The notes under the pieces: model-generated
What the model was told of the DNA's origin: nothing
The model's database searches: none
What the model saw: the letters and a program-made list of their open reading frames with translations, nothing else
NCBI RefSeq assembly: GCF_000801335.2
Contig: NZ_JSEH01000009.1
Location: 62,001 to 126,000, forward strand
DNA: 64,000 nt
From: Desulfovibrio sp. TomC
GTDB lineage: Bacteria > Desulfobacterota > Desulfovibrionia > Desulfovibrionales > Desulfovibrionaceae
Reading direction: 5' to 3'
Position numbers and translations under genes: made by a program
Shown: positions 1 to 64,000 of the stretch, piece by piece
How the letters are laid out: every line of letters starts with the position of its first letter
How positions within the stretch are numbered: the stretch's first letter is position 1

Positions 1-2
1 CC

Positions 3-1298
3 ATCACCGTGCTGGCGGCGCTTTTTGTCTGTCTTGCGCCGACGACCATCGGCGGGCTGCTCTCGGCCATCGGCATCGCCGGCATGGACCGGCTCATCCA
101 GGCCGGGGTCATCGCCACCTCGGGGCGGGCTGTGGAGGCGGCCGGCGATGTGGACGTGCTGCTCTTGGACAAGACCGGCACGATCACCCTCGGCAACCGT
201 CAGGCTGATGATTTCCTGCCCATGCCCGGGGTGACGGAAAAGGAATTGGCTGACGTGGCCCAGCTGGCCTCCCTGGCCGACGAGACGCCCGAGGGCCGGT
301 CCATCGTGGTCCTGGCCAAGGAGCGCTTCGGCATCCGGGCCAGGGACATGAATGCTTTGGACGCCGCCTTCGTGCCCTTTACCGCCCAGACCCGTCTGTC
401 CGGCGTAGACCTCGCCGGCCGCGTCGTGCGCAAGGGCGCGCCGGACGCCATCAAAAAATTCGTGACCGAACAGGGCGGCGCGCTGCCCAGGGAAGTGGAC
501 GAACAGGTGCGCGCCATCGCCGAATCCGGCGGCACGCCGCTGCTGGTGGCGGAAAACGACCGCGTGCTCGGCGCGGTGTGGCTCAAAGACATCGTCAAGG
601 GCGGCATCCGGGAACGCTTTGCCGCGCTTCGCAGCATGGGCATCAAAACCGTCATGGTCACCGGCGACAATCCCCTGACGGCTGCGGCCATTGCGGCCGA
701 GGCCGGCGTGGACGACTTTCTGGCCGAAGCCACCCCGGAAGCCAAGCTGGCGCTCATCCGCAAGACCCAGGCCGAGGGCCGGCTGGTGGCCATGACCGGC
801 GACGGCACCAACGACGCGCCCGCCCTGGCCCAGGCCGACGTGGGCGTGGCCATGAATTCCGGCACGCAGGCCGCCAAGGAAGCCGGAAACATGGTGGACC
901 TGGACTCCAACCCCACCAAGCTCCTGGAAGTGGTGGAGATCGGCAAGCAATTGCTCATGACCCGCGGTTCGCTCACCACGTTTTCCATCGCCAACGACAT
1001 CGCCAAGTATTTCGCCATCATCCCGGCGGCCTTCGTCGGCATCTACCCCCAGCTGGGAGCCTTAAACGTCATGGGACTGGCCACGCCCCAATCGGCCATC
1101 CTCTCGGCGGTTATTTTCAACGCGCTCATCATCGTTGTCCTCATTCCCCTGGCCCTGCGGGGGGTGCGCTACCGGGCCTTGGGCGCGGCCCGGGCCTTGC
1201 GCGACAACCTGCTCATCTACGGACTTGGGGGCGTTATTGTGCCGTTCGTCGGCATCAAGGTCATCGACCTGACCCTGGTCGCCCTTGGGCTGGCCTAG
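3..1298 (+). CDS. kdpB: K+-transporting P-type ATPase subunit B, 3' part
   Basis: Catalytic subunit of the high-affinity Kdp K+ pump in the inner membrane. The reading frame is already open at the window edge, so the N-terminal third, including the first membrane segments, lies upstream. Visible P-type ATPase marks are the phosphorylation motif DKTGTIT (D is the phosphorylated aspartate), the hinge motif [18 protein letters not shown], and the C-terminal hydrophobic segments. KdpC, KdpD and KdpE follow in order, which fixes the subunit identity. The gene is complete at its 3' end (TAG at 1296-1298). kdpA is expected just outside the window. Confidence 0.96.
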
Positions 1299-1321
1299 AG
1301 ACGCGAGAGGAAAGAGAGAAG

Positions 1322-1370
1322 ACGCCTCCGGCGGCCAGGGGGATGATCCCCCCGGACCTCCAAAGGGGGA
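1322..1370 (+). repeat. Intergenic hairpin repeat inside the kdp operon
   Basis: The 92-bp gap between kdpB and kdpC holds a G/C-run palindrome (GGGGGATGATCCCCCC, 1338-1353) preceded by GCCTCCGGCGGCC and followed by a second C/G run (CCTCCAAAGGGGG). Related copies occur at about 19516-19577 and 23041-23100, so this is a dispersed intergenic repeat. Sitting inside an operon, it could act as an RNA stem that sets the relative expression of kdpB and kdpC. Confidence 0.6.
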
Positions 1371-1390
1371 CGTAAGTGAAGGAGACCGCT

Positions 1391-1978
1391 ATGTTTTCTT
1401 GCGCATTGCAACAGATGAAATCGGCGTTGCTCATACTGGTGATCCTGACGCTGCTGACCGGCTTGGTCTATCCGGGCATCGTGACCGGCGTGAGCCAGGC
1501 CCTTTTCCCGGTCCAGGCGGCCGGCAGCCTCATCGAAAAAGACGGCAAGGTCGTCGGCTCGGCCCTGATCGGCCAGCCCTTTGCCGATCCGGCCCATTTC
1601 CAGGGCCGGCCCTCGGCCACCTCGCCCAAACCCTACGACGCTTCGGCCTCCTCGGGCTCCAACCTCGGGCCGACCAACCCGGCCTACCTGAGCACGGTGG
1701 AGGAGCGGGTTGCCGGCCTGCGCCAGGACAACGGCGACGGCCCGGTGCCCATCGAGCTGGCGACAGCCTCGGGCAGCGGCCTGGACCCGCACATCTCCCC
1801 GGCCGCGGCCTTCTATCAGGTCCCCCGGGTGGCCAAGGCCAAGGGGCTTGACGTCAAAACACTGCACGAGCTGGTGGAAAAGAGTGTAGAGGGGCGTCAA
1901 TTCGGGATGTTGGGCGAGGCGCGGGTCAATGTGCTCAAGCTCAATCTGGCCTTGGACGCCCTGACGGGGCAGAAGTAA
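1391..1978 (+). CDS. kdpC: K+-transporting ATPase subunit C
   Basis: Small accessory subunit that stabilises KdpB and aids ATP binding. It has one N-terminal membrane helix (about residues 10-35, with the [11 protein letters not shown] signature) and a periplasmic domain with the family motifs [16 protein letters not shown] and SNLGPTNP. Length 195 aa is normal for KdpC. I chose ATG 1391 over GTG 1376 because GAAGGAG (1378-1384) sits 6 nt before 1391. The gene lies between kdpB and kdpD. Confidence 0.95.
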
Positions 1979-2216
1979 GACTAAGTCGACAGGGCTGGCC
2001 CCCGCTTGCCGGCGGAGGCCAGCCCTGGTTCCCGGAGATCGCCTGTTGGCAGGGCGGCGCGTTTGCGCGACCCTGACCGATGGCCCGCCGCCCCCGGCCT
2101 TGTCCGGTGGCGGGAGCGCGCGCCGCTTGGCCAGACCCTGACCGAAACGGGCGTGCCGCACTTGGCGGAAAGAGAAGAACGGCCGCGGCCTTGTGCGCCG
2201 CAGGAGGCTTGCCCCC

Positions 2217-4901
2217 GTGTCCATGGATGCTGACCATCGCCCCGATCCGGATCGACTCCTGGAGTACGTGAACCGCGAGGAAAACAAGAAGCGCGGCGGT
2301 CGGCTGCGCATATTCCTCGGCATGGCTCCAGGGGTCGGCAAGACCTATTCCATGCTCGAAACGGCCCGGCTCAAACAGGCCGAGGGCGTGGACGTGCTGG
2401 TGGGGGTGGCCGAGACCCATGGTCGGGCCGAAACCGAGGCGTTGCTCACCGGTCTGGCCATTTTGCCGCGCCAGCGCATTGACTATCGCGGCCACACCTT
2501 GTCCGAGTTCGATCTGGACCAGGCCTTGAGCCGCCATCCGGAACTGCTGCTGGTGGATGAACTGGCCCACACCAATGCTCCGGGCTGCCGTCACGACAAA
2601 CGCTGGAAGGACGTCGTGGAACTGCTCGACAACGGCGTCGATGTCTGGAGCACGCTCAACGTGCAGCATCTGGAGAGCCTGGGCGACATTGTGGCCCAGA
2701 TCACCGGCGTGCGGGTGCGCGAGACCGTTCCGGACACGCTGCTGGAACGGGCCGAGTCGGTGGTGCTGGTGGATTTGCCGCCCGACGACCTGCGCCAGCG
2801 GCTCAAGGAGGGGAAGGTCTATTTGCCGCAGCAGGCGGATTGGGCCTCCACGAACTTTTTCCGCCAGGGCAACCTGATGGCCCTGCGCGAACTGGCCCTG
2901 CGGGCCACGGCCCAACGGGCCAACACGGAAGTCCTGGTCTATCGGCACGGGCGTTCCATCCAGACCACCTGGCCCACCTCGGAGCGCATCCTGGTGTGCG
3001 TGGGGCCTTCGCCCAGTTCGGCCAAGCTGGTCCGGGCGGCCAAACGGCTGGCTTCCGAATTGCACGCGCCCTGGCTGGCCGTCTCCATCCAGACCGCTTT
3101 GCCGCAAAAAGCCCGGGACAGCGCCTTGCGCCATTTGAAGCTGGCCGAGGAACTCGGCGCGGAAACCTTTGTGATCCAGGGCGTCAGCGTGGCCCGCGAG
3201 ATCGTCGCCTTTGCCCGGCAGCAAAACGTCACCAAAATCATTGTCGGCAAACCGGTGCGGCGAAGATTTCGGGATCTAATAACGGGCAGCCCGGTGGACC
3301 AGCTTATCCGCGAGTCGGCCGAGATCGACGTTCATGTCATCCGGGGGGAGACCGGCGAGGCGGCCGTGGCTCCTGTGGCGAAACGGCCTCCTCTGGCGCT
3401 GCCCTGGCGACAGTATCTGGCCGCCGGCGGCATCCTGGGGGCTTGCACCGGGATCAGCTTCGCCATGTTCCCGTTCCTCGACCTGGCCAACCTGATCATG
3501 GTCTACATGTTGGGGGTCATGGCCGTGGCCATCTGGCTTCGCCGGGGACCGGCCGTGGCCGCCTCGGTGTTAAGCGTGGTGACCTTCGACTTTTTCTTCG
3601 TGCCGCCGCGTTACAGCTTTGCGGTTTCGGACGTGCGCCATCTGATCACCTTCGTGGTCATGTTTCTGGTGGCGCTGGTCATGAGTTCCATGGCCGGCAA
3701 ACTCAAGCGTCAGGCCGAAACGGCCGGGCAGGCGGGACGCCAGAGCGTGGCCCTGGCCGCCCTGGCCCGGGAGCTGGTGGCCACGCGCGGCCTGGACAGT
3801 CTCCTGACCGTGGCCCAGCGGCATCTGGTGGACGTCTTCAGGGTTCGGGTTGTCTTCCTTTTGCCCGACGATGCCGGCGGTTTGCTGGTCCGGGCCAAAA
3901 CGCCGGGAACGCCTGCCCTGCACGGCAAGCAGCTCGGCATGGCCCAGTGGGTGCTGGCCAATGGCCAGCCGGCCGGCTGGGGCACGCAAACCCTGGCCGA
4001 CTCGGATACGGTGTTTTTGCCGCTCAAAGGAGCTGGGGGCGTTGTGGGCGTCGTGACCCTGGAGGCAGGGGCGGCAGAGACGAAAAACCAGATGCAGCTC
4101 CCGGATCAGCAGCGACTCCTGGAAGCCTTTTTGGCCCAGATCGCCCAGGCCCTTGAGGTCGACCGCCTGGAAGACGCCGCCAAGGCCACCCTGGTTGAGA
4201 TGGAATCGGAAAAGCTCAAATCGTCGCTGCTGTCTTCGGTGACCCACGACTTTCAAACGCCGCTGGCCGCCATTGCCGGTTCGGCTGAAACGATTATGCT
4301 CTTGGGGAAGTCTGCGGAGTTTGACGTCCTGTTTGGCCTTGCGCAAAATATATACAATGAATCAGCGCGGTTAAGCCGCCTTGTGGACAATCTGCTGCGC
4401 CTTGCCCGGCTTGAGTCGGGAAAATTCAAGCCCAATCTCCAGGCCGTTCCCCTGGAAGAGGTGCTCGGAGCGGCGCTCAACAGGTTGGAACCGTCTCTGG
4501 CGTCCCGCCCGGTGACGGTGGACCTGGCGCCCGATCTCCCCCTCGCCGTCGTGGACGAGGTGCTTATGGAGCAGCTTTTCGTCAATCTCCTGGAAAACGC
4601 CGTGAAGCATACCCCGGCCGGCACGGCGGTGTCTGTTTCGGCCAAGGTCCGGGAGGCGCAGTTGCTCATCCAGGTGGCCGACCAGGGCCAGGGCCTGCCG
4701 CCTGAGGAACTGGAACGGATTTTTGATCGGTTTTACCGGGTGAATCGGGGCTCCGGAGCCGACGGCTACGGGCTGGGGCTGGCCATCTGCCGGCTCATCG
4801 CCAAGGTGCACGGCGGGGACATCACGGCCCGCAATGTTTCCGGGGGAGGGCTGCGCTTCGACTTGACATTGCCGCTGCGCACAGGGTTCAACGAAGCATG
4901 A
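2217..4901 (+). CDS. kdpD: Osmosensitive K+ channel histidine kinase KdpD
   Basis: Sensor kinase that controls kdp expression. Domains in order: cytoplasmic KdpD domain with Walker A GMAPGVGKT (about residues 35-43), a Usp-like domain, four membrane segments (about 400-500, including the FDFFFVPPRYSFAVSD stretch), a GAF-like region, and a histidine kinase core with H-box SVTHDFQTPL (His about 677), N-box NLLENAVKHTP and G-boxes DQGQGLPPE and GYGLGLAI. The GTG at 2217 is preferred because AGGAGG lies at 2202-2207; ATG 2223 is an alternative. The 238 bp upstream after kdpC carry no convincing gene. The 3' end overlaps kdpE by 4 bp. Confidence 0.95.
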   Translation: MSMDADHRPDPDRLLEYVNREENKKRGGRLRIFLGMAPGVGKTYSMLETARLKQAEGVDVLVGVAETHGRAETEALLTGLAILPRQRIDYRGHTLSEFDLDQALSRHPELLLVDELAHTNAPGCRHDKRWKDVVELLDNGVDVWSTLNVQHLESLGDIVAQITGVRVRETVPDTLLERAESVVLVDLPPDDLRQRLKEGKVYLPQQADWASTNFFRQGNLMALRELALRATAQRANTEVLVYRHGRSIQTTWPTSERILVCVGPSPSSAKLVRAAKRLASELHAPWLAVSIQTALPQKARDSALRHLKLAEELGAETFVIQGVSVAREIVAFARQQNVTKIIVGKPVRRRFRDLITGSPVDQLIRESAEIDVHVIRGETGEAAVAPVAKRPPLALPWRQYLAAGGILGACTGISFAMFPFLDLANLIMVYMLGVMAVAIWLRRGPAVAASVLSVVTFDFFFVPPRYSFAVSDVRHLITFVVMFLVALVMSSMAGKLKRQAETAGQAGRQSVALAALARELVATRGLDSLLTVAQRHLVDVFRVRVVFLLPDDAGGLLVRAKTPGTPALHGKQLGMAQWVLANGQPAGWGTQTLADSDTVFLPLKGAGGVVGVVTLEAGAAETKNQMQLPDQQRLLEAFLAQIAQALEVDRLEDAAKATLVEMESEKLKSSLLSSVTHDFQTPLAAIAGSAETIMLLGKSAEFDVLFGLAQNIYNESARLSRLVDNLLRLARLESGKFKPNLQAVPLEEVLGAALNRLEPSLASRPVTVDLAPDLPLAVVDEVLMEQLFVNLLENAVKHTPAGTAVSVSAKVREAQLLIQVADQGQGLPPEELERIFDRFYRVNRGSGADGYGLGLAICRLIAKVHGGDITARNVSGGGLRFDLTLPLRTGFNEA

Positions 4902-5596
4902 GCGCAACAGCCCAAGAAATTCTTCTCGTGGACGACGAAGCGCCCATCCGGCGTTTTCTGCGCACGGTGTTGGAGGATCAGGGGTACAAGGTCTCGGAAG
5001 CGGCGACCGGCAAGCAGGGACTGGCCATGGCCACCGGCGCGAACCTTGTTTTGATCCTGCTCGATCTGGGATTGCCCGACCTGGACGGACTGACGGTCCT
5101 GTCCCTGCTTCGGGGCGTGACCGACACGCCGGTCATCGTCCTGTCCGCCCGGGAGGGGCAGGACGACAAGATAGCCGCCCTGGACGGCGGGGCGGTGGAC
5201 TACCTGACCAAGCCCTTCGGCGTCGGCGAGCTGGCCGCCCGTATCCGGGTGGCCCTGCGTCTGGCTGCGGCCAAAAGCGGACCGGCCAAGCAGGAGGTAG
5301 TGTCCGGGGAACTCCGCGTGAACCTGATCGACCGTCAGGTTTATCTTGGCGGAAAGGAAATTCACCTCACGCCCATCGAGTTCAATCTCCTGGCGTATCT
5401 GGCCAAAAACGCCGGGAAGGTGGTCACCCACCGGCAGTTGCTCCAGGAAGTATGGGGGCATAACGCGACGGACAAGGAACACTACCTGCGCATCTATGTC
5501 CACCAATTGCGCCAGAAGGTGGAACCCATCCCTTCGCAGCCCCGGTTTGTACGGACGGAATCCGGCGTGGGGTACCGGTTCGTTCAGGGCGAGTAG
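4898..5596 (+). CDS. kdpE: KDP operon response regulator, OmpR family
   Basis: Partner of KdpD that activates kdp transcription. The receiver domain has the acidic pair VDDEAP, phospho-acceptor Asp about 56 (LLDLGLPDLDG) and the conserved lysine in YLTKPFG. It is followed by an OmpR-type winged helix ending HQLRQKVEPIPSQPRFVRTE. Length 232 aa is standard. The start codon overlaps the kdpD stop (ATGA), implying translational coupling. Confidence 0.95.
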   Translation: MSATAQEILLVDDEAPIRRFLRTVLEDQGYKVSEAATGKQGLAMATGANLVLILLDLGLPDLDGLTVLSLLRGVTDTPVIVLSAREGQDDKIAALDGGAVDYLTKPFGVGELAARIRVALRLAAAKSGPAKQEVVSGELRVNLIDRQVYLGGKEIHLTPIEFNLLAYLAKNAGKVVTHRQLLQEVWGHNATDKEHYLRIYVHQLRQKVEPIPSQPRFVRTESGVGYRFVQGE

Positions 5597-5715
5597 GCAG
5601 GACCACCGCGGCAGCTTGGCGTTTTGTCCTGACCGGGACATGCTGTGAGTGGGCATGTGCCGGACTGTGTCTGGAAGCCGGGCCGGATTCATTACTGATC
5701 CATAAGGGGAGCGCC

Positions 5716-6624
5716 ATGAGCAACCATTTCCGCAGAAACGTGATTATCGCCGGTATCTGTGTCGGCGTCCTGGTCGTGTATTGGGGTTTTACCTCCTACG
5801 ATGCAGGGAGCGGGTTCAAAGGCGTCGCCGCCTCGCAACTGCGGAAATCACGGCAGGTGACCCAAATGCTCTCCGATCTGCTGGCTTCGGTCGAAGCGGA
5901 GAAAGATGCCATCCTGGCCGGCTCGGATGCAGAATCCGGGGAATTCGCGGCGAAGGCCAAGGCATTCTCGGAGAAGGTCGAACAGGGCCGGCTCGAGTTG
6001 CTGTCCGGTTCCAAAAATGATCTCACCGGGGCAGAAACCAAACTTATTGATGAATTCACGGTGGCCTGGGGGGAGTTCCAGGCCATCGACAAGGAACTGC
6101 TCGGACAGGCGGTCCTTAACACCAATCTGAAGGCCTACCGCATATCCGCCAGCGAGGCGGTACAATCCTTCAAGGATTTCGAAGCGGCCATCCGCCAGAC
6201 GGTGCAGGCCGAAAGCCAGTCCGACGAGATCGGACGCATTGCGACCCAGGGCTTGCTCGCCCTGGGCATGACGGCCAGGATTCTGGCCATGCAGGCTCCT
6301 CATATCGCGGAGGCTTCAGATGCCAGAATGGACGAAATGGAACGGGAAATGGCCATAAGCGCCAAGGCTGCGCAAGATGCCCTGGATGCGATGGGAAAAA
6401 TGGTCACGGGCCAGAGCCGTGCATCGTTCCAGGCGGCTTTGCAGGCGTTTGCGACATTCGATGCGGTCAACACCGAGGTGGTCAGGCTTTCCCGCATCAA
6501 CTCCAACGTGAAGGCTTTAGCGCTTTCCATGGGGCAAAAGCGTCGGGTCACAGCCAGGTGCGAAGAGCTGTTGGAAACGCTTCGAGACCTGATAGACACG
6601 CGTCTGTCCAAGGCCACCCGGTAG
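5716..6624 (+). CDS. Membrane-anchored helical-bundle protein (4HB sensor-like), no output domain
   Basis: I do not recognise a named family. The 302-aa protein has one N-terminal membrane helix (about residues 9-27), then an almost wholly helical, Ala/Glu/Lys-rich extracytoplasmic region resembling the four-helix-bundle ligand domains of chemoreceptors. No HAMP, signalling or kinase domain follows. It starts 119 bp after kdpE on the same strand, so it may be co-transcribed, but a shared role is only a guess. The start is supported by AAGGGGAG at 5703-5710. Confidence 0.7.
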   Translation: MSNHFRRNVIIAGICVGVLVVYWGFTSYDAGSGFKGVAASQLRKSRQVTQMLSDLLASVEAEKDAILAGSDAESGEFAAKAKAFSEKVEQGRLELLSGSKNDLTGAETKLIDEFTVAWGEFQAIDKELLGQAVLNTNLKAYRISASEAVQSFKDFEAAIRQTVQAESQSDEIGRIATQGLLALGMTARILAMQAPHIAEASDARMDEMEREMAISAKAAQDALDAMGKMVTGQSRASFQAALQAFATFDAVNTEVVRLSRINSNVKALALSMGQKRRVTARCEELLETLRDLIDTRLSKATR

Positions 6625-7513
6625 CGTACTCGTCGGCCGCAGTTCTTTTGCCTCCTTGTCCCCCGCAAGCGAGGAGCGACTCGGCCGGTCAAGAGCATCG
6701 TACGCGGCCAGTCTCGGTCATGGGCAAAGCCCTGGCTGATTTGGAGCCGCTGCGAAGCGCCAAGAAATTGGCCGTGGGCCTTACACGCGACGGGCGTCTC
6801 ATCACCCTGCAGGACGCATATGCGGTCCAGGCTGGGGAGCTTCTGGGCTATTTCATAACGCATGGATCGTTGTTTGCGAGTGTAATCAGTATGTTATAGG
6901 TCAAGTGTGGAGTCCTCTCCCGCCAACGTGTCGCTTCTGACTCGATTTAAGCACTGTTCTTCCACTATCCCCGGCACACCACACCACTCTGACCAAACGC
7001 TTCCAGCCCGGCGGCCGGGTTTTGGGTGTGGGCGCTTTCTCCTCCTCCTTAAGCCCCGAGCTTGTGCGGTACGGCCGTGCCTGTCCCCTGTCGGTTCAGC
7101 CTATGGTCCCCGAGGAGTTGGCCCGGTCTGGGCCACGGGGAGCCATACCTGCCAAAGCCCGCCTGAGCGGTTTGTCAGAGCAGGGCAGGCTTTTCACGTT
7201 ACAAAAAACTTTACTAGCAGAAAAATTGCCATGGAAACTTGCTTGAAGGAAAGGTTGGTAACCAAAGGCTTTTACCCGGCGACCATAAGCTAAATTCAAT
7301 ATGAATAAGAGACTTCCAGTCTCGTGTATAAATGATGAAATACCGACATTTTTGAGATTCGAAAACCGAACAAATTTTAATATCAAGGTTGCTCTGGTAT
7401 TGATTTTCCGTATTCACCTGATACCTTGCAGTATAATCATGTACTTCTTGTGTTGGAATCGTCTTGTTTTGTGTTTGATCTCGCCACGGGATCTGTAAAA
7501 TGGGGAAAAATCA
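6625..7513 (+). other. Largely gene-free 0.9-kb stretch, AT-rich at its right end
   Basis: No open frame here is convincing. A 59-codon frame (6720-6899) could encode a small peptide but has no clear ribosome-binding site. From about 7200 to 7500 the base composition shifts to AT-rich, unlike the rest of the window, and contains a perfect TATAAT at 7432-7437 without a good -35 at the normal distance. This may be promoter or regulatory DNA for the receiver-like gene at 7514, or residue of an old insertion. Confidence 0.4.
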
Positions 7514-7996
7514 GTGTTGCCCGTAAGCGTGCTTATCATCTGCTCGGATCTCGTAGAGATGGCGGCCATCGCCTGTATGCTGTCCGAGCATTTCGGCGTT
7601 CTGACCGCCCATAACCTGGAGGGGGCCATGCGCCTGATCGAGCGCCCCCATGCCTGCCGGCTGGCCTATTATGAAGTGGGAGACGATGCCGATGTTGCAC
7701 GGGAGGCAATACACGTTCTCGGCAATGCCGGGATGGAGGTTATTGCCCTGTTCCGGCCGCCCTGTCCGCAAATCGTGCAGGAAGCAGCGGCAAGCGGCCG
7801 TATCCAGGGATGCTGCGCCCTGCCCATCTGCGCGGAATCGTTTCTGGCCCAGTCCAGGGAGATTCTCTGCCGGCTCTGTCCGGCTCCAAGCCGTGAGCCG
7901 GCGCAACCCTGCCTCCTGACCCGCGAGGAAGTGAAGTTTCTCCTCGGTCCGCCGGGCATCGGCCAGAGGGATGCCCGTCTTCATTCCCTGGGTTGA
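7514..7996 (+). CDS. Degenerate receiver-like protein
   Basis: A 160-aa protein whose first 120 residues follow the alternating beta/alpha pattern of a response-regulator receiver: hydrophobic strand VLIICSD, later strands LAYYEV, MEVIALF and CCALPI. The phospho-acceptor aspartate after strand 3 appears to be replaced (LAYYEVGDD), and the usual Lys-Pro after strand 5 reads Leu-Pro. It therefore probably does not accept phosphate normally. There is no DNA-binding domain. The GTG start has a weak purine run (GGGGAAAAA) upstream. It stands alone between two intergenic gaps. Confidence 0.6.
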   Translation: MLPVSVLIICSDLVEMAAIACMLSEHFGVLTAHNLEGAMRLIERPHACRLAYYEVGDDADVAREAIHVLGNAGMEVIALFRPPCPQIVQEAAASGRIQGCCALPICAESFLAQSREILCRLCPAPSREPAQPCLLTREEVKFLLGPPGIGQRDARLHSLG

Positions 7997-8186
7997 TGGT
8001 GCCGCGCCCGGTCTGGCGGCCTGACGGAGTGTCCCTCCGTCCCCCAGGGAGCATGCCGCAGTTGACGCCGGCGGCCTTGCCGTTTAGTGCTCCCCGGGCT
8101 ATCCACCGTCCGATCCGGGCCGCCGCGTCCCTTCCCCGGGGAGACGGCCGCGCCCGAGACTGCCCCGGAGGCGACAGACCGCACCC

Positions 8187-9251
8187 ATGGCCCGCATTCT
8201 TTACGGCGTCCACGGCACCCAGCACGGCCACGCCATTCGCGCTCTGATCCTGGCCCGCCATCTGGCGGCGCTTGGGCATGAGTTCCTCTTCGTTTCCAGC
8301 GAAGAAGGGGCCGGTCTTTTGGCGCGCGAATTCCGGGTGGAACGGTTTGAAAATCCCGGCACGCGCTATAAGAACCAGCGTCTGGACACCCCAGCCACCC
8401 TCAAACTGGCCGCCCGGACCCTCCTCAAACGCCCGGCGGAACTGGCCCGGCTGGCCCGGCTGATTGCCGAGTTCCGGCCCGACGCCGCCATCTCCGACTA
8501 CGAATATTTCGTGCCCATTGCCGCCAAAAAAGCCGGCATCCCCTGCCTGTCCATCGACCACCAGCACGTCATTTCCTGCTGCGACCACCCGGTGCCGCCG
8601 CGCCTTTGGCCCGACTACTGGGGCATCCGGGCTTCCATCCGCTTCCTGTTTTCGGCCTGCTCGGACTATCTGGCCATCTCCTTTTTCCAGCCGCCGGCCA
8701 AACCCGGCGCCCACGCCCTGGTGGCCCCGCCGATCCTGCGCCAGTCGGTCATGGCGCGCGCCCCCAGCCAGGGCAGCCACATCGTGGTCTACCAGAGCTG
8801 CGGCATCTGCGACGCCTTTGCCCCGTATCTGCGCACCATTGATCGGGAATTTCGGGTCTACGGCTACAAGATGGACAAGGTCGACGGCAACCTGACCTAT
8901 CGCAACTACTCCGAAGAGGGGTTTCTCGACGATCTGGCCTCCTGCGCCTACGTGGTCTGCGGCGGCAGCCACAATCTCATGAGCGAGGCCCTTTTTTACG
9001 GCAAGCCCGTCCTGTCCTTTCCTGTGGCCGGGGCCTTTGAGCAGCAGCTAAACGCCATCTATCTGGAGCGCCTGGGCTATGGCCGGGGCGCGTCCATGGA
9101 TCGTCTGGAGCCGGGCCTGCTGCCGGATTTCGAACAGGACCTGGAGGCCATGCGCCAGCGCATTGCCACCGGCCGGTTTTGCGGCAACGACGAAGTCTTT
9201 GGCCTGCTCGACAGTTTTTTGCGCCACGGCCGGCTGCCGGGGCGATCCTGA
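8187..9251 (+). CDS. GT-B fold glycosyltransferase (MJ1255/VC2487-like)
   Basis: A 354-aa cytoplasmic or peripheral glycosyltransferase of the GT-B type. The N-terminus has the MurG-like glycine/histidine motif YGVHGTQHGHAIRALILARHL. The C-terminal half has a nucleotide-sugar site typical of the family (CGGSHNLMSEALFYGKPVLS, then EQQLNA). It resembles the MJ1255/VC2487 family of predicted sugar-nucleotide transferases; the acceptor is unknown. The position next to other glycan genes suggests surface glycoconjugate synthesis. The ribosome-binding site is poor (GGAGG lies 16 nt upstream). Confidence 0.78.
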   Translation: MARILYGVHGTQHGHAIRALILARHLAALGHEFLFVSSEEGAGLLAREFRVERFENPGTRYKNQRLDTPATLKLAARTLLKRPAELARLARLIAEFRPDAAISDYEYFVPIAAKKAGIPCLSIDHQHVISCCDHPVPPRLWPDYWGIRASIRFLFSACSDYLAISFFQPPAKPGAHALVAPPILRQSVMARAPSQGSHIVVYQSCGICDAFAPYLRTIDREFRVYGYKMDKVDGNLTYRNYSEEGFLDDLASCAYVVCGGSHNLMSEALFYGKPVLSFPVAGAFEQQLNAIYLERLGYGRGASMDRLEPGLLPDFEQDLEAMRQRIATGRFCGNDEVFGLLDSFLRHGRLPGRS

Positions 9252-9329
9252 TGGTTTCGGTCCTGGCCTATTGCCCCTGGTTTTTTTAAGGTGCCCCCAC
9301 GCCAATCCCATTTCAAGGAGATCTGCCCT

Positions 9330-10508
9330 ATGCGTCGCCCCCTGTCCCTGGCGCTTGCCGCCGTCTTTGTCCTGGCCTGTGCCGCCCTGGGCCTGGCCGC
9401 CGACAAGCCGCTCACCTTCGGCCTGCTCCTAGTCGGTCCCTACAACGACAAAGGCTACAGCCAGGCCCAGTACGAGGGCGGCAAGTACGTGGAAGCGCAC
9501 CAGCCCGGCACAAAGATGCTCTATCTCGACAAGGTCAATCCGGCCGACCGGCCGGGCGTGACCATTCCCCAGCTGGTGGATGATCTGGTGGACAAGGGGG
9601 CAACGCTCATCCTGGCCGGCTCCGACGACATGAAAGACGGCATCCGCGAGGCGGCCGAGGCCCACCCCGACCTCACCTTCGTCCATCTTTCCGGCGACGA
9701 CGCCCTGACCGGCAAGGCCCCGAAAAATCTGGGCAACGTCTTTTCCAAGATGGAATATGCCAAGATGCTGGCCGGATTTTCCGCGGCCATGACCACCAAG
9801 ACCGGCAAGATCGGGTTCCTGGGACCGCTCATCAACGACGAGACCCGCCGGCTGGCCAACGCCGCCTACCTTGGCGCGCGCTACGCCTGGGAAACCGTGC
9901 GCGGCCAAAAGCCCGAGGCGCTCAATTTCAAGGTCAGCTGGATCGGCTTCTGGTTCAACATTCCCGGCGTCACCTCCGACCCCAACCAGGTGGCCGGCTC
10001 CTTTTTCGACCAGGGCTACGACGTGGTCATTTCCGGCATCGACACCCCCGAGGCGCTGACCGTGGCCGGGGCGCGCAAAAAGGCCGGGGCGGCCGTCTTT
10101 GCCCTGCCCTACGATTACAAGCTAGCCTGCGAGGCTGCGCCCGACGTCTGCCTGGGCGTGCCGTACTTCAACTGGGGACCGCCGCTTCTGTCCATCGTCA
10201 AGGATGTGGCCGCCGGCACCTACAAGCCCGGGTTTACGTGGCTGGCCCCGGATTTCGCCGCGCTTAACAACCCCGACAAAAGCCCCATCGGCTTCACCGA
10301 GGGCGCGGCCCTGTCGCCCGAGGCCAAAAAAGCCCTGGATCAGTTTATCGCCGACCTCGGCACGGGCAAGGTCAACCTCTACGCCGGACCGCTCCAGTAC
10401 CAGGACGGCACCACCTTTGTGCAGGCCGGTTCCGTGGCCACGGACAAGGACATCTGGTTTTGTCCGCAGCTCCTTCGCGGCATAGAGGGCGCCAGCGCCT
10501 CCAAGTAG
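9330..10508 (+). CDS. BMP-family (PnrA/Med-like) ABC transporter substrate-binding protein
   Basis: Periplasmic binding protein of 392 aa with a Sec signal peptide (MRRPLSLALAAVFVLACAAL) and the family opening FGLLLVGPYNDKGYSQAQYE, followed by the periplasmic binding fold. BMP/PnrA proteins bind purine nucleosides in characterised members, so nucleoside uptake is likely but unproven here. ATG 9330 is chosen because AAGGAG lies at 9315-9320, 9 nt upstream. It heads a four-gene operon with the ATPase and two permeases. Confidence 0.9.
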   Translation: MRRPLSLALAAVFVLACAALGLAADKPLTFGLLLVGPYNDKGYSQAQYEGGKYVEAHQPGTKMLYLDKVNPADRPGVTIPQLVDDLVDKGATLILAGSDDMKDGIREAAEAHPDLTFVHLSGDDALTGKAPKNLGNVFSKMEYAKMLAGFSAAMTTKTGKIGFLGPLINDETRRLANAAYLGARYAWETVRGQKPEALNFKVSWIGFWFNIPGVTSDPNQVAGSFFDQGYDVVISGIDTPEALTVAGARKKAGAAVFALPYDYKLACEAAPDVCLGVPYFNWGPPLLSIVKDVAAGTYKPGFTWLAPDFAALNNPDKSPIGFTEGAALSPEAKKALDQFIADLGTGKVNLYAGPLQYQDGTTFVQAGSVATDKDIWFCPQLLRGIEGASASK

Positions 10509-10530
10509 GGGGCGACCGGGAGTATCGCGC

Positions 10531-12015
10531 ATGGATGTCGTTTTATCGCATATCGTCAAGCGGTTCGGGCCGCTTACCGCCAATGACGACATCTCCGTGC
10601 GCTTTGCCCCGGGAACCATCCACGGGGTCCTGGGGGAGAACGGGGCCGGGAAATCGACGCTCATGCGGGTCGTGTGCGGCGTTCTGGCCCCGGACGGCGG
10701 CGAGATCACGGTCGGCGGCAGCGCCTACGCCCGCCTGACCCCGGAAGCGGCCGGGAGCCTGGGCATCGGGATGCTGTGCCAGGACCCGTTGGATTTCCCG
10801 CCGCTTGCGGTCTGGGAGAACTTTGCCCTGGGCGGCGGCCCGGTGCTCGCCCGGGGCGAGGCCAAGGCCCGGCTGGCCGCCGTGTGCGCGCGTATGGGTT
10901 TTGTGTTGCCGCCAGACGGGCCGGCGGCCCGTCTGAGCGTGGCCGAGCGCCAACAGTTGGAGCTGGCCCGGCTTTTTGACCGCGACGTGCGCCTTTTAAT
11001 TCTCGACGAACCCACCACCGGCATCTCGCCGGCCCAGAAAGAAGCGCTTTTTGCCGTCCTTCGGGCCTTTGTGGCCGACGGCGAGCGGGCGGTGGCCCTG
11101 GTCACCCACAAGCTCACCGAGGCCAGGGAGCTGTGCGACACCGTGTCGGTGCTGCGCCAGGGCCGGCTGGTCGGGAGTTTTGACGCCCCCCTTTCCACTC
11201 CGGCCATCCTGGCCTCCATGTTCGGATCGCAGGCTGCCTGCGTTGCCGCGCCCCCGTCGCCGCGACCCGACCCGGTCACGGCCGCCGCGGCCCTGGTGGT
11301 GGTCGAAGACGCCGTCATTGCCGACGAAAAAGTCGTTTTGGAGCCGTTGTCCGTGGCCATCCGGCCGGGTGAGATCGTGGGCGTGGCCGGCATTTCCGGC
11401 GGCGGCCAGGAAGTCTTTTTGCGCGGACTGGCCGGCATAGCCCCGGTGGTCGCCGGCCGTCTGGCCGTGGCCGGCCGGGAGCTGGCCGGCCGGCCGCTCA
11501 CCCGGTTTCTGGACGCCGCCGTCCACTATCTGCCGGCCTCGCGGATGGAAGAGGGCCTGTTCCCGGGACTGACCCTCCTGGACCATGTCCGGTTGGCCTT
11601 TCCCGAACGCCGGGATGCGGCCCGCGAGATTTTCGCCGAGCGCTGCGTGGGCCGGTTTCGCCTGACCAATGTGCCCGATTCCCGGGCGGCCCGGCTTTCC
11701 GGCGGCAACCAGCAGCGCCTGCTTCTGTCGCTCGTGCCCGACGACACCAGGCTTCTTTTGGCCGACAACCCCACCCGGGGCCTGGACGCCGCCTCCATCG
11801 CCCAGATCTGGGACCATTTCCGGGAACGGGCCGCAGCCGGCGCGGCCGTGGTCTTTTTTTCCGAAGATCTCGACGAGCTGCTTGACCACGCCGGCCGGGT
11901 GCTGGTTTTTTACAACCGCGCCCTGGCGGCGGATCTGCGCAGCGGAACCTACGACGCCGCCTGTGTGGGTGATCTCATGACCGGCCGGATGGCCGCCGGG
12001 GAGGTGCGCTCGTGA
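10531..12015 (+). CDS. ABC transporter ATP-binding protein, two fused ATPase domains
   Basis: A 494-aa double ATPase of the sugar/nucleoside importer type. Domain 1 has Walker A GENGAGKS and Walker B ILDEPTTG, but its signature is atypical (LSVAERQQLELAR). Domain 2 has a degenerate Walker A (AGISGGGQE), signature LSGGNQQRL and ADNPTRGLD in the Walker B region. One competent and one degenerate site is normal for this subfamily. It lies 22 bp after the binding protein and overlaps the next permease by 4 bp. Confidence 0.92.
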   Translation: MDVVLSHIVKRFGPLTANDDISVRFAPGTIHGVLGENGAGKSTLMRVVCGVLAPDGGEITVGGSAYARLTPEAAGSLGIGMLCQDPLDFPPLAVWENFALGGGPVLARGEAKARLAAVCARMGFVLPPDGPAARLSVAERQQLELARLFDRDVRLLILDEPTTGISPAQKEALFAVLRAFVADGERAVALVTHKLTEARELCDTVSVLRQGRLVGSFDAPLSTPAILASMFGSQAACVAAPPSPRPDPVTAAAALVVVEDAVIADEKVVLEPLSVAIRPGEIVGVAGISGGGQEVFLRGLAGIAPVVAGRLAVAGRELAGRPLTRFLDAAVHYLPASRMEEGLFPGLTLLDHVRLAFPERRDAAREIFAERCVGRFRLTNVPDSRAARLSGGNQQRLLLSLVPDDTRLLLADNPTRGLDAASIAQIWDHFRERAAAGAAVVFFSEDLDELLDHAGRVLVFYNRALAADLRSGTYDAACVGDLMTGRMAAGEVRS

Positions 12016-13064
12016 CCGGCCGCGCCTCGCCGTTTGTGCGGGCCGGGTTTTCCCTGGCCCTGGCCGTGGTCGTCACCCTGGCCATTGTGGCCGCCGCCGG
12101 CGCGCCGCCCTTTGAGACCCTGGCCGTCATGGCCGAGGGGGGCCTCGGGTCCGGCCAGGCCTGGCTGCGCACCCTGTCCGCCCTGGTCCCGCTGCTTTTG
12201 TGCGGCGCGGCCCTGTGCGTGACCTTTGCCGCCAACCTCTGGAATATCGGGGTGGAAGGGCAGATCACCATGGGTTCGGTTTTTTGCCTGTGGTTTCTGC
12301 GTGTGGCCGGGCTTTCCGGCCTGCTTCCCGCTCCCTTGGCCGTGGCCGGGTCGCTGGTCGCGGCCATGGTTGGCGGCCTTGTCTGGGCGCTGTTGTCCGG
12401 CGTGCTGCGCACCCATGGCCGGGTGCATGAGATTTTTTCCGGCCTGGGGCTCAATTTCGTGGCCATGGGCGTGTCCCTGTGGCTGATCCTGGGCTTTTGG
12501 AAACGGCCGGGCATGGCCTCGATGTCCGGCACCGAGCCTTTGCCGGCCGAGCTGTGGCTCCCGGCCCTTGGCGGGCGTCCCATGAGTTTGTGGGGGCTTA
12601 TTCTGGCTGTGGCCGCCTTTGGGCTGGTGGCCTTTGTGCTCAACCGGACCTTTTTCGGGCTGGCCTTGTCGGCTGTTCGCCAAAACGTGGTGGCGGCCGA
12701 GCGCCTGGGGCTTCGGCCCAAGCGCCGGATGCTGGCGGCCATGGCCCTTGGCGGGGCCCTGGCCGGTCTGGCCGGCGGCATCCTGGTGGCCGGCCTGTAT
12801 CACCGCCTTATCCCGTCCATTTCCGGCAATTACGGCTACACCGCCATCATGGCCGTGCTGCTGGCCTCGGGCAGCCTGCGCTTTTTGCCCCTGGCCTGCC
12901 TCTTTTTCGCTGTCCTGACCGTTGGTTCCATCCAGCTGCCCCTGGCCCTGTCGCTCGACTCCTCCCTGGCCGGCGTGGTGCAGGGGGTGCTGGTGCTCAC
13001 CCTGTTTGCCGCCAGACGGCTGTGGCCGGCCGGCAACACCGGCGCTAAGGGAGGTGGGGCATGA
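12012..13064 (+). CDS. ABC transporter permease (BMP/nucleoside importer), first subunit
   Basis: A 350-aa integral membrane permease of the BPD_transp_2 type, with about eight to ten hydrophobic segments and the family motif ANLWNIGVEGQITMG (about residues 74-88). The GTG start overlaps the stop of the ATPase gene and its own stop overlaps the next permease, so the three are translationally coupled. It forms the membrane channel with the 13061-14044 product. Confidence 0.92.
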   Translation: MTGRASPFVRAGFSLALAVVVTLAIVAAAGAPPFETLAVMAEGGLGSGQAWLRTLSALVPLLLCGAALCVTFAANLWNIGVEGQITMGSVFCLWFLRVAGLSGLLPAPLAVAGSLVAAMVGGLVWALLSGVLRTHGRVHEIFSGLGLNFVAMGVSLWLILGFWKRPGMASMSGTEPLPAELWLPALGGRPMSLWGLILAVAAFGLVAFVLNRTFFGLALSAVRQNVVAAERLGLRPKRRMLAAMALGGALAGLAGGILVAGLYHRLIPSISGNYGYTAIMAVLLASGSLRFLPLACLFFAVLTVGSIQLPLALSLDSSLAGVVQGVLVLTLFAARRLWPAGNTGAKGGGA

Positions 13065-14044
13065 GCTTGGAGTACCTGACCGCGCTGATTGCCGCCGTGC
13101 TCTTTGCCGCGGCCCCGCTCATTCTGGCCGCTCTTGGCGAAACCATTTCCGAGCGGGCCGGGGTCATCAACCTGTCCCTGGACGGCACGATCCTGTTTGC
13201 CGCCATGGCCGCTTTTGCCGCGGCCCGGATCACGGGCAACCCCTGGCTGGGACTGGCCGCCGGCGGGCTGGCCGGAGCGGGCATTGCCGCCATTCTCGGC
13301 GTCTTCGGGCTGCTCCTTGGCGCATCCGAACTGGCCGTCGGCTTTGTACTGACGCTTTTTTGCCGGGAGCTGGCCTATTTCATGGGCCATACCCAGGCCC
13401 GCCAGCCCGGACCCGATCTCGGGGCCTTGCAGCTGCCGGGCCTGTCCGACATCCCGCTGATCGGGCCGGCGCTTTTTCGCCAAAGTCCGGTGGTCCTTAT
13501 AAGCCTCGCGGCCGTGGGGCTGGTCTGGTTTTTTCTCATGCGCACGCGCCCGGGCTTGGTGGTGCGGGCGGTCGGCGAATCCCCCTTGGCCGCCGGCACC
13601 CGGGGCATTGCCGTCAAGCGGGTGCAGTTCCTGGCCTGTCTGGCCGGCGGGGCGCTTGGGGGACTGGCCGGCGGCCTCTATTCCCTGTCGGTCAAACCCG
13701 GCTGGGGCCATCCCCAGGGGTGTGAAGGGGCCGGCTGGATCGCCCTGGCCATCGTCATCTTCGGCGGCTGGAAGCCGGTGCGGGTGGCCCTTGGGGCGCT
13801 CTTTTTCGCCTCCATCCAGGTGGCCGGCATTGCCCTCCAGGACGTGCTGCCCGGGCTTTCAGGCACGCTTTTTCAGATCGCCCCCTTCCCGGTCATGATC
13901 CTGACCCTGCTCGTGGTCAATCTGCGCCGCTCGGCCGCCTTTCGCGAGGCAGCCCGGCGGGTGCCGCTGCTTGGGCGGCTTGTGCCGCGCACGGCCGGCG
14001 GCGCGCCCGGGGCCATTGTCGGGGCCCTGGACAAAGGCTTTTAA
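13061..14044 (+). CDS. ABC transporter permease (BMP/nucleoside importer), second subunit
   Basis: A 327-aa membrane permease paired with the preceding gene. It has the matching family motif near the N-terminus (GETISERAGVINLSLDGT, about residues 23-40) and repeated Gly/Ala/Leu-rich membrane segments, with the coupling-helix region GESPLAAGTRGI. Its start overlaps the previous stop by 4 bp. It is the last gene of the importer operon; the next gene begins 101 bp later. Confidence 0.92.
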   Translation: MSLEYLTALIAAVLFAAAPLILAALGETISERAGVINLSLDGTILFAAMAAFAAARITGNPWLGLAAGGLAGAGIAAILGVFGLLLGASELAVGFVLTLFCRELAYFMGHTQARQPGPDLGALQLPGLSDIPLIGPALFRQSPVVLISLAAVGLVWFFLMRTRPGLVVRAVGESPLAAGTRGIAVKRVQFLACLAGGALGGLAGGLYSLSVKPGWGHPQGCEGAGWIALAIVIFGGWKPVRVALGALFFASIQVAGIALQDVLPGLSGTLFQIAPFPVMILTLLVVNLRRSAAFREAARRVPLLGRLVPRTAGGAPGAIVGALDKGF

Positions 14045-14145
14045 ACCGCGCCCAAGGCGGATTTGCCGGCCCTGCGGTTGCAAGCCTCGGCCATTTACGA
14101 TAACGCAACGCCAAGTCGCCATGAAAGCGGCATAATCTTCGCCCA

Positions 14146-16056
14146 ATGGATGCAACTGCCATGAGAAAACGCCCGCTGACTCCGGAGACGTACTACCGGC
14201 TGCCCTGGAATCTGGCCGACAACGCCATTACCTGGCTTGAACCGACCACCAAATGCAATCTCTATTGCGAAGGGTGCTACCGCGAGAACGATCCCTTCGG
14301 CCACAAGCCGCTCTCCGAGGTCATCGCCGATCTGGAGCGGGTCAAAAAGATGCGTCGCACCGACGGTATTTCCATTGCCGGCGGCGAACCGCTCATTTAC
14401 CCCGACATCGTGCCGCTGGTGCGCTATGTCGCGGCCCAGGGCTGGAAGCCCATCATCAATTCCAACGGACAGGCGCTCACCCCCGAATTGGTGCGCGAGC
14501 TGGCCGCCGCCGGCCTTGTCGGCTTCACCATGCACGTGGATTCGCATCAGGTCCGGCCGGGGTGGAAGGGGGCTAGCGAGAAAGACCTGTGCGCGCTTCG
14601 CCTGAAACTGGCCGAGATGATCCGCGAACACGGCGAAGGCAAGGTGTCGTGCTCCTTTAACGCCACCATCTACCGCGATACCGTATCCGAAATTCCCATG
14701 CTCACCCGCTGGGCCCATGAGCATATCGATATTGTCCAGACGATGGTCTACATCCTGTTCCGCTCGGCCAGAAAACGCAGCAACTTCGACGTGTTCGCCA
14801 ATGGCCGTCCGGTTGACGTGGGCAATCTGGTCTACCAGCTCGACCATCAGGAAACCCACGAAGACCTGGACTCCCAGGAAATCGCCGACGCCATCCGGCT
14901 GGCCTATCCCGAGCACGAGCCCTGCGCCTACTTAAACGGCACCGAGGACTCCCGGTCCATGAAGTGGCTGCTCACCCTGCGCGCCGGCACCAAGGACGAG
15001 ATCATAGGCTACCTCGACGACAAGTTCGCCGAGTGGATGCAGATTTTCCACCACCTCTTTTTCGGCACGTATCTGGCCTATACCCGTCCGTGCTGGACGG
15101 CCTGGCTGCAAAAGCTCATTTTCCTTGCGCCCTTCAACAAGAGCCTGGGCAAGATCTTCGGCAAGCTGCTCCTGCGGCCCAAGATGTGGACCCAGCCGGT
15201 GCACATCCAGTCGATCATGGTCATCCAGCCTTGCGATCTTTTTGACGACGGCCGCCAGAACATGTGCGACGGCTGTCCGGACGCCATTTTCTACAAGGAC
15301 AAGCTGGTCTGGAGCTGTCGGGTGGACGAACTGGAGAAGTTCGGCGCGTTTATCCAGTGCGCCCCGCGCGGCTGCTGCGGCGGCGGCTCCTGCGCCCCCC
15401 AGCCGGCCCCGGCCGCGGCCCCCGCGCCTGAACCGGCTCCCGAGCCGGTGAAAGCGCCCGAGCCGGCCGTTGCCCCGGAACCGACCCCCGAGCCGACGCC
15501 GGAACCCACGCCCGAACCGGTGCAAGCGCCCGAGCCGACACCGGCCCCTGCGCCGGCCCCGGAACCGGCTCCTGCGCCGACCCCCGCGCCTGAGCCGGTG
15601 AAAGAACCGGCCCCGACGCCGCAGCCCGAGCCGGTCAAAGCGCCGGAACCGGCCCCGGAACCCGCGCCAGCTCCCGAGCCTGCGCCGGCCCCTGCGCCGC
15701 CGTCGGAACCCGCGCCTGAGCCGGTGAAAAAGCCCGAGCCGGTGCCTGCGACCCGCATGAATACCGTCCCGGCCACCAAGGGCATGACCGAACCGGCGAT
15801 CAAGGTGGAGACGCCGCCGGCCGTGGTTGCCTCCAAGTCGGCTGCGGCCCCGCAGCCAGCGCCTGAACCGGAGAAGAAACCCGCGTCGCAGCCGGCCACG
15901 GCTCCCGAGCCGGCCCCGAAGGCCGCGCCGCAGCCGGCCAAGGACGCTGCGCCGGCTCCGGCCAAGGCCGCCAAGCCCGCCGCCGACAAGCCGGCCAAGG
16001 CTGCTCCGGCCAAGAAATCCGGCAAAACCGCCAAGAAAAAATCCAAGGCTCGCTAG
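14146..16056 (+). CDS. Radical SAM protein with long Pro/Ala/Glu-rich tail and Lys-rich C-terminus
   Basis: A 636-aa protein in three parts. Residues 1-400 are a radical SAM enzyme: the 4Fe-4S motif CNLYCEGCY (about residue 36) and SAM-contact GGEPLIYPDI are clear. Two cysteine clusters follow: CDGCPD (about 380) and CAPRGCCGGGSC (about 403-414), possibly holding another metal centre. Residues 418-560 are PEPAPEPVK-type low-complexity repeats, and the last 40 residues are Ala/Lys-rich and strongly basic. The tail looks like a disordered linker to a polyanion- or membrane-binding end. The substrate is unknown; a glycan or lipid role is inferred from the flippase gene downstream. ATG 14161 is an alternative start. 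Confidence 0.85.
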   Translation: MDATAMRKRPLTPETYYRLPWNLADNAITWLEPTTKCNLYCEGCYRENDPFGHKPLSEVIADLERVKKMRRTDGISIAGGEPLIYPDIVPLVRYVAAQGWKPIINSNGQALTPELVRELAAAGLVGFTMHVDSHQVRPGWKGASEKDLCALRLKLAEMIREHGEGKVSCSFNATIYRDTVSEIPMLTRWAHEHIDIVQTMVYILFRSARKRSNFDVFANGRPVDVGNLVYQLDHQETHEDLDSQEIADAIRLAYPEHEPCAYLNGTEDSRSMKWLLTLRAGTKDEIIGYLDDKFAEWMQIFHHLFFGTYLAYTRPCWTAWLQKLIFLAPFNKSLGKIFGKLLLRPKMWTQPVHIQSIMVIQPCDLFDDGRQNMCDGCPDAIFYKDKLVWSCRVDELEKFGAFIQCAPRGCCGGGSCAPQPAPAAAPAPEPAPEPVKAPEPAVAPEPTPEPTPEPTPEPVQAPEPTPAPAPAPEPAPAPTPAPEPVKEPAPTPQPEPVKAPEPAPEPAPAPEPAPAPAPPSEPAPEPVKKPEPVPATRMNTVPATKGMTEPAIKVETPPAVVASKSAAAPQPAPEPEKKPASQPATAPEPAPKAAPQPAKDAAPAPAKAAKPAADKPAKAAPAKKSGKTAKKKSKAR

Positions 16057-16073
16057 CCGTATCGCTTGAGCAT

Positions 16074-16104
16074 CCCTTCCGGCCGCCCTGCGCGGCCGGA
16101 AGGG
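16074..16104 (+). promoter_or_regulatory. Perfect 13-bp stem covering the ribosome-binding site of the flippase gene
   Basis: The 58-bp gap between the radical SAM and flippase genes contains the inverted repeat CCCTTCCGGCCGC / GCGGCCGGAAGGG with a 5-nt loop. The right arm includes the purine run (GGAAGGG) that serves as ribosome-binding site for ATG 16115. The stem could limit translation of the flippase or act as a partial terminator; no U-tract follows. Confidence 0.5.
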
Positions 16105-16114
16105 GGAAAACCCA

Positions 16115-17578
16115 ATGCCCCAAAAACCGTCCCCCGCGCCGACTGTCGTACCCAAGCCGTCCTACGGCATCTTCTCAAAATTTGTGCAACTTGCCGGCGC
16201 CCAGTGGATTCACGACGCCCTGCATACCTTTTTCCTGATCTATCTGGCCCGGCTCTCCACCAGCGACTACGGCGAATTCATGGTGGCCTTCGGTCTGGCC
16301 TCCATCATCCTGTTTCTCGGCGAATTCGGCCTCAACCAGCCGCTGGTCGCTTCCCTTTGCAAGAAATACAGCCACAAGGGCGACATCCTGGCCCAGTACA
16401 CCCTGCTGAAAGGCGTGCTGCTGGTGGCGGGCTGGGTGGGCGTGGTCATTTTCGTCTATTGGCAGGGCTATACGCCGGGCCTTAAAAACCTCGTCATGGT
16501 CATCTCGGCCGGCGTTGGGCTGGAAGCCATTGCCAGTTCCTTTTTCGTGGCCATCCGGGTGGAAGGCCGCCAAGACCTCGAAGGCCGCATCCGGGTCGTG
16601 GCCGGCGTTCTGGGCTACGGCTACGCCATTTCGCTCCTTGCCCTGGGGGCTGCGCCGCATTGGATTGCCCTTTTCAAACTGATTGAAAACGTGGTCAATC
16701 TCTTCGGCGGCGTGTGGATGGCCCTGCGCACCACCGCCTTTACCGGCTTGTCGCTCAAGCGCAAGTCGCTGGCCCGGACCTGGGCCACGGCCAAAAACGG
16801 CACGGTGTTCGTGCTCATGGCCCTGGCCGCCATCCTGTACAACAAGGCCAACCTCTATTTCCTGCAAAACCAGGGCGGCCCGATCAAGGTCGCCCAGTAC
16901 AGCGTCACCTGGGAGCTGGTGGACGGCATTTCCATCCTGGTGTCCAACCTGCTTTTGCGCAGCATCCTCTATCCGCTGTTCGTGCGCTTGTGGAAAAGCA
17001 ACAAGTCGGAATTCACCCGACTGGCCAACAATTCGGTGCGTTGGCTCATTGGCGCGTCGATCCCCATCATGTTTGTGCTGTTCGTCGAGTCCGACCGCCT
17101 GATCGGGCTGATTTACGGCGGGGCCTATTACGACGCCATGTGGATGCAGAAATGGCTGGTCGGCACGATTATCTGCGGCTTTGTCCACAACCTGGCCGCC
17201 TATCTCATGATGAGCCAGGGCAAGCAGCGCCTGCTCCTTTTCGTCTACATCGGCGGGTTGCTCCTCAACCTGACCCTGTGCACCACGCTCATCCCCATGG
17301 ACCCGCTCCTTGGCACCTGTCTGGCCATGCTCATCACCAAGGCGGCCGTGGCCGTGACCACCACCGCCTACTGTCAGGCGACCATGCGCATCATCGACGT
17401 CAAATCCATGTGGCGCATCGCTGCGGCCTGCGCGGCCGGGGCGGTGCTGTATCTGGCCACCTACCGCTTCGGCATCCGCGAAATTCCCGAGGTCTTGGCC
17501 TTGACGCCGTTTTTCTTCCTGGTGCGCCGGTGGCAGCGGGAACTCAAGGCCCAGAAGGCGCAGGCCGGCATCGCCTGA
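16115..17578 (+). CDS. Polysaccharide/oligosaccharide flippase-like membrane protein
   Basis: A 487-aa protein with about 12-14 hydrophobic segments and the general layout of the Wzx/MOP flippase superfamily: N-terminal YLARLSTSDYGEFMVAFGL and a central stretch ILYNKANLYFLQNQGG. Such proteins move lipid-linked sugars across the inner membrane. Its neighbours (glycosyltransferases and radical SAM proteins) support a glycan-export role. The exact substrate cannot be read from sequence. Confidence 0.82.
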   Translation: MPQKPSPAPTVVPKPSYGIFSKFVQLAGAQWIHDALHTFFLIYLARLSTSDYGEFMVAFGLASIILFLGEFGLNQPLVASLCKKYSHKGDILAQYTLLKGVLLVAGWVGVVIFVYWQGYTPGLKNLVMVISAGVGLEAIASSFFVAIRVEGRQDLEGRIRVVAGVLGYGYAISLLALGAAPHWIALFKLIENVVNLFGGVWMALRTTAFTGLSLKRKSLARTWATAKNGTVFVLMALAAILYNKANLYFLQNQGGPIKVAQYSVTWELVDGISILVSNLLLRSILYPLFVRLWKSNKSEFTRLANNSVRWLIGASIPIMFVLFVESDRLIGLIYGGAYYDAMWMQKWLVGTIICGFVHNLAAYLMMSQGKQRLLLFVYIGGLLLNLTLCTTLIPMDPLLGTCLAMLITKAAVAVTTTAYCQATMRIIDVKSMWRIAAACAAGAVLYLATYRFGIREIPEVLALTPFFFLVRRWQRELKAQKAQAGIA

Positions 17579-17646
17579 TTTTGCGGTTTTCCTGTCCCCG
17601 ATCCTTCCCTTGTGCTAACAGCCCTGGGAAGCGAGGACCCAAAGCC

Positions 17647-18102
17647 ATGAATACCATGTTGCGTCATCTTGTCGTGTCGCTTTGTCTTGTCGGCTTGTTG
17701 CCGGCAACATCCGTACTGGCCAAGAAGGACCAGAGCCCGACGGGGCAGGGGGGGCAGCCGGGCCAATACGGCGGGGTGCAACAGAATCAGGGCCAAGGCC
17801 CAATGAACCAGGGCCAGTCGAACCAGAGCCGGATGATGCCTCAGGGCCAGCAGAATCAGAGCCAGCAGAATCAGAGCCAGTCCAACCAGGGCCAGTCCAA
17901 CCAGGGCCAGTCGAACCAGGGCCAGATGATGCCTCAGGGCCAGCAGGGCCAGGGGCAGCAGAACCAGCTGGGGCAAAGCCAGCAGCATGAACAGGGCCAG
18001 CAGGACCAGGACCAGCAAAAGTCCAAGAAGAAGTCCAAGAAGCACAAGAAGCACGGTCCGCCCGACCATGCGCCGGCCTGGGGCTATCGCAACCAGCAAT
18101 AA
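17647..18102 (+). CDS. Secreted Gln/Asn-rich repeat protein
   Basis: I recognise no family. The 151-aa product has a Sec signal peptide (about residues 1-25, cut after SVLA), then about 95 residues made almost entirely of Q, N, G, S and M in units such as SNQGQ, QNQSQ and MMPQGQQ. A Lys-rich stretch (KSKKKSKKHKKHG) and a short end PPDHAPAWGYRNQQ follow. The composition resembles self-associating, amyloid-like or matrix proteins. It is followed at once by a strong terminator, so it ends the transcript. Confidence 0.75.
   Translation: MNTMLRHLVVSLCLVGLLPATSVLAKKDQSPTGQGGQPGQYGGVQQNQGQGPMNQGQSNQSRMMPQGQQNQSQQNQSQSNQGQSNQGQSNQGQMMPQGQQGQGQQNQLGQSQQHEQGQQDQDQQKSKKKSKKHKKHGPPDHAPAWGYRNQQ
17781..17960 (+). 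repeat. Internal DNA repeats encoding the Gln-rich region
   Basis: A 37-nt block (17817-17853) recurs at 17910-17946 with two differences (offset 93 bp). Between them 15-bp units encoding SNQGQ are repeated three times in tandem. Lengths are multiples of three, so copy-number change would alter protein length without frameshift. Confidence 0.7.
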
Positions 18103-18118
18103 TACGTGCGCCTGACGC

Positions 18119-18160
18119 AAAACGGCCGCCGCTCCCATTGGGAACGGCGGCCGTTTTTTT
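18119..18160. terminator. Strong bidirectional rho-independent terminator
   Basis: A long G/C stem (ACGGCCGCCG / CGGCGGCCGT, extended by CTCCC / GGGA around an ATT loop) is flanked by A-runs on the left and seven T's on the right. It lies between the convergent genes ending at 18102 (plus) and 18183 (minus), and can serve both. Confidence 0.9.
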
Positions 18161-18182
18161 CGCTTGTGCCTGCGCCCTGAAA

Positions 18183-19340
18183 TCAGTCCCGGATGACCGA
18201 CTTGACCACGCCGCCCCAGCCGACCTTGTAGCGGATGCCGCGCCAGGACATGGTGTTGGTGGCAAAGGTGCGGCCAAAGCACCAGGCCAGCATGGCAAAC
18301 GTCGCAAAGTAGCCCCGAAGCCAGGGCAGTATGCCCACCGGCCGGGGGCTCAGGCTGCGGAAACACAGCCCGAGACCGGCAAAAGCGGCCAGATAAAACG
18401 CCGAAACAGCCGCCGCCTGGGCACAGCCAAAGCCGGCCATCCAGGCTGCAAGCAGCCCGATCGCCGCTGCCGGCGGAGCGGAGAGCAGCAACACCGCGAA
18501 GATGGACACCAGCCAGCCCGGCGGGATGCAGAACTTGAGATAGAGCAGCTGGCGGGTCAGCCAGTCGTCCCAGCGGGTCAGGCTCACCTTGGCAAGCGGG
18601 GTGTGCAGACAGGCGGCCGCCACCGGCCAGGCCGTTACGCCGAAGCGGTGCAGATGCGGGCCCATGGAAAAGTCGTCGACAATGTTGTGCCCCCACAACT
18701 TGACCAGCCCGAAGCGGTCGAAGGCCGGCCGGGAGATGGCCATGGCCCCTCCCCAGGGCTGGGTGATGGCCCGGATGGGCTGGAGCAGGTGCAGGGCCAG
18801 ACAGGTGACGGCCATGCCGACCGTGGCCGTGGCCCCGTCGTTGGTCACGATCTTGTGGAAGCCGCTGGTCATGGGCGCATCGCCCCGCAGGATGGGCGCG
18901 GCCAGATTGGACACGAAACCGCGGTCGGCCACATGGGTCGAGTCGCAAAAGACAAACACCTCGGCGGTCTGGGCAGCCCGGACGCCGGCCAGGATGCTGT
19001 GGTTTTTCTGGCCGCAGGTTGTGGCCGGGCCGGCAACGACCTGCATGACCCGGGCGTCGTTTCCGGCCACGCCGGCAACCAGGGCCACAGCCGGATCATC
19101 GGCCTGGGCGGTGACGAAAATCGCCGAATAATCGGGATAGTCCTGGTCAATGAGCGAGGCCACGGCCTGGCGCATGCCGGGCGTGTCGCCGGTGACCGGC
19201 ACGATGGCCGTCACCCGGGGACGGCGCTCGGGCAGCGTCTCGGGACCGTTGCCGCCGCGCACATGTTTCTGTCCAAGCAGATAGAGGGCGGCCAGCACGC
19301 ACAGCTGTGCGGCCATGACGCCGTAAACGAACAACTCCAC
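18183..19340 (-). CDS. Membrane glycosyltransferase, GT2/GT21 (ceramide glucosyltransferase/HpnI-like)
   Basis: A 385-aa membrane protein: one N-terminal helix, a GT-A catalytic domain (RVTAIVPVTGD, FVFCDSTHVAD for the metal-binding Asp, DDFSMGP for the third Asp, and TRWDDW in the position of the usual R-W motif), then several C-terminal membrane segments. This order matches GT21-type enzymes, which glycosylate lipids such as ceramide or hopanoid. The acceptor here is unknown. The GTG start at 19340 is chosen because AGGAGG (plus-strand 19345-19350) lies just upstream; the open frame extends further but without a start signal. Confidence 0.82.
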   Translation of the reverse strand: MELFVYGVMAAQLCVLAALYLLGQKHVRGGNGPETLPERRPRVTAIVPVTGDTPGMRQAVASLIDQDYPDYSAIFVTAQADDPAVALVAGVAGNDARVMQVVAGPATTCGQKNHSILAGVRAAQTAEVFVFCDSTHVADRGFVSNLAAPILRGDAPMTSGFHKIVTNDGATATVGMAVTCLALHLLQPIRAITQPWGGAMAISRPAFDRFGLVKLWGHNIVDDFSMGPHLHRFGVTAWPVAAACLHTPLAKVSLTRWDDWLTRQLLYLKFCIPPGWLVSIFAVLLLSAPPAAAIGLLAAWMAGFGCAQAAAVSAFYLAAFAGLGLCFRSLSPRPVGILPWLRGYFATFAMLAWCFGRTFATNTMSWRGIRYKVGWGGVVKSVIRD

Positions 19341-19515
19341 AGATCCTCCTGGTGATCGCCCCGGGCAAAGAATACATCCGGCCCGGGACGCAGCCGCAAA
19401 ATCCGGTGTTCCGGATTCCGGGACATACTGACCCTTTTTCTTCCTGGCTTTGCCCAGATCCCGCTTCCGGCAGGGGCAAGGCCTCACTGTCAAAGCAATC
19501 GAAGCCCGGGTGGGA

Positions 19516-19577
19516 TTCCAAAGGGCACTGCCCCTTGGCCGCCGGAGGCATTCTTCCCTCTGCTCTCTCTCCCACAC
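19516..19577 (-). repeat. Second copy of the intergenic hairpin repeat
   Basis: Read on the minus strand this stretch contains GCCTCCGGCGGCC followed by a short G-run/C-run hairpin (AAGGGGCAGTGCCCTTTGG). It matches the layout of the element at 1322-1370, including the purine-rich run of GAGAGAG type before it. It fills most of the 245-bp gap between two minus-strand genes. Confidence 0.55.
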
Positions 19578-19585
19578 CCCACGCC

Positions 19586-19939
19586 CTATGGCGTGCGCGT
19601 GGCGTGCAGTTCGATTTTACTGCCGCCCTTGGTGGTCAGGACGCCCTCCAGCTCGTTGCCTTTGGCGTCGCCTTCGAAGACGTGGCCGCTGCCGTGGAAC
19701 ATATAGACGTGGCCGTTAAGGATGACCCCGACCACGTGGTAGACGTTGGTTTCGCCGGTCAGGGCGCAGACCACCACCTCGGCTTTGACGGAATTGCCGT
19801 CCTGTTCGACCATGGCTGAAAGCGAGGAACCATAGAGCGATCCGCGCCACATGCCGGCCATATCGGTTTCGGCCAGGGCCAGGGTGGGCAGGGTCAGGAG
19901 CAGGCAGGCCAGCAGGGTAACACGCAGGGTTCGACTCAT
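19586..19939 (-). CDS. Small secreted protein, unknown
   Basis: A 117-aa product with a clear Sec signal peptide (LRVTLLACLLLTLPTLALA) and a mature part rich in beta-strand-like residues (MAGMWRGSLYGSSLSAMVEQDG, then repeated G-x-V pairs). The pattern resembles small lipocalin-like or avidin-like beta barrels, but I cannot assign a family. ATG 19939 is chosen because GGAG lies 6 nt upstream. Its place between glycosyltransferases may be incidental. Confidence 0.7.
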   Translation of the reverse strand: MSRTLRVTLLACLLLTLPTLALAETDMAGMWRGSLYGSSLSAMVEQDGNSVKAEVVVCALTGETNVYHVVGVILNGHVYMFHGSGHVFEGDAKGNELEGVLTTKGGSKIELHATRTP

Positions 19940-20025
19940 CTGAGACTCCATCCCGCGCGTCCGGTGAGGGGGCTGGCGCGGCAACAACGAGCGACGAATT
20001 TCCGGGAGACGCGCCAGAGGCGTGG

Positions 20026-21156
20026 TCAGGCGTCTGCTCCGGGACCGGCCGAAACGGGTTCCGGGGCCGGCCGGCCGGAGAGCACCTGCTCAAAGACCGC
20101 TTCGTGGCGACGGACCATCGCTTCCATGGAATAGAGGGTCTCGGCGCGGGTCCGGGCGTTTTTGCCCATGGCCAGCCGCCTGTCTTCGTCGGCCAGCAGG
20201 GCGGCAATGTTCTCGCCCAGGGCCTCGGGATTGCGCGGCGGGCACAGGAGGCCGGTTGCATCGGGCACGACCAGATCAGGGATGCCGCCAACCGCCGTGG
20301 CTGCAACCGGCAGCCCCATGGCCATGGCTTCCAGGAGCACGTTGGGCAGGCCTTCGCGCACCGAGGACAACACGACCACCGAGGCCTGCTGGAAGAAGGG
20401 GCGCGGGTCGGGCGTGGACGGATAGGTGCGGATAAGCCCGCGCACGGGGCTTCGGGTGGCCAGCGTGCGCACCCGGGTCCGCAGCGGCCCGTCGCCGACC
20501 AGCCACAGTTCGGCCCGGGGCCGTCTGGCCGCAACATACTCAAAGGACCGGACGAGGGTTTCGTGGTCCTTGTCCTCGCAATACCGGGCCAGACACAGCA
20601 CCACCTCGCGCACCGGGCGCAGTTCGTCGGGCGGCGGCAGAAAATGGTCGGTATCCACGCCGTTGGGGATACAGGTTACTTTCGACGCCGGCCGGCCCAT
20701 GGCCGTCAAGGCCCGGGCCAGGGGCGCGGCATTGACGATGTGATGGGCGCAAAGACCCTTTAAAAACCGCTCATGCTGGCGTTTGACGGCGCCGCCGCCG
20801 CGGCAGGTGCCGATCACGGCGGATAGGCCTTGCGCCTTGGCAAACAGCCGGCCCCAGATGTTGGGCAGGGCGGTCAGGGGGACGAGCAGGTCCGGGCGAC
20901 GGGCTTTGAGGGTCCGCTTCAAGGCCAGCAGCGACCCCAGACCCACCGTGGGGTAGGGCGAGAGCCAGGTGAGCGGAATGCCGGCGGCCTCGGCCCGGGG
21001 CGCGAAATCGCGCACATCGGAGAGCATCCAGAATTCCGGGGCAAAGCGGGTGCGGTCAAGTCGCAGGCCCAGCTCCAGGGCCTGGCGCTGGGTTCCCCCA
21101 AAGGCCAGATCCTGGAGCAGGAAGACAACGCGGGCAGGTGTCGTCGCGTCGGCCAT
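20026..21156 (-). CDS. Glycosyltransferase, GT4 family
   Basis: A 376-aa GT-B enzyme. Typical marks: N-terminal FLLQDLAFGGTQRQALELG (donor/acceptor loop), mid-protein CIPNGVDTDHF, and the C-terminal E-x7-E motif region REGLPNVLLEAMAMGLPV followed by GGIPDLV. It would transfer a sugar from a nucleotide or lipid donor to a growing glycan. The ATG overlaps the stop of the upstream radical SAM gene (TGATG), so the two are translationally coupled. Confidence 0.9.
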   Translation of the reverse strand: MADATTPARVVFLLQDLAFGGTQRQALELGLRLDRTRFAPEFWMLSDVRDFAPRAEAAGIPLTWLSPYPTVGLGSLLALKRTLKARRPDLLVPLTALPNIWGRLFAKAQGLSAVIGTCRGGGAVKRQHERFLKGLCAHHIVNAAPLARALTAMGRPASKVTCIPNGVDTDHFLPPPDELRPVREVVLCLARYCEDKDHETLVRSFEYVAARRPRAELWLVGDGPLRTRVRTLATRSPVRGLIRTYPSTPDPRPFFQQASVVVLSSVREGLPNVLLEAMAMGLPVAATAVGGIPDLVVPDATGLLCPPRNPEALGENIAALLADEDRRLAMGKNARTRAETLYSMEAMVRRHEAVFEQVLSGRPAPEPVSAGPGADA

Positions 21157-22370
21157 CAATAGCCCATCAGGCCGCAGCAGCGGGTACACGAGGGCATAAG
21201 CCCCTCGGTGTGCAGGCTGGCCCGGAACTTGCGATACGATTCGCTGTTCCACAACTCGGTGATGGTGTGGTCGCGCACGTTGCCGACGATGTAGTCGTGG
21301 TAATCACGGCAGGGCGACATGTCGCCGTTGGAATCCAGCTCCACGGCCTGATAAATGGAGATGCACTGGTTGTAGCCGAAGGTGGAGTCGTGGTTGCTGT
21401 AGTATTCGCGCAGATTGTCCACGCCCGTGATATTGGGAATGATGTTGATCGGGGGATTTTTGAATCCGCTGGAGCGGCGCTTGAGTTCGAGGAGCTGCTT
21501 GTTGAGCGTCTCATGGTCCTTGATGGTCCAATCGCCCACCCAGCCCCAATGGAGCTTGGGCTTGAAGCCGAAACGACGTTCGAAATCCTCGTCATGGGCC
21601 TTGGCGCTCTTTTCGTCGATCCACCAGGACAGATAGTAGACGAACAGGTCCACCCGGTCTTTGTAGGCCTCGTAGATGTCCACCAGATGATGGACGTTGG
21701 CGCTCGATATGGTGGCCAGGGCGGCCACCAGCGGCAGATTGGTCTTGTGGGCCTTCTTGGCTTCCTTGATGGCGGAAAGCGATTCCTGGATGACCTTGTA
21801 GTTGTCGCCGCCGCCGGCCGAAGGCCGGGCCGCGTTGTGCGTCTCGGGCGAATGGCCGTCGATGGAAATCTGGAGCAGGAACATGGGCGCGGCCGCCAGC
21901 CGGTCCGCCGCCGCCACCAGTCCGGTGGCATTGGTGGCAATGGACGTCGGCATCTTCAGTTCCGTGGCCCGTTCGATGATGTCCAGCCAACCCTTGTACA
22001 TGGTCGGTTCGCCGCCCCACAGGTACACCGACGGCCGGTGTCCGTTGGCAGCCAGATCTTCCAGCAACGCCAAGTAGCGCTCCGGAGAGATCTCCTGTTT
22101 TTTCAGATCTTTGAGGTTACACCCGTGCAGGAAGCCCTGGTCCCCCCACTGGCCGCAGGTGTGACAGCGCAGATTGCACATGTCGGTGATGCGGATCGAC
22201 AACTGCCGGATGCTGCGGGCATGTCCGGTCTGGGCCTGGGGATTGAGAAAGGAAAACAGGAATTTCTCTTTTTCCACGGCTGCCAACCGACCGGCAATCC
22301 AGGGATGACGGGCCACCTTGACCGATTGCTTGAGAATCGTGCCAAGGGCGACGCTGCTGCGTTTGCTCAT
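21156..22370 (-). CDS. Radical SAM/SPASM-type enzyme
   Basis: A 404-aa protein. The radical SAM motif is CNLRCHTCGQW (about residue 65), with GGEPTMYKGW as SAM contact. The C-terminus carries a SPASM-like cysteine set (NQCISIYQ, DMSPCRDYH, SCTRCCGLMGY) that would bind an auxiliary iron-sulfur cluster. Such enzymes modify peptides or carbohydrates. Coupling to a GT4 gene suggests a glycan substrate. ATG 22370 is supported by GGAGG 4 nt upstream. Confidence 0.88.
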   Translation of the reverse strand: MSKRSSVALGTILKQSVKVARHPWIAGRLAAVEKEKFLFSFLNPQAQTGHARSIRQLSIRITDMCNLRCHTCGQWGDQGFLHGCNLKDLKKQEISPERYLALLEDLAANGHRPSVYLWGGEPTMYKGWLDIIERATELKMPTSIATNATGLVAAADRLAAAPMFLLQISIDGHSPETHNAARPSAGGGDNYKVIQESLSAIKEAKKAHKTNLPLVAALATISSANVHHLVDIYEAYKDRVDLFVYYLSWWIDEKSAKAHDEDFERRFGFKPKLHWGWVGDWTIKDHETLNKQLLELKRRSSGFKNPPINIIPNITGVDNLREYYSNHDSTFGYNQCISIYQAVELDSNGDMSPCRDYHDYIVGNVRDHTITELWNSESYRKFRASLHTEGLMPSCTRCCGLMGY

Positions 22371-22563
22371 GAAGCCTCCAAAATAAGCCTGACGGCGAAA
22401 TGTCGCCTTACGCCGAAAAAGGCTGTGGTTCAAGCTTTGTGAAAATAGCCCCCTGGCCGTTGGGGTGAAAGCCTGGGCAACCGGGCCGCCCTGGAAAACA
22501 CTTGCGGCCGCCAACCCCTGGGGATACCATGCAATTGCGGTGGAAAAACCCGGGAGACCGCCT

Positions 22564-23007
22564 ATGCTGCCCCAAGTCAAAACCATTTTGCTGGCCGTGG
22601 ATTTCTCCGAGGCCGCTTCCCCGCTGGCCCAATACGCCAAGCTCTTCGCCACGAAACTTTCCGCCCGGCTCGTCGTTCTCTACGTCTCGCCCAGTATGAA
22701 TCGGTACGCCAGTCTCTACGTGCCCGCCACCAGCATCCAGGCCCTGGTCGAACAGATCCTCGAAGGGGCCAATCGCGTCATGGGTGAATTCATGGTCGAG
22801 CATTTTGCTGACGCCAAGGCCACCGGCCGGGTCGAATACGGCTACGCCCCTGAAAAAATCATTGAAATCGCAGCGACAACCGGCGCGGACATGATCATCA
22901 TGGGGACGCATGGCCGGCGCGGCGTCAACCGTATCCCCTTTGGCTCGGTAGCGGAGAAAGTGGTCAAGACCGCCAAAATTCCTGTTTTGACCATCCGTCC
23001 GGAGTAA
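22564..23007 (+). CDS. Universal stress protein, UspA family
   Basis: A 147-aa single Usp domain. The N-terminus is TILLAVDFSEAA, and the ATP-binding signature GTHGRRGVNR followed by GSVAEKVVK is intact, so it belongs to the nucleotide-binding class. It stands alone, divergent from the radical SAM gene; the 193-bp spacer would carry both promoters. Confidence 0.93.
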   Translation: MLPQVKTILLAVDFSEAASPLAQYAKLFATKLSARLVVLYVSPSMNRYASLYVPATSIQALVEQILEGANRVMGEFMVEHFADAKATGRVEYGYAPEKIIEIAATTGADMIIMGTHGRRGVNRIPFGSVAEKVVKTAKIPVLTIRPE

Positions 23008-23040
23008 CCGGGGCATGGCCCGGCCCAACCAGGCGTTGCC

Positions 23041-23100
23041 CTGGACCCACCGGGGGGATCATCCCCCCGGCCCCTCGGATGGGGGCGCAGGAAGGGGGCG
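23041..23100 (-). repeat. Third copy of the intergenic hairpin repeat
   Basis: Contains the perfect palindrome CCGGGGGGAT-C-ATCCCCCCGG (23050-23070) plus a second C/G run. In the minus orientation it reads GGCC, then the same GGGGGATGATCCCCCC core as the copy in the kdp operon. It lies between the Usp gene and the SRPBCC gene. Confidence 0.6.
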
Positions 23101-23195
23101 TGAATTTTCCAGCAGGAAAGGGGGTCAGGCGGCCGTCAGGAAGGGTATCCAACGGCGGCCGGTAGTGCCCTGGGCTGGAGAGAAGGAGGTTTTCC

Positions 23196-23654
23196 ATGCG
23201 GCCAGATGGACCCAGACACAGCTATGAACTGTATATTCGCGCCTCGGCCGGCGCGGTATGGGCCGTATTGACCGACGACGCGAAGACGCCGCTGTACCAG
23301 CATTTCAACATGCGCTCGCAAAGCGAGTTCCGGGTGGGCGGCGCGGTGTCGTGGCTTATGGGCGAGATGACGGCCGTAGCCGGCGTCATCGAGGAGTTCG
23401 TCCCGCCTGCGCGGATGGTCATGCGCTTTCGCGCCCTCTGGTCGCCGGAAGTTGCCGCCGACAAGCCGTCCCGGGTCACCTGGGAACTGACTCCCCTGGC
23501 CGAAAACGCCTGCCGGTTGCGCCTGATCCATGATGATTTCGGCGGCGAGACCGCAACAGCCGCCACCGTGACCGACGGCTGGCCGGAAGCGCTGTCCCGG
23601 CTCAAGACCCTGGTGGAAACCGGGGAGCCATTCTTCCTGCCTGCCCGGGGCTGA
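23196..23654 (+). CDS. SRPBCC/AHSA1-like (START-fold) protein
   Basis: A 152-aa protein with the Bet v1-like pattern: YIRASAGAVWAVLTDD, then FRVGGAV, a central strand set around MVMRFRALW and VTWELTPL, and a C-terminal long helix (DGWPEALSRLKTLVET) typical of AHSA1-type domains. These bind hydrophobic ligands or act on chaperones; no specific role can be given. The ribosome-binding site GAAGGAGG is strong. Confidence 0.8.
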   Translation: MRPDGPRHSYELYIRASAGAVWAVLTDDAKTPLYQHFNMRSQSEFRVGGAVSWLMGEMTAVAGVIEEFVPPARMVMRFRALWSPEVAADKPSRVTWELTPLAENACRLRLIHDDFGGETATAATVTDGWPEALSRLKTLVETGEPFFLPARG

Positions 23655-23672
23655 ACCGTCCCGCAAACGACA

Positions 23673-23709
23673 GCGCCCCCGGCCGCAGCAACACTGTCGG
23701 CGGGGGCGC
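23673..23709. terminator. Hairpin between convergent genes
   Basis: GCGCCCCCGGCC pairs with GGCGGGGGCGC around a loop of about 14 nt, between the plus-strand SRPBCC gene and the minus-strand gene ending at 23790. There is no U-tract, so rho-independent function is uncertain. Confidence 0.4.
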
Positions 23710-23789
23710 GGCGCCTTGCGGCGGCCTCCGGGAGATCCCGGGAATCGCGTGTCGCGTCCGTTCCTGTGCGTGAACGCGACGCCTGGCGA

Positions 23790-25019
23790 CTAGCCCCGCA
23801 ACCCCTCGCGCAACTGCACCACGGTCCAGCCGGCTTTTTTGAGGTTTTTGGCGGCCAGGGGGCTGACTTCGCCGGTGACGACGAGTTTCCTGCTTTTCGC
23901 GCCCTGGGCTTTGGCGGCGTCGCCAAGCGTCCGGGCGATATCGGCCAGGGTGGGGGTCCAGGCCAGATAGTCCAGGGGAAAGGCGGCGAGAATGCCGTTG
24001 TTGGGGGTTTCGGCCACGATGAATTTTCCGGCGTAGACGAACCCTGTGACGGGGTCGGTGGTGGCGTTTAAATTGGCATAGAGTTCGGCCATGCGGGTGC
24101 GGAAAAAGGCCAGATCGTCGTTGTCGGTGAGAATGGAGAATTTGATGAAATTGGCGCGTCCGGCCACATTGGTCATGCGGTCGAGGGCCAGGACGAACCG
24201 GGTCTGGGTGATGGGGTCGAAGTGGGCGTTGTCCACGAACAGGTCCGCCTGGGCAGGGCTGGCACCCATGGCTTTGAGGCGTTCGCGGTTGGAGGCAAAC
24301 AGGTCTTCGGGAGGGATGGACACGTCAACGGCGCTTTCCGGGGTGATCCTGGCGTTGTTGAAGACAGCCAGGGCCGCGCCGCCGGGGATGGCGGCCGAGG
24401 CGGCAAAAGAGCCGAAGAAACCGGCTCCGGCCAGCCGCTTGAGGCCGGCCTGGAGAATGGGGTTGGCGGAGTAGGGGTTCACGTTGAAGGCCTTGGCGTA
24501 GTCGCGTTTGGCCTTGTTGTAGCCAAGCAGTTCGCCGACCGTGCCGTCGTCGCTTTTGGGCCGGTCGCTTTGGGCGCTGGCCTGGGCGCGGGAGAAGGAT
24601 TTGCCCACGCTTGAGAAGCTGTCGACCGGGTGGACAATGAGGTTGAAGGCCCCGGTGACGGCTCCGGCCGCGGATTTGGCCACGGATTTGCCGATTTCCG
24701 CGCCCGCATTGACTTGCCCCATGGCGGCGGCGGCGTTGAGTTCCTTGATGCGGGTATAGAGCAGGGCGGTGGATTCCACGCGCAGGTCGCCTTTGGGCGA
24801 GTGCAGGGTGTAAGTATTGATGTAGCCGTCGTTGTCGACCTTGTCGTCCACGCTGTGGTTGGGTCCGAGGAGCACGGCCTCGGGCAGGAGGCTTGCGGCC
24901 GAGAGGGTGGGCGGCGTTTCAGTGGCCTCGGCCGGCGCAGGTTTGGCGGCGGCCGCGAGCGTGGGCAACAGGCACAGCATGGCGGCGAGGAGGGCGGCTG
25001 GCAGTCGGAAAGCGGGCAT
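23790..25019 (-). CDS. Secreted conserved hypothetical protein
   Basis: A 409-aa product with a Sec signal peptide (about residues 1-25, ending LAAAAK). The mature part includes a Gly/Ala-rich amphipathic region (about 110-220) and a long C-terminal part without known motifs. It ends with a compact segment (KLVVTGEVSPLAAKNLKKAG) that looks like an alpha/beta unit. I cannot assign a function. The ATG at 25019 has AAGGAG 6 nt upstream. It is divergent from panC. Confidence 0.75.
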   Translation of the reverse strand: MPAFRLPAALLAAMLCLLPTLAAAAKPAPAEATETPPTLSAASLLPEAVLLGPNHSVDDKVDNDGYINTYTLHSPKGDLRVESTALLYTRIKELNAAAAMGQVNAGAEIGKSVAKSAAGAVTGAFNLIVHPVDSFSSVGKSFSRAQASAQSDRPKSDDGTVGELLGYNKAKRDYAKAFNVNPYSANPILQAGLKRLAGAGFFGSFAASAAIPGGAALAVFNNARITPESAVDVSIPPEDLFASNRERLKAMGASPAQADLFVDNAHFDPITQTRFVLALDRMTNVAGRANFIKFSILTDNDDLAFFRTRMAELYANLNATTDPVTGFVYAGKFIVAETPNNGILAAFPLDYLAWTPTLADIARTLGDAAKAQGAKSRKLVVTGEVSPLAAKNLKKAGWTVVQLREGLRG

Positions 25020-25139
25020 GGGGGCTCCTTGGAGGCGGAATTGGGGCACAGCCTACGCCCATACGTTGCAATTGTCATGGCCGGCTTTACAGTCCGGCAG
25101 GGCGGTATTAGATGACGCCGGAACCCAAAGGAGGCTTTT

Positions 25140-26003
25140 TTGGACATCATCACGGAACCGTCGGCCCTGGGCGAACGCGCCAGGGAGTGGACGCGGGCTG
25201 GCCGCACGGTGGGGTTCGTGCCCACCATGGGGTATCTGCACGCCGGCCACGAGAGCCTCATGGCCCTGGCCCGGAAGCGGGCCGAAGTGGTTGTGGCCAG
25301 CGTGTTCGTCAACCCCACCCAGTTCGGACCGGGCGAAGACCTTGAAGCCTATCCGCGCGATCCGGAGCGTGACGCCGCCCTGGCCAAGCGCGTCGGGGTC
25401 GACGTGCTGTTTACGCCCCAAGCGGAGGCCATGTACGCACCCGAGGCCGCCACCTGGGTGGAGGCGCCGAGCCTGGCCCGGCATTTGTGCGGGGCCTCGC
25501 GGCCGACCCATTTCCGGGGTGTGTGCACCGTGGTTGCCAAGCTCTTTTTGCTGGTGCGCCCGACCGTGGCGGTCTTTGGCCAGAAGGACTGGCAGCAGCT
25601 GGCCATCATCCGGCGCATGAACGCCGACCTGGGTTTTGGCGTGGAGATCGTTGGCGCGCCCATCGTGCGCGAGTCCGACGGGCTGGCCCTGTCCTCGCGC
25701 AACGTGCGGCTGACCCCGGCCGAGCGGGCCGAGGCCGTCGGCATCAGCCGGGGGTTGGCTCTGGCCGAGGCTATGGTCCAAAGCGGAGAGCGCGACGCCG
25801 GACGTATCGTGGCCGAGGTCCGGGCGCGGTATGCGACGGATATGCCGTCCGGCGTTGTGGATTATCTGGAGTGCGTCGATCCGGCCGCCATAGAGCCGGT
25901 GGCCGCCATTGCCGGGCCGGTGCTTTTCGCCGCAGCGGTGAAATTTGCGGCGGTCCGGCTTATCGACAACCGATATGTGGACGTGCAGGCGGCGTCACGG
26001 TAA
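25140..26003 (+). CDS. panC: Pantothenate synthetase
   Basis: Joins pantoate and beta-alanine, using ATP, in coenzyme A synthesis; cytoplasmic. The 287-aa protein has the nucleotide-binding signature VPTMGYLHAGHESL, then VNPTQFGPGEDL, the lysine-bearing VFGQKDWQQL, and the KMSKS-like loop region ESDGLALSSRN. It starts with TTG, supported by AAAGGAGG at 25127-25134. metK follows after 137 bp. Confidence 0.95.
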   Translation: MDIITEPSALGERAREWTRAGRTVGFVPTMGYLHAGHESLMALARKRAEVVVASVFVNPTQFGPGEDLEAYPRDPERDAALAKRVGVDVLFTPQAEAMYAPEAATWVEAPSLARHLCGASRPTHFRGVCTVVAKLFLLVRPTVAVFGQKDWQQLAIIRRMNADLGFGVEIVGAPIVRESDGLALSSRNVRLTPAERAEAVGISRGLALAEAMVQSGERDAGRIVAEVRARYATDMPSGVVDYLECVDPAAIEPVAAIAGPVLFAAAVKFAAVRLIDNRYVDVQAASR

Positions 26004-26140
26004 CGTCATGCCGCTCCATCTTGCAATTTTTGCGATGGCGGGGTAGTGGGGCAAATTTCTGAATCCGAAGATGTAGACATTTTGTATATTGAGCTACGCG
26101 CCGCCACAGGCATGCGGCCGGCTCAAGGAGGATATCCTGT

Positions 26141-27310
26141 ATGATCAACGCCAAGGGCCGGTATCTTTTCAGTTCGGAATCCGTGACCGAAGGGCATCCT
26201 GACAAGGTTGCCGACCAGATTTCCGACGGCATTCTGGATGCCATTTTAGCCCAGGATCCGGATGCGCATGTGGCCTGCGAAACCCTGGTCACCACCGGTC
26301 TGGCCTTTATCGCCGGCGAAATCACCACCAATGCCTATGCCGACTTTCCGTCCATCGTCCGCGAGACGCTCAAGGAGATCGGTTACAACAGCTCGACCAT
26401 GGGGTTTGACTGGGAGACCTGCGGCGTCATTTCGTCGGTGGGCAAGCAGTCCGTGGACATCGCTCAGGGCGTTTCCCGGGTGAAGCCCGAAGATCAGGGC
26501 GCCGGCGACCAGGGCATGATGTTCGGCTTTGCCTGCGACGAGACCGAGACGCTCATGCCCGCCCCCATCTACTGGGCGCACAAGCTGTCGCGCCGTCTGT
26601 CCGAGGTGCGCAAGACCAACGTGCTCGACTTCCTGCGCCCCGACGGCAAGACCCAGGTGGCGGTCGAGTATGTGGACGGCAAGCCCGTGCGCATCGACAA
26701 CGTGGTGGTGGCCTGCCAGCACGCCGAAGAGATCTCCCACGACGATCTGTGCGAAGCGGTGAAAAAGGAAGTCATCTTCCACACCCTGCCCGAGTCGATG
26801 GTGGACAAGAATACCAAGATCTACATCAACACCACCGGCCGTTTCGTCATCGGCGGCCCCATGGGCGACTGCGGTCTGACCGGCCGCAAGATCATCCAGG
26901 ACACCTACGGCGGCATGGGCAACCATGGCGGCGGCGCGTTCTCCGGCAAGGACCCTTCCAAAGTGGACCGCTCCGGCGCGTACATGGCCCGCTATGTGGC
27001 CAAGAACATGGTGGCCAGCGGCGCGTGCTCGCGTTGCGAAGTCCAGATCGCCTATTGCATTGGCGTGGCCGAGCCGCTGTCGGTGCTGGTGACCTCCATG
27101 GGTTCGAGCGACATTCCCGACGAAATGCTGACCAAGGCCGTGCGCCAGGTCTTTGACCTGCGCCCCTACTACATCACCAAGCGCCTGGACCTCAAGCGCC
27201 CGATCTACAAGCCGACCTCATGCTACGGCCATTTCGGCCGCGATCTGCCCGGGTTCACCTGGGAAGTGACCGACGCCGCCGGCGACCTGCGCACGGCGCT
27301 CAAGATCTAA
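26141..27310 (+). CDS. metK: S-adenosylmethionine synthetase
   Basis: Makes SAM from methionine and ATP. The 389-aa protein has the standard motifs: [19 protein letters not shown] at the N-terminus, [12 protein letters not shown] (about residues 121-132), [16 protein letters not shown] and [18 protein letters not shown] precedes the ATG. The 137-bp leader shows no recognisable SAM riboswitch. It would supply the radical SAM enzymes in the window as well as general methylation. Confidence 0.97.
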
Positions 27311-27373
27311 GCCCGATCCACGCCGGTCGCGGCCTGCCTGATCGGGCGGGCCGCGGCCGGACAAGGACAAACA

Positions 27374-27868
27374 ATGTTGCGTCGCCTGTCGGAAAGCGTG
27401 GAGCGGTTCATGGCCGCCCAGGAAGCGTCGGCCCGGCGCAATTTTGTGGAGGTGTGCCGCCGCTGGTCCGAGATTGTCGGGCCGGAAACGGCGGAACTCC
27501 TGCGTCCGCTGGGACATAAGCGACGGGATCTGTATCTTGGGGCGGATGATCCGGTGGCGCTCCAGGAGATGCTTTTCGCGGCCCCGGAAATTTTATCGCT
27601 GGTCAATGCGGCTTTGGGGAACGAAGCCTTTGACAGAGTGCGGTTTGATCTGCTAGGAGGCCGGGTTCCTTTGGATGCGTTGCGGACGACTCCGCCGCGT
27701 TTTTCCACGCCCGCACAGACACGGCCGGACCGGCTTGGCGGGCTTGCGGGAAGGCTTGATCCGAACTCGCCGGTCGGTCGCTGTTACGCCAAGTATGTAG
27801 CGTATTTCGATTCCGGGCCAAGTCCGTCCGGCGCACGTCGCCGGGGACGCCGCACGAAGGCGGGCTAG
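27374..27868 (+). CDS. DUF721/DciA-like protein
   Basis: A 164-aa protein matching the DUF721 pattern: N-terminal helical WSEIVGPETAELLRPLGHKRRDLYLGADDPV followed by LQEMLFAAPEILSLVN. In other bacteria DUF721 proteins (DciA) help load the replicative helicase DnaB. The last 20 residues are Arg/Lys/Gly-rich (ARRRGRRTKAG), fitting nucleic-acid binding. It follows metK by 63 bp on the same strand. Confidence 0.75.
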   Translation: MLRRLSESVERFMAAQEASARRNFVEVCRRWSEIVGPETAELLRPLGHKRRDLYLGADDPVALQEMLFAAPEILSLVNAALGNEAFDRVRFDLLGGRVPLDALRTTPPRFSTPAQTRPDRLGGLAGRLDPNSPVGRCYAKYVAYFDSGPSPSGARRRGRRTKAG

Positions 27869-27908
27869 GCAGACCACAATGGTGGGATAAATTTTTTTGG
27901 AGGCGAAT

Positions 27909-28253
27909 ATGAGCGACGGGATGCAACTTGACCTGAAGAAGCCCTTGGACAAGATGACGGCCAAGGAACTGCGCGAGCTGGTGCTCAAGCAGGTTCCGCA
28001 GGTGACGGGCGCTTCGGGCCTGGGCAAGGACGAGCTTCTGGTGCAGATCAAGGAAGCGCTTGGCATGGGCGGCGAGGGCGGCGTGAAGACGTCTCCGTAC
28101 AAGACGAAGATTCTGTCGATGAAGCAGAAGATGCGTTCGCTTCGCACGAAGCGCACGGAAGTGGCTGGCGATGGTTCGCGCAAGCAGAAAGAGATCCTGC
28201 GTCGTCAGATCAACAAGCTCAAGAAGCGCACCCGTCGTCTGGCCAAGGCCTAG
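27909..28253 (+). CDS. Small basic protein with Rho N-terminal/SAP-like helix-hairpin domain
   Basis: A 114-aa product. Residues 10-55 (LDKMTAKELRELVLKQ ... GLGKDELLVQIKEALG) match the helix-extension-helix fold seen at the N-terminus of Rho and in SAP domains. The rest is strongly basic (KQKMRSLRTKRTEV, RRQINKLKKRTRRLAKA), so nucleic-acid binding is likely. No ATPase domain is present, so it is not Rho. ATG 27909 is chosen because GGAGG sits at 27899-27903. It precedes the tRNA genes. Confidence 0.75.
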   Translation: MSDGMQLDLKKPLDKMTAKELRELVLKQVPQVTGASGLGKDELLVQIKEALGMGGEGGVKTSPYKTKILSMKQKMRSLRTKRTEVAGDGSRKQKEILRRQINKLKKRTRRLAKA

Positions 28254-28283
28254 TGTTCGGGTTGAAAAAGTTTGAGAAATTTC

Positions 28284-28310
28284 TTGACAGGTACCGAGTG
28301 AGAGTATAGT
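28284..28310 (+). promoter_or_regulatory. Promoter of the tRNA-Gln/tRNA-Glu operon
   Basis: A perfect -35 (TTGACA, 28284-28289) and a near-consensus -10 (TATAGT, 28305-28310) are 15 bp apart, slightly short. They lie 18 bp before the tRNA-Gln 5' end, as expected for a stable RNA promoter. Confidence 0.7.
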
Positions 28311-28328
28311 CTGCGCTCTCTTGGTTGC

Positions 28329-28402
28329 TGGGGGATCGTCTAGCGGCAGGACTGTGGACTCTGACTCCACCAACCTAGGTTCGAATCCTAGTCCCCCAGC
28401 CA
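28329..28402 (+). tRNA. tRNA-Gln (CTG anticodon)
   Basis: The acceptor stem TGGGGGA pairs with TCCCCCA, followed by G and an encoded CCA. The anticodon stem GTGGA/TCCAC holds loop CTCTGAC with anticodon CTG. The T-arm carries the canonical GGTTCGAATCC. It is the first of two tRNAs. Confidence 0.95.
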
Positions 28403-28414
28403 AGAATTGAAAAC

Positions 28415-28492
28415 GTCCCCATCGTCTAGCCTGGTCCAGGACATCGGCCTTTCACGCCGGTAACAGGGGTTCAAATCCCCTTGGGGACGCCA
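28415..28492 (+). tRNA. tRNA-Glu (TTC anticodon)
   Basis: The acceptor stem GTCCCCA pairs with TGGGGAC, then G and encoded CCA. The anticodon loop is CTTTCAC (anticodon TTC). The T-arm contains GGTTCAAATCC. It lies 12 bp after tRNA-Gln. Its 3' end served as an integration site (see attL and attR). Confidence 0.96.
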
Positions 28493-28499
28493 AGCAAAT
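28454..28499 (+). other. attL-like site: 3' end of tRNA-Glu plus 7 bp
   Basis: This 46-bp stretch, from the anticodon arm to just past the CCA, is repeated at 32785-32830 with only two differences. Duplication of a tRNA 3' end is the classic footprint of tyrosine-recombinase integration; here it keeps the tRNA intact. Confidence 0.88.
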
Positions 28500-28501
28500 T
28501 C

Positions 28502-28537
28502 AGCGGTTTACGTCAAAAGCGTAAGCCGCTTTTTCTT
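28502..28537 (+). terminator. Rho-independent terminator after the tRNA operon
   Basis: AGCGGTTTACG pairs with CGTAAGCCGCT (one G-T pair) around a 7-nt loop, followed by TTTTCTTT. It ends the tRNA transcript. Confidence 0.85.
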
Positions 28538-28580
28538 TGGTCCACATCTCGTCCACATCCCCCTCTGTTGTTGCCTCAAA

Positions 28581-28652
28581 TCGGCCGGCGTCTTGTGCTA
28601 CAACGGGGGGCGTAAAGCCCACCATTGTTTGTCAGCGTAAGTCGCTGCCTAT
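28581..28652 (+). repeat. 72-bp direct repeat, copy A
   Basis: Matches copy B (30953-31024) at 64 of 72 positions. Its centre holds CAACGGGGGG and AAAGCCC runs and ends GCGTAAGTCGCTGCCTAT. Each copy precedes an inward-facing integrase remnant, so it is probably the end region of related integrative elements. Confidence 0.8.
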
Positions 28653-28855
28653 CCAATGTCCTTCACCTCCGGTTTGTTTCCCCCGTTGTCCAGCCAGGTG
28701 CGATTGGCCTTGTTGCGACTCGCGTTGACGCCGCGTCCGAACATGAGGATGCCGTCGTTCTTGTTGTAGGCGAAGTTGTCGCTGCGCGCTGATGTTTGCT
28801 CGAGCAGAGACTTGAACAGCTCGATTTCGCATTTAACTTTCGAGGACATAGGCAT
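28649..28855 (-). CDS. Small island protein, unknown
   Basis: A 68-aa frame (66 if the second ATG at 28849 is used) with mixed, natural-looking composition (KVKCEIELFKSLLEQ, then NDGILMFGRGVNASRNKANR). A GAGG motif lies upstream. It sits between the tRNA-Glu junction and the integrase remnant and is transcribed in the same direction as the remnant. No family is recognised. It may be a remnant rather than a working gene. Confidence 0.45.
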   Translation of the reverse strand: MPMSSKVKCEIELFKSLLEQTSARSDNFAYNKNDGILMFGRGVNASRNKANRTWLDNGGNKPEVKDIG

Positions 28856-28890
28856 GATGGACCTCTACGGTTATGGGTTGAAGAAACGGA

Positions 28891-29154
28891 TCATCCTTGG
28901 GCTTCAGCGGCCGGCTTGGTGGAAATGATCTTCCCGGGACCACGGTTGCCCATAACGGCTTCCATTGCCTCCTGGGTCTGCTTGAGGCCGAGGCTCTGGA
29001 GGTGCCGGGTGGTGGTCTGTGGGGACTTCTGCCGGAGCATGGCCTGGATAACGGACACTGGCGGCCCCGCGCGGTACATGATGTTCGCGGTGAGGTAGCG
29101 GATGGCGTGGAACCTGAACGCACGGACGCCGGCCTTCTTGCACCGCCGGTCCAT
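28891..29154 (-). pseudogene. Tyrosine integrase, C-terminal remnant 1
   Basis: About 87 residues corresponding to the end of a phage-type integrase. The active-site pattern FHAIRYLTANIMYRAG (H-x-x-R) is followed by IQAMLRQKSPQTTTRHLQSLG, where a histidine replaces the usual catalytic tyrosine context. The N-terminal 250 or so residues are missing: the frame abuts the 3' end of the TauE gene at 29168. It points toward tRNA-Glu, as expected for the resident integrase. Non-functional. Confidence 0.85.
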
Positions 29155-29167
29155 CAGATGCTGCCGG

Positions 29168-29917
29168 TCAGTGAAGCGACTTTACGAACATTTCAGCGCC
29201 GAGAAGAAGAAGCCCAATCAGGAACCACCGCCGGAAAGTCGCTGGGCGCACGTTCTTGCGGATGGCCTGCCCTATCCACATTCCAGCCAGGGCAGGGAGT
29301 ATTGCCAGTGTCGACAAAAAGAGACTGTTGTAATGGAAGGCATCGCGCAGAAGCAGTCCAGCCGCGAGCGCTAGGGTGGAGACGGTGAACGACAATCCCA
29401 ATGCCTGGACCAAGTCGTCCTTCTGAAGACCTAAAGCTTGAAGATAAGGCACGGCAGGAATGACGAAGACTCCCGTTCCTCCAGTCACCGTCCCGGTCGA
29501 AACGCCGATAAGAAGCGAAAGCCACGTTTCGTGTCGCGCCGGAACCAGGATTTGACGGGCAAGAAGGGTATAGCCGGCGTAGAGGACCAAAGCCGCTCCG
29601 AGCGCACAGGTTGTCAGCCGCGTGTCACCGCTCGCCAAGAGGGCGGTGCCTGAAACAGTACCGGCGACGATGGCGAGCATCATGGGCCAAAGTCGCCTGG
29701 CCAAAGCCGCGAAGTTAGGTCCAGCCAAAAGCTGCCAGATATTTGTGACGAGCGATGGAACAACAAGAAGAGCCGCCGCCGTGACTGGAGAGAGCAGCGT
29801 TCCGAGTACACCCATGGCCACTGTAGGCAGCCCCATTCCGGTGACTCCCTTTACGATGCCGGCGACAAAGAATGTGGCCCCAACCTCTATAATCATACAT
29901 GTCGTTGTGCTGAGCAT
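29168..29917 (-). CDS. TauE/SafE-family membrane exporter
   Basis: A 249-aa protein with about eight hydrophobic segments and the family N-terminal motif FFVAGIVKGVTGMGLPTVAMG, plus a second-half repeat GVSTGTVTGGTGVFVIPAVPYLQ. TauE/SafE proteins export sulfite or organosulfonates; in a sulfate reducer sulfite release is plausible but unproven. A GTG start at 29950 is also open; ATG 29917 is preferred. It is divergent from a LysR gene and is cargo of the tRNA-Glu element. Confidence 0.85.
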   Translation of the reverse strand: MLSTTTCMIIEVGATFFVAGIVKGVTGMGLPTVAMGVLGTLLSPVTAAALLVVPSLVTNIWQLLAGPNFAALARRLWPMMLAIVAGTVSGTALLASGDTRLTTCALGAALVLYAGYTLLARQILVPARHETWLSLLIGVSTGTVTGGTGVFVIPAVPYLQALGLQKDDLVQALGLSFTVSTLALAAGLLLRDAFHYNSLFLSTLAILPALAGMWIGQAIRKNVRPATFRRWFLIGLLLLGAEMFVKSLH

Positions 29918-29973
29918 GGCCTCACAATGCGTTATCGCCCCGCGAGGCACAATGCGGAATTCTCGTAGCGTGA

Positions 29974-29990
29974 CTTCGGCTGGACCGAAG
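29974..29990. promoter_or_regulatory. Candidate LysR operator between exporter and regulator
   Basis: An inverted repeat CTTCGG-CTGGA-CCGAAG lies in the gap between the divergent exporter and LysR genes. It is where a LysR-type regulator would be expected to bind for self-control and exporter activation. Confidence 0.4.
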
Positions 29991-30015
29991 GCTCGCTGTG
30001 TCGTATCATCCTTGT

Positions 30016-30903
30016 ATGCGCTACGATCTCACCGATCTTCGGCTGTTTCTCGCGGTCATCGAGGCCGGGAGCATCACCCATGGGGCTGCAGGGGCCAATC
30101 TGTCACTGGCTGCCGCCAGCGAGCGGCTGCGGGACATGGAAGAAGCCGGAGGGGTGAAGCTGCTTGAGCGCGGACGAAGGGGGACCGTCCCGACAGAGGC
30201 TGGCGATGCGTTGGCTCACCATGCACGGATTGTCCTTCGTCAACTCGAAGAGATGCATGCTGAGCTCGGTGACATCGCAAAGGGCCTGCGTGCCACTATA
30301 CGTCTGCTGGCGAACACGGCCGCAATGACGGAATTTCTGCCCGACCGCCTTGGAGCCTGGCTTGCCGCGCACCCGCACATTGATGTTGACCTGAAGGAAC
30401 GGCAGAGCGCCGATAGTGTCAAAGCCGTGTCCGCCGGGTTGGCCGAAGTCGGTATCATCGCCGATGCCGTCGACACGGCGGGGTTGGAACTCCAGCCCTT
30501 CGCCGTCGACAGGCTGGTGGTCGCGGTTCCGCGAGGCCATGCCCTTGCCGCAAAAAAGAAAATTCTTTTCAAGGAGATCCTGCACGAGCAGTTCGTGGGG
30601 CTTGCCCGGGGAGCTTTGCAGGAGCACATCGACGGACATGCCGCCCGCCTGGGCAAGAAGCTGATCTTCCGTGCCCGAGTGCGCACCTTCGAAGCCATTT
30701 GCGGCATGGTTGCGCAGGGCGTAGGCCTTGGCATCGTTCCGCAAAGAGCCGCTCGCAGGTGCCGCGGTTCACTGCCATTATCATTGGTCAGCTTGCTTGA
30801 CCCTTGGGCGACGCGCCACCTCTCGGTCTGCTATCGTTCAAAGGATGATTTGTCTTCACTCGCCCAAGACCTTCTCATGCATCTGGCAGCGCGCACGGAG
30901 TAG
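30016..30903 (+). CDS. LysR-family transcriptional regulator
   Basis: A 295-aa protein. An N-terminal winged helix-turn-helix (LRLFLAVIEAGSITHGAAGANLSLAAASERLRDME) and the linker helix are typical, followed by a periplasmic-binding-like effector domain (ATIRLLANTAAMTEFLPDRLG, GLGIVPQRAARR). It is divergent from the TauE/SafE exporter, a common pairing in which the regulator controls the exporter gene. GTG 29998 is an alternative start. Confidence 0.9.
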   Translation: MRYDLTDLRLFLAVIEAGSITHGAAGANLSLAAASERLRDMEEAGGVKLLERGRRGTVPTEAGDALAHHARIVLRQLEEMHAELGDIAKGLRATIRLLANTAAMTEFLPDRLGAWLAAHPHIDVDLKERQSADSVKAVSAGLAEVGIIADAVDTAGLELQPFAVDRLVVAVPRGHALAAKKKILFKEILHEQFVGLARGALQEHIDGHAARLGKKLIFRARVRTFEAICGMVAQGVGLGIVPQRAARRCRGSLPLSLVSLLDPWATRHLSVCYRSKDDLSSLAQDLLMHLAARTE

Positions 30904-30952
30904 ACCGCGAGTTCCGCACGAAGTAAGCATCCTCCCCTGGCAGTTGGTCAGA

Positions 30953-31024
30953 TCGACCGGCTTCTTGTGATACAACGGGGGGCATAAAGCCCCCCATTAT
31001 TTGCCAGCGTAAGCCGCTGCCTAT
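30953..31024 (+). repeat. 72-bp direct repeat, copy B
   Basis: Counterpart of 28581-28652 (64/72 identical). It is followed directly by a hairpin GAGGCAG/CTGCCTC with TTTTGTTTT (31026-31060), which overlaps the 3' end of integrase remnant 2. The hairpin and T-run recur at 32889-32925. Confidence 0.8.
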
Positions 31025-31036
31025 AGAGGCAGCCGG

Positions 31037-31168
31037 TCAGACCCCGACTGCCTCTTTTGTTTTGAACTCGATCGCCTTTCCCCGTCCGCGTTGGCCCATG
31101 ACCCCTTCCAAGGCTTCCCGGGTCTGTTCAAGCCCCAGGCTCCCGATGTGCCCAATCGACGGTGATGC
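31037..31168 (-). pseudogene. Tyrosine integrase, C-terminal remnant 2
   Basis: On the minus strand this reads GHIGSLGLEQTREALEGVMG and on to KAIEFKTKEAVGV-stop. It is clearly homologous to the end of remnant 1 (QSLGLKQTQEAMEAVMGNRG). Only about 40 codons survive; upstream the frame is unrelated. It shows that a second element of the same kind once inserted here. Confidence 0.75.
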
Positions 31169-31832
31169 TGCCCTTAAGGCTGGCCAATGGCTCATGGGCG
31201 ATAAGCCGCAAGGATGCGTCTCCCAGGCCTTCGACTGCGCTCTGGGTGTCGGCCGGCATCAGAGTAGAGGGCGACGTAGATTCGCCGGCTCATGCAGGCC
31301 ACCATGGCTTTCCCATTCAGGGCAACCCCTCCCACACGGCCGCTAATGCTACTTTCGGTTGCTCCACCGCTAACTCAAGTTGGCGGTCTCCGCTGTTTCG
31401 TTAGAAAAAGAGCACGATACTCCTGCGTTTTGCGAAAGGTCGGATGTTGGCACTTAACTTGCGTAAGGGCTTATCGGGTATGTTTGGCGTCGAAGCACAG
31501 CAGTTTACGGACGCAATCGTTCCTTTTTTAGGCATCGAACGTCTCATTATAGCAAGAATGCGCCGAGATGAGGCGGATTTGTTGGTGCGTCCTGAGCTAG
31601 GCAATGCATGGTGTTGGCGTGACAGACCTTTACAGCAGGCACGGCTGAACTTGGGCGACATCTTGTCTGAATCGGCCGAGGCCCTGGCCCTGGCCGAACA
31701 GGCCGAAGCGAGATGGTCAGGCAGACTCAGGCGCTGCACACACGGCTGGAGTCGAAGTGAAGGGTGCCACATCCTTGTTCAATCCTTCCGGCTCAAGTGG
31801 CGGGAGCAAACGGGATATATAAGGAGTACTGT
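31169..31832 (+). other. Decayed island DNA with one doubtful frame
   Basis: No recognisable gene. A 132-codon frame at 31444-31842 (GMFGVEAQQFTDAIVPFLGIERLI, ARMRRDEADLLVRPELG) is open, but an equally long frame lies opposite it. It runs into the start of the cytochrome gene and has no ribosome-binding site. It could be a fragment of a mobile-element gene. The left third contains minus-strand fragments fused to integrase remnant 2. Confidence 0.35.
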
Positions 31833-32633
31833 ATGGTTTTGAACAGACGAGCGATGCTTGGCACATTGGGTGGACTGGTTGTTGGTGGCGCACTTGCCGC
31901 GACGGCTTGGCCGGCGGCGGCCGCGACGTTTGATCAGAAGAGCGCTCCGTTTGGTTGGACGCCACACAAGCTTGATCCGGTCGCCTGCGCCAAGGTGGCC
32001 TACGATGGTTATTGGTTTAATGACTACGGCTGCTGTTATGGGGCCTTTTATGCCATCATCGGCACCATGGGCGAAACGTTTGGCGCGCCCTACAACCAGT
32101 TTCCTTTTACCATGATGGAAGTTGGCAAGAGTGGTATTTCCGATTTTGGAACCATCTGCGGGGCGCTTTTGGGCGTGGCCAGTTCCTATTCTCTGTTCTG
32201 GGGCCGTAATGAGCGAAACCCCATGGTTTCCGATTTGTTCCGCTGGTATGAAAAAACTTCCTTCCCCATGTACGATCCGGGCGATGCGGCCCAGGGCGTG
32301 AAAGGTCCTTTGCCCACCAGCCTGTCCGACTCGGTCCTGTGTCATATTTCCGCAAGCCGCTGGTGCACCTCCTCCAAGCGAGCCCAAAGCTCCAAGGACC
32401 GCAATGAACGATGCGCCCGCGTCACCGCTGATGTGGTGACGCAGGGTATCGCCATTTTAAATGCCAAGATCGATGGCACGTTCAAGCCGACGGGGAAATC
32501 CGAGGCCGTGGCCTATTGCGGCGAATGCCATGGCAAGGACAAGCAGGCGGATAACGCGAAGGGCCTTATGGATTGCAGGCCCTGCCATGGCGGCAGCGAA
32601 CATGTGCAGGACAAGTTTCAAAATCATCCGTAG
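31833..32633 (+). CDS. Split-Soret-type dihaem cytochrome c
   Basis: A 266-aa periplasmic protein. It starts with a twin-arginine-like signal (NRRAMLGTLGGLVVGGALA). The middle has the cysteine pattern of the C_GCAxxG_C_C family: CAKVAYDGYW, GCCYGAFYAIIG (about 67-78), ICGALLG (about 109) and later single cysteines. The C-terminus carries two c-haem sites, CGECH and CRPCH (about 229-252). This combination is that of split-Soret cytochrome c, first described in Desulfovibrio desulfuricans, where two haems and an iron-sulfur cluster are present. The partner is unknown. AAGGAG lies 6 nt before ATG 31833. It is cargo of the tRNA-Glu element. Confidence 0.85.
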   Translation: MVLNRRAMLGTLGGLVVGGALAATAWPAAAATFDQKSAPFGWTPHKLDPVACAKVAYDGYWFNDYGCCYGAFYAIIGTMGETFGAPYNQFPFTMMEVGKSGISDFGTICGALLGVASSYSLFWGRNERNPMVSDLFRWYEKTSFPMYDPGDAAQGVKGPLPTSLSDSVLCHISASRWCTSSKRAQSSKDRNERCARVTADVVTQGIAILNAKIDGTFKPTGKSEAVAYCGECHGKDKQADNAKGLMDCRPCHGGSEHVQDKFQNHP

Positions 32634-32784
32634 CCCTGTTCCTCCCTTGTTTGCCTCTAGTGGTCCACGCTATTGTCCACATCACGCCATGAGCGTGGTG
32701 CGTTTCTTGAGCCTCATGAACGGGAAAAGTAAAAGTATTATATTAGGATGTTTGGAAAAGTATTTGCGTCTGCTCTGCCCTTCG

Positions 32785-32830
32785 ACGCCGGGAACAGGGG
32801 TTCAAATCCCCTTGGGAACGCCAAGCAAAT
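32785..32830 (+). other. attR-like site: copy of the tRNA-Glu 3' end
   Basis: Matches 28454-28499 at 44 of 46 positions, including the T-arm and GCCA. The sequence just left of it is not tRNA, so this is a partial copy and not a second gene. It is followed by a small hairpin (GGGAGTT-GTG-AACTCCC, 32832-32848). Confidence 0.88.
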
Positions 32831-32899
32831 CAGGGAGTTGTGAACTCCCAGTCTTCGAATCGCCCACTGGATAGCGTGGGTGGAGAGAGAGGCAGCCGG

Positions 32900-32962
32900 C
32901 TAGACTCCGACTGCCTCTTTTGTTTTGAACTCGATCCCCTTTTCCCATCCGCATTGGCCCAT
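32900..32962 (-). pseudogene. Tyrosine integrase, C-terminal remnant 3
   Basis: On the minus strand the last 20 codons read MGQCGWEKGIEFKTKEAVGV-stop, nearly identical to remnant 2. The surrounding stretch (32889-32960) also repeats 31026-31100, including the GAGGCAG/CTGCCTC hairpin. It lies just outside attR, so a further element was once integrated beyond the present one. Upstream of this piece the frame is lost. Confidence 0.7.
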
Positions 32963-33031
32963 GCCGTCACCTTTTCGGCTTGGCTTGCTCTGGCCTTCCG
33001 TAACGTCACGTCGGCGAGATAGGCGTTGGCC

Positions 33032-33643
33032 TTACCTGTGCCATGCGAATGCCGGGTCGATGCGAAATGAACGAGCCAAATCGGCGAGGACGGGCGTCAG
33101 CGTCTCTATCAGGGACGGATCGTAAGTCAGCTCAAAGCTGGCCTGAACCCCATGCTCCAGGATCGTCTTGCGGTAGAAGATCTTCCCGTCTCTTGTGCCG
33201 GACAAGACAAAGAAGTTCTTGCCCTGATGCTTGTAACTGATCTCCTGCCCGGACTCCCGTAGCGCCTGATCGTAGACGGCGGACAGTTTCTTTCCCTGAA
33301 CATTCGTATACCCGGCCCAGCAGGTCAGCCGGGCCTTGTCGTCCGGCGCGACGAACAACTGGCCGTCGCCGGCGTCCGATTCGCCAAGGGCCTTGAGGAG
33401 TTTTCTGGGCCAAGCCAGCACGTAGCCGTACGTGTGGTTGGCGTAGCAGTCGTACACGTCCGTCCGGGCACACACCGCCTCGATCGCCGACGCCGCTTTC
33501 GGATCAGTCGTTTGACTTCCGGCCCAGGCTTCCGGGCTGCCTGCCGCCATGGACACCGCCAGCGCCAAGGCCAGGGCCGTCGGCGGCAGACTTGCCCTGG
33601 TCGTGTTTGCCGCTATTTTCCCCAATGCGTGCCGAATCGTCAT
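33032..33643 (-). CDS. Secreted protein, unknown
   Basis: A 203-aa product with a long Sec signal peptide (about residues 15-42, ending AWA). The mature part has four cysteines (CARTDVYDCYANH, LTCWAG) that may form disulfides and alternating beta-like segments (KNFFVLSGTRDGKIFYRKTILEHG, then FELTYDPSL). No family is recognised. It is the first of a group of small secreted orphans extending to 40 kb. Confidence 0.7.
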   Translation of the reverse strand: MTIRHALGKIAANTTRASLPPTALALALAVSMAAGSPEAWAGSQTTDPKAASAIEAVCARTDVYDCYANHTYGYVLAWPRKLLKALGESDAGDGQLFVAPDDKARLTCWAGYTNVQGKKLSAVYDQALRESGQEISYKHQGKNFFVLSGTRDGKIFYRKTILEHGVQASFELTYDPSLIETLTPVLADLARSFRIDPAFAWHR

Positions 33644-33676
33644 GGCGGCGTCTCCTGGGCCATAAATGCCGTCCGT

Positions 33677-34081
33677 CTATTTCGTTTTACGGTAACTGCC
33701 GCCAAAATAGCCCGACATGCCGCATTCGCCGCCCTTGGATTCCATGTCCACCACAGCGGTGTCGCCTTTAAAGGAAATGGCGAACTTGATGCCGTCATCC
33801 TCGGTGCCGCCTTTGGCCGGCAGATCGTCGTTCACGCGGCCGCCGCCCTGGTCGATGGGGGTCTCGTAGGTTTCGAAGTCGCACATCTGCCCGTTGCTTT
33901 TGCTCTTGGTCTTGAACTTGAATACAAAGCCCGGTCCCATCTGCGAAATGGTCATGGTTCCTTCGTAGCCCGGTTCGACGTAGGCATACCGACCCGCAAC
34001 GCCCTTGGCCTCGCATTCCCCGGACAGAGCCAGACTGATCGCGACCGCAGCCAGACCGGCCGCCAGATACCCTTTGCCCAT
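33677..34081 (-). CDS. Small secreted beta-rich protein, unknown
   Basis: A 134-aa product with a Sec signal peptide (LAAGLAAVAISLALSGECEA) and a mature domain of repeated strands (AGRYAYVEPGYEGTMTIS, GFVFKFKTKSKSNGQMCDF, IKFAISFKGDTAVVDM). It resembles small lipocalin-like barrels; two cysteines near the end may pair. It shares strand and theme with its neighbours. ATG 34081 follows AGGAG by 7 nt. Confidence 0.7.
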   Translation of the reverse strand: MGKGYLAAGLAAVAISLALSGECEAKGVAGRYAYVEPGYEGTMTISQMGPGFVFKFKTKSKSNGQMCDFETYETPIDQGGGRVNDDLPAKGGTEDDGIKFAISFKGDTAVVDMESKGGECGMSGYFGGSYRKTK

Positions 34082-34310
34082 GTTCCTACTCCTGTCTGTT
34101 CGTTGAGGCGTCTTGCATCCCGGACCGCGTTGCCGCGTCCAGGTGCAAGCGCCGTTGTGGCCAAAATCCCGGCCGCGCGCCGCGCCAGGGCCGGCGACGC
34201 CCCAGCGCCCCGAGTGCCGCGTTGGGGAAGGACTGTTGTATTTTGGCGCCACAACAGACCGTATTTCCAATTTTTATTCGTAAAACAGCAATGTTCTTGC
34301 GAAGGCGACA

Positions 34311-34802
34311 CTACCGGGTTTGGCGGTCGATGCACATGCGGTAGGCGGACTCTTCCCCGGCCGTTTTCACTTCAGTCAGCCGGAAGCGAAATCCGCCGTG
34401 GGTCCAGAGCCTGTCGCCCTTGCTCCGCAGGCCTGTGCCCGCCTTGGCGGTCAGCCAGGCCGCGAGTTGCGCGGCCACGGGATTTTGCTCCTTGGCCATG
34501 GCGTCGATGATCGCGCCCGTGAACAACCCCTTCGCGTCAAAATCAAAGGCCAGGCTCACCGGCCCCTGGCCCGGCACGGCAATGACGTCATACTGGATCC
34601 GTGTTGGAGTCAGCACCGACGGTTGCTCCTGCGGCCAAACCCGGCGCAGGGCCGCCGCGACGTCGCTTCGCCGTGAATCCCGATCCAGGGTCAGGCTCTG
34701 GCCGCCCACCGACAAGGGAAAGCCGGACTCGCCGCCGGCCGCCGAGGCTGCGATGACCAAGAGAAGCAAGAGCACCCCGGGAAGCACGCTGCTGGTACGC
34801 AT
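34311..34802 (-). CDS. Secreted protein, unknown
   Basis: A 163-aa product with a Sec signal peptide (PGVLLLLLVIAASAAGGES). The mature part starts with a repeat-like GGQSLTLDRDSRRSDVAAALRR, followed by a beta-rich region (IQYDVIAVPGQGPVSLAFDFDAKG) and a C-terminal pair RMCIDRQTR. No assignment. It is divergent from the 7TMR-DISM kinase at 35 kb, with a promoter region of about 230 bp between. Confidence 0.68.
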   Translation of the reverse strand: MRTSSVLPGVLLLLLVIAASAAGGESGFPLSVGGQSLTLDRDSRRSDVAAALRRVWPQEQPSVLTPTRIQYDVIAVPGQGPVSLAFDFDAKGLFTGAIIDAMAKEQNPVAAQLAAWLTAKAGTGLRSKGDRLWTHGGFRFRLTEVKTAGEESAYRMCIDRQTR

Positions 34803-35033
34803 GAATCTGTCCTTGTCCGGCTGAATGTTTCGCTTTGACCGGAGTGCCGCCGGGACGCGCCCGGCACGTGGAGCGCCCTGGCCGCAAAACCGCCCGGATT
34901 GCCTGTGACGCCCGGACGAATGCCGTCGACACCTGTTGCTGGATGATACGGCACGGGACGCCCCAGGTCTGTACGGGGATTCCCGGACAGGCCGGATCAG
35001 CCGCCATGTCGTCCGGGTTGGTCAATCCGCCCG

Positions 35034-37430
35034 GTGAACCAGCAGAAAAACCAGTCCGTACCAGGCCGCCACGGCCGTTATCGCCAAGAAAATGATTGCC
35101 CTGGCTCCTGCGCGAAGGTATTTTTTGACTGGATGTTTCACGTTTTTTTCTTTTTCGCCTGCGGTGCTACGATGTTTCGACACGGCCGGGCGCTCCCAAG
35201 GGCCCGGCCGTGTCGCGCCCTGGCCTCTGACGGGGCCAAGCTCATTGCCTGGGCCAACCGGCCGTGCGCGCCAAGGGCGTCCCCCCGGTCTGGCGGCGCG
35301 TTTGCAGAGCAGACGCCGACGCGAGGCAGGGCCGCAACCCTGTCCGAGTCTCGCTCCAGCCAGAACCGGCTCCGAAGACAAGAACCGCTGGCGTCTCCAG
35401 CCGCTCCACCGCGCTCCCGTCCGGGGAGACGTGCCTGGACGGCTCCGGCGGCGTGTCTTGTGCTGGCGATCGTTCTGCTCATGGCCTGCTGCAGCCCGGG
35501 CCAGGCCGAAACGCCGCCGTCCGCGCCCCGGGCCAAAAAAGGAGTCGTCAACCTCGCCGGTTGGGACATGGCGGTCCACGGCCCGTTGCGCCTGGACGGC
35601 GAATGGGAATACTACCCGCGCCAACTGCTCACCCCGAAAGATTTCCAGGCCGGCGCGCCCCGCAGCGAGGCCGGCCTCTACGTCGTGCCGCAGCCCTGGA
35701 ACCGGAGCCGGTCCGACAATGAAGCCATGGGGGCCGACACCGGGTTCGCCACCCTGCGCCTGCGCCTGGAACCGGCCCCGGGCCTGTCCCGGCCGGCCCT
35801 GGCCCTTTTCAGCCTCAATGCCGCCTATCGCCTGTGGATTGACGGCGTGCCAACGGCCGGCAGCGGCACGGTCGGGACGGACAGCGCCACTGAAATTCCC
35901 GCGCCGGCCAAGCAGATTGTTCCCTTTGCCGGCGCCGGGCGTCCCGTGGACATCCTTTTGCAGGTGTCCAACCACCACGCCCGCGACGGCGGGGTGGTCG
36001 CCCCGGTCTGGCTCGGCTCCCAGTCGACGCTGGCGGCCTGGGCCGACCGGGACATGGCCACGGCCATGTTCTTTATCGGCGCATTTTGCCTCATGGGCTT
36101 GTACCATGCCGTGTTGTACTGGTTTCGCCCGGCCAATAGCGCCCCCCTGTATTTCTCCCTGTACTGCTTTGGCTGGATGGGAAACTATGCCGCCTCGGAC
36201 AGCAGCGGCTGGGCGCTGCGCCTTTTTTTCCCCAACCTGACCGCCCGGTTCCTGGACCCGCTGGCCTTGTCCTGTTTTTTTATAACAATTCCAGTTGGCT
36301 ACGCTTTTTTCCGGTCCCTGTATCCCTTGGAATTCTCCAGACAGCTGCAATGGTTTTGCAACCTGCTGTGTATCGTGTTCGTCGGCGTGGCCCTGTGCGC
36401 CTCGGGCTTGACGCTCAACGCTGTTCTTCCCTGGCACTATCTCGCTTCCAGCCTGCTTATCGTCTCTTGCGTACGCTGTCTGTACCGGGCCTGGCGTCGG
36501 AAACGGGACGAAGCAGGCTTTCTCCTGGCCGGATTTTGCGTGCTGGGCCTTATCGGACTCAACGACATGCTGGTCGACATGCACCGCCTGCCGTCTACGC
36601 CGCTGTTGCCGGTGGGCATGCTGGTCTTCAGCCTGAGCCAGGCCTTTGCCCTGTCGCACCGGTACTCCCAGGCCTTTGCCTCGGAAGAAAAACTGGCGAC
36701 CGATCTTGTGGACAAAAATCTGCGTCTGGAAACGGAGATGGCCGAAAGGACGCGGCTTGAGCAACGGATTGTGACCGTTAGCGAAGAGGAGCGGCGGCGT
36801 ATCAGCCTGGAACTCCACGACGGCCTGTGCCAGGGCCTGACCGCCGCCCGGCTGCGCTGCGACGCCCTGTCGCCTGGGGGCAGCGCAGCCGGCGCGGACG
36901 GCGAGGCCCTGGGCCGTCTGTCCGGTCTGCTCGATACCCTGGTCGATCAGGCCTATGACCTGTCCCGGGGGCTGTGGCCCCTGGAACACGACGGCGTCGG
37001 CGTCGGACCGTCCTTTCGGGAAATGATCCGCAGACAGGCCGAATCAAGCGCCGTCCCCATCGAGTTTCATCGGGAGCTGTATTGTCAGGCCTGCCGCCGT
37101 TCCCATCTGGCCCAGCTGTACCGCATCGCCCAGGAGGCCGTGGCCAATGCCCTCAAACACGCCCGGGCCGGGCGCATCGTGGTTTCCCTGGCCTGCCCCG
37201 CCGGCCAAGGGACGGTTTTGGCCGTGCGCGACGACGGTTGCGGCCGCTGCGGGGCCAAAGCCTCGGCCGGCGGTCTCGGACTGGGCCTCATGGCCCACCG
37301 GGCGCGTCTGATCGGCGGGGAACTGCACATTCAAGACGCCCCTGGCGGCGGCACGGAAGTGGTCTGCACGGCTCCCTGCCCGGACCTGGCGGGCGGGGTC
37401 GGCCTTCCCGAATCCCGGAGGCCGAAATGA
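35034..37430 (+). CDS. 7TMR-DISM sensor histidine kinase, HisKA_3 class
   Basis: The reading frame is 798 codons, but the first 130 lack features, so the true start may be further in (ATG 35133 or 35172, or near the signal-like AACLVLAIVLLMACC at about residue 140). The protein then has an extracytoplasmic 7TMR-DISM ligand domain (GEWEYYPRQLL, VPQPWNRSRS), seven membrane segments (about 345-560), and a NarX/DesK-type kinase: H-box ISLELHDGLCQGL (His about 595), N-box QEAVANALKHARAG and G-box GGLGLGLMAHRARL. The ligand is unknown. It overlaps the response regulator by 4 bp. Confidence 0.87.
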   Translation: MNQQKNQSVPGRHGRYRQENDCPGSCAKVFFDWMFHVFFFFACGATMFRHGRALPRARPCRALASDGAKLIAWANRPCAPRASPRSGGAFAEQTPTRGRAATLSESRSSQNRLRRQEPLASPAAPPRSRPGRRAWTAPAACLVLAIVLLMACCSPGQAETPPSAPRAKKGVVNLAGWDMAVHGPLRLDGEWEYYPRQLLTPKDFQAGAPRSEAGLYVVPQPWNRSRSDNEAMGADTGFATLRLRLEPAPGLSRPALALFSLNAAYRLWIDGVPTAGSGTVGTDSATEIPAPAKQIVPFAGAGRPVDILLQVSNHHARDGGVVAPVWLGSQSTLAAWADRDMATAMFFIGAFCLMGLYHAVLYWFRPANSAPLYFSLYCFGWMGNYAASDSSGWALRLFFPNLTARFLDPLALSCFFITIPVGYAFFRSLYPLEFSRQLQWFCNLLCIVFVGVALCASGLTLNAVLPWHYLASSLLIVSCVRCLYRAWRRKRDEAGFLLAGFCVLGLIGLNDMLVDMHRLPSTPLLPVGMLVFSLSQAFALSHRYSQAFASEEKLATDLVDKNLRLETEMAERTRLEQRIVTVSEEERRRISLELHDGLCQGLTAARLRCDALSPGGSAAGADGEALGRLSGLLDTLVDQAYDLSRGLWPLEHDGVGVGPSFREMIRRQAESSAVPIEFHRELYCQACRRSHLAQLYRIAQEAVANALKHARAGRIVVSLACPAGQGTVLAVRDDGCGRCGAKASAGGLGLGLMAHRARLIGGELHIQDAPGGGTEVVCTAPCPDLAGGVGLPESRRPK

Positions 37431-38071
37431 CCGCGAATCCGGAAAACGGCGTGCGGATTTTTTTGGCCGACGACCATCCGGCCGTGCGCGAAGGGCTTAC
37501 CCTGCGCCTGCTCCAGGAAGGGTTCGTGGTCTGCGGCGAGGCTGAAAACCGGGCCACGCTGCTGGCCGGCATCGACGCCAGCCGGGCCGACATCGCCCTG
37601 GTGGACCTGACCTTGTGCGGCGAAAACGGCCTGGATCTCATCGCCGAGCTGGACGCCCGGGACATTCCCGTCCTTGTCTATTCCATGCACGAAGACGCCG
37701 AGACCGTGCGTCTGGCCTTGGCCAGAGGGGCGCGCGGGTATGTCGCCAAGCGCGAGACCTCGGCCGTGCTGGTGGACGGCGTGCGCTGCGTCCTGGCCGG
37801 GCAGCGCTACCTAAGTCCCCGCGTCGAGGCCGCCCTGGAGTCCTCCCCGGCCCTGGAGCCGGCCGCTGGCCAGACCGGGGCGCTGAGCGAACGCGAGCGC
37901 CAGATACTGAAACGCCTGTCCCAGGGCGAAGGCAACACCGAGATCGCCGCTGCCCTCGGGGTCAGCGTGCGCACCGTGGAAAGCTACCACGCGAGAATCC
38001 TGGTCAAGCTGCGCCTCGACGGCATGAAGGCCCTTCGCAAGTACGCCATCCGCCAATACAAGCCGGACTGA
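37427..38071 (+). CDS. NarL/FixJ-family response regulator
   Basis: A 214-aa protein: receiver domain with acidic patch LADDHPAVREG, phospho-acceptor Asp about 60 (LVDLTLCGENG) and conserved lysine in GYVAKRETS, then a LuxR-type helix-turn-helix (LSERERQILKRLSQG, TEIAAALGVSVRTVESYHAR). The start overlaps the kinase stop (ATGA) and has CGGAGG 5 nt upstream. It is the cognate partner of the 7TMR-DISM kinase; targets may be the neighbouring secreted proteins. Confidence 0.93.
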   Translation: MTANPENGVRIFLADDHPAVREGLTLRLLQEGFVVCGEAENRATLLAGIDASRADIALVDLTLCGENGLDLIAELDARDIPVLVYSMHEDAETVRLALARGARGYVAKRETSAVLVDGVRCVLAGQRYLSPRVEAALESSPALEPAAGQTGALSERERQILKRLSQGEGNTEIAAALGVSVRTVESYHARILVKLRLDGMKALRKYAIRQYKPD

Positions 38072-38155
38072 TCCGCTTTGCCGCCGGCTGCCCCGGCCAG
38101 TGTTGCCCGGCAGACACGCCGCTTTTCCCAGGCACGGCCCTGTGCCGCCCCGTCC

Positions 38156-38295
38156 ACCCGCTCCTCGTCCCAAATCGCGAGTGAAGCCCCTTCGCCCGAA
38201 CCAACGCAGACCCTAACGCTCCATCCTCGCCCGCCCCTCGTCCCGAACCGCCAATGAAGCCGCTTCGCCCGAACGAACGCATACCGCAACGCCCC
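38156..38295 (+). repeat. Tandem imperfect repeat, two units, 73-bp period
   Basis: A unit beginning near 38156 recurs 73 bp later (near 38229). Both contain CTCGTCC, TGAAGCC, TTCGCCCGAAC and AACGCA in the same order. The stretch is non-coding, between the response regulator and the next secreted-protein gene. Confidence 0.65.
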
Positions 38296-38340
38296 GGGCA
38301 ATCGCCGGTTCCAGCCCCGGTCCAGGCAGCGCAAGCGCCC

Positions 38341-38362
38341 CTGTCCGGGAAATCCCGGACAG
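38341..38362. terminator. Perfect 10-bp inverted repeat
   Basis: CTGTCCGGGA and TCCCGGACAG are separated by two bases. It lies downstream of the response-regulator gene and upstream of the next gene, so it may end the two-component transcript or serve as a protein-binding palindrome. There is no T-run. Confidence 0.4.
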
Positions 38363-38464
38363 ACAAAACACCCGACGCCCCGTAGATGACTCGCGGTTGC
38401 CGGCTTGGGCCGGCGTTCCTGCCGCAGATCGCGGACATGGGGCCATACACCGTTGGATGTTGTC

Positions 38465-39061
38465 ATGAAACGACTGTTCGCGCTGCTGTTGTTGTTTGCC
38501 GTTCTGCTCCCGGGCCAGGCCCAGGCCAACGCTCCCTTGTCGCCGGAAACCCGCAAAGAACTCAGCGATTTCTTCAGCCCCTTTGCCGCAGCGAACATGA
38601 AAAGCTTCGATCAGGGCACGCTCACCGAAAAGGACCTGCTCTCTTTCGCCATATGGCATTGCATCATGCACCCCGACCCCGCGCTCAAAAGGATCAACAG
38701 CGGCAACGGCATTGTCATACCGCCGCAGGTTATCGACACCATCACCCGGACCTTCTTCGACCGGACCATAAAAAAACACCGCAAAGCCCAATACGTCGAA
38801 TCCCTGGGCAGCGGCGAGGCCTTCGTGTTCGCCCAGGCGGACAGCCTGCGCCAGCGTGACGACGGCACGTTTCTGGCCGCCGGGACCATCTATTATACCG
38901 GAGCCGGAGAGACCATCGATCCCTACGCAACCCGGGCGCAGTGGAAGCGCTCGGGGGCCGACGTCCGCGTCTGGGGAACATTCACCGGCGTTCTTCGGCG
39001 CACGGCCGCCCCCCAGGCCCGTTGGGTCCTGCTCCAGTACGCCGTGAAGGAAACACAATAG
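38465..39061 (+). CDS. Secreted protein, unknown
   Basis: A 198-aa product with a Sec signal peptide (KRLFALLLLFAVLLPGQAQA). The mature part has a helical first half (SPETRKELSDFFSPFAAANM, ISFAIWHC-like) and a beta-rich second half (FLAAGTIYYTGAGETIDPYA, VRVWGTFTGVLRR). No family is recognised. It is in the same orientation as the response regulator upstream, after a 393-bp gap containing the tandem repeat. Confidence 0.7.
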   Translation: MKRLFALLLLFAVLLPGQAQANAPLSPETRKELSDFFSPFAAANMKSFDQGTLTEKDLLSFAIWHCIMHPDPALKRINSGNGIVIPPQVIDTITRTFFDRTIKKHRKAQYVESLGSGEAFVFAQADSLRQRDDGTFLAAGTIYYTGAGETIDPYATRAQWKRSGADVRVWGTFTGVLRRTAAPQARWVLLQYAVKETQ

Positions 39062-39154
39062 CCCCAAGGCCGGCTTCGCCGACGCCCCGGGAGGCGGCAT
39101 CCCCCCCGTGGCGTTGGCATGACCCGATACAACCGTATTGCAAAGGAGAGTCTC

Positions 39155-39532
39155 ATGCTGTTTAGATCATTCGTTGCCGCTGTCCTGCTCTTTGTCGCCA
39201 GCACTGCCACCTGTTTTGCCTATTCCGACGAGATCAAATGGCTTCGCAACCAAAGCTTCAAAGCCTGCCCGAAATATTACGTCTGGAGACTTGTCGACAA
39301 TTATTTTCCCGACGCCAAGTGGGATTCCGGCTGGTCCGACGAAGGCGACTACATCGTCAACGTCCGGGGCGCAATGTCCTTTAAGGGGCAGAATGTCAAA
39401 GCCCTGTTGCAGTTTACCATCGACCCGAAACAGGGAAAGTTCAACATGAACGCCCTGGAGTTCAACGGCCATCCCCAGGACAAGGACATGCGCGTGGAAC
39501 TCATCAAGGCCATGTGCCAGGACGTGCAGTAG
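39155..39532 (+). CDS. Small secreted protein, unknown
   Basis: A 125-aa product with a Sec signal peptide (LFRSFVAAVLLFVASTATCFA). The mature part (IKWLRNQSFKACPKYYVWRLVDNYF, then a strand/turn set VNVRGAMSFKGQNVKALLQF) resembles small extracytoplasmic domains that follow membrane proteins in other families, but I give no name. ATG 39155 has AAAGGAG 7 nt upstream. Confidence 0.7.
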   Translation: MLFRSFVAAVLLFVASTATCFAYSDEIKWLRNQSFKACPKYYVWRLVDNYFPDAKWDSGWSDEGDYIVNVRGAMSFKGQNVKALLQFTIDPKQGKFNMNALEFNGHPQDKDMRVELIKAMCQDVQ

Positions 39533-39706
39533 CCCGTTGCAGGCAACCGGCCCTGGTCCACGCGTAGAGGGCCGGTTGCAACTGGGCGATCAAAACAGGC
39601 GGCTCATCCATCAGGGCCGGTAGCAACGGCCGGAGAGCTCCGGCCCGGCCGCGTTCCCGAAGCCCGGCCGGGCAGGCGACAGGAAACCCGGAGGAGGGGA
39701 GAAAAT

Positions 39707-40174
39707 ATGGCGAAGCGGAACATGCAGCAGGACCGGAGACCGGCGTTGCGGGCGATCTGGCTGCGATGCCTGGCCCTGGGCCTGTTTCTGGCGGCCGGCC
39801 TGACGGCCGTGCCCGCAGATTGCCAGGCCAAGGCGGACTATGCGTTCATCGGCATCAAGGACGCCTCCCAGGTGCCGAAATTTGTCGCCAGCCTGCAAAA
39901 GGCCTTGGCGGCCGACGACAGGAACGCCGTGGCCGGGCTTGTGTCCTACCCCCTCATGGTTTCGGCCGGCGGCCAGGACCTGGAGGTCGAGGACAAGGCT
40001 GCTTTCCTGCGCCACTACGACCGGATCATCACCGAGGCGATCAAGCAGAACATTCTGGCCCAGCGCCTGGACGATATCTTTGTCAACAAGCAGGGCGTGA
40101 TGGTCGGTTCCGACGGCAAGGTCTGGGCCTTGCCCGACGGCAAGGTCCTGCGCATTGGCGTCATCCGGGACTAG
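39707..40174 (+). CDS. Small secreted protein, unknown
   Basis: A 155-aa product with an N-terminal hydrophobic signal (IWLRCLALGLFLAAGLTAVPA, with a basic run before it). The mature domain has two long helices (ASQVPKFVASLQKALAADD, RHYDRIITEAIKQNI) around YPLMVSAGGQDLEVED and a final beta hairpin (GVMVGSDGKVWALPDGKV). GAGGAGGGG precedes the ATG. It is the last of the six secreted orphans. Confidence 0.72.
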   Translation: MAKRNMQQDRRPALRAIWLRCLALGLFLAAGLTAVPADCQAKADYAFIGIKDASQVPKFVASLQKALAADDRNAVAGLVSYPLMVSAGGQDLEVEDKAAFLRHYDRIITEAIKQNILAQRLDDIFVNKQGVMVGSDGKVWALPDGKVLRIGVIRD

Positions 40175-40387
40175 GTCACGAAAGCGCCAGGAGCGTTGAC
40201 AGCAACTGGCATCGCTTGGCCGGCGAGCCTCCAAGCAAGCGGAAGCGCCGATGCGAGGCGAAGACCCCGGGAGACATGTTCGTCCAGAATACGTCTCATG
40301 CGAGGGCTTCGGATGATTTGAGCCCTGTTCCAGGCAAGGGCGGCCTGGAGCGGTTGTGCCGCCGCGCCGGGCGGCGCGGGCCGATGC

Positions 40388-40459
40388 CCCTGCCCCTGTC
40401 GCCCAAAGCGGCAGGGGCAGGGTGGGAAGCGGCATCGCCGGCCGACCGGCCGATGCCGC
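40388..40459. terminator. Two adjacent hairpins between convergent genes
   Basis: CCCTGCCCCT pairs with AGGGGCAGGG (40388-40422), and GCGGCATCG pairs with CGATGCCGC (40429-40459). They lie between the plus-strand gene ending at 40174 and cooS (minus, ending at 40505). Neither has a long T-run. The 330-bp gap holds no other gene I can see. Confidence 0.5.
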
Positions 40460-40504
40460 CCGCGACGCCGGAGAGCGCCGCACGGGCGGGGGGAAGGCCT
40501 GGGT

Positions 40505-42385
40505 TTAGGGAGTAAGCCCCAGGGCTGTGCGTTTGGCCCGAATGCGGGCGTCAATGAGTTCGGCTGCCTTGACCGGGTCGCCCTCCACGGCAAAGCTCGC
40601 CCCCACAACGCCCTCCAGCCCCGAAACGGCCAGATCGGTGACGGCTTTGCTGCCGAGAATGGGCGGGGCCAGTCCGAGTACGGTGAAGATGCCGCTGGCC
40701 ACCGCGTAGAGGCCGATGGTGGCGGCTTTTTCCGAATACCACTCCGGCGCGGCCGCAGCCACCGGCAGATCCGAGATGTCCACGCCAAGGGCCGTGGCCA
40801 GCATGCCGCACAACTGCATGATCCTGGAGTTGTCCACGCAACTGCCCACATGCAGGACCGGGGGGATGCCCAGGGCCTTGCAGACTTCGGACAGGCCCGG
40901 ACCGGCCAGATCGGCGGCGGCCGGCAGTAAAAGCCCCTGCTTGCCGGCGGACACGGTGACGCAGCCGGTGACCAGGACCAGCAGGTCGCGCTTGATGCAC
41001 TCCCGGATGAGATTGGAATTCTGATAGTCCTGCTTCACTTTCGGGTTGTTGCAGCCGACGATGCCGACGGCCCCGCGGATCTTGCCGGCCTTGATGGCCT
41101 CGATCAGCGGCCCGGCCGTGCCGCCCAGGGCCGTGAGCACGGCTTCGTTGGAAAAGCCGGTCATGACTTCCACGGGTTCGACCGGGATTTCCACCCGGCC
41201 GGGGTCGCGGACCTTGAAGCGTTCGATGGCCAGTTCCACCACTTCCACGGCTTTTTGCCGGGCGTTGTGCACGGTAAACTCGATATGGGTCGCCCCGGTG
41301 AACTTGGCCTTGGGCGAGGTGGTGACGATGCGGCTGTGGTAGCAGCCGGCCACGGTCACAAGGCTCGGCATGATGCACTGGTAGTCGACCACCACCACTT
41401 CCACGGCCCCGGTGACCAGGGCCAGCTCGGTCATGAGGTGGTTGCCGGCCATGGGGATGCCCTGGCGCATGAGCAGCTCGTTGCCGGTGCAGCACAGCCC
41501 GGCCAGATTGAGGCCCGAAGCGCCGGCCGCCTTGGCCTTGGCCAGCAGGGCGGGATCATGGACGGCGGCCAGGATCATTTCGGACACGATGGGGCTGTGG
41601 CCGTGGACCAGGATGTTGACCTGGTCGGCCTTGAGGACCCCGAGATTGACTTTGGACATCCGGGGCGTCGGCGTCCCGAACAGGATGTCCGAAACCTCGG
41701 TGGCGATCATGGACCCGGCCCAGCCGTCGGCCAGGGAGAGCCGGGCGGCGTGCAGGCACAGGTTCGTTGCGTCGTTGTCCACGCCCATGTGGGTGCGGTG
41801 CAGCATCTCGACCACGTCCCGGTCGACGCCGCGCGGGGTGATGCCCACCTTTTCCCAGAGCGCGCGCCGTTTGGCCGGAACCCGGCCGATAAAGGAAATC
41901 GAACCGCGCCGGCAGCCGAAGTCGCCAAAAAACTGCTCGGCCAGTTCCACGGCCACCGCTTTGGCGTCCTTGCCGGCCGTGGTCAGGCCGACCTCCTCGG
42001 CGATGCGGCGCAGCTTGGCCTCGTCGCGGATGCCGTAGTCGGTGGTTGTTCCCTCGCCCACGGCCAAAAGCGTCTCGATGAGGTCGCGGCCGTGATCCGA
42101 ATGGGCCGCCGCGCCGGCGGCCACCATGCGCCCGAAGTTGCGCGCCACCACCACGTCGGCGTCGGCGCCGCAGACCCCGCGCGAAGGGCCGTTGCCAAAG
42201 GGATCGATGCGACAGGGACCCATGATGCAGTTGCGGCACGACAGGCCGAGTTCGCAGAAGCCGCAGTGGGGTTCCTGTTCCCGCAGGCGGTCCCAGACCG
42301 TCTCGACGCCGTCCTCCCGGGCCTTGGCGATCATGGCCTGGGCGTCCTTGCAGATGGAGTATTCGCTCAGATCTTTCTTGCCCAT
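40505..42385 (-). CDS. cooS: Anaerobic Ni-Fe carbon monoxide dehydrogenase catalytic subunit
   Basis: Oxidises CO to CO2 at a Ni-Fe-S cluster. The 626-aa protein has the N-terminal cluster-binding set CGFCELGLSCRNCIMGPCR (D/B clusters), then C-cluster ligand regions such as HGHSPIVSE, GLCCTGNELL, YQCIMPS, IVGCNNP, VTGCVT and GSCVDNSRI. Length and motifs match monofunctional CooS. It is the last gene of a minus-strand operon with cooF, an oxidoreductase and cooC. Confidence 0.96.
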   Translation of the reverse strand: MGKKDLSEYSICKDAQAMIAKAREDGVETVWDRLREQEPHCGFCELGLSCRNCIMGPCRIDPFGNGPSRGVCGADADVVVARNFGRMVAAGAAAHSDHGRDLIETLLAVGEGTTTDYGIRDEAKLRRIAEEVGLTTAGKDAKAVAVELAEQFFGDFGCRRGSISFIGRVPAKRRALWEKVGITPRGVDRDVVEMLHRTHMGVDNDATNLCLHAARLSLADGWAGSMIATEVSDILFGTPTPRMSKVNLGVLKADQVNILVHGHSPIVSEMILAAVHDPALLAKAKAAGASGLNLAGLCCTGNELLMRQGIPMAGNHLMTELALVTGAVEVVVVDYQCIMPSLVTVAGCYHSRIVTTSPKAKFTGATHIEFTVHNARQKAVEVVELAIERFKVRDPGRVEIPVEPVEVMTGFSNEAVLTALGGTAGPLIEAIKAGKIRGAVGIVGCNNPKVKQDYQNSNLIRECIKRDLLVLVTGCVTVSAGKQGLLLPAAADLAGPGLSEVCKALGIPPVLHVGSCVDNSRIMQLCGMLATALGVDISDLPVAAAAPEWYSEKAATIGLYAVASGIFTVLGLAPPILGSKAVTDLAVSGLEGVVGASFAVEGDPVKAAELIDARIRAKRTALGLTP

Positions 42386-42402
42386 GAGTTCCTCCGGCAG
42401 GA

Positions 42403-42936
42403 TCAGGCCTTGACGCCGTACACGGCGTTGGCCAGTCGGTTCGTGCCTTGCTTGAGATACAGGTTCACCTCGTCAAACGTGAGCGCCCCTGTCTTGCAGG
42501 CAGCAACGCAGGCCGGGATCGCCCCTGCCGCCACGCGCTCATGGCAGCCGTCGCATTTGACGGCCACGCTCGGCCGTTCCGGCGCGCCCGCGTCCTGGAA
42601 AAAACGAATGACGTAGTAGGGGCAGGCCATGGCGCACATGCCGCACCCGATGCACCGCGTCGGGTCCACGATTTTGAGACCCTCGGCGATATCGTCGCGA
42701 ATCGCCCAGGGCATGCAGGCTTCCTGGCAGGGAGCCGGTTCGCAGTGGCGGCACTTGTTGGGGAAGGGTTTGTTTTCCGGCCCCACGCCAAGATGGATGC
42801 GCGGCTTGGCCAGGATCTCCTCGCCGATGGCCGAGGCCAGGGATTTGGACTGGGAATGGGCCTCGGCGCAGCGGATCATGCACTGCATGCAGCCTACGCA
42901 CAGTTCGGGCCGGACAATGACGGTTTTTTTGAGCAT
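42403..42936 (-). CDS. cooF: CooF-like 4Fe-4S ferredoxin subunit
   Basis: Carries electrons from CooS. The 177-aa protein holds four cysteine sets for 4Fe-4S clusters: CVGCMQCMIRC, CRHCEPAPCQEAC, CIGCGMCAMACP and CDGCHERVAAGAIPACVAAC. ATG 42936 follows AAGGAGG by 4 nt. It starts 48 bp after the oxidoreductase gene and ends 18 bp before cooS, so it is in the same transcript. Confidence 0.92.
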   Translation of the reverse strand: MLKKTVIVRPELCVGCMQCMIRCAEAHSQSKSLASAIGEEILAKPRIHLGVGPENKPFPNKCRHCEPAPCQEACMPWAIRDDIAEGLKIVDPTRCIGCGMCAMACPYYVIRFFQDAGAPERPSVAVKCDGCHERVAAGAIPACVAACKTGALTFDEVNLYLKQGTNRLANAVYGVKA

Positions 42937-42983
42937 AGTTCCTCCTTGCGGATCGGACAGACCGCCGGGGCGGCGGCCGCAAC

Positions 42984-44249
42984 TCAGCCGTAACGAGCGT
43001 TTCCGGCCAGCGCGCCGCCCGGCGCGGCCAACGGCGCGGCGTTTCGGACGTTGGACAGCCAGCCGGCCGGGATGTCCCGGCGGCGCAGCCCGCGTTTGAC
43101 GGCAAAGGCCAGTTCCCCCAGCCGGGGGGGAGCGTCCAGGCCCACCGCGCCGACCAGCCGCTCCTCGCGAAAGACCAGCCGGAGATAGGAGCCGCGCGGC
43201 GTGCCGACATCCACGAAGTCGCAGCCCCGGGTCAGGGAGGGGTTGACCAGCCCGACCGAGATCATGCGCGAGCCGAAAACCGGGATGGCGTTCATGGCCA
43301 GGCTCCCGGCGTAGCCTGCCTTCAGGCCGGCCATGTTGCGCGCGGCCACCCGCCCCTGTTCCACCGCAACCGGCCAGATGGCGTTGGTGCGTCGATCCCC
43401 GTGCACGATGTCCGGGGCCTGGGCCAGATCGCCGGCCACATACACCCGCTCGTCGGACGACCTGAGGGAGGCGTCCGCGAGCACGCCGTAATCGCACTCC
43501 AGGCCGCTGCCGGCCAGCCAGCCCGTATTGGGGAGCACCCCCTTGCCGGCCGCGACCAGATCCACGTTAAGGGTCGCGCCCGAGTCCAGGGCGAGCCGAA
43601 GGGGCTTGGCCGTCCCGGTGTCGATGGAGGTCACCGAGGTGCTGGTCAAGAGTGTGACGCCCGGCGTGTTCTTGAGACGCTCCCCCACCCACTGGCCCAC
43701 ATGGGCGTCGACGTTGAGCGACAACGGGCGGGGCGAGGTCACGATCAGGGCCACCTGCATGCCGCGTTTGAGCAACCCCATGGTGAGCTTGAAGCCCACC
43801 AGGCCGCCGCCAAGGACTGCGGCCGTCCCGCCCGGGCGCACCCGGGCCAGGACGTTGTCCAGATCGCGCCGGCCCCGGAAAAAACAGACTTCGCCGGCCG
43901 CGTTGCCGGCGGCCGCAACCGGTCGGGGCCGCGCGCCGCAGGCCAGCAGCAGGCGGTCGTAGGCCAGCTCCTGGCCCGAGGCCAGAAGGAGACGGCCTCG
44001 GGCGGCGTCGAGGCCGACGGCCTTGTCGGCCACGACCGAGACGCCCAGGCGATCCCAGAAGCCGTCGTCCGCCACGCCCATGCCGTCCTGGCGCATCTCG
44101 CCGGCCAGGACGTAGCTGATCAGCGGGCGGGAATAGACGGGCAGGGGAGAGGGGTCCACGCCGATAATTTCGGCGCAGGGGCTGGCCTTGCGAAGGCACT
44201 GGCAGGCGCTGCGACCGGCCGCGTGCAGACCGACGACAACGTGGCGCAT
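42984..44249 (-). CDS. FAD/NAD(P)-dependent oxidoreductase of the CODH operon (FNOR-like)
   Basis: A 421-aa flavoprotein of the pyridine-nucleotide disulfide oxidoreductase class II type. Two dinucleotide-binding folds are visible: an N-terminal VVVGLHAAGRSACQCL (unusual His in the glycine motif) and a central VLGGGLVGFKLTMGL. The FAD-binding ending VYVAGDLAQAPD is clear. In other bacteria an oxidoreductase of this kind with CooS and CooF passes CO-derived electrons to NAD(P); the same is inferred here. It begins 3 bp after cooC. Confidence 0.85.
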   Translation of the reverse strand: MRHVVVGLHAAGRSACQCLRKASPCAEIIGVDPSPLPVYSRPLISYVLAGEMRQDGMGVADDGFWDRLGVSVVADKAVGLDAARGRLLLASGQELAYDRLLLACGARPRPVAAAGNAAGEVCFFRGRRDLDNVLARVRPGGTAAVLGGGLVGFKLTMGLLKRGMQVALIVTSPRPLSLNVDAHVGQWVGERLKNTPGVTLLTSTSVTSIDTGTAKPLRLALDSGATLNVDLVAAGKGVLPNTGWLAGSGLECDYGVLADASLRSSDERVYVAGDLAQAPDIVHGDRRTNAIWPVAVEQGRVAARNMAGLKAGYAGSLAMNAIPVFGSRMISVGLVNPSLTRGCDFVDVGTPRGSYLRLVFREERLVGAVGLDAPPRLGELAFAVKRGLRRRDIPAGWLSNVRNAAPLAAPGGALAGNARYG

Positions 44250-44252
44250 GAG

Positions 44253-45041
44253 CTACCTCGGCGGTTGAAGTTCCGGCGTGCATCCCGCATCGGCTGCCGC
44301 CTGGTCGGTCAGAGCGTTCAGGATGGCGCGACAGCCCTGGTCGACGCGGTCGCGCTGGGAGAGATGGAGCACGGAAGGTGAAGCGAGTTGGCGCTCGGAC
44401 AAGCTCGAAAGCAGCGGGAAAGACGCGGCCAGGGCAGGAAGTCCGGGGATGTCCGGCAGCGTCGTCCCCTCCGGGGCGCGGTTGAGGACCAGGGCCTGGC
44501 GGACCAGACCCAGCTCGGCCGCCAGACCGGCGATCTGGGCGGCGACGGCGAGGCTTCGCCAACTCGGCTCGGCCACGACAATCAGCCCGTCGACGGCGGC
44601 CACGGTGCCCCGGCCCAGGTGTTCGACCCCGGCTTCAAGATCGACGATGAGGCATTGGGTCCTCTCCAGCAGCAGATGGGCCAAAAGCGCCTTGAGCAGG
44701 GCATTGGCTTCGCAGGCGCATCCGCCGCCGGCTCCCGCCACCGAGCCCATGACGAGCAGGCTCAGGTTGCCAAGGCGCACCCGCAGGCGTTCCGGCAGAT
44801 CGGACACCTCGGGGCTTAAATTGATGAACCCGTTGCCCACGCGTTCGCGGATAAGGGTTTCGTCCTGGACAAGGGGCGGGGGGATGCTTTGCGGCGCAAG
44901 GCCGAGGGCCGAACCAAGGGAAAGGGCCGTGTCGGCGTCCACGAGCCAGGTTTCCCGGCCGCATCGGGCCAGGTAATCGCCTATCCAGGCGGCAAGCGTC
45001 GTCTTGCCCACCCCGCCTTTTCCAGCCACGGCCAGCTTCAA
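44253..45041 (-). CDS. cooC: CODH nickel-insertion ATPase
   Basis: A 262-aa P-loop ATPase of the MinD/CooC type that helps insert nickel into CooS. It has the deviant Walker A GKGGVGKTTLAAW near the N-terminus and the dimer metal-binding CxC (GCACEAN) about residue 108-110. It is the first gene of the operon (cooC, oxidoreductase, cooF, cooS). No CooA-type regulator gene is nearby. Confidence 0.93.
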   Translation of the reverse strand: MKLAVAGKGGVGKTTLAAWIGDYLARCGRETWLVDADTALSLGSALGLAPQSIPPPLVQDETLIRERVGNGFINLSPEVSDLPERLRVRLGNLSLLVMGSVAGAGGGCACEANALLKALLAHLLLERTQCLIVDLEAGVEHLGRGTVAAVDGLIVVAEPSWRSLAVAAQIAGLAAELGLVRQALVLNRAPEGTTLPDIPGLPALAASFPLLSSLSERQLASPSVLHLSQRDRVDQGCRAILNALTDQAAADAGCTPELQPPR

Positions 45042-45566
45042 GAAAACCTCCAGCCAGGAAAGAGGTCCGAAGAGACAGTCTGAAATGCATAGGCCCAGAA
45101 TTCGGGCAGGTCAAATACCCCGGCCCCGGTTGTCCGGCCCGGCGAAAACGGCGCGGTTCCTGACTGCGGCCGCTTTGCGGTCATCTCTTCGCGTATCGGA
45201 CGCCCTCCTGACCGCTTTGGGCACACGGTCTGGAGGTTGGGGCGGGTCACAGGAAAACGCCAGCCGGTTATTTTCCGCATGCAATGTCCGGACAATTGCA
45301 ATGACGATTGACTTTTGCAGACGAGGCTTCATCCGCAAAATGCCGTATTGCCCTGTCGTATCCCTCTTGTGAAGACCACAGTGCGGCCTGGTTCCTACGT
45401 CGGCTTAACGGCACTCTTTTAGTATGAAATAACTGCGCGACACGACGACCCATTGGCCGGCATGTGGCGCAAGCAGTCCATTGCGCCGACAATTCCTCCG
45501 CCTGCCTCGACGCGGTCTGAATGGCAGAATTCTGCAAATCGGATGGGTGATTGCGCCAACTTGTTC
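45042..45566. other. Divergent intergenic region of the coo operon and the sulfatase locus
   Basis: About 520 bp without a convincing gene; short frames on both strands overlap and lack ribosome-binding sites. A 10-bp palindrome TGTCCGGACA (45285-45294) flanked by partly symmetric CAA/TTG bases lies 240 bp upstream of cooC. It resembles a site for a CRP/FNR/CooA-type regulator, though no known consensus fits exactly. Confidence 0.4.
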
Positions 45567-45597
45567 TTGACAAATGGCGATTTCTTTTGCTTAAAAT
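45567..45597 (+). promoter_or_regulatory. Sigma-70-like promoter of the sulfatase gene
   Basis: TTGACA (45567-45572) and TAAAAT (45592-45597) are 19 bp apart, about 70 bp before the sulfatase start. The -35 is perfect and the -10 has a single change from consensus; the spacing is a little long. Confidence 0.55.
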
Positions 45598-45669
45598 AGA
45601 AGCCAATCTCCATTGCTGCATCCTCTTTTGTTGCGCTTTGACAGCTGTCCCGAACAGCAGGAGGACGAC

Positions 45670-47355
45670 ATGGCTCGACGCCCGGCATTTTCCCTGGGAT
45701 CAATGGTTGTCGTCGGCTTGTTTCTGCTCTGTGCGTTGTTGGCCGGCGGCGCGGCCTCGGCCGAGAACATCCGGGGGACCACCACCGGTCCCGCCACCGC
45801 CAAAGGCTATTCCCACCCGGACCAGTATCTGCATCTCCCCTCGGTCAAGATCGCCGACAACCTGGAGCCGGTCATCCCCCACCCGGACCAGGACAAGGCC
45901 GCGCGTGAAAAACTCGCTGCCCTGGAAAAGAAATTCGGCAAGAAACCCAACATCGTGGTGTTCCTGCTCGACGACGTCGGCTGGATGGACGTCGGCTTCA
46001 ACGGCGGCGGCATTGCCGTTGGCAACGACACCCCCAACCTGGACACGTTCGCCGCCGGGGGCCTGATTATGACCTCGGCCTATGCCCAGCCGAGCTGCAC
46101 CCCGACCCGGGCCACCATCCTGACCGGACAGCTGCCGGTGCACCACGGTCTGCAATACCCGCCCATGTACGGCCAGCCCGGGGGCCTCGAAGGCTCGATC
46201 ACCATCGCCAGCCTCTTGTCCGACCAGGGTTACGTGACCCAGGGCATCGGCAAGTGGCACATGGGCGAAAACGAGGGCTCGATGCCCAACAATGTCGGCT
46301 TCGACGACTTTCGCGGTTTTCTCACGGTCTCCGACGAGTACACCGAATGGCGCGACCTGTCGGTCAACCCCGAAATCGCCCTGAGCCCCGAGCGCTTCGC
46401 CCTCATGGAAAAGATGCCGTTTAGTCACAGCGAGGTGCATTGCGTCAAAGGCGAGAAATCTTGCCAGGAATTGCGCGAGATTGATCTGGACGTGATCAAG
46501 GTGCTCGACCAGGACTGGGCTGCCTACGGCGAACAGTTCATCCAGGCCCAGGCCGACGCCAAGAAGCCGTTTTTCCTGTACTATGGCACCCGGGGCTGCC
46601 ATTTCGACAACTATCCCAACGACAAGTTCGCCGGGAAGTCCAGGGCCCGCACCAACTACTCCGACTGCATGGTGGAGATGGACGACGTGTTCGGCCGGAT
46701 CATGAAGGCGCTCGAGACTTCGGGCCAGCTCGAGAACACCCTGGTTCTCTTCTCCTCCGACAACGGACCGGAAGGCGAGGTCGCGCCCTATGGCCGTTCG
46801 CCGTTTCGGGGCTACAAGGGCACGACCTGGGAAGGCGGCGTGCGCGTGCCGACCTTTGCCTACTTCAAGGGCGTGATCGCCCCGCGCAAGTCCGAGGGCC
46901 TGTTCGATCTGGCCGACATCTTCCCAACCGCCCTGTCCCTGGCCGGCAAGCCCGGCCCGGAACTGGCCAAGCTTGTGCCGGCCGACCGCTACGTGGACGG
47001 CATCGACCAGACCTCGTACCTGCTGGCCGACGGCGGCAATTCCAACCGCAAGAGCATCCTCTACTGGATGGGGTCGACCTTCGCGGCCGTGCGCGTGGAC
47101 GAATTCAAGGTCCACCGGGCCGTGCAGATCACGGACCTGATCACGAAGAAGGGCTACAACGCCGGCTTTAGCGGCGGCATCGTGGACAAGACCGGTGGTC
47201 TGGTCATGTTCAACCTCTACACCAATCCCCAGGAAGACGACTCCATCGGCATCCGCCATATTCCGATGTGGAATCTGGTCAGCATGGAATTTTCACGTTA
47301 TCAGGGTGTGTTGCAAAAGTTCAGGCCGAACTTCAAGTTGCCCGGCGGTTATTAA
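45670..47355 (+). CDS. Secreted arylsulfatase (type I sulfatase)
   Basis: Releases sulfate from organic sulfate esters outside the cytoplasm. The 561-aa protein has a Sec signal ([20 protein letters not shown]), the metal site [17 protein letters not shown], the formylglycine motif [11 protein letters not shown] with Cys about 143 (the Cys-type, needing maturation), then [10 protein letters not shown] and late-domain SSDNGPEG and GGVRVPTF. All catalytic regions look intact. The ribosome-binding site is CAGGAGGA. It heads a set with an outer-membrane channel and a SulP permease. Confidence 0.93.
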
Positions 47356-47449
47356 CCCGCATGAGCCCGGGGCCGCACTGTGCCGGTTGTCGCCTGCCCA
47401 AGACGCGCTTTGGCCGCCTGCCCCGCCGCGACCACGCCCTGTTCCGGTT

Positions 47450-47474
47450 GACCCCGGCCGCTTCGGCCGGGGTC
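47450..47474. terminator. Perfect 11-bp hairpin after the sulfatase gene
   Basis: GACCCCGGCCG and CGGCCGGGGTC flank a 3-nt CTT loop. It lies in the 231-bp gap between the sulfatase and channel genes. There is no U-tract, so it may attenuate rather than stop transcription into the channel gene. Confidence 0.5.
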
Positions 47475-47586
47475 TGCGACGGCCCTTTGCGTCTGGCGCG
47501 CATCCGGGCGGCCAAAGCCCTGGCCGGCGACCCCTGCGGTTCACTGGCAAAGAAACAGCCCTCTGGTTTGCCAAAAGGAGGCAGTC

Positions 47587-48462
47587 ATGTTGCGTCGTCG
47601 TAAGCGGCCGTCAATCATCTCGGTCTGTCTTTTGGTCTTTTTCCTCGCCGCCGTCGCGCGGGCCGAGGACCACGCCGCCACCCAGGAGGAGCTGCAAAAG
47701 CTTTCGCAAGAGGCCAGCAACCCGGTTGGGCAGCTGTGGATGGTCGCCAACCAGTTCAACTTGAACGTGCTCAAAAGCGACACCATCAAGTTGTTCAAGG
47801 GCCAACAGAACCAGTTTGTCTGGAACTTTCAGCCGGTCATGCCCATTGGTCTGTCCGAGAGCGTGCGGGTCATCGTCCGGCCGGTGGTCCCCTTGATGAA
47901 CTCCCCCTATATGGCCGGCCCCCGGGAGCTGCATTACACCTCCGGCATCGGCGACATCGGATTCCAGGCCCTGCTTGCCCCGAACACCAACGCCCTGACC
48001 GGCTTCATGTGGGGCGTTGGCCCGAGCCTGATCATGCCCACCGCCGCCAACAACTACCTCGGCAAGGGCAAGTGGCAGCTTGGCCCGGCCGTCGCCGCGC
48101 TCTATCTCTCCGAAAAGTGGGTCATCGGCGTCTATCCGCAGCAGTGGTGGTCCTTTGCCGGCGACTCCAAGCGCAACAACGTGAGCTACTCCAATATCCA
48201 ATATTTCCTCTGGTACAGCCCGGCCCCCACCTGGCAGGTCGGCATGAGCCCCAACGTCACCATCGACTGGCTCCAGGAGAAACCCGAGGATCGTCTGACC
48301 CTCCCCATCGGCCTGGGTGTTTCCAAGATGTTCCGCCTTGGCAAGCTGCCGATCAAGCTCTCCTTCGAGGCGGACTATGCGGTCATCCACCCGCACAACG
48401 GGCCTGGGAACGAATGGACGTTCCGTCTCAATTTCACCCCGATCATCAAGAATCTGTTCTAG
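47587..48462 (+). CDS. Outer-membrane channel-like protein (Phenol_MetA_deg-like transporter)
   Basis: A 291-aa protein with a Sec signal (ISVCLLVFFLAAVARA) and a beta-barrel-like body: alternating aromatic/hydrophobic strands (QNQFVWNFQPVMPIGL, YTSGIGDIGFQALLAPN, IQYFLWYSPAPTWQVGMS) and a terminal strand WTFRLNFTPIIKNLF ending in Phe, as in outer-membrane barrels. Related proteins are labelled MetA-pathway phenol transporters without proof. Between a sulfatase and a SulP permease it could pass the substrate or the sulfate. Confidence 0.72.
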   Translation: MLRRRKRPSIISVCLLVFFLAAVARAEDHAATQEELQKLSQEASNPVGQLWMVANQFNLNVLKSDTIKLFKGQQNQFVWNFQPVMPIGLSESVRVIVRPVVPLMNSPYMAGPRELHYTSGIGDIGFQALLAPNTNALTGFMWGVGPSLIMPTAANNYLGKGKWQLGPAVAALYLSEKWVIGVYPQQWWSFAGDSKRNNVSYSNIQYFLWYSPAPTWQVGMSPNVTIDWLQEKPEDRLTLPIGLGVSKMFRLGKLPIKLSFEADYAVIHPHNGPGNEWTFRLNFTPIIKNLF

Positions 48463-48604
48463 TGCCGTCAGGCGTTGGCGCAGCGGCCGGGCAGGGGGGC
48501 CGCCGGCCGGCCGGCGGCCCGGTCGGAACGGGCCGGCCCTGGAGCAAGACACGGCCGCCCTCCGGGGCCGGCGGGGCTCCCCTGGCCCCCAGGGCGGCAG
48601 TCGC

Positions 48605-50290
48605 GTGAAGAAAACCGGCAAGGCATCAGGCGGATGGATCGGCCCCGGCGCGTTTTCGCGGCCCTTTCTTTGGACGGACATCCTGGCCGGCCTGACTCTG
48701 TGGGGCGTGCTCGTCCCGGAGGGGCTGGCCTATGCGGGCATGGCCGGCCTGCCCGTCCAGGTGGGGTTGTACACCCTGATTGCCTCGCTGCCGCTGTATT
48801 TTCTACTGGGCCAAAGCCCGGTCCTGGTCTGCGCCGCCACCTCCGCCGAATCCATCATGCTGGCGGCCATCGTGGCCCCCCTGGCCGGAGCCGATCCGGT
48901 TCGCTACGCCGTCCTGGCCGGCCTGCTGGTGTTGCTGACCGGCGTCATCTTCCTGGCGGCGGGTCTGCTGCGGCTTGGCCGCGTCTCGGCGTTTCTGTCC
49001 AAACCCGTCATGACCGGTTTCATCTTCGGGCTGGCGATCTCCATCGCGGCCAACCAACTGCACAAAATCCTCGGGCTGCCGCGCGGCCACGGCGACATCC
49101 TGGCCCAGCTCGCCCATCTGGCCGGCGGCCTCGACCAGTGCAACCCGGCCACGGTCGCGGTCGGCGGCGGCGCTTTGGCCCTGGTCCTTGTGCTTGAGCG
49201 CGCCCTGCCGCGTCTTCCGGCCGGCCTGATCATCATGGCCCTGGGCATCGGCCTGTCCAGGCTGCTCAGCCTGGGGCCGCAGCATGGCGTTGCCATTGTT
49301 GCGGCCTTTCCGGCCGGCCTGCCCGGGATCGTCTGGCCGCAGCTGCACCGGCAGGACCTGACGGCCCTGGTCCCTTCGGCCTTGGGGCTGGCTCTGGTGG
49401 CCTTCTCCCAGGCCCTGGGCGCGGTTGCCTGCTATGCCGGGAAGTTCGGCCGGCCCGTTGCGGCCGACCAGGAACTCAAGGCCCTGGGACTGGCCAACCT
49501 TGGCTCCTCGCTCCTGGGCGGCTTGCTGGCCGGCGGCAGCATGTCCTCGACGGCCGTCAATGTCGCGGCCGGGGCCAGGACCCGGTTTTCCACCCTGGTA
49601 ACGGCGCTTATGGTCGTGCTCACGCTGTGCTTTTTCACCCCGGCCCTCACCGGGCTCCCCGAGGCCATCCTGGGCGCTGTGGTGCTTCATGCCGTGCTCG
49701 GGCTCATGAAGGTCGGGGAGATGCGACGCTACTACCGCCTCAACCGCATCGAGTTCTGGCTCGCCATGGTCGCCCTGTTGGGGGTCGTGGCGTTTGACAT
49801 CCTGCCCGGACTCGTCCTGGCGGTGGTCGCCTCGCTGCTGCGCCTGATCCTCTATGCCGGCACGGTGAACCTTTCCATCCTGGGCCGGCTCGACGGCTGC
49901 GCCCCGGTCTGGGTGGACACGAGCCAGTATCCCCAGGCCAGGGAAGTCGCGGCCATCCGGGTTGTGCGCCTCAATCTGCCCCTCTTTTTTGCGAACGCCG
50001 AAAAATTCCATGCCGCCGTCACGGAGCTGTGCCGGCAACAGCCCAAGCCGCGCGCCCTGGTGCTGCATCTTCCGGCCAACCCGCGTCTGTGCGTCACTGC
50101 GACGGACATGCTGTTGGCCCTGGCCAGGGAGTTGCGCGCGGACTCGGTTACGCTCGCCTTTGTCGATCCAGCCCCCCAGACCCTTGGCATCCTGCGCGCC
50201 AGCGGTCTGCTGGCCCTGGTTGGCGAGGCCCGCGTCTACCAATCCATCGGGGAGGCGGTGGCCGCCCTGGACCCGGGCACTGCCGCTTAG
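48605..50290 (+). CDS. SulP-family anion (sulfate) permease with STAS domain
   Basis: A 561-aa inner-membrane transporter. It has the SulP opening LTLWGVLVPEGLAYAGMAGLP, repeated 10-12 membrane segments including QSPVLVCAATSAESIM and GGSMSSTAVNVAAGART, and a cytoplasmic STAS domain at the C-terminus (VRLNLPLFFANAEKF, ALVLHLPANPR, DMLLALARELRAD). The GTG start at 48605 gives the standard length; the ribosome-binding site is weak. Sulfate is the usual substrate, and its place after a sulfatase supports sulfate uptake. Confidence 0.88.
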   Translation: MKKTGKASGGWIGPGAFSRPFLWTDILAGLTLWGVLVPEGLAYAGMAGLPVQVGLYTLIASLPLYFLLGQSPVLVCAATSAESIMLAAIVAPLAGADPVRYAVLAGLLVLLTGVIFLAAGLLRLGRVSAFLSKPVMTGFIFGLAISIAANQLHKILGLPRGHGDILAQLAHLAGGLDQCNPATVAVGGGALALVLVLERALPRLPAGLIIMALGIGLSRLLSLGPQHGVAIVAAFPAGLPGIVWPQLHRQDLTALVPSALGLALVAFSQALGAVACYAGKFGRPVAADQELKALGLANLGSSLLGGLLAGGSMSSTAVNVAAGARTRFSTLVTALMVVLTLCFFTPALTGLPEAILGAVVLHAVLGLMKVGEMRRYYRLNRIEFWLAMVALLGVVAFDILPGLVLAVVASLLRLILYAGTVNLSILGRLDGCAPVWVDTSQYPQAREVAAIRVVRLNLPLFFANAEKFHAAVTELCRQQPKPRALVLHLPANPRLCVTATDMLLALARELRADSVTLAFVDPAPQTLGILRASGLLALVGEARVYQSIGEAVAALDPGTAA

Positions 50291-50384
50291 CTGCTGTACT
50301 GCGGCATGTGCCTGCCCCCGTGCGGGGCGGGCACAAGAGGCCAAGACCGGTCGTTTCGCTGCTGCACGGCGGCATGTGCCTGCC
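50290..50384 (+). repeat. 27-bp direct repeat pair after the SulP gene
   Basis: GCTGCTGTACTGCGGCATGT at 50290 and GCTGCTGCACGGCGGCATGT at 50358 begin two 27-nt copies (25 of 27 identical) 68 bp apart. Between them lies a hairpin TGCCTGCCCC / GGGGCGGGCA (about 50309-50332) that may terminate the SulP transcript. Confidence 0.6.
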
Positions 50385-50650
50385 TGGTCAGGCTTCTTCC
50401 CGGGCAACAGGCCCCGTCGCGGCAGCGGAGGCTTGGACTTGTGCTTGGACCAGGGCTGGCCCGGCAGCTTTGCGCCGTGCAAAATCATCGCACCGGGCGG
50501 CGTCGAGCCTGGACACAATCCCCGGCGTCATTCTAAACTTTCTCCGTGGATGGCCGATAACATTGGGGCAAGCCGCAATTGTCATGCGCACAATCGTCAT
50601 ACATGGCGGAGGCCGCGCATTTTATTATTTTGCCGAAGTGCCTTGTCAAA

Positions 50651-50705
50651 CAACACCCGGGCAACACCCGGGCAACACCCGGGCAACACCCAGGCAACAT
50701 CCAGG
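50651..50705 (+). repeat. Five tandem 11-bp repeats overlapping a ribosome-binding site
   Basis: Units CAACACCCGGG x3, CAACACCCAGG and CAACATCCAGG follow each other exactly from 50651 to 50705. The last unit runs into AGGAGG, the ribosome-binding site of the large propeller protein (ATG 50713). Since 11 is not a multiple of three, changes in copy number would shift any upstream frame and alter leader spacing. Confidence 0.85.
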
Positions 50706-50712
50706 AGGCGAC

Positions 50713-53700
50713 ATGACACCGCAGAAACGGCATCGATATTTCTTCTCCGTCATATTTGTTGCGGGAATATTCCTCTGTTGCTTGCCCTGGAATTCCCAGG
50801 CCATGACGCCAACAACAAGCGACAGCCGTCAAACAGTCCTGGATCTTGCCAAGCAACCGCAGGGTTCGGACGCCGCTCCGCAAAATCCCATAGTCTTCAT
50901 CCGTAACGATGGTCAGATCGATCCTTCCGTGGCCTACCATGTAAAAGCCATTGGCCAGGACTATTTTTTTGCCCGCGACGGCGTCAGGATTCCGGTGCCC
51001 GGCCCCAAAGGCGGCCGCAGCCGGATGGTAAGCCTGCACCCGTTGTGGTTCGACGAGACTGCCGCCATCGTCCCCGGCCAGCAGTCCCCGACGCAATTCA
51101 ATTTCTACAAGGGCCAGACGGCGTCCGACTGGCGCACCAAGGTGCCCGCCTATGCGTCCCTGACCTACCGCCATGGGGCAACGGGCATCGACCTTGTCTG
51201 GTACGCCCGGGGGCAGGAACTTGAATACGACGTGGTCCTGCCGGCCGGCGTCGAGCCCGGACAGGCCCGGTTCCGGGTGGAGGGCGCGCGCACGGTGCGC
51301 CTGGACAAGCAGGGCGCACTGGTAGTCGAAACCGCGGACGGCGGCCGGCTGATCCAGGCCCCGCCCCGGCTGCATCAGGTGGTTGACGGCCAGGACATTC
51401 CGGTCAAGGGGCGATTTGCCGACGTCAGAAAGAGCGCGGACGGCTGGAGCTACGGCTTTGTTGCGGCAGCCTACGACCGCAGCCGCCCCCTGGTCATCGA
51501 TCCCGCCCTGACGTTTGGCGTGCCGCTCAGCGGCAACGCCACCGAGACGATCAACGCCGTCACCGTCGGCAGTGCCGGCGAAACCTACGTCAGCGGCACC
51601 ACAACCTCGTCGGACCTCGGCGCCGTGACGTATAGCGTCCTGCTCAACGATGCCTTCATCGCCCAGTACGACACGGCCGGCAACCGCATCTGGACCAGCT
51701 ACATCGGCGGGACCAAAGACGAACTCGGCAACGCCATGGCCATCATCCCGGCCACGGCCACGGCCAACGCCGGCAACATCGTCATCGTCGGCCAGACCAA
51801 CTCGCCAAGCGGCCTCCCCATCACCAACGACGCCTTCAACAAGAGCCTGCACGGCACCGGCATCGACGCCTTCCTGGCCATTGTCGACCCCACCGGCGAC
51901 CTCGTCTACTGCAGCTACTTCGGCGGTTCCGGCACGGACATCGCCCGGGGCGTGGCTGTAGACGCCTCGGGGAACATCTCTATGGCCGGTTCCACGGACT
52001 CCGTCGATCTGCCGACCACCTCCGCCCTGTATCCCTCCAGGGTCGGCGGTACGGACGGGTTCATCGCCAAATTCAACGCCACCGGCGCGTACCTGCGCTC
52101 CCTGACCTACTTCGGCGGGGCCGGGACCGACACCATCTATGCCATCGCCCTGGACAGCCAAGGCAACGCCTACGTGGCCGGGGAAACGACTTCCGCCAAC
52201 TTTCCCGTCAAAAACGCCATCATCGCCGCCCGCCCCGGCGCCACCTCCGGGTTCGTGTCCAAGATCAATCCGTCCGGCTCCGGGCTGGTCTACTCCACCT
52301 ACCTCGGCGGCAAGGGCGTGGACGGCGTCCGGGCTCTGGCCCTGGACGGCTCCAGAAACGTCTACCTCACGGGCAAGACCACGTCGTCGGACTTTCCTGT
52401 GACCAACGCCCTCTATCCGACCCTGGCTGGCGACAGCGACGCCTTTGCCGTCAAACTCGACACCTCGGGCCGCTTCCTGTGGTACGCGACCTTTCTTGGC
52501 GGCGGCGATACCGACATCGGCCTGGGCGTGGCCGTGGACCAGACCACCGGCGCGGCCTATTTCACCGGCAACACCGATTCCGCCAACTTCCCCGTCGTCG
52601 ACCTGCTGCAATTTAGCACCGGGGTCCTGACCTACACCTTCGGCACGGGCCTTGGCGGCAGCACCGACGCCTTCATCACCAAGATCGACGCGGCCGGTTC
52701 CCAGGCTGTTTACAGCAACTACCTCGGCGGACTGGGCATCGACGAAGGCCACGGCGTGGCCGTCGATCCCAGCGTCGCCAATGTTTCCATTACGGTCGGC
52801 TCAACCATTTACTCTGGCAAACCGATCTTCCCCTACAATCCGGTCATCACTCCCAATAACGCCAGGAAACACGGCTTCCTGGCCAAGATCACCGACACGG
52901 GCAGTCCCCCGGCCAACTATCCGATGCTGACCCTCGACAGGCCAAGCGCCCGCTCCGGGCAGCAGGTCACCCTCACCCTGAACCTAGTCAACGCCACGGC
53001 CACCGGCGTCGGCGCCCTGGCCGCCAATCTCGTCTACGACACGGCCGTATTGGCCAACCCCGTGGTGACCTTCGATCCGAGGCTGACGGTTCTCAAGAAA
53101 ACCGCCGTTTCCCAATCTCTGGGAATCAACACCCTGCGCCTGTCCGTCTACTCCGATCCGGCTTCGGCTCTCGCTCCCCTGGTCATAACGGCCGGGGCCG
53201 TCGCCACCGTCACCTTTGATGTCCTCAACAACGTGGCCTCGCAGTTTAACGGCGTGACCCTCGCGCCCACGGCGTCCACCACCGACGGCTTGGACATCCA
53301 GATCGGCCAGGTCAACGGCGGGGTGCATATCCGTCAACGCTGCGGCATCCTCGGCGACTGCGACTGCAGCGGCGCTGTCGAGTTGTGGGAATTGCAAAAT
53401 GCCCTGAATGTCTACCTCAGTGCCCTGTCGCCGCCGTTTTGCATGGTCACCGACTACAGCGCCATCATCAAGGCCTCTGACCTGACCACCATCATCAACA
53501 ACTATGCGATCCCGCCCAGCGACGCGGCCGCGGCGGACGCCTCCTTCACCCGGCAGGCCGATGCCGGGGCGTCGGCCGGACTGCGGCTCGGCACAGCGGA
53601 AAAACGGGCCGACGGCTGGTATGTGCCGGTGCTCTACACGGCCGCCAAGGATACCCCCACCAGCGCCGTGGCCACCCGTATCGGCTACGACGCAACGGCC

Positions 53701-54015
53701 TACGCCTCGGTGGACGCGATCATCGGACCGGCCGCCAAGGCGGCCGGCAAGGAACTGCTGGTCAACGCCAAGAACCCCGGTACGTTGGCCATGATGGCCA
53801 TCAGCACCGCCAACAAGGCCTCCATCGGCGACGGCATTCTGGCCTGGCTGCGGCTCGTTCCCGTCGCCGGGACCGAGAACCCGCTGACCGCCCTGACCCA
53901 GGCCGGCGACGCCTCCACGCCCCAAGGGCAGGCCGTGGCGGTCCAAAGCACGGGCAAGGCCGTTCTGGCGGTTCCTGCCGGAGTCGGCGCTTCGCTTGGC
54001 CTGCTGCTCCAGTAG
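50713..54015 (+). CDS. Large secreted SBBP beta-propeller protein with cohesin- and dockerin-like modules
   Basis: A 1100-aa exported protein. A Sec signal (FFSVIFVAGIFLCCLPWNSQA) is followed by a DUF7948-like N-terminal region (about 60-280; IVFIRNDGQIDPSVAYHVK). About 450 residues of repeated 'beta-propeller' units come next, each with patterns such as YFGGSGTDIARGVAVDASGN and TKIDAAG / VAGETTSANFP (SBBP repeats). A cohesin-like domain begins at about 735 (LDRPSARSGQQVTLTLNLVN). A short dockerin-like piece (GDCDCSGAVELWELQNALN, about 879-897) leads to a second cohesin-like part at the C-terminus. The design suggests a cell-surface or secreted scaffold. AGGAGG precedes ATG 50713. Confidence 0.85.
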   Translation: MTPQKRHRYFFSVIFVAGIFLCCLPWNSQAMTPTTSDSRQTVLDLAKQPQGSDAAPQNPIVFIRNDGQIDPSVAYHVKAIGQDYFFARDGVRIPVPGPKGGRSRMVSLHPLWFDETAAIVPGQQSPTQFNFYKGQTASDWRTKVPAYASLTYRHGATGIDLVWYARGQELEYDVVLPAGVEPGQARFRVEGARTVRLDKQGALVVETADGGRLIQAPPRLHQVVDGQDIPVKGRFADVRKSADGWSYGFVAAAYDRSRPLVIDPALTFGVPLSGNATETINAVTVGSAGETYVSGTTTSSDLGAVTYSVLLNDAFIAQYDTAGNRIWTSYIGGTKDELGNAMAIIPATATANAGNIVIVGQTNSPSGLPITNDAFNKSLHGTGIDAFLAIVDPTGDLVYCSYFGGSGTDIARGVAVDASGNISMAGSTDSVDLPTTSALYPSRVGGTDGFIAKFNATGAYLRSLTYFGGAGTDTIYAIALDSQGNAYVAGETTSANFPVKNAIIAARPGATSGFVSKINPSGSGLVYSTYLGGKGVDGVRALALDGSRNVYLTGKTTSSDFPVTNALYPTLAGDSDAFAVKLDTSGRFLWYATFLGGGDTDIGLGVAVDQTTGAAYFTGNTDSANFPVVDLLQFSTGVLTYTFGTGLGGSTDAFITKIDAAGSQAVYSNYLGGLGIDEGHGVAVDPSVANVSITVGSTIYSGKPIFPYNPVITPNNARKHGFLAKITDTGSPPANYPMLTLDRPSARSGQQVTLTLNLVNATATGVGALAANLVYDTAVLANPVVTFDPRLTVLKKTAVSQSLGINTLRLSVYSDPASALAPLVITAGAVATVTFDVLNNVASQFNGVTLAPTASTTDGLDIQIGQVNGGVHIRQRCGILGDCDCSGAVELWELQNALNVYLSALSPPFCMVTDYSAIIKASDLTTIINNYAIPPSDAAAADASFTRQADAGASAGLRLGTAEKRADGWYVPVLYTAAKDTPTSAVATRIGYDATAYASVDAIIGPAAKAAGKELLVNAKNPGTLAMMAISTANKASIGDGILAWLRLVPVAGTENPLTALTQAGDASTPQGQAVAVQSTGKAVLAVPAGVGASLGLLLQ

Positions 54016-54027
54016 GCCAGGTGCGGC

Positions 54028-55761
54028 TTAGGCCCCGGTGGTCGCCGGGGCCGTGGCGGCTGGGATCGGCGTCCCGTGCGGGTGCAGTTTTGCCTGCATC
54101 TCCGGGCTCAGCGGCACCATCAGCTCGCCATTGTATGCGCCTGTGGGCAGGTAGGGCATGGGGTCGGAGGAGATCGCCGGATTCTTGATGAGCTGTTGGG
54201 CGGCGACGGCATGGGAACGGGACACGGTGGCCAAGGCTCCGTCCTCAAGCCGGGGGCCGGCATTGATGGTCACGATGGAGACGGTGCCGTCGCTGTTGCG
54301 CACGATGTCGAAGGTGCGAAACTGCTGGGGAAAGTCCCGCAATGAGGCGGTTTCGACCTGCCAGAAGCCAAGCTCCGGCCGGGCCGGGTCCGGGGAGGGA
54401 AAGGCGGTGACCGTGTTGTAATGCCGGTGTCCGGCGATCCACAGGAGGAGATTGGGATAGCTGTGCAGCTTGGCAAAAAGCGCCTCTTCCGTGACGTAGG
54501 CCTTGTCCCACCAACTCATAAACGCGCCCGGCTTTTCCACGCCGATGGGGATGTGGGCGGCGATGATCATGAGTTTGCCTTCGGCCTGCCCCTTGTCCAG
54601 TTCGCCGACCAGCCACTCCCACCGCTTCTTGTCCACGCTGCCGTGCCAGAGAAATCCCCGGCCGGAGAAGTCCTCGTTTTGCTGGGTGTCGTCGAGGACG
54701 ATGACCCGAAGCGGCACGTCGGCCTTGGGCTCGAAGCTGTAGCAGGCAAAGTCCGCATCGACATTGGCCTGGCTGAAGCCATGGCCGACCGGTTGGGAGG
54801 ACGTCTTTAAAAATTCGCCCATCCACTCCTTTCGCGTCAGCGGCCGGCGGTCGGGGTCGGGGACGACCGTGGGCGCAGCGGCGAAGTCGGCGACCGGCCC
54901 GGAACCGACCACCGTGCCGGAGGGCGTGCTCCCGTCGATGGTCCCCATGTAAAAGCCCCGGCTGTCCATGCCGTCGACCAGGATGTTCCCCAGGTTTATG
55001 ACCGTATCGCCGAGGCAGGCCTGGCGCAGGGAGTCGTCGACCGGGGCGGACCCCAGCCAGAAATGGTCGTGGTTGCCCAGAGCCTGATACCAGGGGATCG
55101 ACTGGTGCAGCCCGGCGGCCTGGAAGGGTTTTTGATAGTCGATGGTCTCGGCCCCGGCATGGGCTCCGGAACTGGGGGCGATGGGCTTGCCGTCCAGGAT
55201 GTCGACGTACCAGCGCAGTTCGTTGTACAGGGTGCTGTTGCAGGCATCGCCCAAGGAAATGCCGAAATCGATGGGATCCTGGGCGTGGAGGGCGTTTATG
55301 GTCTGCACGGCCGCGTCGAACACCTGGGTGGTATAGAGCATGACCGGGGAATAGGCCGAGGAGATGTGCCGCGCAAGACCGAGACAGATCAACTGGGCCG
55401 GCGATTCCTTGTCCGTCAGATGAATGTCGCTGATGGTAAAGAAGCGGACCAGCCGCGCCGCCTGGGTCACCCCCTGGCCGGTGTAGGCAGACGGCATGAG
55501 ATCCAGCCTTCTTTGGCAGGCCAGCCCCGGGGCATACTGCCAGGCCCCGTAGCCGTACCGGGCGAATTGGGCGATGTCTGTCGGCGGCAGCAGGGGAGAC
55601 GCGGCCGGCACGGGGACAGGAATCACCGTCCGCTCCAGAGTGGTCCAGGGAATGACCGCCGCCGCCGCCGGTTGCGCGCCGGGCATGGCGAACACGCCGC
55701 AGGCAATACAGGCCGCGCCGGCTGCTCCGGTCTTCAGGAAGGCTCTTCTCGACAAAGCCAT
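54028..55761 (-). CDS. Tat-exported metallophosphoesterase
   Basis: A 577-aa calcineurin-like phosphoesterase. The twin-arginine signal is clear (LSRRAFLKTGAAGAACIACG). Metal-binding motifs are in order: FTISDIHLTD, ISLGDACN, ALGNHDHFW, IIAAHIPIG and IAGHRHYN. Large inserts between motifs resemble the long Tat-exported class (the RPA4764-like family, if memory serves). It likely cleaves phosphomonoesters or diesters in the periplasm. Convergent with the propeller gene. Confidence 0.88.
   Translation of the reverse strand: MALSRRAFLKTGAAGAACIACGVFAMPGAQPAAAAVIPWTTLERTVIPVPVPAASPLLPPTDIAQFARYGYGAWQYAPGLACQRRLDLMPSAYTGQGVTQAARLVRFFTISDIHLTDKESPAQLICLGLARHISSAYSPVMLYTTQVFDAAVQTINALHAQDPIDFGISLGDACNSTLYNELRWYVDILDGKPIAPSSGAHAGAETIDYQKPFQAAGLHQSIPWYQALGNHDHFWLGSAPVDDSLRQACLGDTVINLGNILVDGMDSRGFYMGTIDGSTPSGTVVGSGPVADFAAAPTVVPDPDRRPLTRKEWMGEFLKTSSQPVGHGFSQANVDADFACYSFEPKADVPLRVIVLDDTQQNEDFSGRGFLWHGSVDKKRWEWLVGELDKGQAEGKLMIIAAHIPIGVEKPGAFMSWWDKAYVTEEALFAKLHSYPNLLLWIAGHRHYNTVTAFPSPDPARPELGFWQVETASLRDFPQQFRTFDIVRNSDGTVSIVTINAGPRLEDGALATVSRSHAVAAQQLIKNPAISSDPMPYLPTGAYNGELMVPLSPEMQAKLHPHGTPIPAATAPATTGA
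54031..54052. terminator. Hairpin between convergent genes
   Basis: GGCCCCGG and CCGGGGCC flank a 6-nt loop. It lies just after the propeller gene stop and inside the last codons of the metallophosphoesterase gene on the other strand. It may end both transcripts; no T-run. Confidence 0.45.
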
Positions 55762-55908
55762 GGCTTTCTCCGATGTGTCAGCACGGTTGGGGTTTGGATG
55801 TGAGGCCCGATGGCTGCAACCGCCCCGGATACCGACAGGCCGGAGACACGGCGAGGGGATGGCCGCAAACCGGCCCGCCCTTTCGCCGCAGTCGTGGGGT
55901 GTCCGTCA

Positions 55909-56946
55909 TTATTCCCAGGGAAAAATGCGTTTCCAGTCGTTTTTCATGCTGATGACGACCCAGCCCTGTTGGGCCGCTTCCGCCCTCAGGGCATCAGGGA
56001 ACGTCCCGACCTTGGACTGCGCGCCATAGGCGTATTCCCGGACGGCGTCATCGTGATGCACGAGCATCATAAGGCGCGTCCCGCCGCCGGCCTGGGTGTA
56101 TTCGAGCATTTCCTTGTCCCCGTCGGAGTTGCCGAACGCCGCCTGGGGACGCCGGCCGATCATGAGCTGGATGCCCTCGGGCTTGCCCGGTCCGACGTTG
56201 TTGAGCAACAGCCGGGGCTCCTCGGTGAGGACCGGCTTGCCGTCCGCGCCATAGCTGAATTGTGTGGCATTCAAGGTGCCGACCACCTGCTCGGGCGGGA
56301 TGCCGTAGACCTTTTCGGCATAGGCGCGCAGGAAATCCTGGCCGCCGCCGGTGACGAAATAGGTCCTGTAGCCATGGGCGCGCAGGAGCTGCATCACTTC
56401 CAGCATGGGCTGGTAGACCAGCTCGGTGTAGGGCCGATGCCAGCGCCCGTCCCTGGCCGTGTCCAGCCACTGCCGCACCTGTTCTCCGAGCGCTTCGACC
56501 GGCATGCCGGTCATGGCGGCGGCGTAGAGTTTCACGATGTCGCTCATGGGCATGGCCGCCAGGCGCTCCATGTTGCCGGACAACACGGACTTGAACGGTT
56601 CGGCCTCGGCCAGCTCCGGCTTCTCCTTGGCCAACTCCCGCAGCCGCGCCAGACAGTAGAGCATTGGCGTGTACATGGGCTGTTCAACCCAGGTCGTGCC
56701 GTCCTGGTCAAAGGCGGCGATACGCGCCTCGGGCGGGACATAGCCCGGGTTCGACGCATCGGTGGTCGCTTGGACAAAGGCCAAAATCGCCTGCTTGGCC
56801 GGTCCCTCGTTCCACGAGGGCAAGGGGTCGGACTGGGCCAGCGCCGCCGTGGCCACAAGCAACAGGCAACACAAGACCAGGACGGCCAGGCGGCCCTGCC
56901 GATGCAGACCGCAAACAGTGCGTAAGGCTCGCAACCGGATACCCAT
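55909..56946 (-). CDS. Secreted HAD-family phosphatase
   Basis: A 345-aa exported protein with an N-terminal signal helix (LAVLVLCCLLLVATAALA). HAD motifs are complete: motif I AAFDQDGTTW (nucleophile Asp), motif II FVTGGGQDFLR and motif IV FGNSDGDKEML. It resembles phosphoserine phosphatase-like HAD enzymes of the periplasm. The neighbouring metallophosphoesterase on the same strand (147 bp away) suggests a shared phosphate-scavenging function. Confidence 0.85.
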   Translation of the reverse strand: MGIRLRALRTVCGLHRQGRLAVLVLCCLLLVATAALAQSDPLPSWNEGPAKQAILAFVQATTDASNPGYVPPEARIAAFDQDGTTWVEQPMYTPMLYCLARLRELAKEKPELAEAEPFKSVLSGNMERLAAMPMSDIVKLYAAAMTGMPVEALGEQVRQWLDTARDGRWHRPYTELVYQPMLEVMQLLRAHGYRTYFVTGGGQDFLRAYAEKVYGIPPEQVVGTLNATQFSYGADGKPVLTEEPRLLLNNVGPGKPEGIQLMIGRRPQAAFGNSDGDKEMLEYTQAGGGTRLMMLVHHDDAVREYAYGAQSKVGTFPDALRAEAAQQGWVVISMKNDWKRIFPWE

Positions 56947-57619
56947 GCTTTTCCTCCGCTTGATTTACGACCGCCGACGACCAGGAATCTGGCCGGCACA
57001 GTGCAGATACAATGGGGACGCGCCGGCCACGGACCGTCGATGTCCGGGCAAGACGCACCCCCCGTTTGCGTCAGTATACAAGGCGGCCATCACCGCGCCA
57101 AGCGGCCATTTGCCGTGGCCGGGGCGGCTCTCCGCCGTTGGAGGGCCTTGAACCGTTGGTCCGGCGTCGCAGCGGCATCCGAAACCCTTCACAAGAAGGC
57201 CGGACACACCCTCGAGTTTCCTGTCGCCCTGCCCAAAGGCGGCATGGCCCCCCAGGTTTTTCAGGCGTTCAACGAGCTTTTCGGCTTCAATCAAGATGGT
57301 CCGGGTCTGGGAACGGAGTTTCTCGTTGCTGGTGCGTCGGGCGGGGGACAGCTGTGGGTACAACACCATAATATGGCGATAGTACTAGGCTTGTTTTTCA
57401 AAAGGCGTTAATAGTAGGGCGTCGGTGCACTGCAGGAAGGCCCGAAGAATCAAGCGCGCGTTTCTCGAAAAAAGGCGCAGGACAAGGCCCCGCAGCGGCC
57501 GACTGGTTGTCTGGGCGCAGCCACCCGTTTTTGGAGAATGGACTTGCCGCGTCGGAGCATCCTGCAGTCCGTTGCGGCGCATCAGGGCCGTACGCAGGAA
57601 TTTTGCAGGAGTGAAGGTC
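56947..57619. other. Intergenic region with doubtful opposing frames
   Basis: About 670 bp. A minus-strand frame of 134 codons (56965-57369) contains a plausible coiled-coil stretch (SNEKLRSQTRTILIEAEKLV), while a plus-strand frame of similar size overlaps it. Neither has a clear ribosome-binding site or a recognisable family. It probably carries the promoters of the HAD gene (left) and the exporter operon (right). I see no regulator gene for the exporter. Confidence 0.3.
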
Positions 57620-58708
57620 ATGCCGTCCACACCGTTTAAGCGTTGGATCATGTGCGCCGGAATTCTTTTCTGCCTCGGCGGCGCGGCCCTCGCCTGGTAT
57701 TTTTATGCCAACCAACCGGCAACTTTCGATTTTGCCTCGGGAAACGGGCGCATCGAGGCCACCGAGGTGCTCATCTCCACCAAGCTGGCCGGGCGTTTGG
57801 CCACGGTGCTGGCCAAGGAAGGAGACGACGTCGCCCAGGGACAGGTGTTGGCCCAAATGGACGTTACGGTCCTTGAGGCCAATCTGCGGGAGGCCAAGGC
57901 CGCCATCGGGCAGGCGACCTCCAGGAAAGCCAGCGCCATTGCCGCCGTCAATCAGCGCCAAAGCGAAATCGCTGCGGCCGAGGCCCTGGTGGCCCAGCGC
58001 ATAAGCCAGTTGCACCTCTCGGCCAAAGAGGAAAAGCGGACCCGGCAACTCTACCAGGGCGACTTCATCACCGGCTCAAAAATGGACGTGGACCAGACCA
58101 CCACGGAAACCAACAACGCCCAGGTGATCGCAGCCAAAGCCCAGCTCCAGGGGGCTTTGGCCGCCCTGGAGGCGGCCAAGGCCGGGGTCCTCGAGGCCCA
58201 GGCCGCCATTGAGGCGGCCATGGCCCAGGCAGCCCGGTATCAGGCCGACATCGGGGACTCCACCCTGACCGCGCCCATAAGCGGGCGCGTGCTCTACCGG
58301 CTGGCCGAACCGGGCGAGGTGCTCGGCGTCGGCGGCCATGTCCTGACCCTGCTCGATTTAAGCGACGTCTATATGACGCTCTTTTTGCCCACCTCCCAGG
58401 CCGGCCGGGTCGCGCTTGGGGCCGAGACTCGCATCGTGCTGGACGTCCGGCCGGATATCTCCATCCCGGCCCAGGTCACCTTTGTCTCGCCCCAGGCCCA
58501 GTTTACGCCCAAGGCCGTGGAAACCCACACCGAACGCGAAAAGCTCATGTTCCGGATCAAGGTCACGATTCCGCCGGACCTGCTCCTGGCCTATGCCAAG
58601 CACGTGAAAACCGGCCTGCCCGGCGTGGCCACCGTGCGCCTTGAGCCCGACGCCCCCTGGCCGAAGCGCATGCCGCCGCTTGTTGGCGAGAAGAAGATCG
58701 GCCAATGA
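57620..58708 (+). CDS. HlyD-family periplasmic adaptor (YhiI-like)
   Basis: A 362-aa membrane fusion protein: one N-terminal anchor ([18 protein letters not shown]), a lipoyl-like first half ([21 protein letters not shown]), a long helical hairpin of Ala/Gln/Glu (about 95-215), the second lipoyl half ([21 protein letters not shown]) and a beta-barrel part. It links an inner-membrane exporter to an outer channel. AGGAG lies 8 nt before ATG 57620. It overlaps the ATPase gene by 4 bp, matching the order of yhiI-rbbA-yhhJ. Confidence 0.9.
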
Positions 58709-61458
58709 CCTCCCCCGGCGTGGCCCGGCTGGCCGGCGTGTCCTTGCGCTACGGGAAAACCACAGCCCTGGACGCCGTCGACCTGGATATCCCGTCCGGC
58801 TGCATGGCTGGCCTGATCGGCCCGGACGGCGTGGGCAAATCCAGTCTCCTGGCCCTGGTCTCCGGCGCGCGCCGTATCCAGACCGGCACGGTCGCCGTGC
58901 TTGGCGGCGACATGGCCGCTGCCGGCCACCGCAAGGCGGTTTGCCCCCGCATCGCCTACATGCCCCAGGGCCTGGGCAAGAATCTGTATGCAGCCCTTTC
59001 CGTGACCGAAAACCTGACCTTTTTCGGCCGGCTCTTCGGCCAGGGCCGGGCCGAGCGGGAAGAACGCATTGCCGCGCTGTTGACCGCAACCGGGCTGGCC
59101 GCCTTTGCCGACCGCCCGGCCGGCAAACTCTCAGGCGGCATGAAGCAGAAACTCGGCCTGTGCTGCGCCCTGATCCACGATCCCGACCTGCTGCTCCTCG
59201 ATGAGCCGACCACCGGCGTGGACCCCTTGTCCCGGCGGCAGTTCTGGCGGCTGATCCAATCCATCCGGGCCGGACGTCCGGGCATGAGCGTGCTGGTGGC
59301 CACGGCCTACATGGAAGAGGCCGAGAGCTTTGACTGGCTGGCGGCCATGGACGGCGGCCGCATCCTGGCCCAGGGCAGCCCGCAGGAGCTTTTGGCGCAC
59401 ACGAAAACCCCCGACCTTGAGGCGGCTTTTATCGAACTGTTGCCCCAAGACAAGCGCCGGGGACATACGGCCCTGGTCGTCCCGCCGTTTGCGGTCCGGG
59501 AGGGGGAACCGCCGGCCATTGTCGCCAAGGGCCTGACCATCCGTTTCGGCGCGTTCACGGCCGTGGACCATGTGGATTTTGCGATCCGGCGCGGCGAGAT
59601 CTTCGGGTTTCTCGGTTCCAACGGCTGCGGCAAGACCACGACCATGAAAATGCTCACCGGCCTTTTGCCGCCAAGCGAAGGGGAGGCCATGCTCTTTGGG
59701 CAAAAGGCCGATGCCCGGAATCTGGAAACGCGCAAGCGCGTCGGCTTCATGACCCAGGCCTTTTCGCTCTACAGCGAGTTGACCGTGCGCCAGAACCTCA
59801 CCCTGCACGCCCAGCTCTTTCACCTGCCAACGGCCGAGATTGTCCCGCGCGTGGCCGAGATGCTGACCCGGTTCGATCTGACCGATCAGGCCGACGCCCT
59901 GCCGGACCAACTGCCCCTTGGCCTGCGCCAGCGCCTGTCCCTGGCCGTGGCCGTCATCCACCGGCCCGAGATGTTGATCCTGGACGAGCCGACGTCCGGG
60001 GTGGACCCCGTGGCCCGGGACAGTTTCTGGGAGCTTTTGATCGATCTCTCCCGCAACCAGGGCGTGACCATCTTTATTTCCACCCACTTCATGAATGAAG
60101 GCGAACGCTGCGACCGGATTTCCCTGATGCATGCCGGCCGGGTGCTGGCCAGCGACACGCCGGCGAAACTGGTCGAGCAGCGCGGCCAGGCCACCCTGGA
60201 GGATGCGTTCATCGACTGCCTGGAGGAAGCGACCGGCCGGGAAACAGCGGCGGCCGGCCCGGACCGTCCCGGTCCTGCCGCGTTGCCGCCGCCCGAGGCC
60301 GGCCCCCGGGGCCGGCCTCGGCGCGACCGGGGCAACAGCCTGCTGCGCCTTTTGGCCTACGCCGACCACGAGACGCGGGAGATGCTGCGCGACCCGGTCC
60401 GACTGGTCGTTTCCCTGCTGGGGTCGGTCTTGCTGCTCTTTGTCCTGGGCTATGGCATCACCTTTGACGTGGAGCATCTCAAATTTGCCGTTTTGGATCG
60501 GGACCAGTCGCCGGAGAGCCGGGATTATATCCGCAACATGGCCGGCTCCCGCTATTTTATCGAGCAGCCGCCCCTGGCCGACGCCGCCGCACTCGACCGG
60601 CGCATGGCCGGGGGCGAGTTGAGCCTGGCCCTGTCCATCCCGCCGGACTTTGGCAAGGATCTTCTGCGGGGCAGGGCGGTTGAAATCGGCGTCTGGGTGG
60701 ATGGGGCCATGCCGTTTCGCGGGGAAACCGTGCGCGGCTACATCGACGGGTTAAACACCCTGTACCAGCAGCAACTGGCCCTTCGCACCCAGGGCGTCGT
60801 CACCGGGCTGCCGGCGGCCGGCACGCAGGTGCGCTACCGCTACAACCAGGATTTCCGCAGCCTCTACGCCATGGTTCCCGGGGTCATCCCCTTGATGCTG
60901 ATCTTTATCCCGTCGATCATGATGGCCCTTGGGGTGGTGCGCGAGAAGGAACTGGGTTCCATTACCAACCTCTACGTCACGCCGGTGACCCGGCTGGAAT
61001 TTCTTCTCGGCAAGCAACTGCCCTATGTGGCCGTCAGCATGGTCAGTTACCTCGGGATGATGGCTGTTTCCGTTTTCATCTTCGAGGTGCCGCTCAAGGG
61101 CAGTTTCCTGCTCCTGACCTGTGCCGCCCTGGTCTTCGTCACGGTCACCACCGACATTGGCCTTTTCATCTCTTCGTTTGCCAAAACCCAGATTGCCGCC
61201 CTGGCCCTGACAGCCATTTCGACCCTGCTGGTCACGGTCACGTTTTCGGGCCTGACCACTCCGGTTTCCTCCCTGCAGGGACCGGGAGCGTTTATCGGCA
61301 CGGTCTTTCCGGTCACGTTTTTCATCAATATCTGTCGGGGAATTTTTACCAAGGCCTTGGGTTTTGGCGAACTTTGGCCCAATTTCCTGGCCCTGGCCGC
61401 CTACGCCCCGGCGCTGACCCTGGTAAGCGTGGCGTTACTGCCCAAACAGGAGAAATGA
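58705..61458 (+). CDS. ABC exporter: two fused ATPase domains plus ABC-2 permease (RbbA-like)
   Basis: A 917-aa fusion. ATPase 1 has Walker [12 protein letters not shown], signature [11 protein letters not shown] and DEPTTGVDP. ATPase 2 has [14 protein letters not shown], a weaker signature ([11 protein letters not shown]) and [10 protein letters not shown]. Residues from about 545 onward form an ABC-2-type permease with six membrane segments and a large external loop. The same architecture is found in RbbA/YhiH, first linked to ribosomes and now seen mostly as part of a drug- or lipid-type exporter. It overlaps the adaptor gene (ATGA). Confidence 0.92.
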
Positions 61459-61460
61459 CC

Positions 61461-62585
61461 ATGCGCCGTCTGGTCAATGTCTACCGGCTGGGGACCAAGG
61501 AGTTTTACAGCCTGTGGCACGACAAGGTGTTGCTGGTCGTCATCTTCTGGGTCTTTACCGGCGGCATCTATGTGATAGGCACGGCCACATCCCAGGAATT
61601 GCACCATGCGCCCATCGCCGTGGTGGACGAGGATGCCTCGGCCCTGTCGGTGCGCATCATCCAGGCCTTTTACGGTCCCTATTTCCAGCCGGCCCGGGTT
61701 ATCCCCCTGGCGGCGGTGGACGGCGAGCTGGATGCCGGGCGCTCCATCTTTGTCCTTGACATCCCGCCGGATTTCGAGCGGGACGTGCTGGCCGGCAAAC
61801 AGCCCGACATCCAGGTCAATATTGACGCCACCTGCATGTCCCAGGCCTTTATCGGCGCAGTCTATATCGAGAACATCATTGCCGGCGAAGTGGCGGCCTT
61901 TGTCGCCTGGGGCCAGGAAAGGCAAAAAGCGCCCATCACCCTGACCACCCGCGTCAAGTTCAATCCCAACCTGACCAGCTCGTGGTTTGGCAGCGTCATG
62001 GAAATCATCAACAACATCACCCTGCTCTCCATTTTGCTCGTGGGCACGGCCCTGGTGCGCGAACGTGAGCACGGCACCCTGGAACATCTGCTGGTCATGC
62101 CGCTTTCGGCCACGGAGATTTTGCTGGCCAAGATCTGGCCCACAAGCCTCGTCATCCTGGTCTCGGTCACGGTCTCCCTGTACGGCGTTGTCCGGGGAGC
62201 CCTTGGCGTGCCGCTGGCCGGGTCCATTCCCTTGTTTCTTTGCGGAACATTGCTGCAGTTTTTCGCCACCGCCTGCATCGGTATTTTCCTGGGCACGATT
62301 TCGCGCAACATGCCGCAATTCGGGCTGCTCATGATCCTGGTCATTTTGCCGCTGCAAATGCTCTCCGGCAGCATCAGCCCGCGCGAGAGCATGCCTGTGG
62401 CCGTCCAGGACATCATGCTGGCCGCGCCGACCACCCATTTCGTCAATCTGGCCCAGGCGATTTTGTACCGCGGGGCGGATTTCGAGCAGGTCTGGCCGCG
62501 CTTTGTGGCCATTGCCGGCATCGGCGTGGTGTTTTTCGGGCTGGCCCTGGCGCTGTTTCGTCGCAGCCTGTCCCAGTCCCGGTAA
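61461..62585 (+). CDS. ABC-2 type permease (YhhJ-like)
   Basis: A 374-aa membrane protein with an N-terminal helix (HDKVLLVVIFWVFTGGIYVIG), a large external loop, five C-terminal membrane segments and the typical EREHGTLEHLLVMPLS motif. It would pair with the permease half of the RbbA-like protein. ATG 61461 is chosen because AGGAG sits 8 nt upstream; ATG 61455 overlaps the upstream stop but is too close to that site. It completes the adaptor/ATPase/permease operon. Confidence 0.9.
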   Translation: MRRLVNVYRLGTKEFYSLWHDKVLLVVIFWVFTGGIYVIGTATSQELHHAPIAVVDEDASALSVRIIQAFYGPYFQPARVIPLAAVDGELDAGRSIFVLDIPPDFERDVLAGKQPDIQVNIDATCMSQAFIGAVYIENIIAGEVAAFVAWGQERQKAPITLTTRVKFNPNLTSSWFGSVMEIINNITLLSILLVGTALVREREHGTLEHLLVMPLSATEILLAKIWPTSLVILVSVTVSLYGVVRGALGVPLAGSIPLFLCGTLLQFFATACIGIFLGTISRNMPQFGLLMILVILPLQMLSGSISPRESMPVAVQDIMLAAPTTHFVNLAQAILYRGADFEQVWPRFVAIAGIGVVFFGLALALFRRSLSQSR

Positions 62586-62866
62586 CGGGGGCACAGGGAC
62601 GCTTTGAAACGGACGCTTAGGCCCGCATCGCCGCCGGAGCTGCCCGTTTGCGCAGCAAGGGCCATGGCCGAAGCCGAGGCGCGCCAGCCACGTTGGCTTA
62701 CGGCAACACCGCTGGACGCGCGGCTCTTTTCCTTCACCCTGTCGGGCACAGCTTTGACCACTCCTCACAACGCAACCGCGCGAAAGAATGAGCGGGCAAA
62801 CAGGGATTGCCTTTCTCCCCCCAATCTCGTTACTCCTGCGCCGACGGATGGAATCGTGGAGAAGGC

Positions 62867-64000
62867 ATGAGCGAACAGAGCACCTGGGATCCTTTCGATT
62901 TGGCCGGGCTTGATGCGGACTTCGAGGTCCCCAAAATCTTTCGGGGAAGAGGAGCCTTGTCCGCCATGCGAACCGGCCAATGGGCACCCATCCGGCTCGT
63001 TGACGGCAAGGTGCTTGTTGCCGCTGTGGACCCGGGTCCGGCTGTGCTGCGGGCCGCAACGGAAGCCCTGGGCAATGACGCGATCCGCCTCGTGCCGGCC
63101 GATCCCGGCGTTGTCCGCCGCATTCTCGAAAACACCCAGGATGTCTGCCCGGGCTTTCCTCCCGAGGCCTCCCGGCTCGATCTGGCCAAGGTGCGCACGT
63201 ATCTGGCCGGCCGGCGGTCGTTTTTGTCCGGATTTCGCACCACCCTGGCCCGTGGCCGCACCGGGCTTTCCATGTTCCGCACGGGCATCGCGTTTGTAAC
63301 GGTCGTAATGGTGCTGTTCCGGGTCTTTGGCCTCGGCCTGACCCTGCCCCTGGAAGCCGTGCTCCTTGGAGCGGGCGTATTTTTTATCATCGACGGCATC
63401 ATCTGGTATTTGCCGGCCAGACGCATGTCGCGGCGAGGACTGCCGCAGCGTGTTCCCGCGCCCGATCCGGCCCTGGGGAACACGGGCGTGCTGGCCGTAT
63501 CGGCCAATCAGGTGTGGCCCTGTTTCCGGTGGTTGCCCCCTGTGCCCGGAGCCAAGGCCCTGCGGGCCGGGTGGGCGGCGTTGTCCCCCATCGCTCGGCG
63601 ACGATTTTACGCCATGGACCGCACGATGCTTGCCCTGGAACGCACGACCCTGGCCGAACTGCGTTCCATCATGGCCCGCTCCCGCACGGGTCTGGCCCTG
63701 GGGCGCACGGGCATTGCCGTCTCCGGCGTCGGCATCGCCCTGATCCGCCAGTTCCACCACGGCTCCTGGGACATGGCCAGTTACGGACTCATTTGTCTGG
63801 GCAGCGTCATGGCCCTGGAAGGGCTGTCCTGGTATCTGCCGGCCAGGCGCGTCGGCAGCCAGTGCCAGGCGGCAATGTGCCGGGCCGAGGCCTGCCCCAG
63901 TCCCCGGACCATGGATGAAGCACAGTCCGAGGGCGGGCCGCGCGTCGCAGGGCCGGACGCCGGGGCAACGGTCGCGCCGTCGGCCGAGGGCGTGCTGGGG
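62867..64000 (+). CDS. MshEN-like plus double DUF202-like membrane protein, 3' end cut by window
   Basis: The frame from ATG 62867 (GGAGAAGG upstream) is open to the window end (378 codons so far). Residues 30-90 (WAPIRLVDGKVLVAAVDPGP ... AIRLVPADPGVVRRIL) resemble the small N-terminal domain of type II secretion ATPases. Two similar membrane modules follow at about 108-195 and 250-345. Both carry the R-T-x-L-A/R-T-G DUF202 pattern (TTLARGRTGLSMFRTGIAF and MARSRTGLALGRTGIAV) and end with WYLPARR. The C-terminal part after 350 is Pro/Ala-rich. The function is unknown. Confidence 0.7.
   Translation, partial: MSEQSTWDPFDLAGLDADFEVPKIFRGRGALSAMRTGQWAPIRLVDGKVLVAAVDPGPAVLRAATEALGNDAIRLVPADPGVVRRILENTQDVCPGFPPEASRLDLAKVRTYLAGRRSFLSGFRTTLARGRTGLSMFRTGIAFVTVVMVLFRVFGLGLTLPLEAVLLGAGVFFIIDGIIWYLPARRMSRRGLPQRVPAPDPALGNTGVLAVSANQVWPCFRWLPPVPGAKALRAGWAALSPIARRRFYAMDRTMLALERTTLAELRSIMARSRTGLALGRTGIAVSGVGIALIRQFHHGSWDMASYGLICLGSVMALEGLSWYLPARRVGSQCQAAMCRAEACPSPRTMDEAQSEGGPRVAGPDAGATVAPSAEGVLG

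Follow-up and report, generated by a model that had tools for sequence, protein, structure and literature searches.

A probable decayed integrative element between two tRNA-Glu 3' halves in Desulfovibrio sp. TomC, and its relatives in the genus Solidesulfovibrio

Contents of the tRNA-Glu(TTC) locus

Within a stretch of 64,000 nucleotides from Desulfovibrio sp. TomC (G000:C9:62001-126000, hereafter the window; source genome 5.07 Mb in 84 contigs), an intact tRNA-Glu(TTC) gene is followed by a second copy of its 3' half. This half runs outward from the anticodon loop and occupies 28448-28499; the copy, at 32779-32830, has the same orientation and is identical at 48 of 52 bases, two of the four mismatches falling in the anticodon. 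An intact tRNA gene followed downstream by a 3' fragment of itself in the same orientation is the signature of a tDNA island. The window was compared with 13 other genomes, giving a set of 14. The genus is Solidesulfovibrio, because the relatives that share the window's neighbourhood belong there: Desulfovibrio sp. DV (G013), S. aerotolerans DSM 16695 (G006), S. magneticus Maddingley MBC34 (G012), S. alcoholivorans DSM 5433 (G003) and two metagenome genomes (G009, G002). S. magneticus RS-1 is G005. The features of the locus are as follows.

28415..28492, plus strand: tRNA-Glu(TTC), intact, the putative integration target (ARAGORN; Rfam RF00005, 59.7 bits)
28448..28499, plus strand: attL, the tRNA-Glu 3' half plus 7 bp (52-bp repeat, 48/52)
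28500..28890, no strand: left-end leader, INT371 family, with repeat D1 (28556-28652) and a putative 68-aa ORF (28327-29176 aligned to G010)
28891..29175, minus strand: INT371-family tyrosine recombinase, last ~95 residues only (profile match and comparison with G010 and G006)
29168..29950, minus strand: TauE/SafE family exporter, 260 aa (PF01925, E 7e-30; dN/dS 0.20 against G013)
29998..30903, plus strand: LysR-family regulator, 301 aa (PF03466, PF00126; dN/dS 0.23 against G013)
30928..31024, no strand: second copy of leader repeat D1, 81% (repeat comparison)
31037..31171, minus strand: integrase tail B, INT2-like (integrase comparison)
31140..31323, minus strand: type I restriction subunit R (hsdR) gene, two pieces (match to a G006 protein)
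31833..32633, plus strand: split-Soret cytochrome c (NF047622, 446.8 bits, cut-off 400; dN/dS 0.11 against G009); the ATG at 31833 is our reading of the start, and the ORF opens at 31764
32661..32779, plus strand: INT371-family right end (matches sequence preceding att copies in G006, G010, G003, G001 and G013)
32779..32830, plus strand: attR (att'), the displaced tRNA-Glu 3' half, TTC type, with four substitutions (repeat alignment)
32831..33030, minus strand: left end of another, INT2-type element, with leader, integrase tail and N-terminal piece (comparison with G002 and G009)

A chance origin of the repeat was ruled out, as the 31-bp att core had two matches in the window at up to 3 mismatches and none in 100 dinucleotide-preserving shuffles. 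Across the genus, the stretch common to the tRNA-Glu copies begins at or beside the anticodon loop. A preliminary description of this DNA had reported a 46-bp repeat (28454-28499 against 32785-32830, 44/46 identical), and this holds and extends to 52 bp. The same description had placed an integrase remnant facing the tRNA between the copies. We observed that the ORF in question (28891-29154, minus strand) matches PF00589 with an E value of 2.6e-5 and 24.5 bits, the Pfam cut-off being 27.1, and that 28894-29175 shares 80% identity with residues 278-371 of a 371-aa integrase adjoining the same tRNA in G010, which confirms the remnant. The surrounding 28327-29176 aligns to G010 as a single block at 82% identity, and the homology stops at the start of the TauE gene. 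Intact 371-aa integrases stand at the same tRNA site in two relatives, G010, where the gene reads toward the tRNA, and G006. The remnant carries His at the position that holds Tyr in both, which we take to be that of the catalytic tyrosine. Over 87 codons its dN/dS was 0.11 against G010; the decay would therefore have proceeded by truncation and is not visible as relaxed selection.

Besides this remnant, two further integrase pieces were found, at ~31037-31171 and 32925-33030, giving three in all. A search of the source genome for INT371- or INT2-like genes returned, apart from the two remnants in the window, only recombinases at 23 and 27% identity; an INT2-like gene should have shown in this search because INT2 is 48% identical to the INT371 query. 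The stretch 28448-32830 has no intact integrase of its own, as an ICE or IME would, and none of its five ORFs scanned by profile matched a relaxase family.

The TauE, LysR and split-Soret cytochrome genes are all complete, each of these earlier assignments being borne out by its profile match, and the dN/dS values listed above indicate that they are cargo kept under selection. Of the 13 other genomes, one has TauE-LysR, three (G009, G003, G001) have the cytochrome without that pair, and none has both. In G013, the closest relative, TauE-LysR is 90% identical over 1756 bp and lies on another contig, alone between two fragments of the tRNA-Glu(CTC) type that are separated by 2.6 kb; the family right end precedes the second fragment, and there was no integrase match between the fragments. 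Around the cytochrome genes of G009, G003 and G001, 18-20 kb contained no att copy and none of three tested integrase types. The homology with G013 ends at 30922 and is followed by the D1 copy, the INT2-like tail and the hsdR pieces, which are 72.7 and 86.8% identical to residues 565-586 and 975-1012 of the G006 protein (HSDR_N and T1RH-like_C domains). This debris of a second integrase subfamily would mean that the content was not brought by one element as such. The earlier view of a small island stands, with its content amended to a patchwork. The case that would have spoken against it, the same inner genes in the same order without a duplicated tRNA end, did not turn up when the DNA of the 14 genomes (13 besides that of the window) was searched. 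The composition check proposed at that stage gave a mixed answer: the GC content of the stretch (57.9%) is below that of all 103 other windows of the same size (lowest 60.05%), and its tetranucleotide distance is only the 9th highest of 104. Composition agrees with an integrated island only in part, and weakly.

The ends in related genomes and the region to the right

The right-end sequence was found in 5/13 other genomes, directly before att copies (four of the five aligned), the match extending over about 119, 105 and 105 bp in G006, G010 and G003, respectively, and over ~55 bp in G001 and G013. In G010 both family ends stand 24.1 kb apart at the same tRNA-Glu gene, and the interval encodes the integrase, a 185-aa second recombinase, a D5-type primase-helicase, an rve/Mu-type transposase and type I restriction-modification genes. 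Related INT371 units measure 17.5 kb in G003 and 29.3 kb in G001. The integrase family, the right end and the att are common to these elements and the window; the tRNA gene is also the same in G010 and G003, whereas the G001 unit stands at a tRNA-Glu(CTC)-type fragment. All three still have an integrase of full length as well as a second recombinase gene, and the G010 element additionally its primase-helicase and restriction-modification genes, while the window retains the ends and three cargo genes. Units of this family carry restriction-modification genes of more than one kind, type I in G010 and a type III methyltransferase in G001.

The stretch 28448-32830 has the same left end and the same right end as the INT371 elements. 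Because both ends match this family and G010 carries both at this tRNA, the stretch is very probably a decayed integrative element, a deletion derivative of the INT371 family. The preliminary description, which had proposed a decayed integrative element between tRNA-Glu ends, was right in kind, and both ends can now be assigned to one element family.

The sequence to the right of 32830 had been expected to be the old flank. This was ruled out by an INT2-type leader and integrase pieces: the 57 bases between att and repeat D2 right of att' equal those of INT2-type elements beside tRNA-Glu(CTC) in G002 and G009, and they adjoin an integrase tail and a piece that matches residues 73-95 (E 9e-5) and ends at 33030. 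On this comparison, att' is shared by two elements, being the right border of the first and the left border of the second. A damaged element left end follows the second copy, and elements therefore probably once stood here in tandem. The strain with an empty site that had been predicted was not found among the relatives compared, and no empty tRNA-Glu(TTC) site was recognised among them. In 11 relatives, the 20 kb downstream of this tRNA (5 kb in G006) gave no match to 32840-46000 of the window. G013 and G008 have several kilobases in common after this tRNA, and their leader was also considered as the native flank; this was rejected, since that leader also comes after att copies in G009 and G010 and diverges further on.

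Further to the right, a block at 33650-40170 with a histidine kinase and a response regulator keeps its order in G010, G013, G006 and G012, away from tRNA-Glu(TTC). In G010 this block comes after tRNA-Glu(CTC)-type fragments together with an integrase remnant, and its contigs in G013, G006 and G012 gave no match to the tRNA query; the block was therefore rejected as native to tRNA-Glu(TTC). Upstream of it in G012 is a gene block (L132:4948-9714) that is chromosomal, occurs in several places in the genus and is uninformative. A carbon monoxide dehydrogenase operon occupies 40505-45041 of the window (PF03063, ferredoxin, oxidoreductase, CooC-like ATPase), and no DNA match to it was found after the 33.65-40.17 kb block in the fetched parts of G010, G013, G006 and G012. 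The displaced block and the operon without a match imply rearrangement of the locus in addition to invasion. A possible native flank is the arylsulfatase at 45.6 kb, which follows an att copy in G013.

Formation of the remnant and alternative histories

As reconstructed from these comparisons, an INT371-family tyrosine recombinase would have integrated a circular element at the 3' half of tRNA-Glu(TTC), with the crossover probably in the anticodon loop. The element's own 3' half would have kept the tRNA intact, and the old half of the host would have been pushed to the far end, now 32830. We propose that this insertion took place where an INT2-type element already sat, so that the far copy came to be followed by an INT2-type left end. 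What survived the deletions that followed would be both ends, the debris and the three cargo genes, with the integrases mostly gone and hardly any mobile genes left.

The arrangement at the middle of the unit allows another history for the same kind of thing, namely two tandem elements, one with TauE-LysR and one with hsdR and the cytochrome, fused by a deletion that removed the att at the joint (30922-30948). This is a real possibility, though we hold it for somewhat less than an even chance: the second leader copy and the integrase tail begin at the very point where the match to the att-bounded TauE-LysR unit of G013 stops, and in G013 that pair does stand as a unit of its own. However, no att is left at the joint, the right end at 32661-32779 belongs to the INT371 family whereas tail B resembles INT2, and the att copies that come after INT2-type units in G002 and G001 are preceded by other sequence. 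A mere duplication of the tRNA 3' end on either side of core genes would look alike if only the repeated tRNA end were considered, but we regard it as very improbable, as copies across the genus begin at the anticodon loop, element ends and integrase pieces adjoin the copies, and the inner genes are found together in none of the other 13 genomes.

For the INT371 deletion derivative that we favour, there is also the question of whether it still moves. Its make-up is that of a cis-mobilizable element (CIME), with both att sites and no integrase of its own, the att copies differing at 4/52 bases, two of them in the anticodon. Mobilisation in trans, for example by an intact 298-aa integrase, seems unlikely. 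Both att copies are present, and the source genome has, at G000:C35:77-970, a 299-codon open frame 98% identical to an integrase of G013, of a type that flanks tRNA-Glu fragments in relatives. On the other hand, the second copy differs at two anticodon bases, in the likely crossover region, and the end sequences belong to the INT371 family, whose integrase is gone from the genome. The earlier statement that mobility has been lost agrees with the presence of the family integrase only as pieces; the loss is nevertheless probable rather than proven, because an intact 298-aa integrase, a user of tRNA-Glu sites elsewhere, is in the genome.

tRNA-Glu arrays in the genus and the magnetosome island of RS-1

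A 63-bp tRNA-Glu query gave 61 matches in 14/14 genomes of the genus. By means of a longer query, 24 of these were assigned to complete genes (12 TTC, 12 CTC), which left 37. Three of the 37, on G000:C10, G000:C38 and G002:C162, are at the ends of contigs and could be broken genes, and two are just 30-33 bases long. From the distribution of these matches, tRNA-Glu appears to be a genus-wide integration hot spot. Among the fragments examined, integrases of the INT371 and INT2 kinds stand just after some, and the 298-aa kind stands just before others, reading away. Contigs G000:C10 and G000:C38 end in tRNA-Glu(CTC) 3' halves, as if the assembly had broken at repeats, and the 298-type gene at G000:C35:77-970 begins 77 bases from its contig end. 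Two tandem att-integrase units with near full-length integrases of different subfamilies are located at tRNA-Glu(CTC) in G001 (L145 399-16418, G001:C8).

In RS-1 (G005:C2), starting from tRNA-Glu(TTC) at 4756 kb, TTC-type fragments occur on the same strand at 4714, 4680, 4609 and 4604 kb, the whole array region covering 4604017-4756102. The magnetosome island of this strain has been placed at 4607747-4689778 with flanking 2.4-kb IS66 repeats, to which loss of the island was ascribed (PMC4287615). We observed that the fragments 4608781-4608828 and 4679958-4680012 lie inside these published borders, 71.1 kb apart, and that the kup and mam genes listed in that paper fall between them. A Kup-like gene is located at 4617768-4619798, and kup mutations have been mapped at 4618459-4619085 (PMC4287615). 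A protein 40% identical to INT371 adjoins the first fragment. Nothing closely similar to a MamE/MamP-type PDZ protein of the island was found in the 13 other genomes, the best identities being ≤41% and over short parts. The main text of PMC4287615 contains no mention of tRNA, and the part of the literature covered contained no link between this island and tRNA-Glu; we claim no priority. Tentatively, we propose that the two tRNA-Glu genes of Solidesulfovibrio may anchor long arrays of att-bounded units mobilised by two or more types of tyrosine integrase, that these arrays exchange their outer segments, and that the magnetosome island of RS-1 may be one such unit. Exchange of outer segments is suggested because the 33.65-40.17 kb block borders the TTC array here and CTC-type fragments in G010.

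The tDNA-island signature was defined in Islander (PMC4383910), where 2083 of 3919 islands are anticodon-centred, tandem arrays of such islands are known, and the most islands of any genome (19) were recorded in Desulfovibrio magneticus RS-1; these 19 may well include the magnetosome unit. The islands of that collection resemble the window in having an intact tRNA, a 3' fragment in the same orientation, an anticodon-type site and a tyrosine integrase. In contrast to them, the integrase of the window is present only as pieces below the Pfam cut-off, and the integrase filter of Islander might miss such an element. The ssrA islands of Dehalococcoides (PMC3146451) are likewise tandem units bounded by 3'-end repeats of an RNA gene, some of them (15) without integration genes, but they use a serine recombinase as integrase and a tmRNA as target. 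The tRNA fragments that such insertions leave behind have been treated elsewhere (PMC9897764). The kind is already known and the genus is already known to be rich in tRNA islands, the stretch 28448-32830 being a decayed member.

What the genus offers is a series of units with recognisable ends, from those of 17-29 kb with a full-length integrase to the 4.3-kb remnant and a 2.5-kb unit without an integrase. In this series one can therefore follow how a mobile element turns into fixed cargo: the mobile genes go and the cargo under selection stays. If the proposed place of the magnetosome island in such an array is true, magnetosome formation would have entered RS-1 by integration at tRNA-Glu. 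More generally, the tRNA-Glu arrays are a place to look for the entry of traits such as this into the genus.
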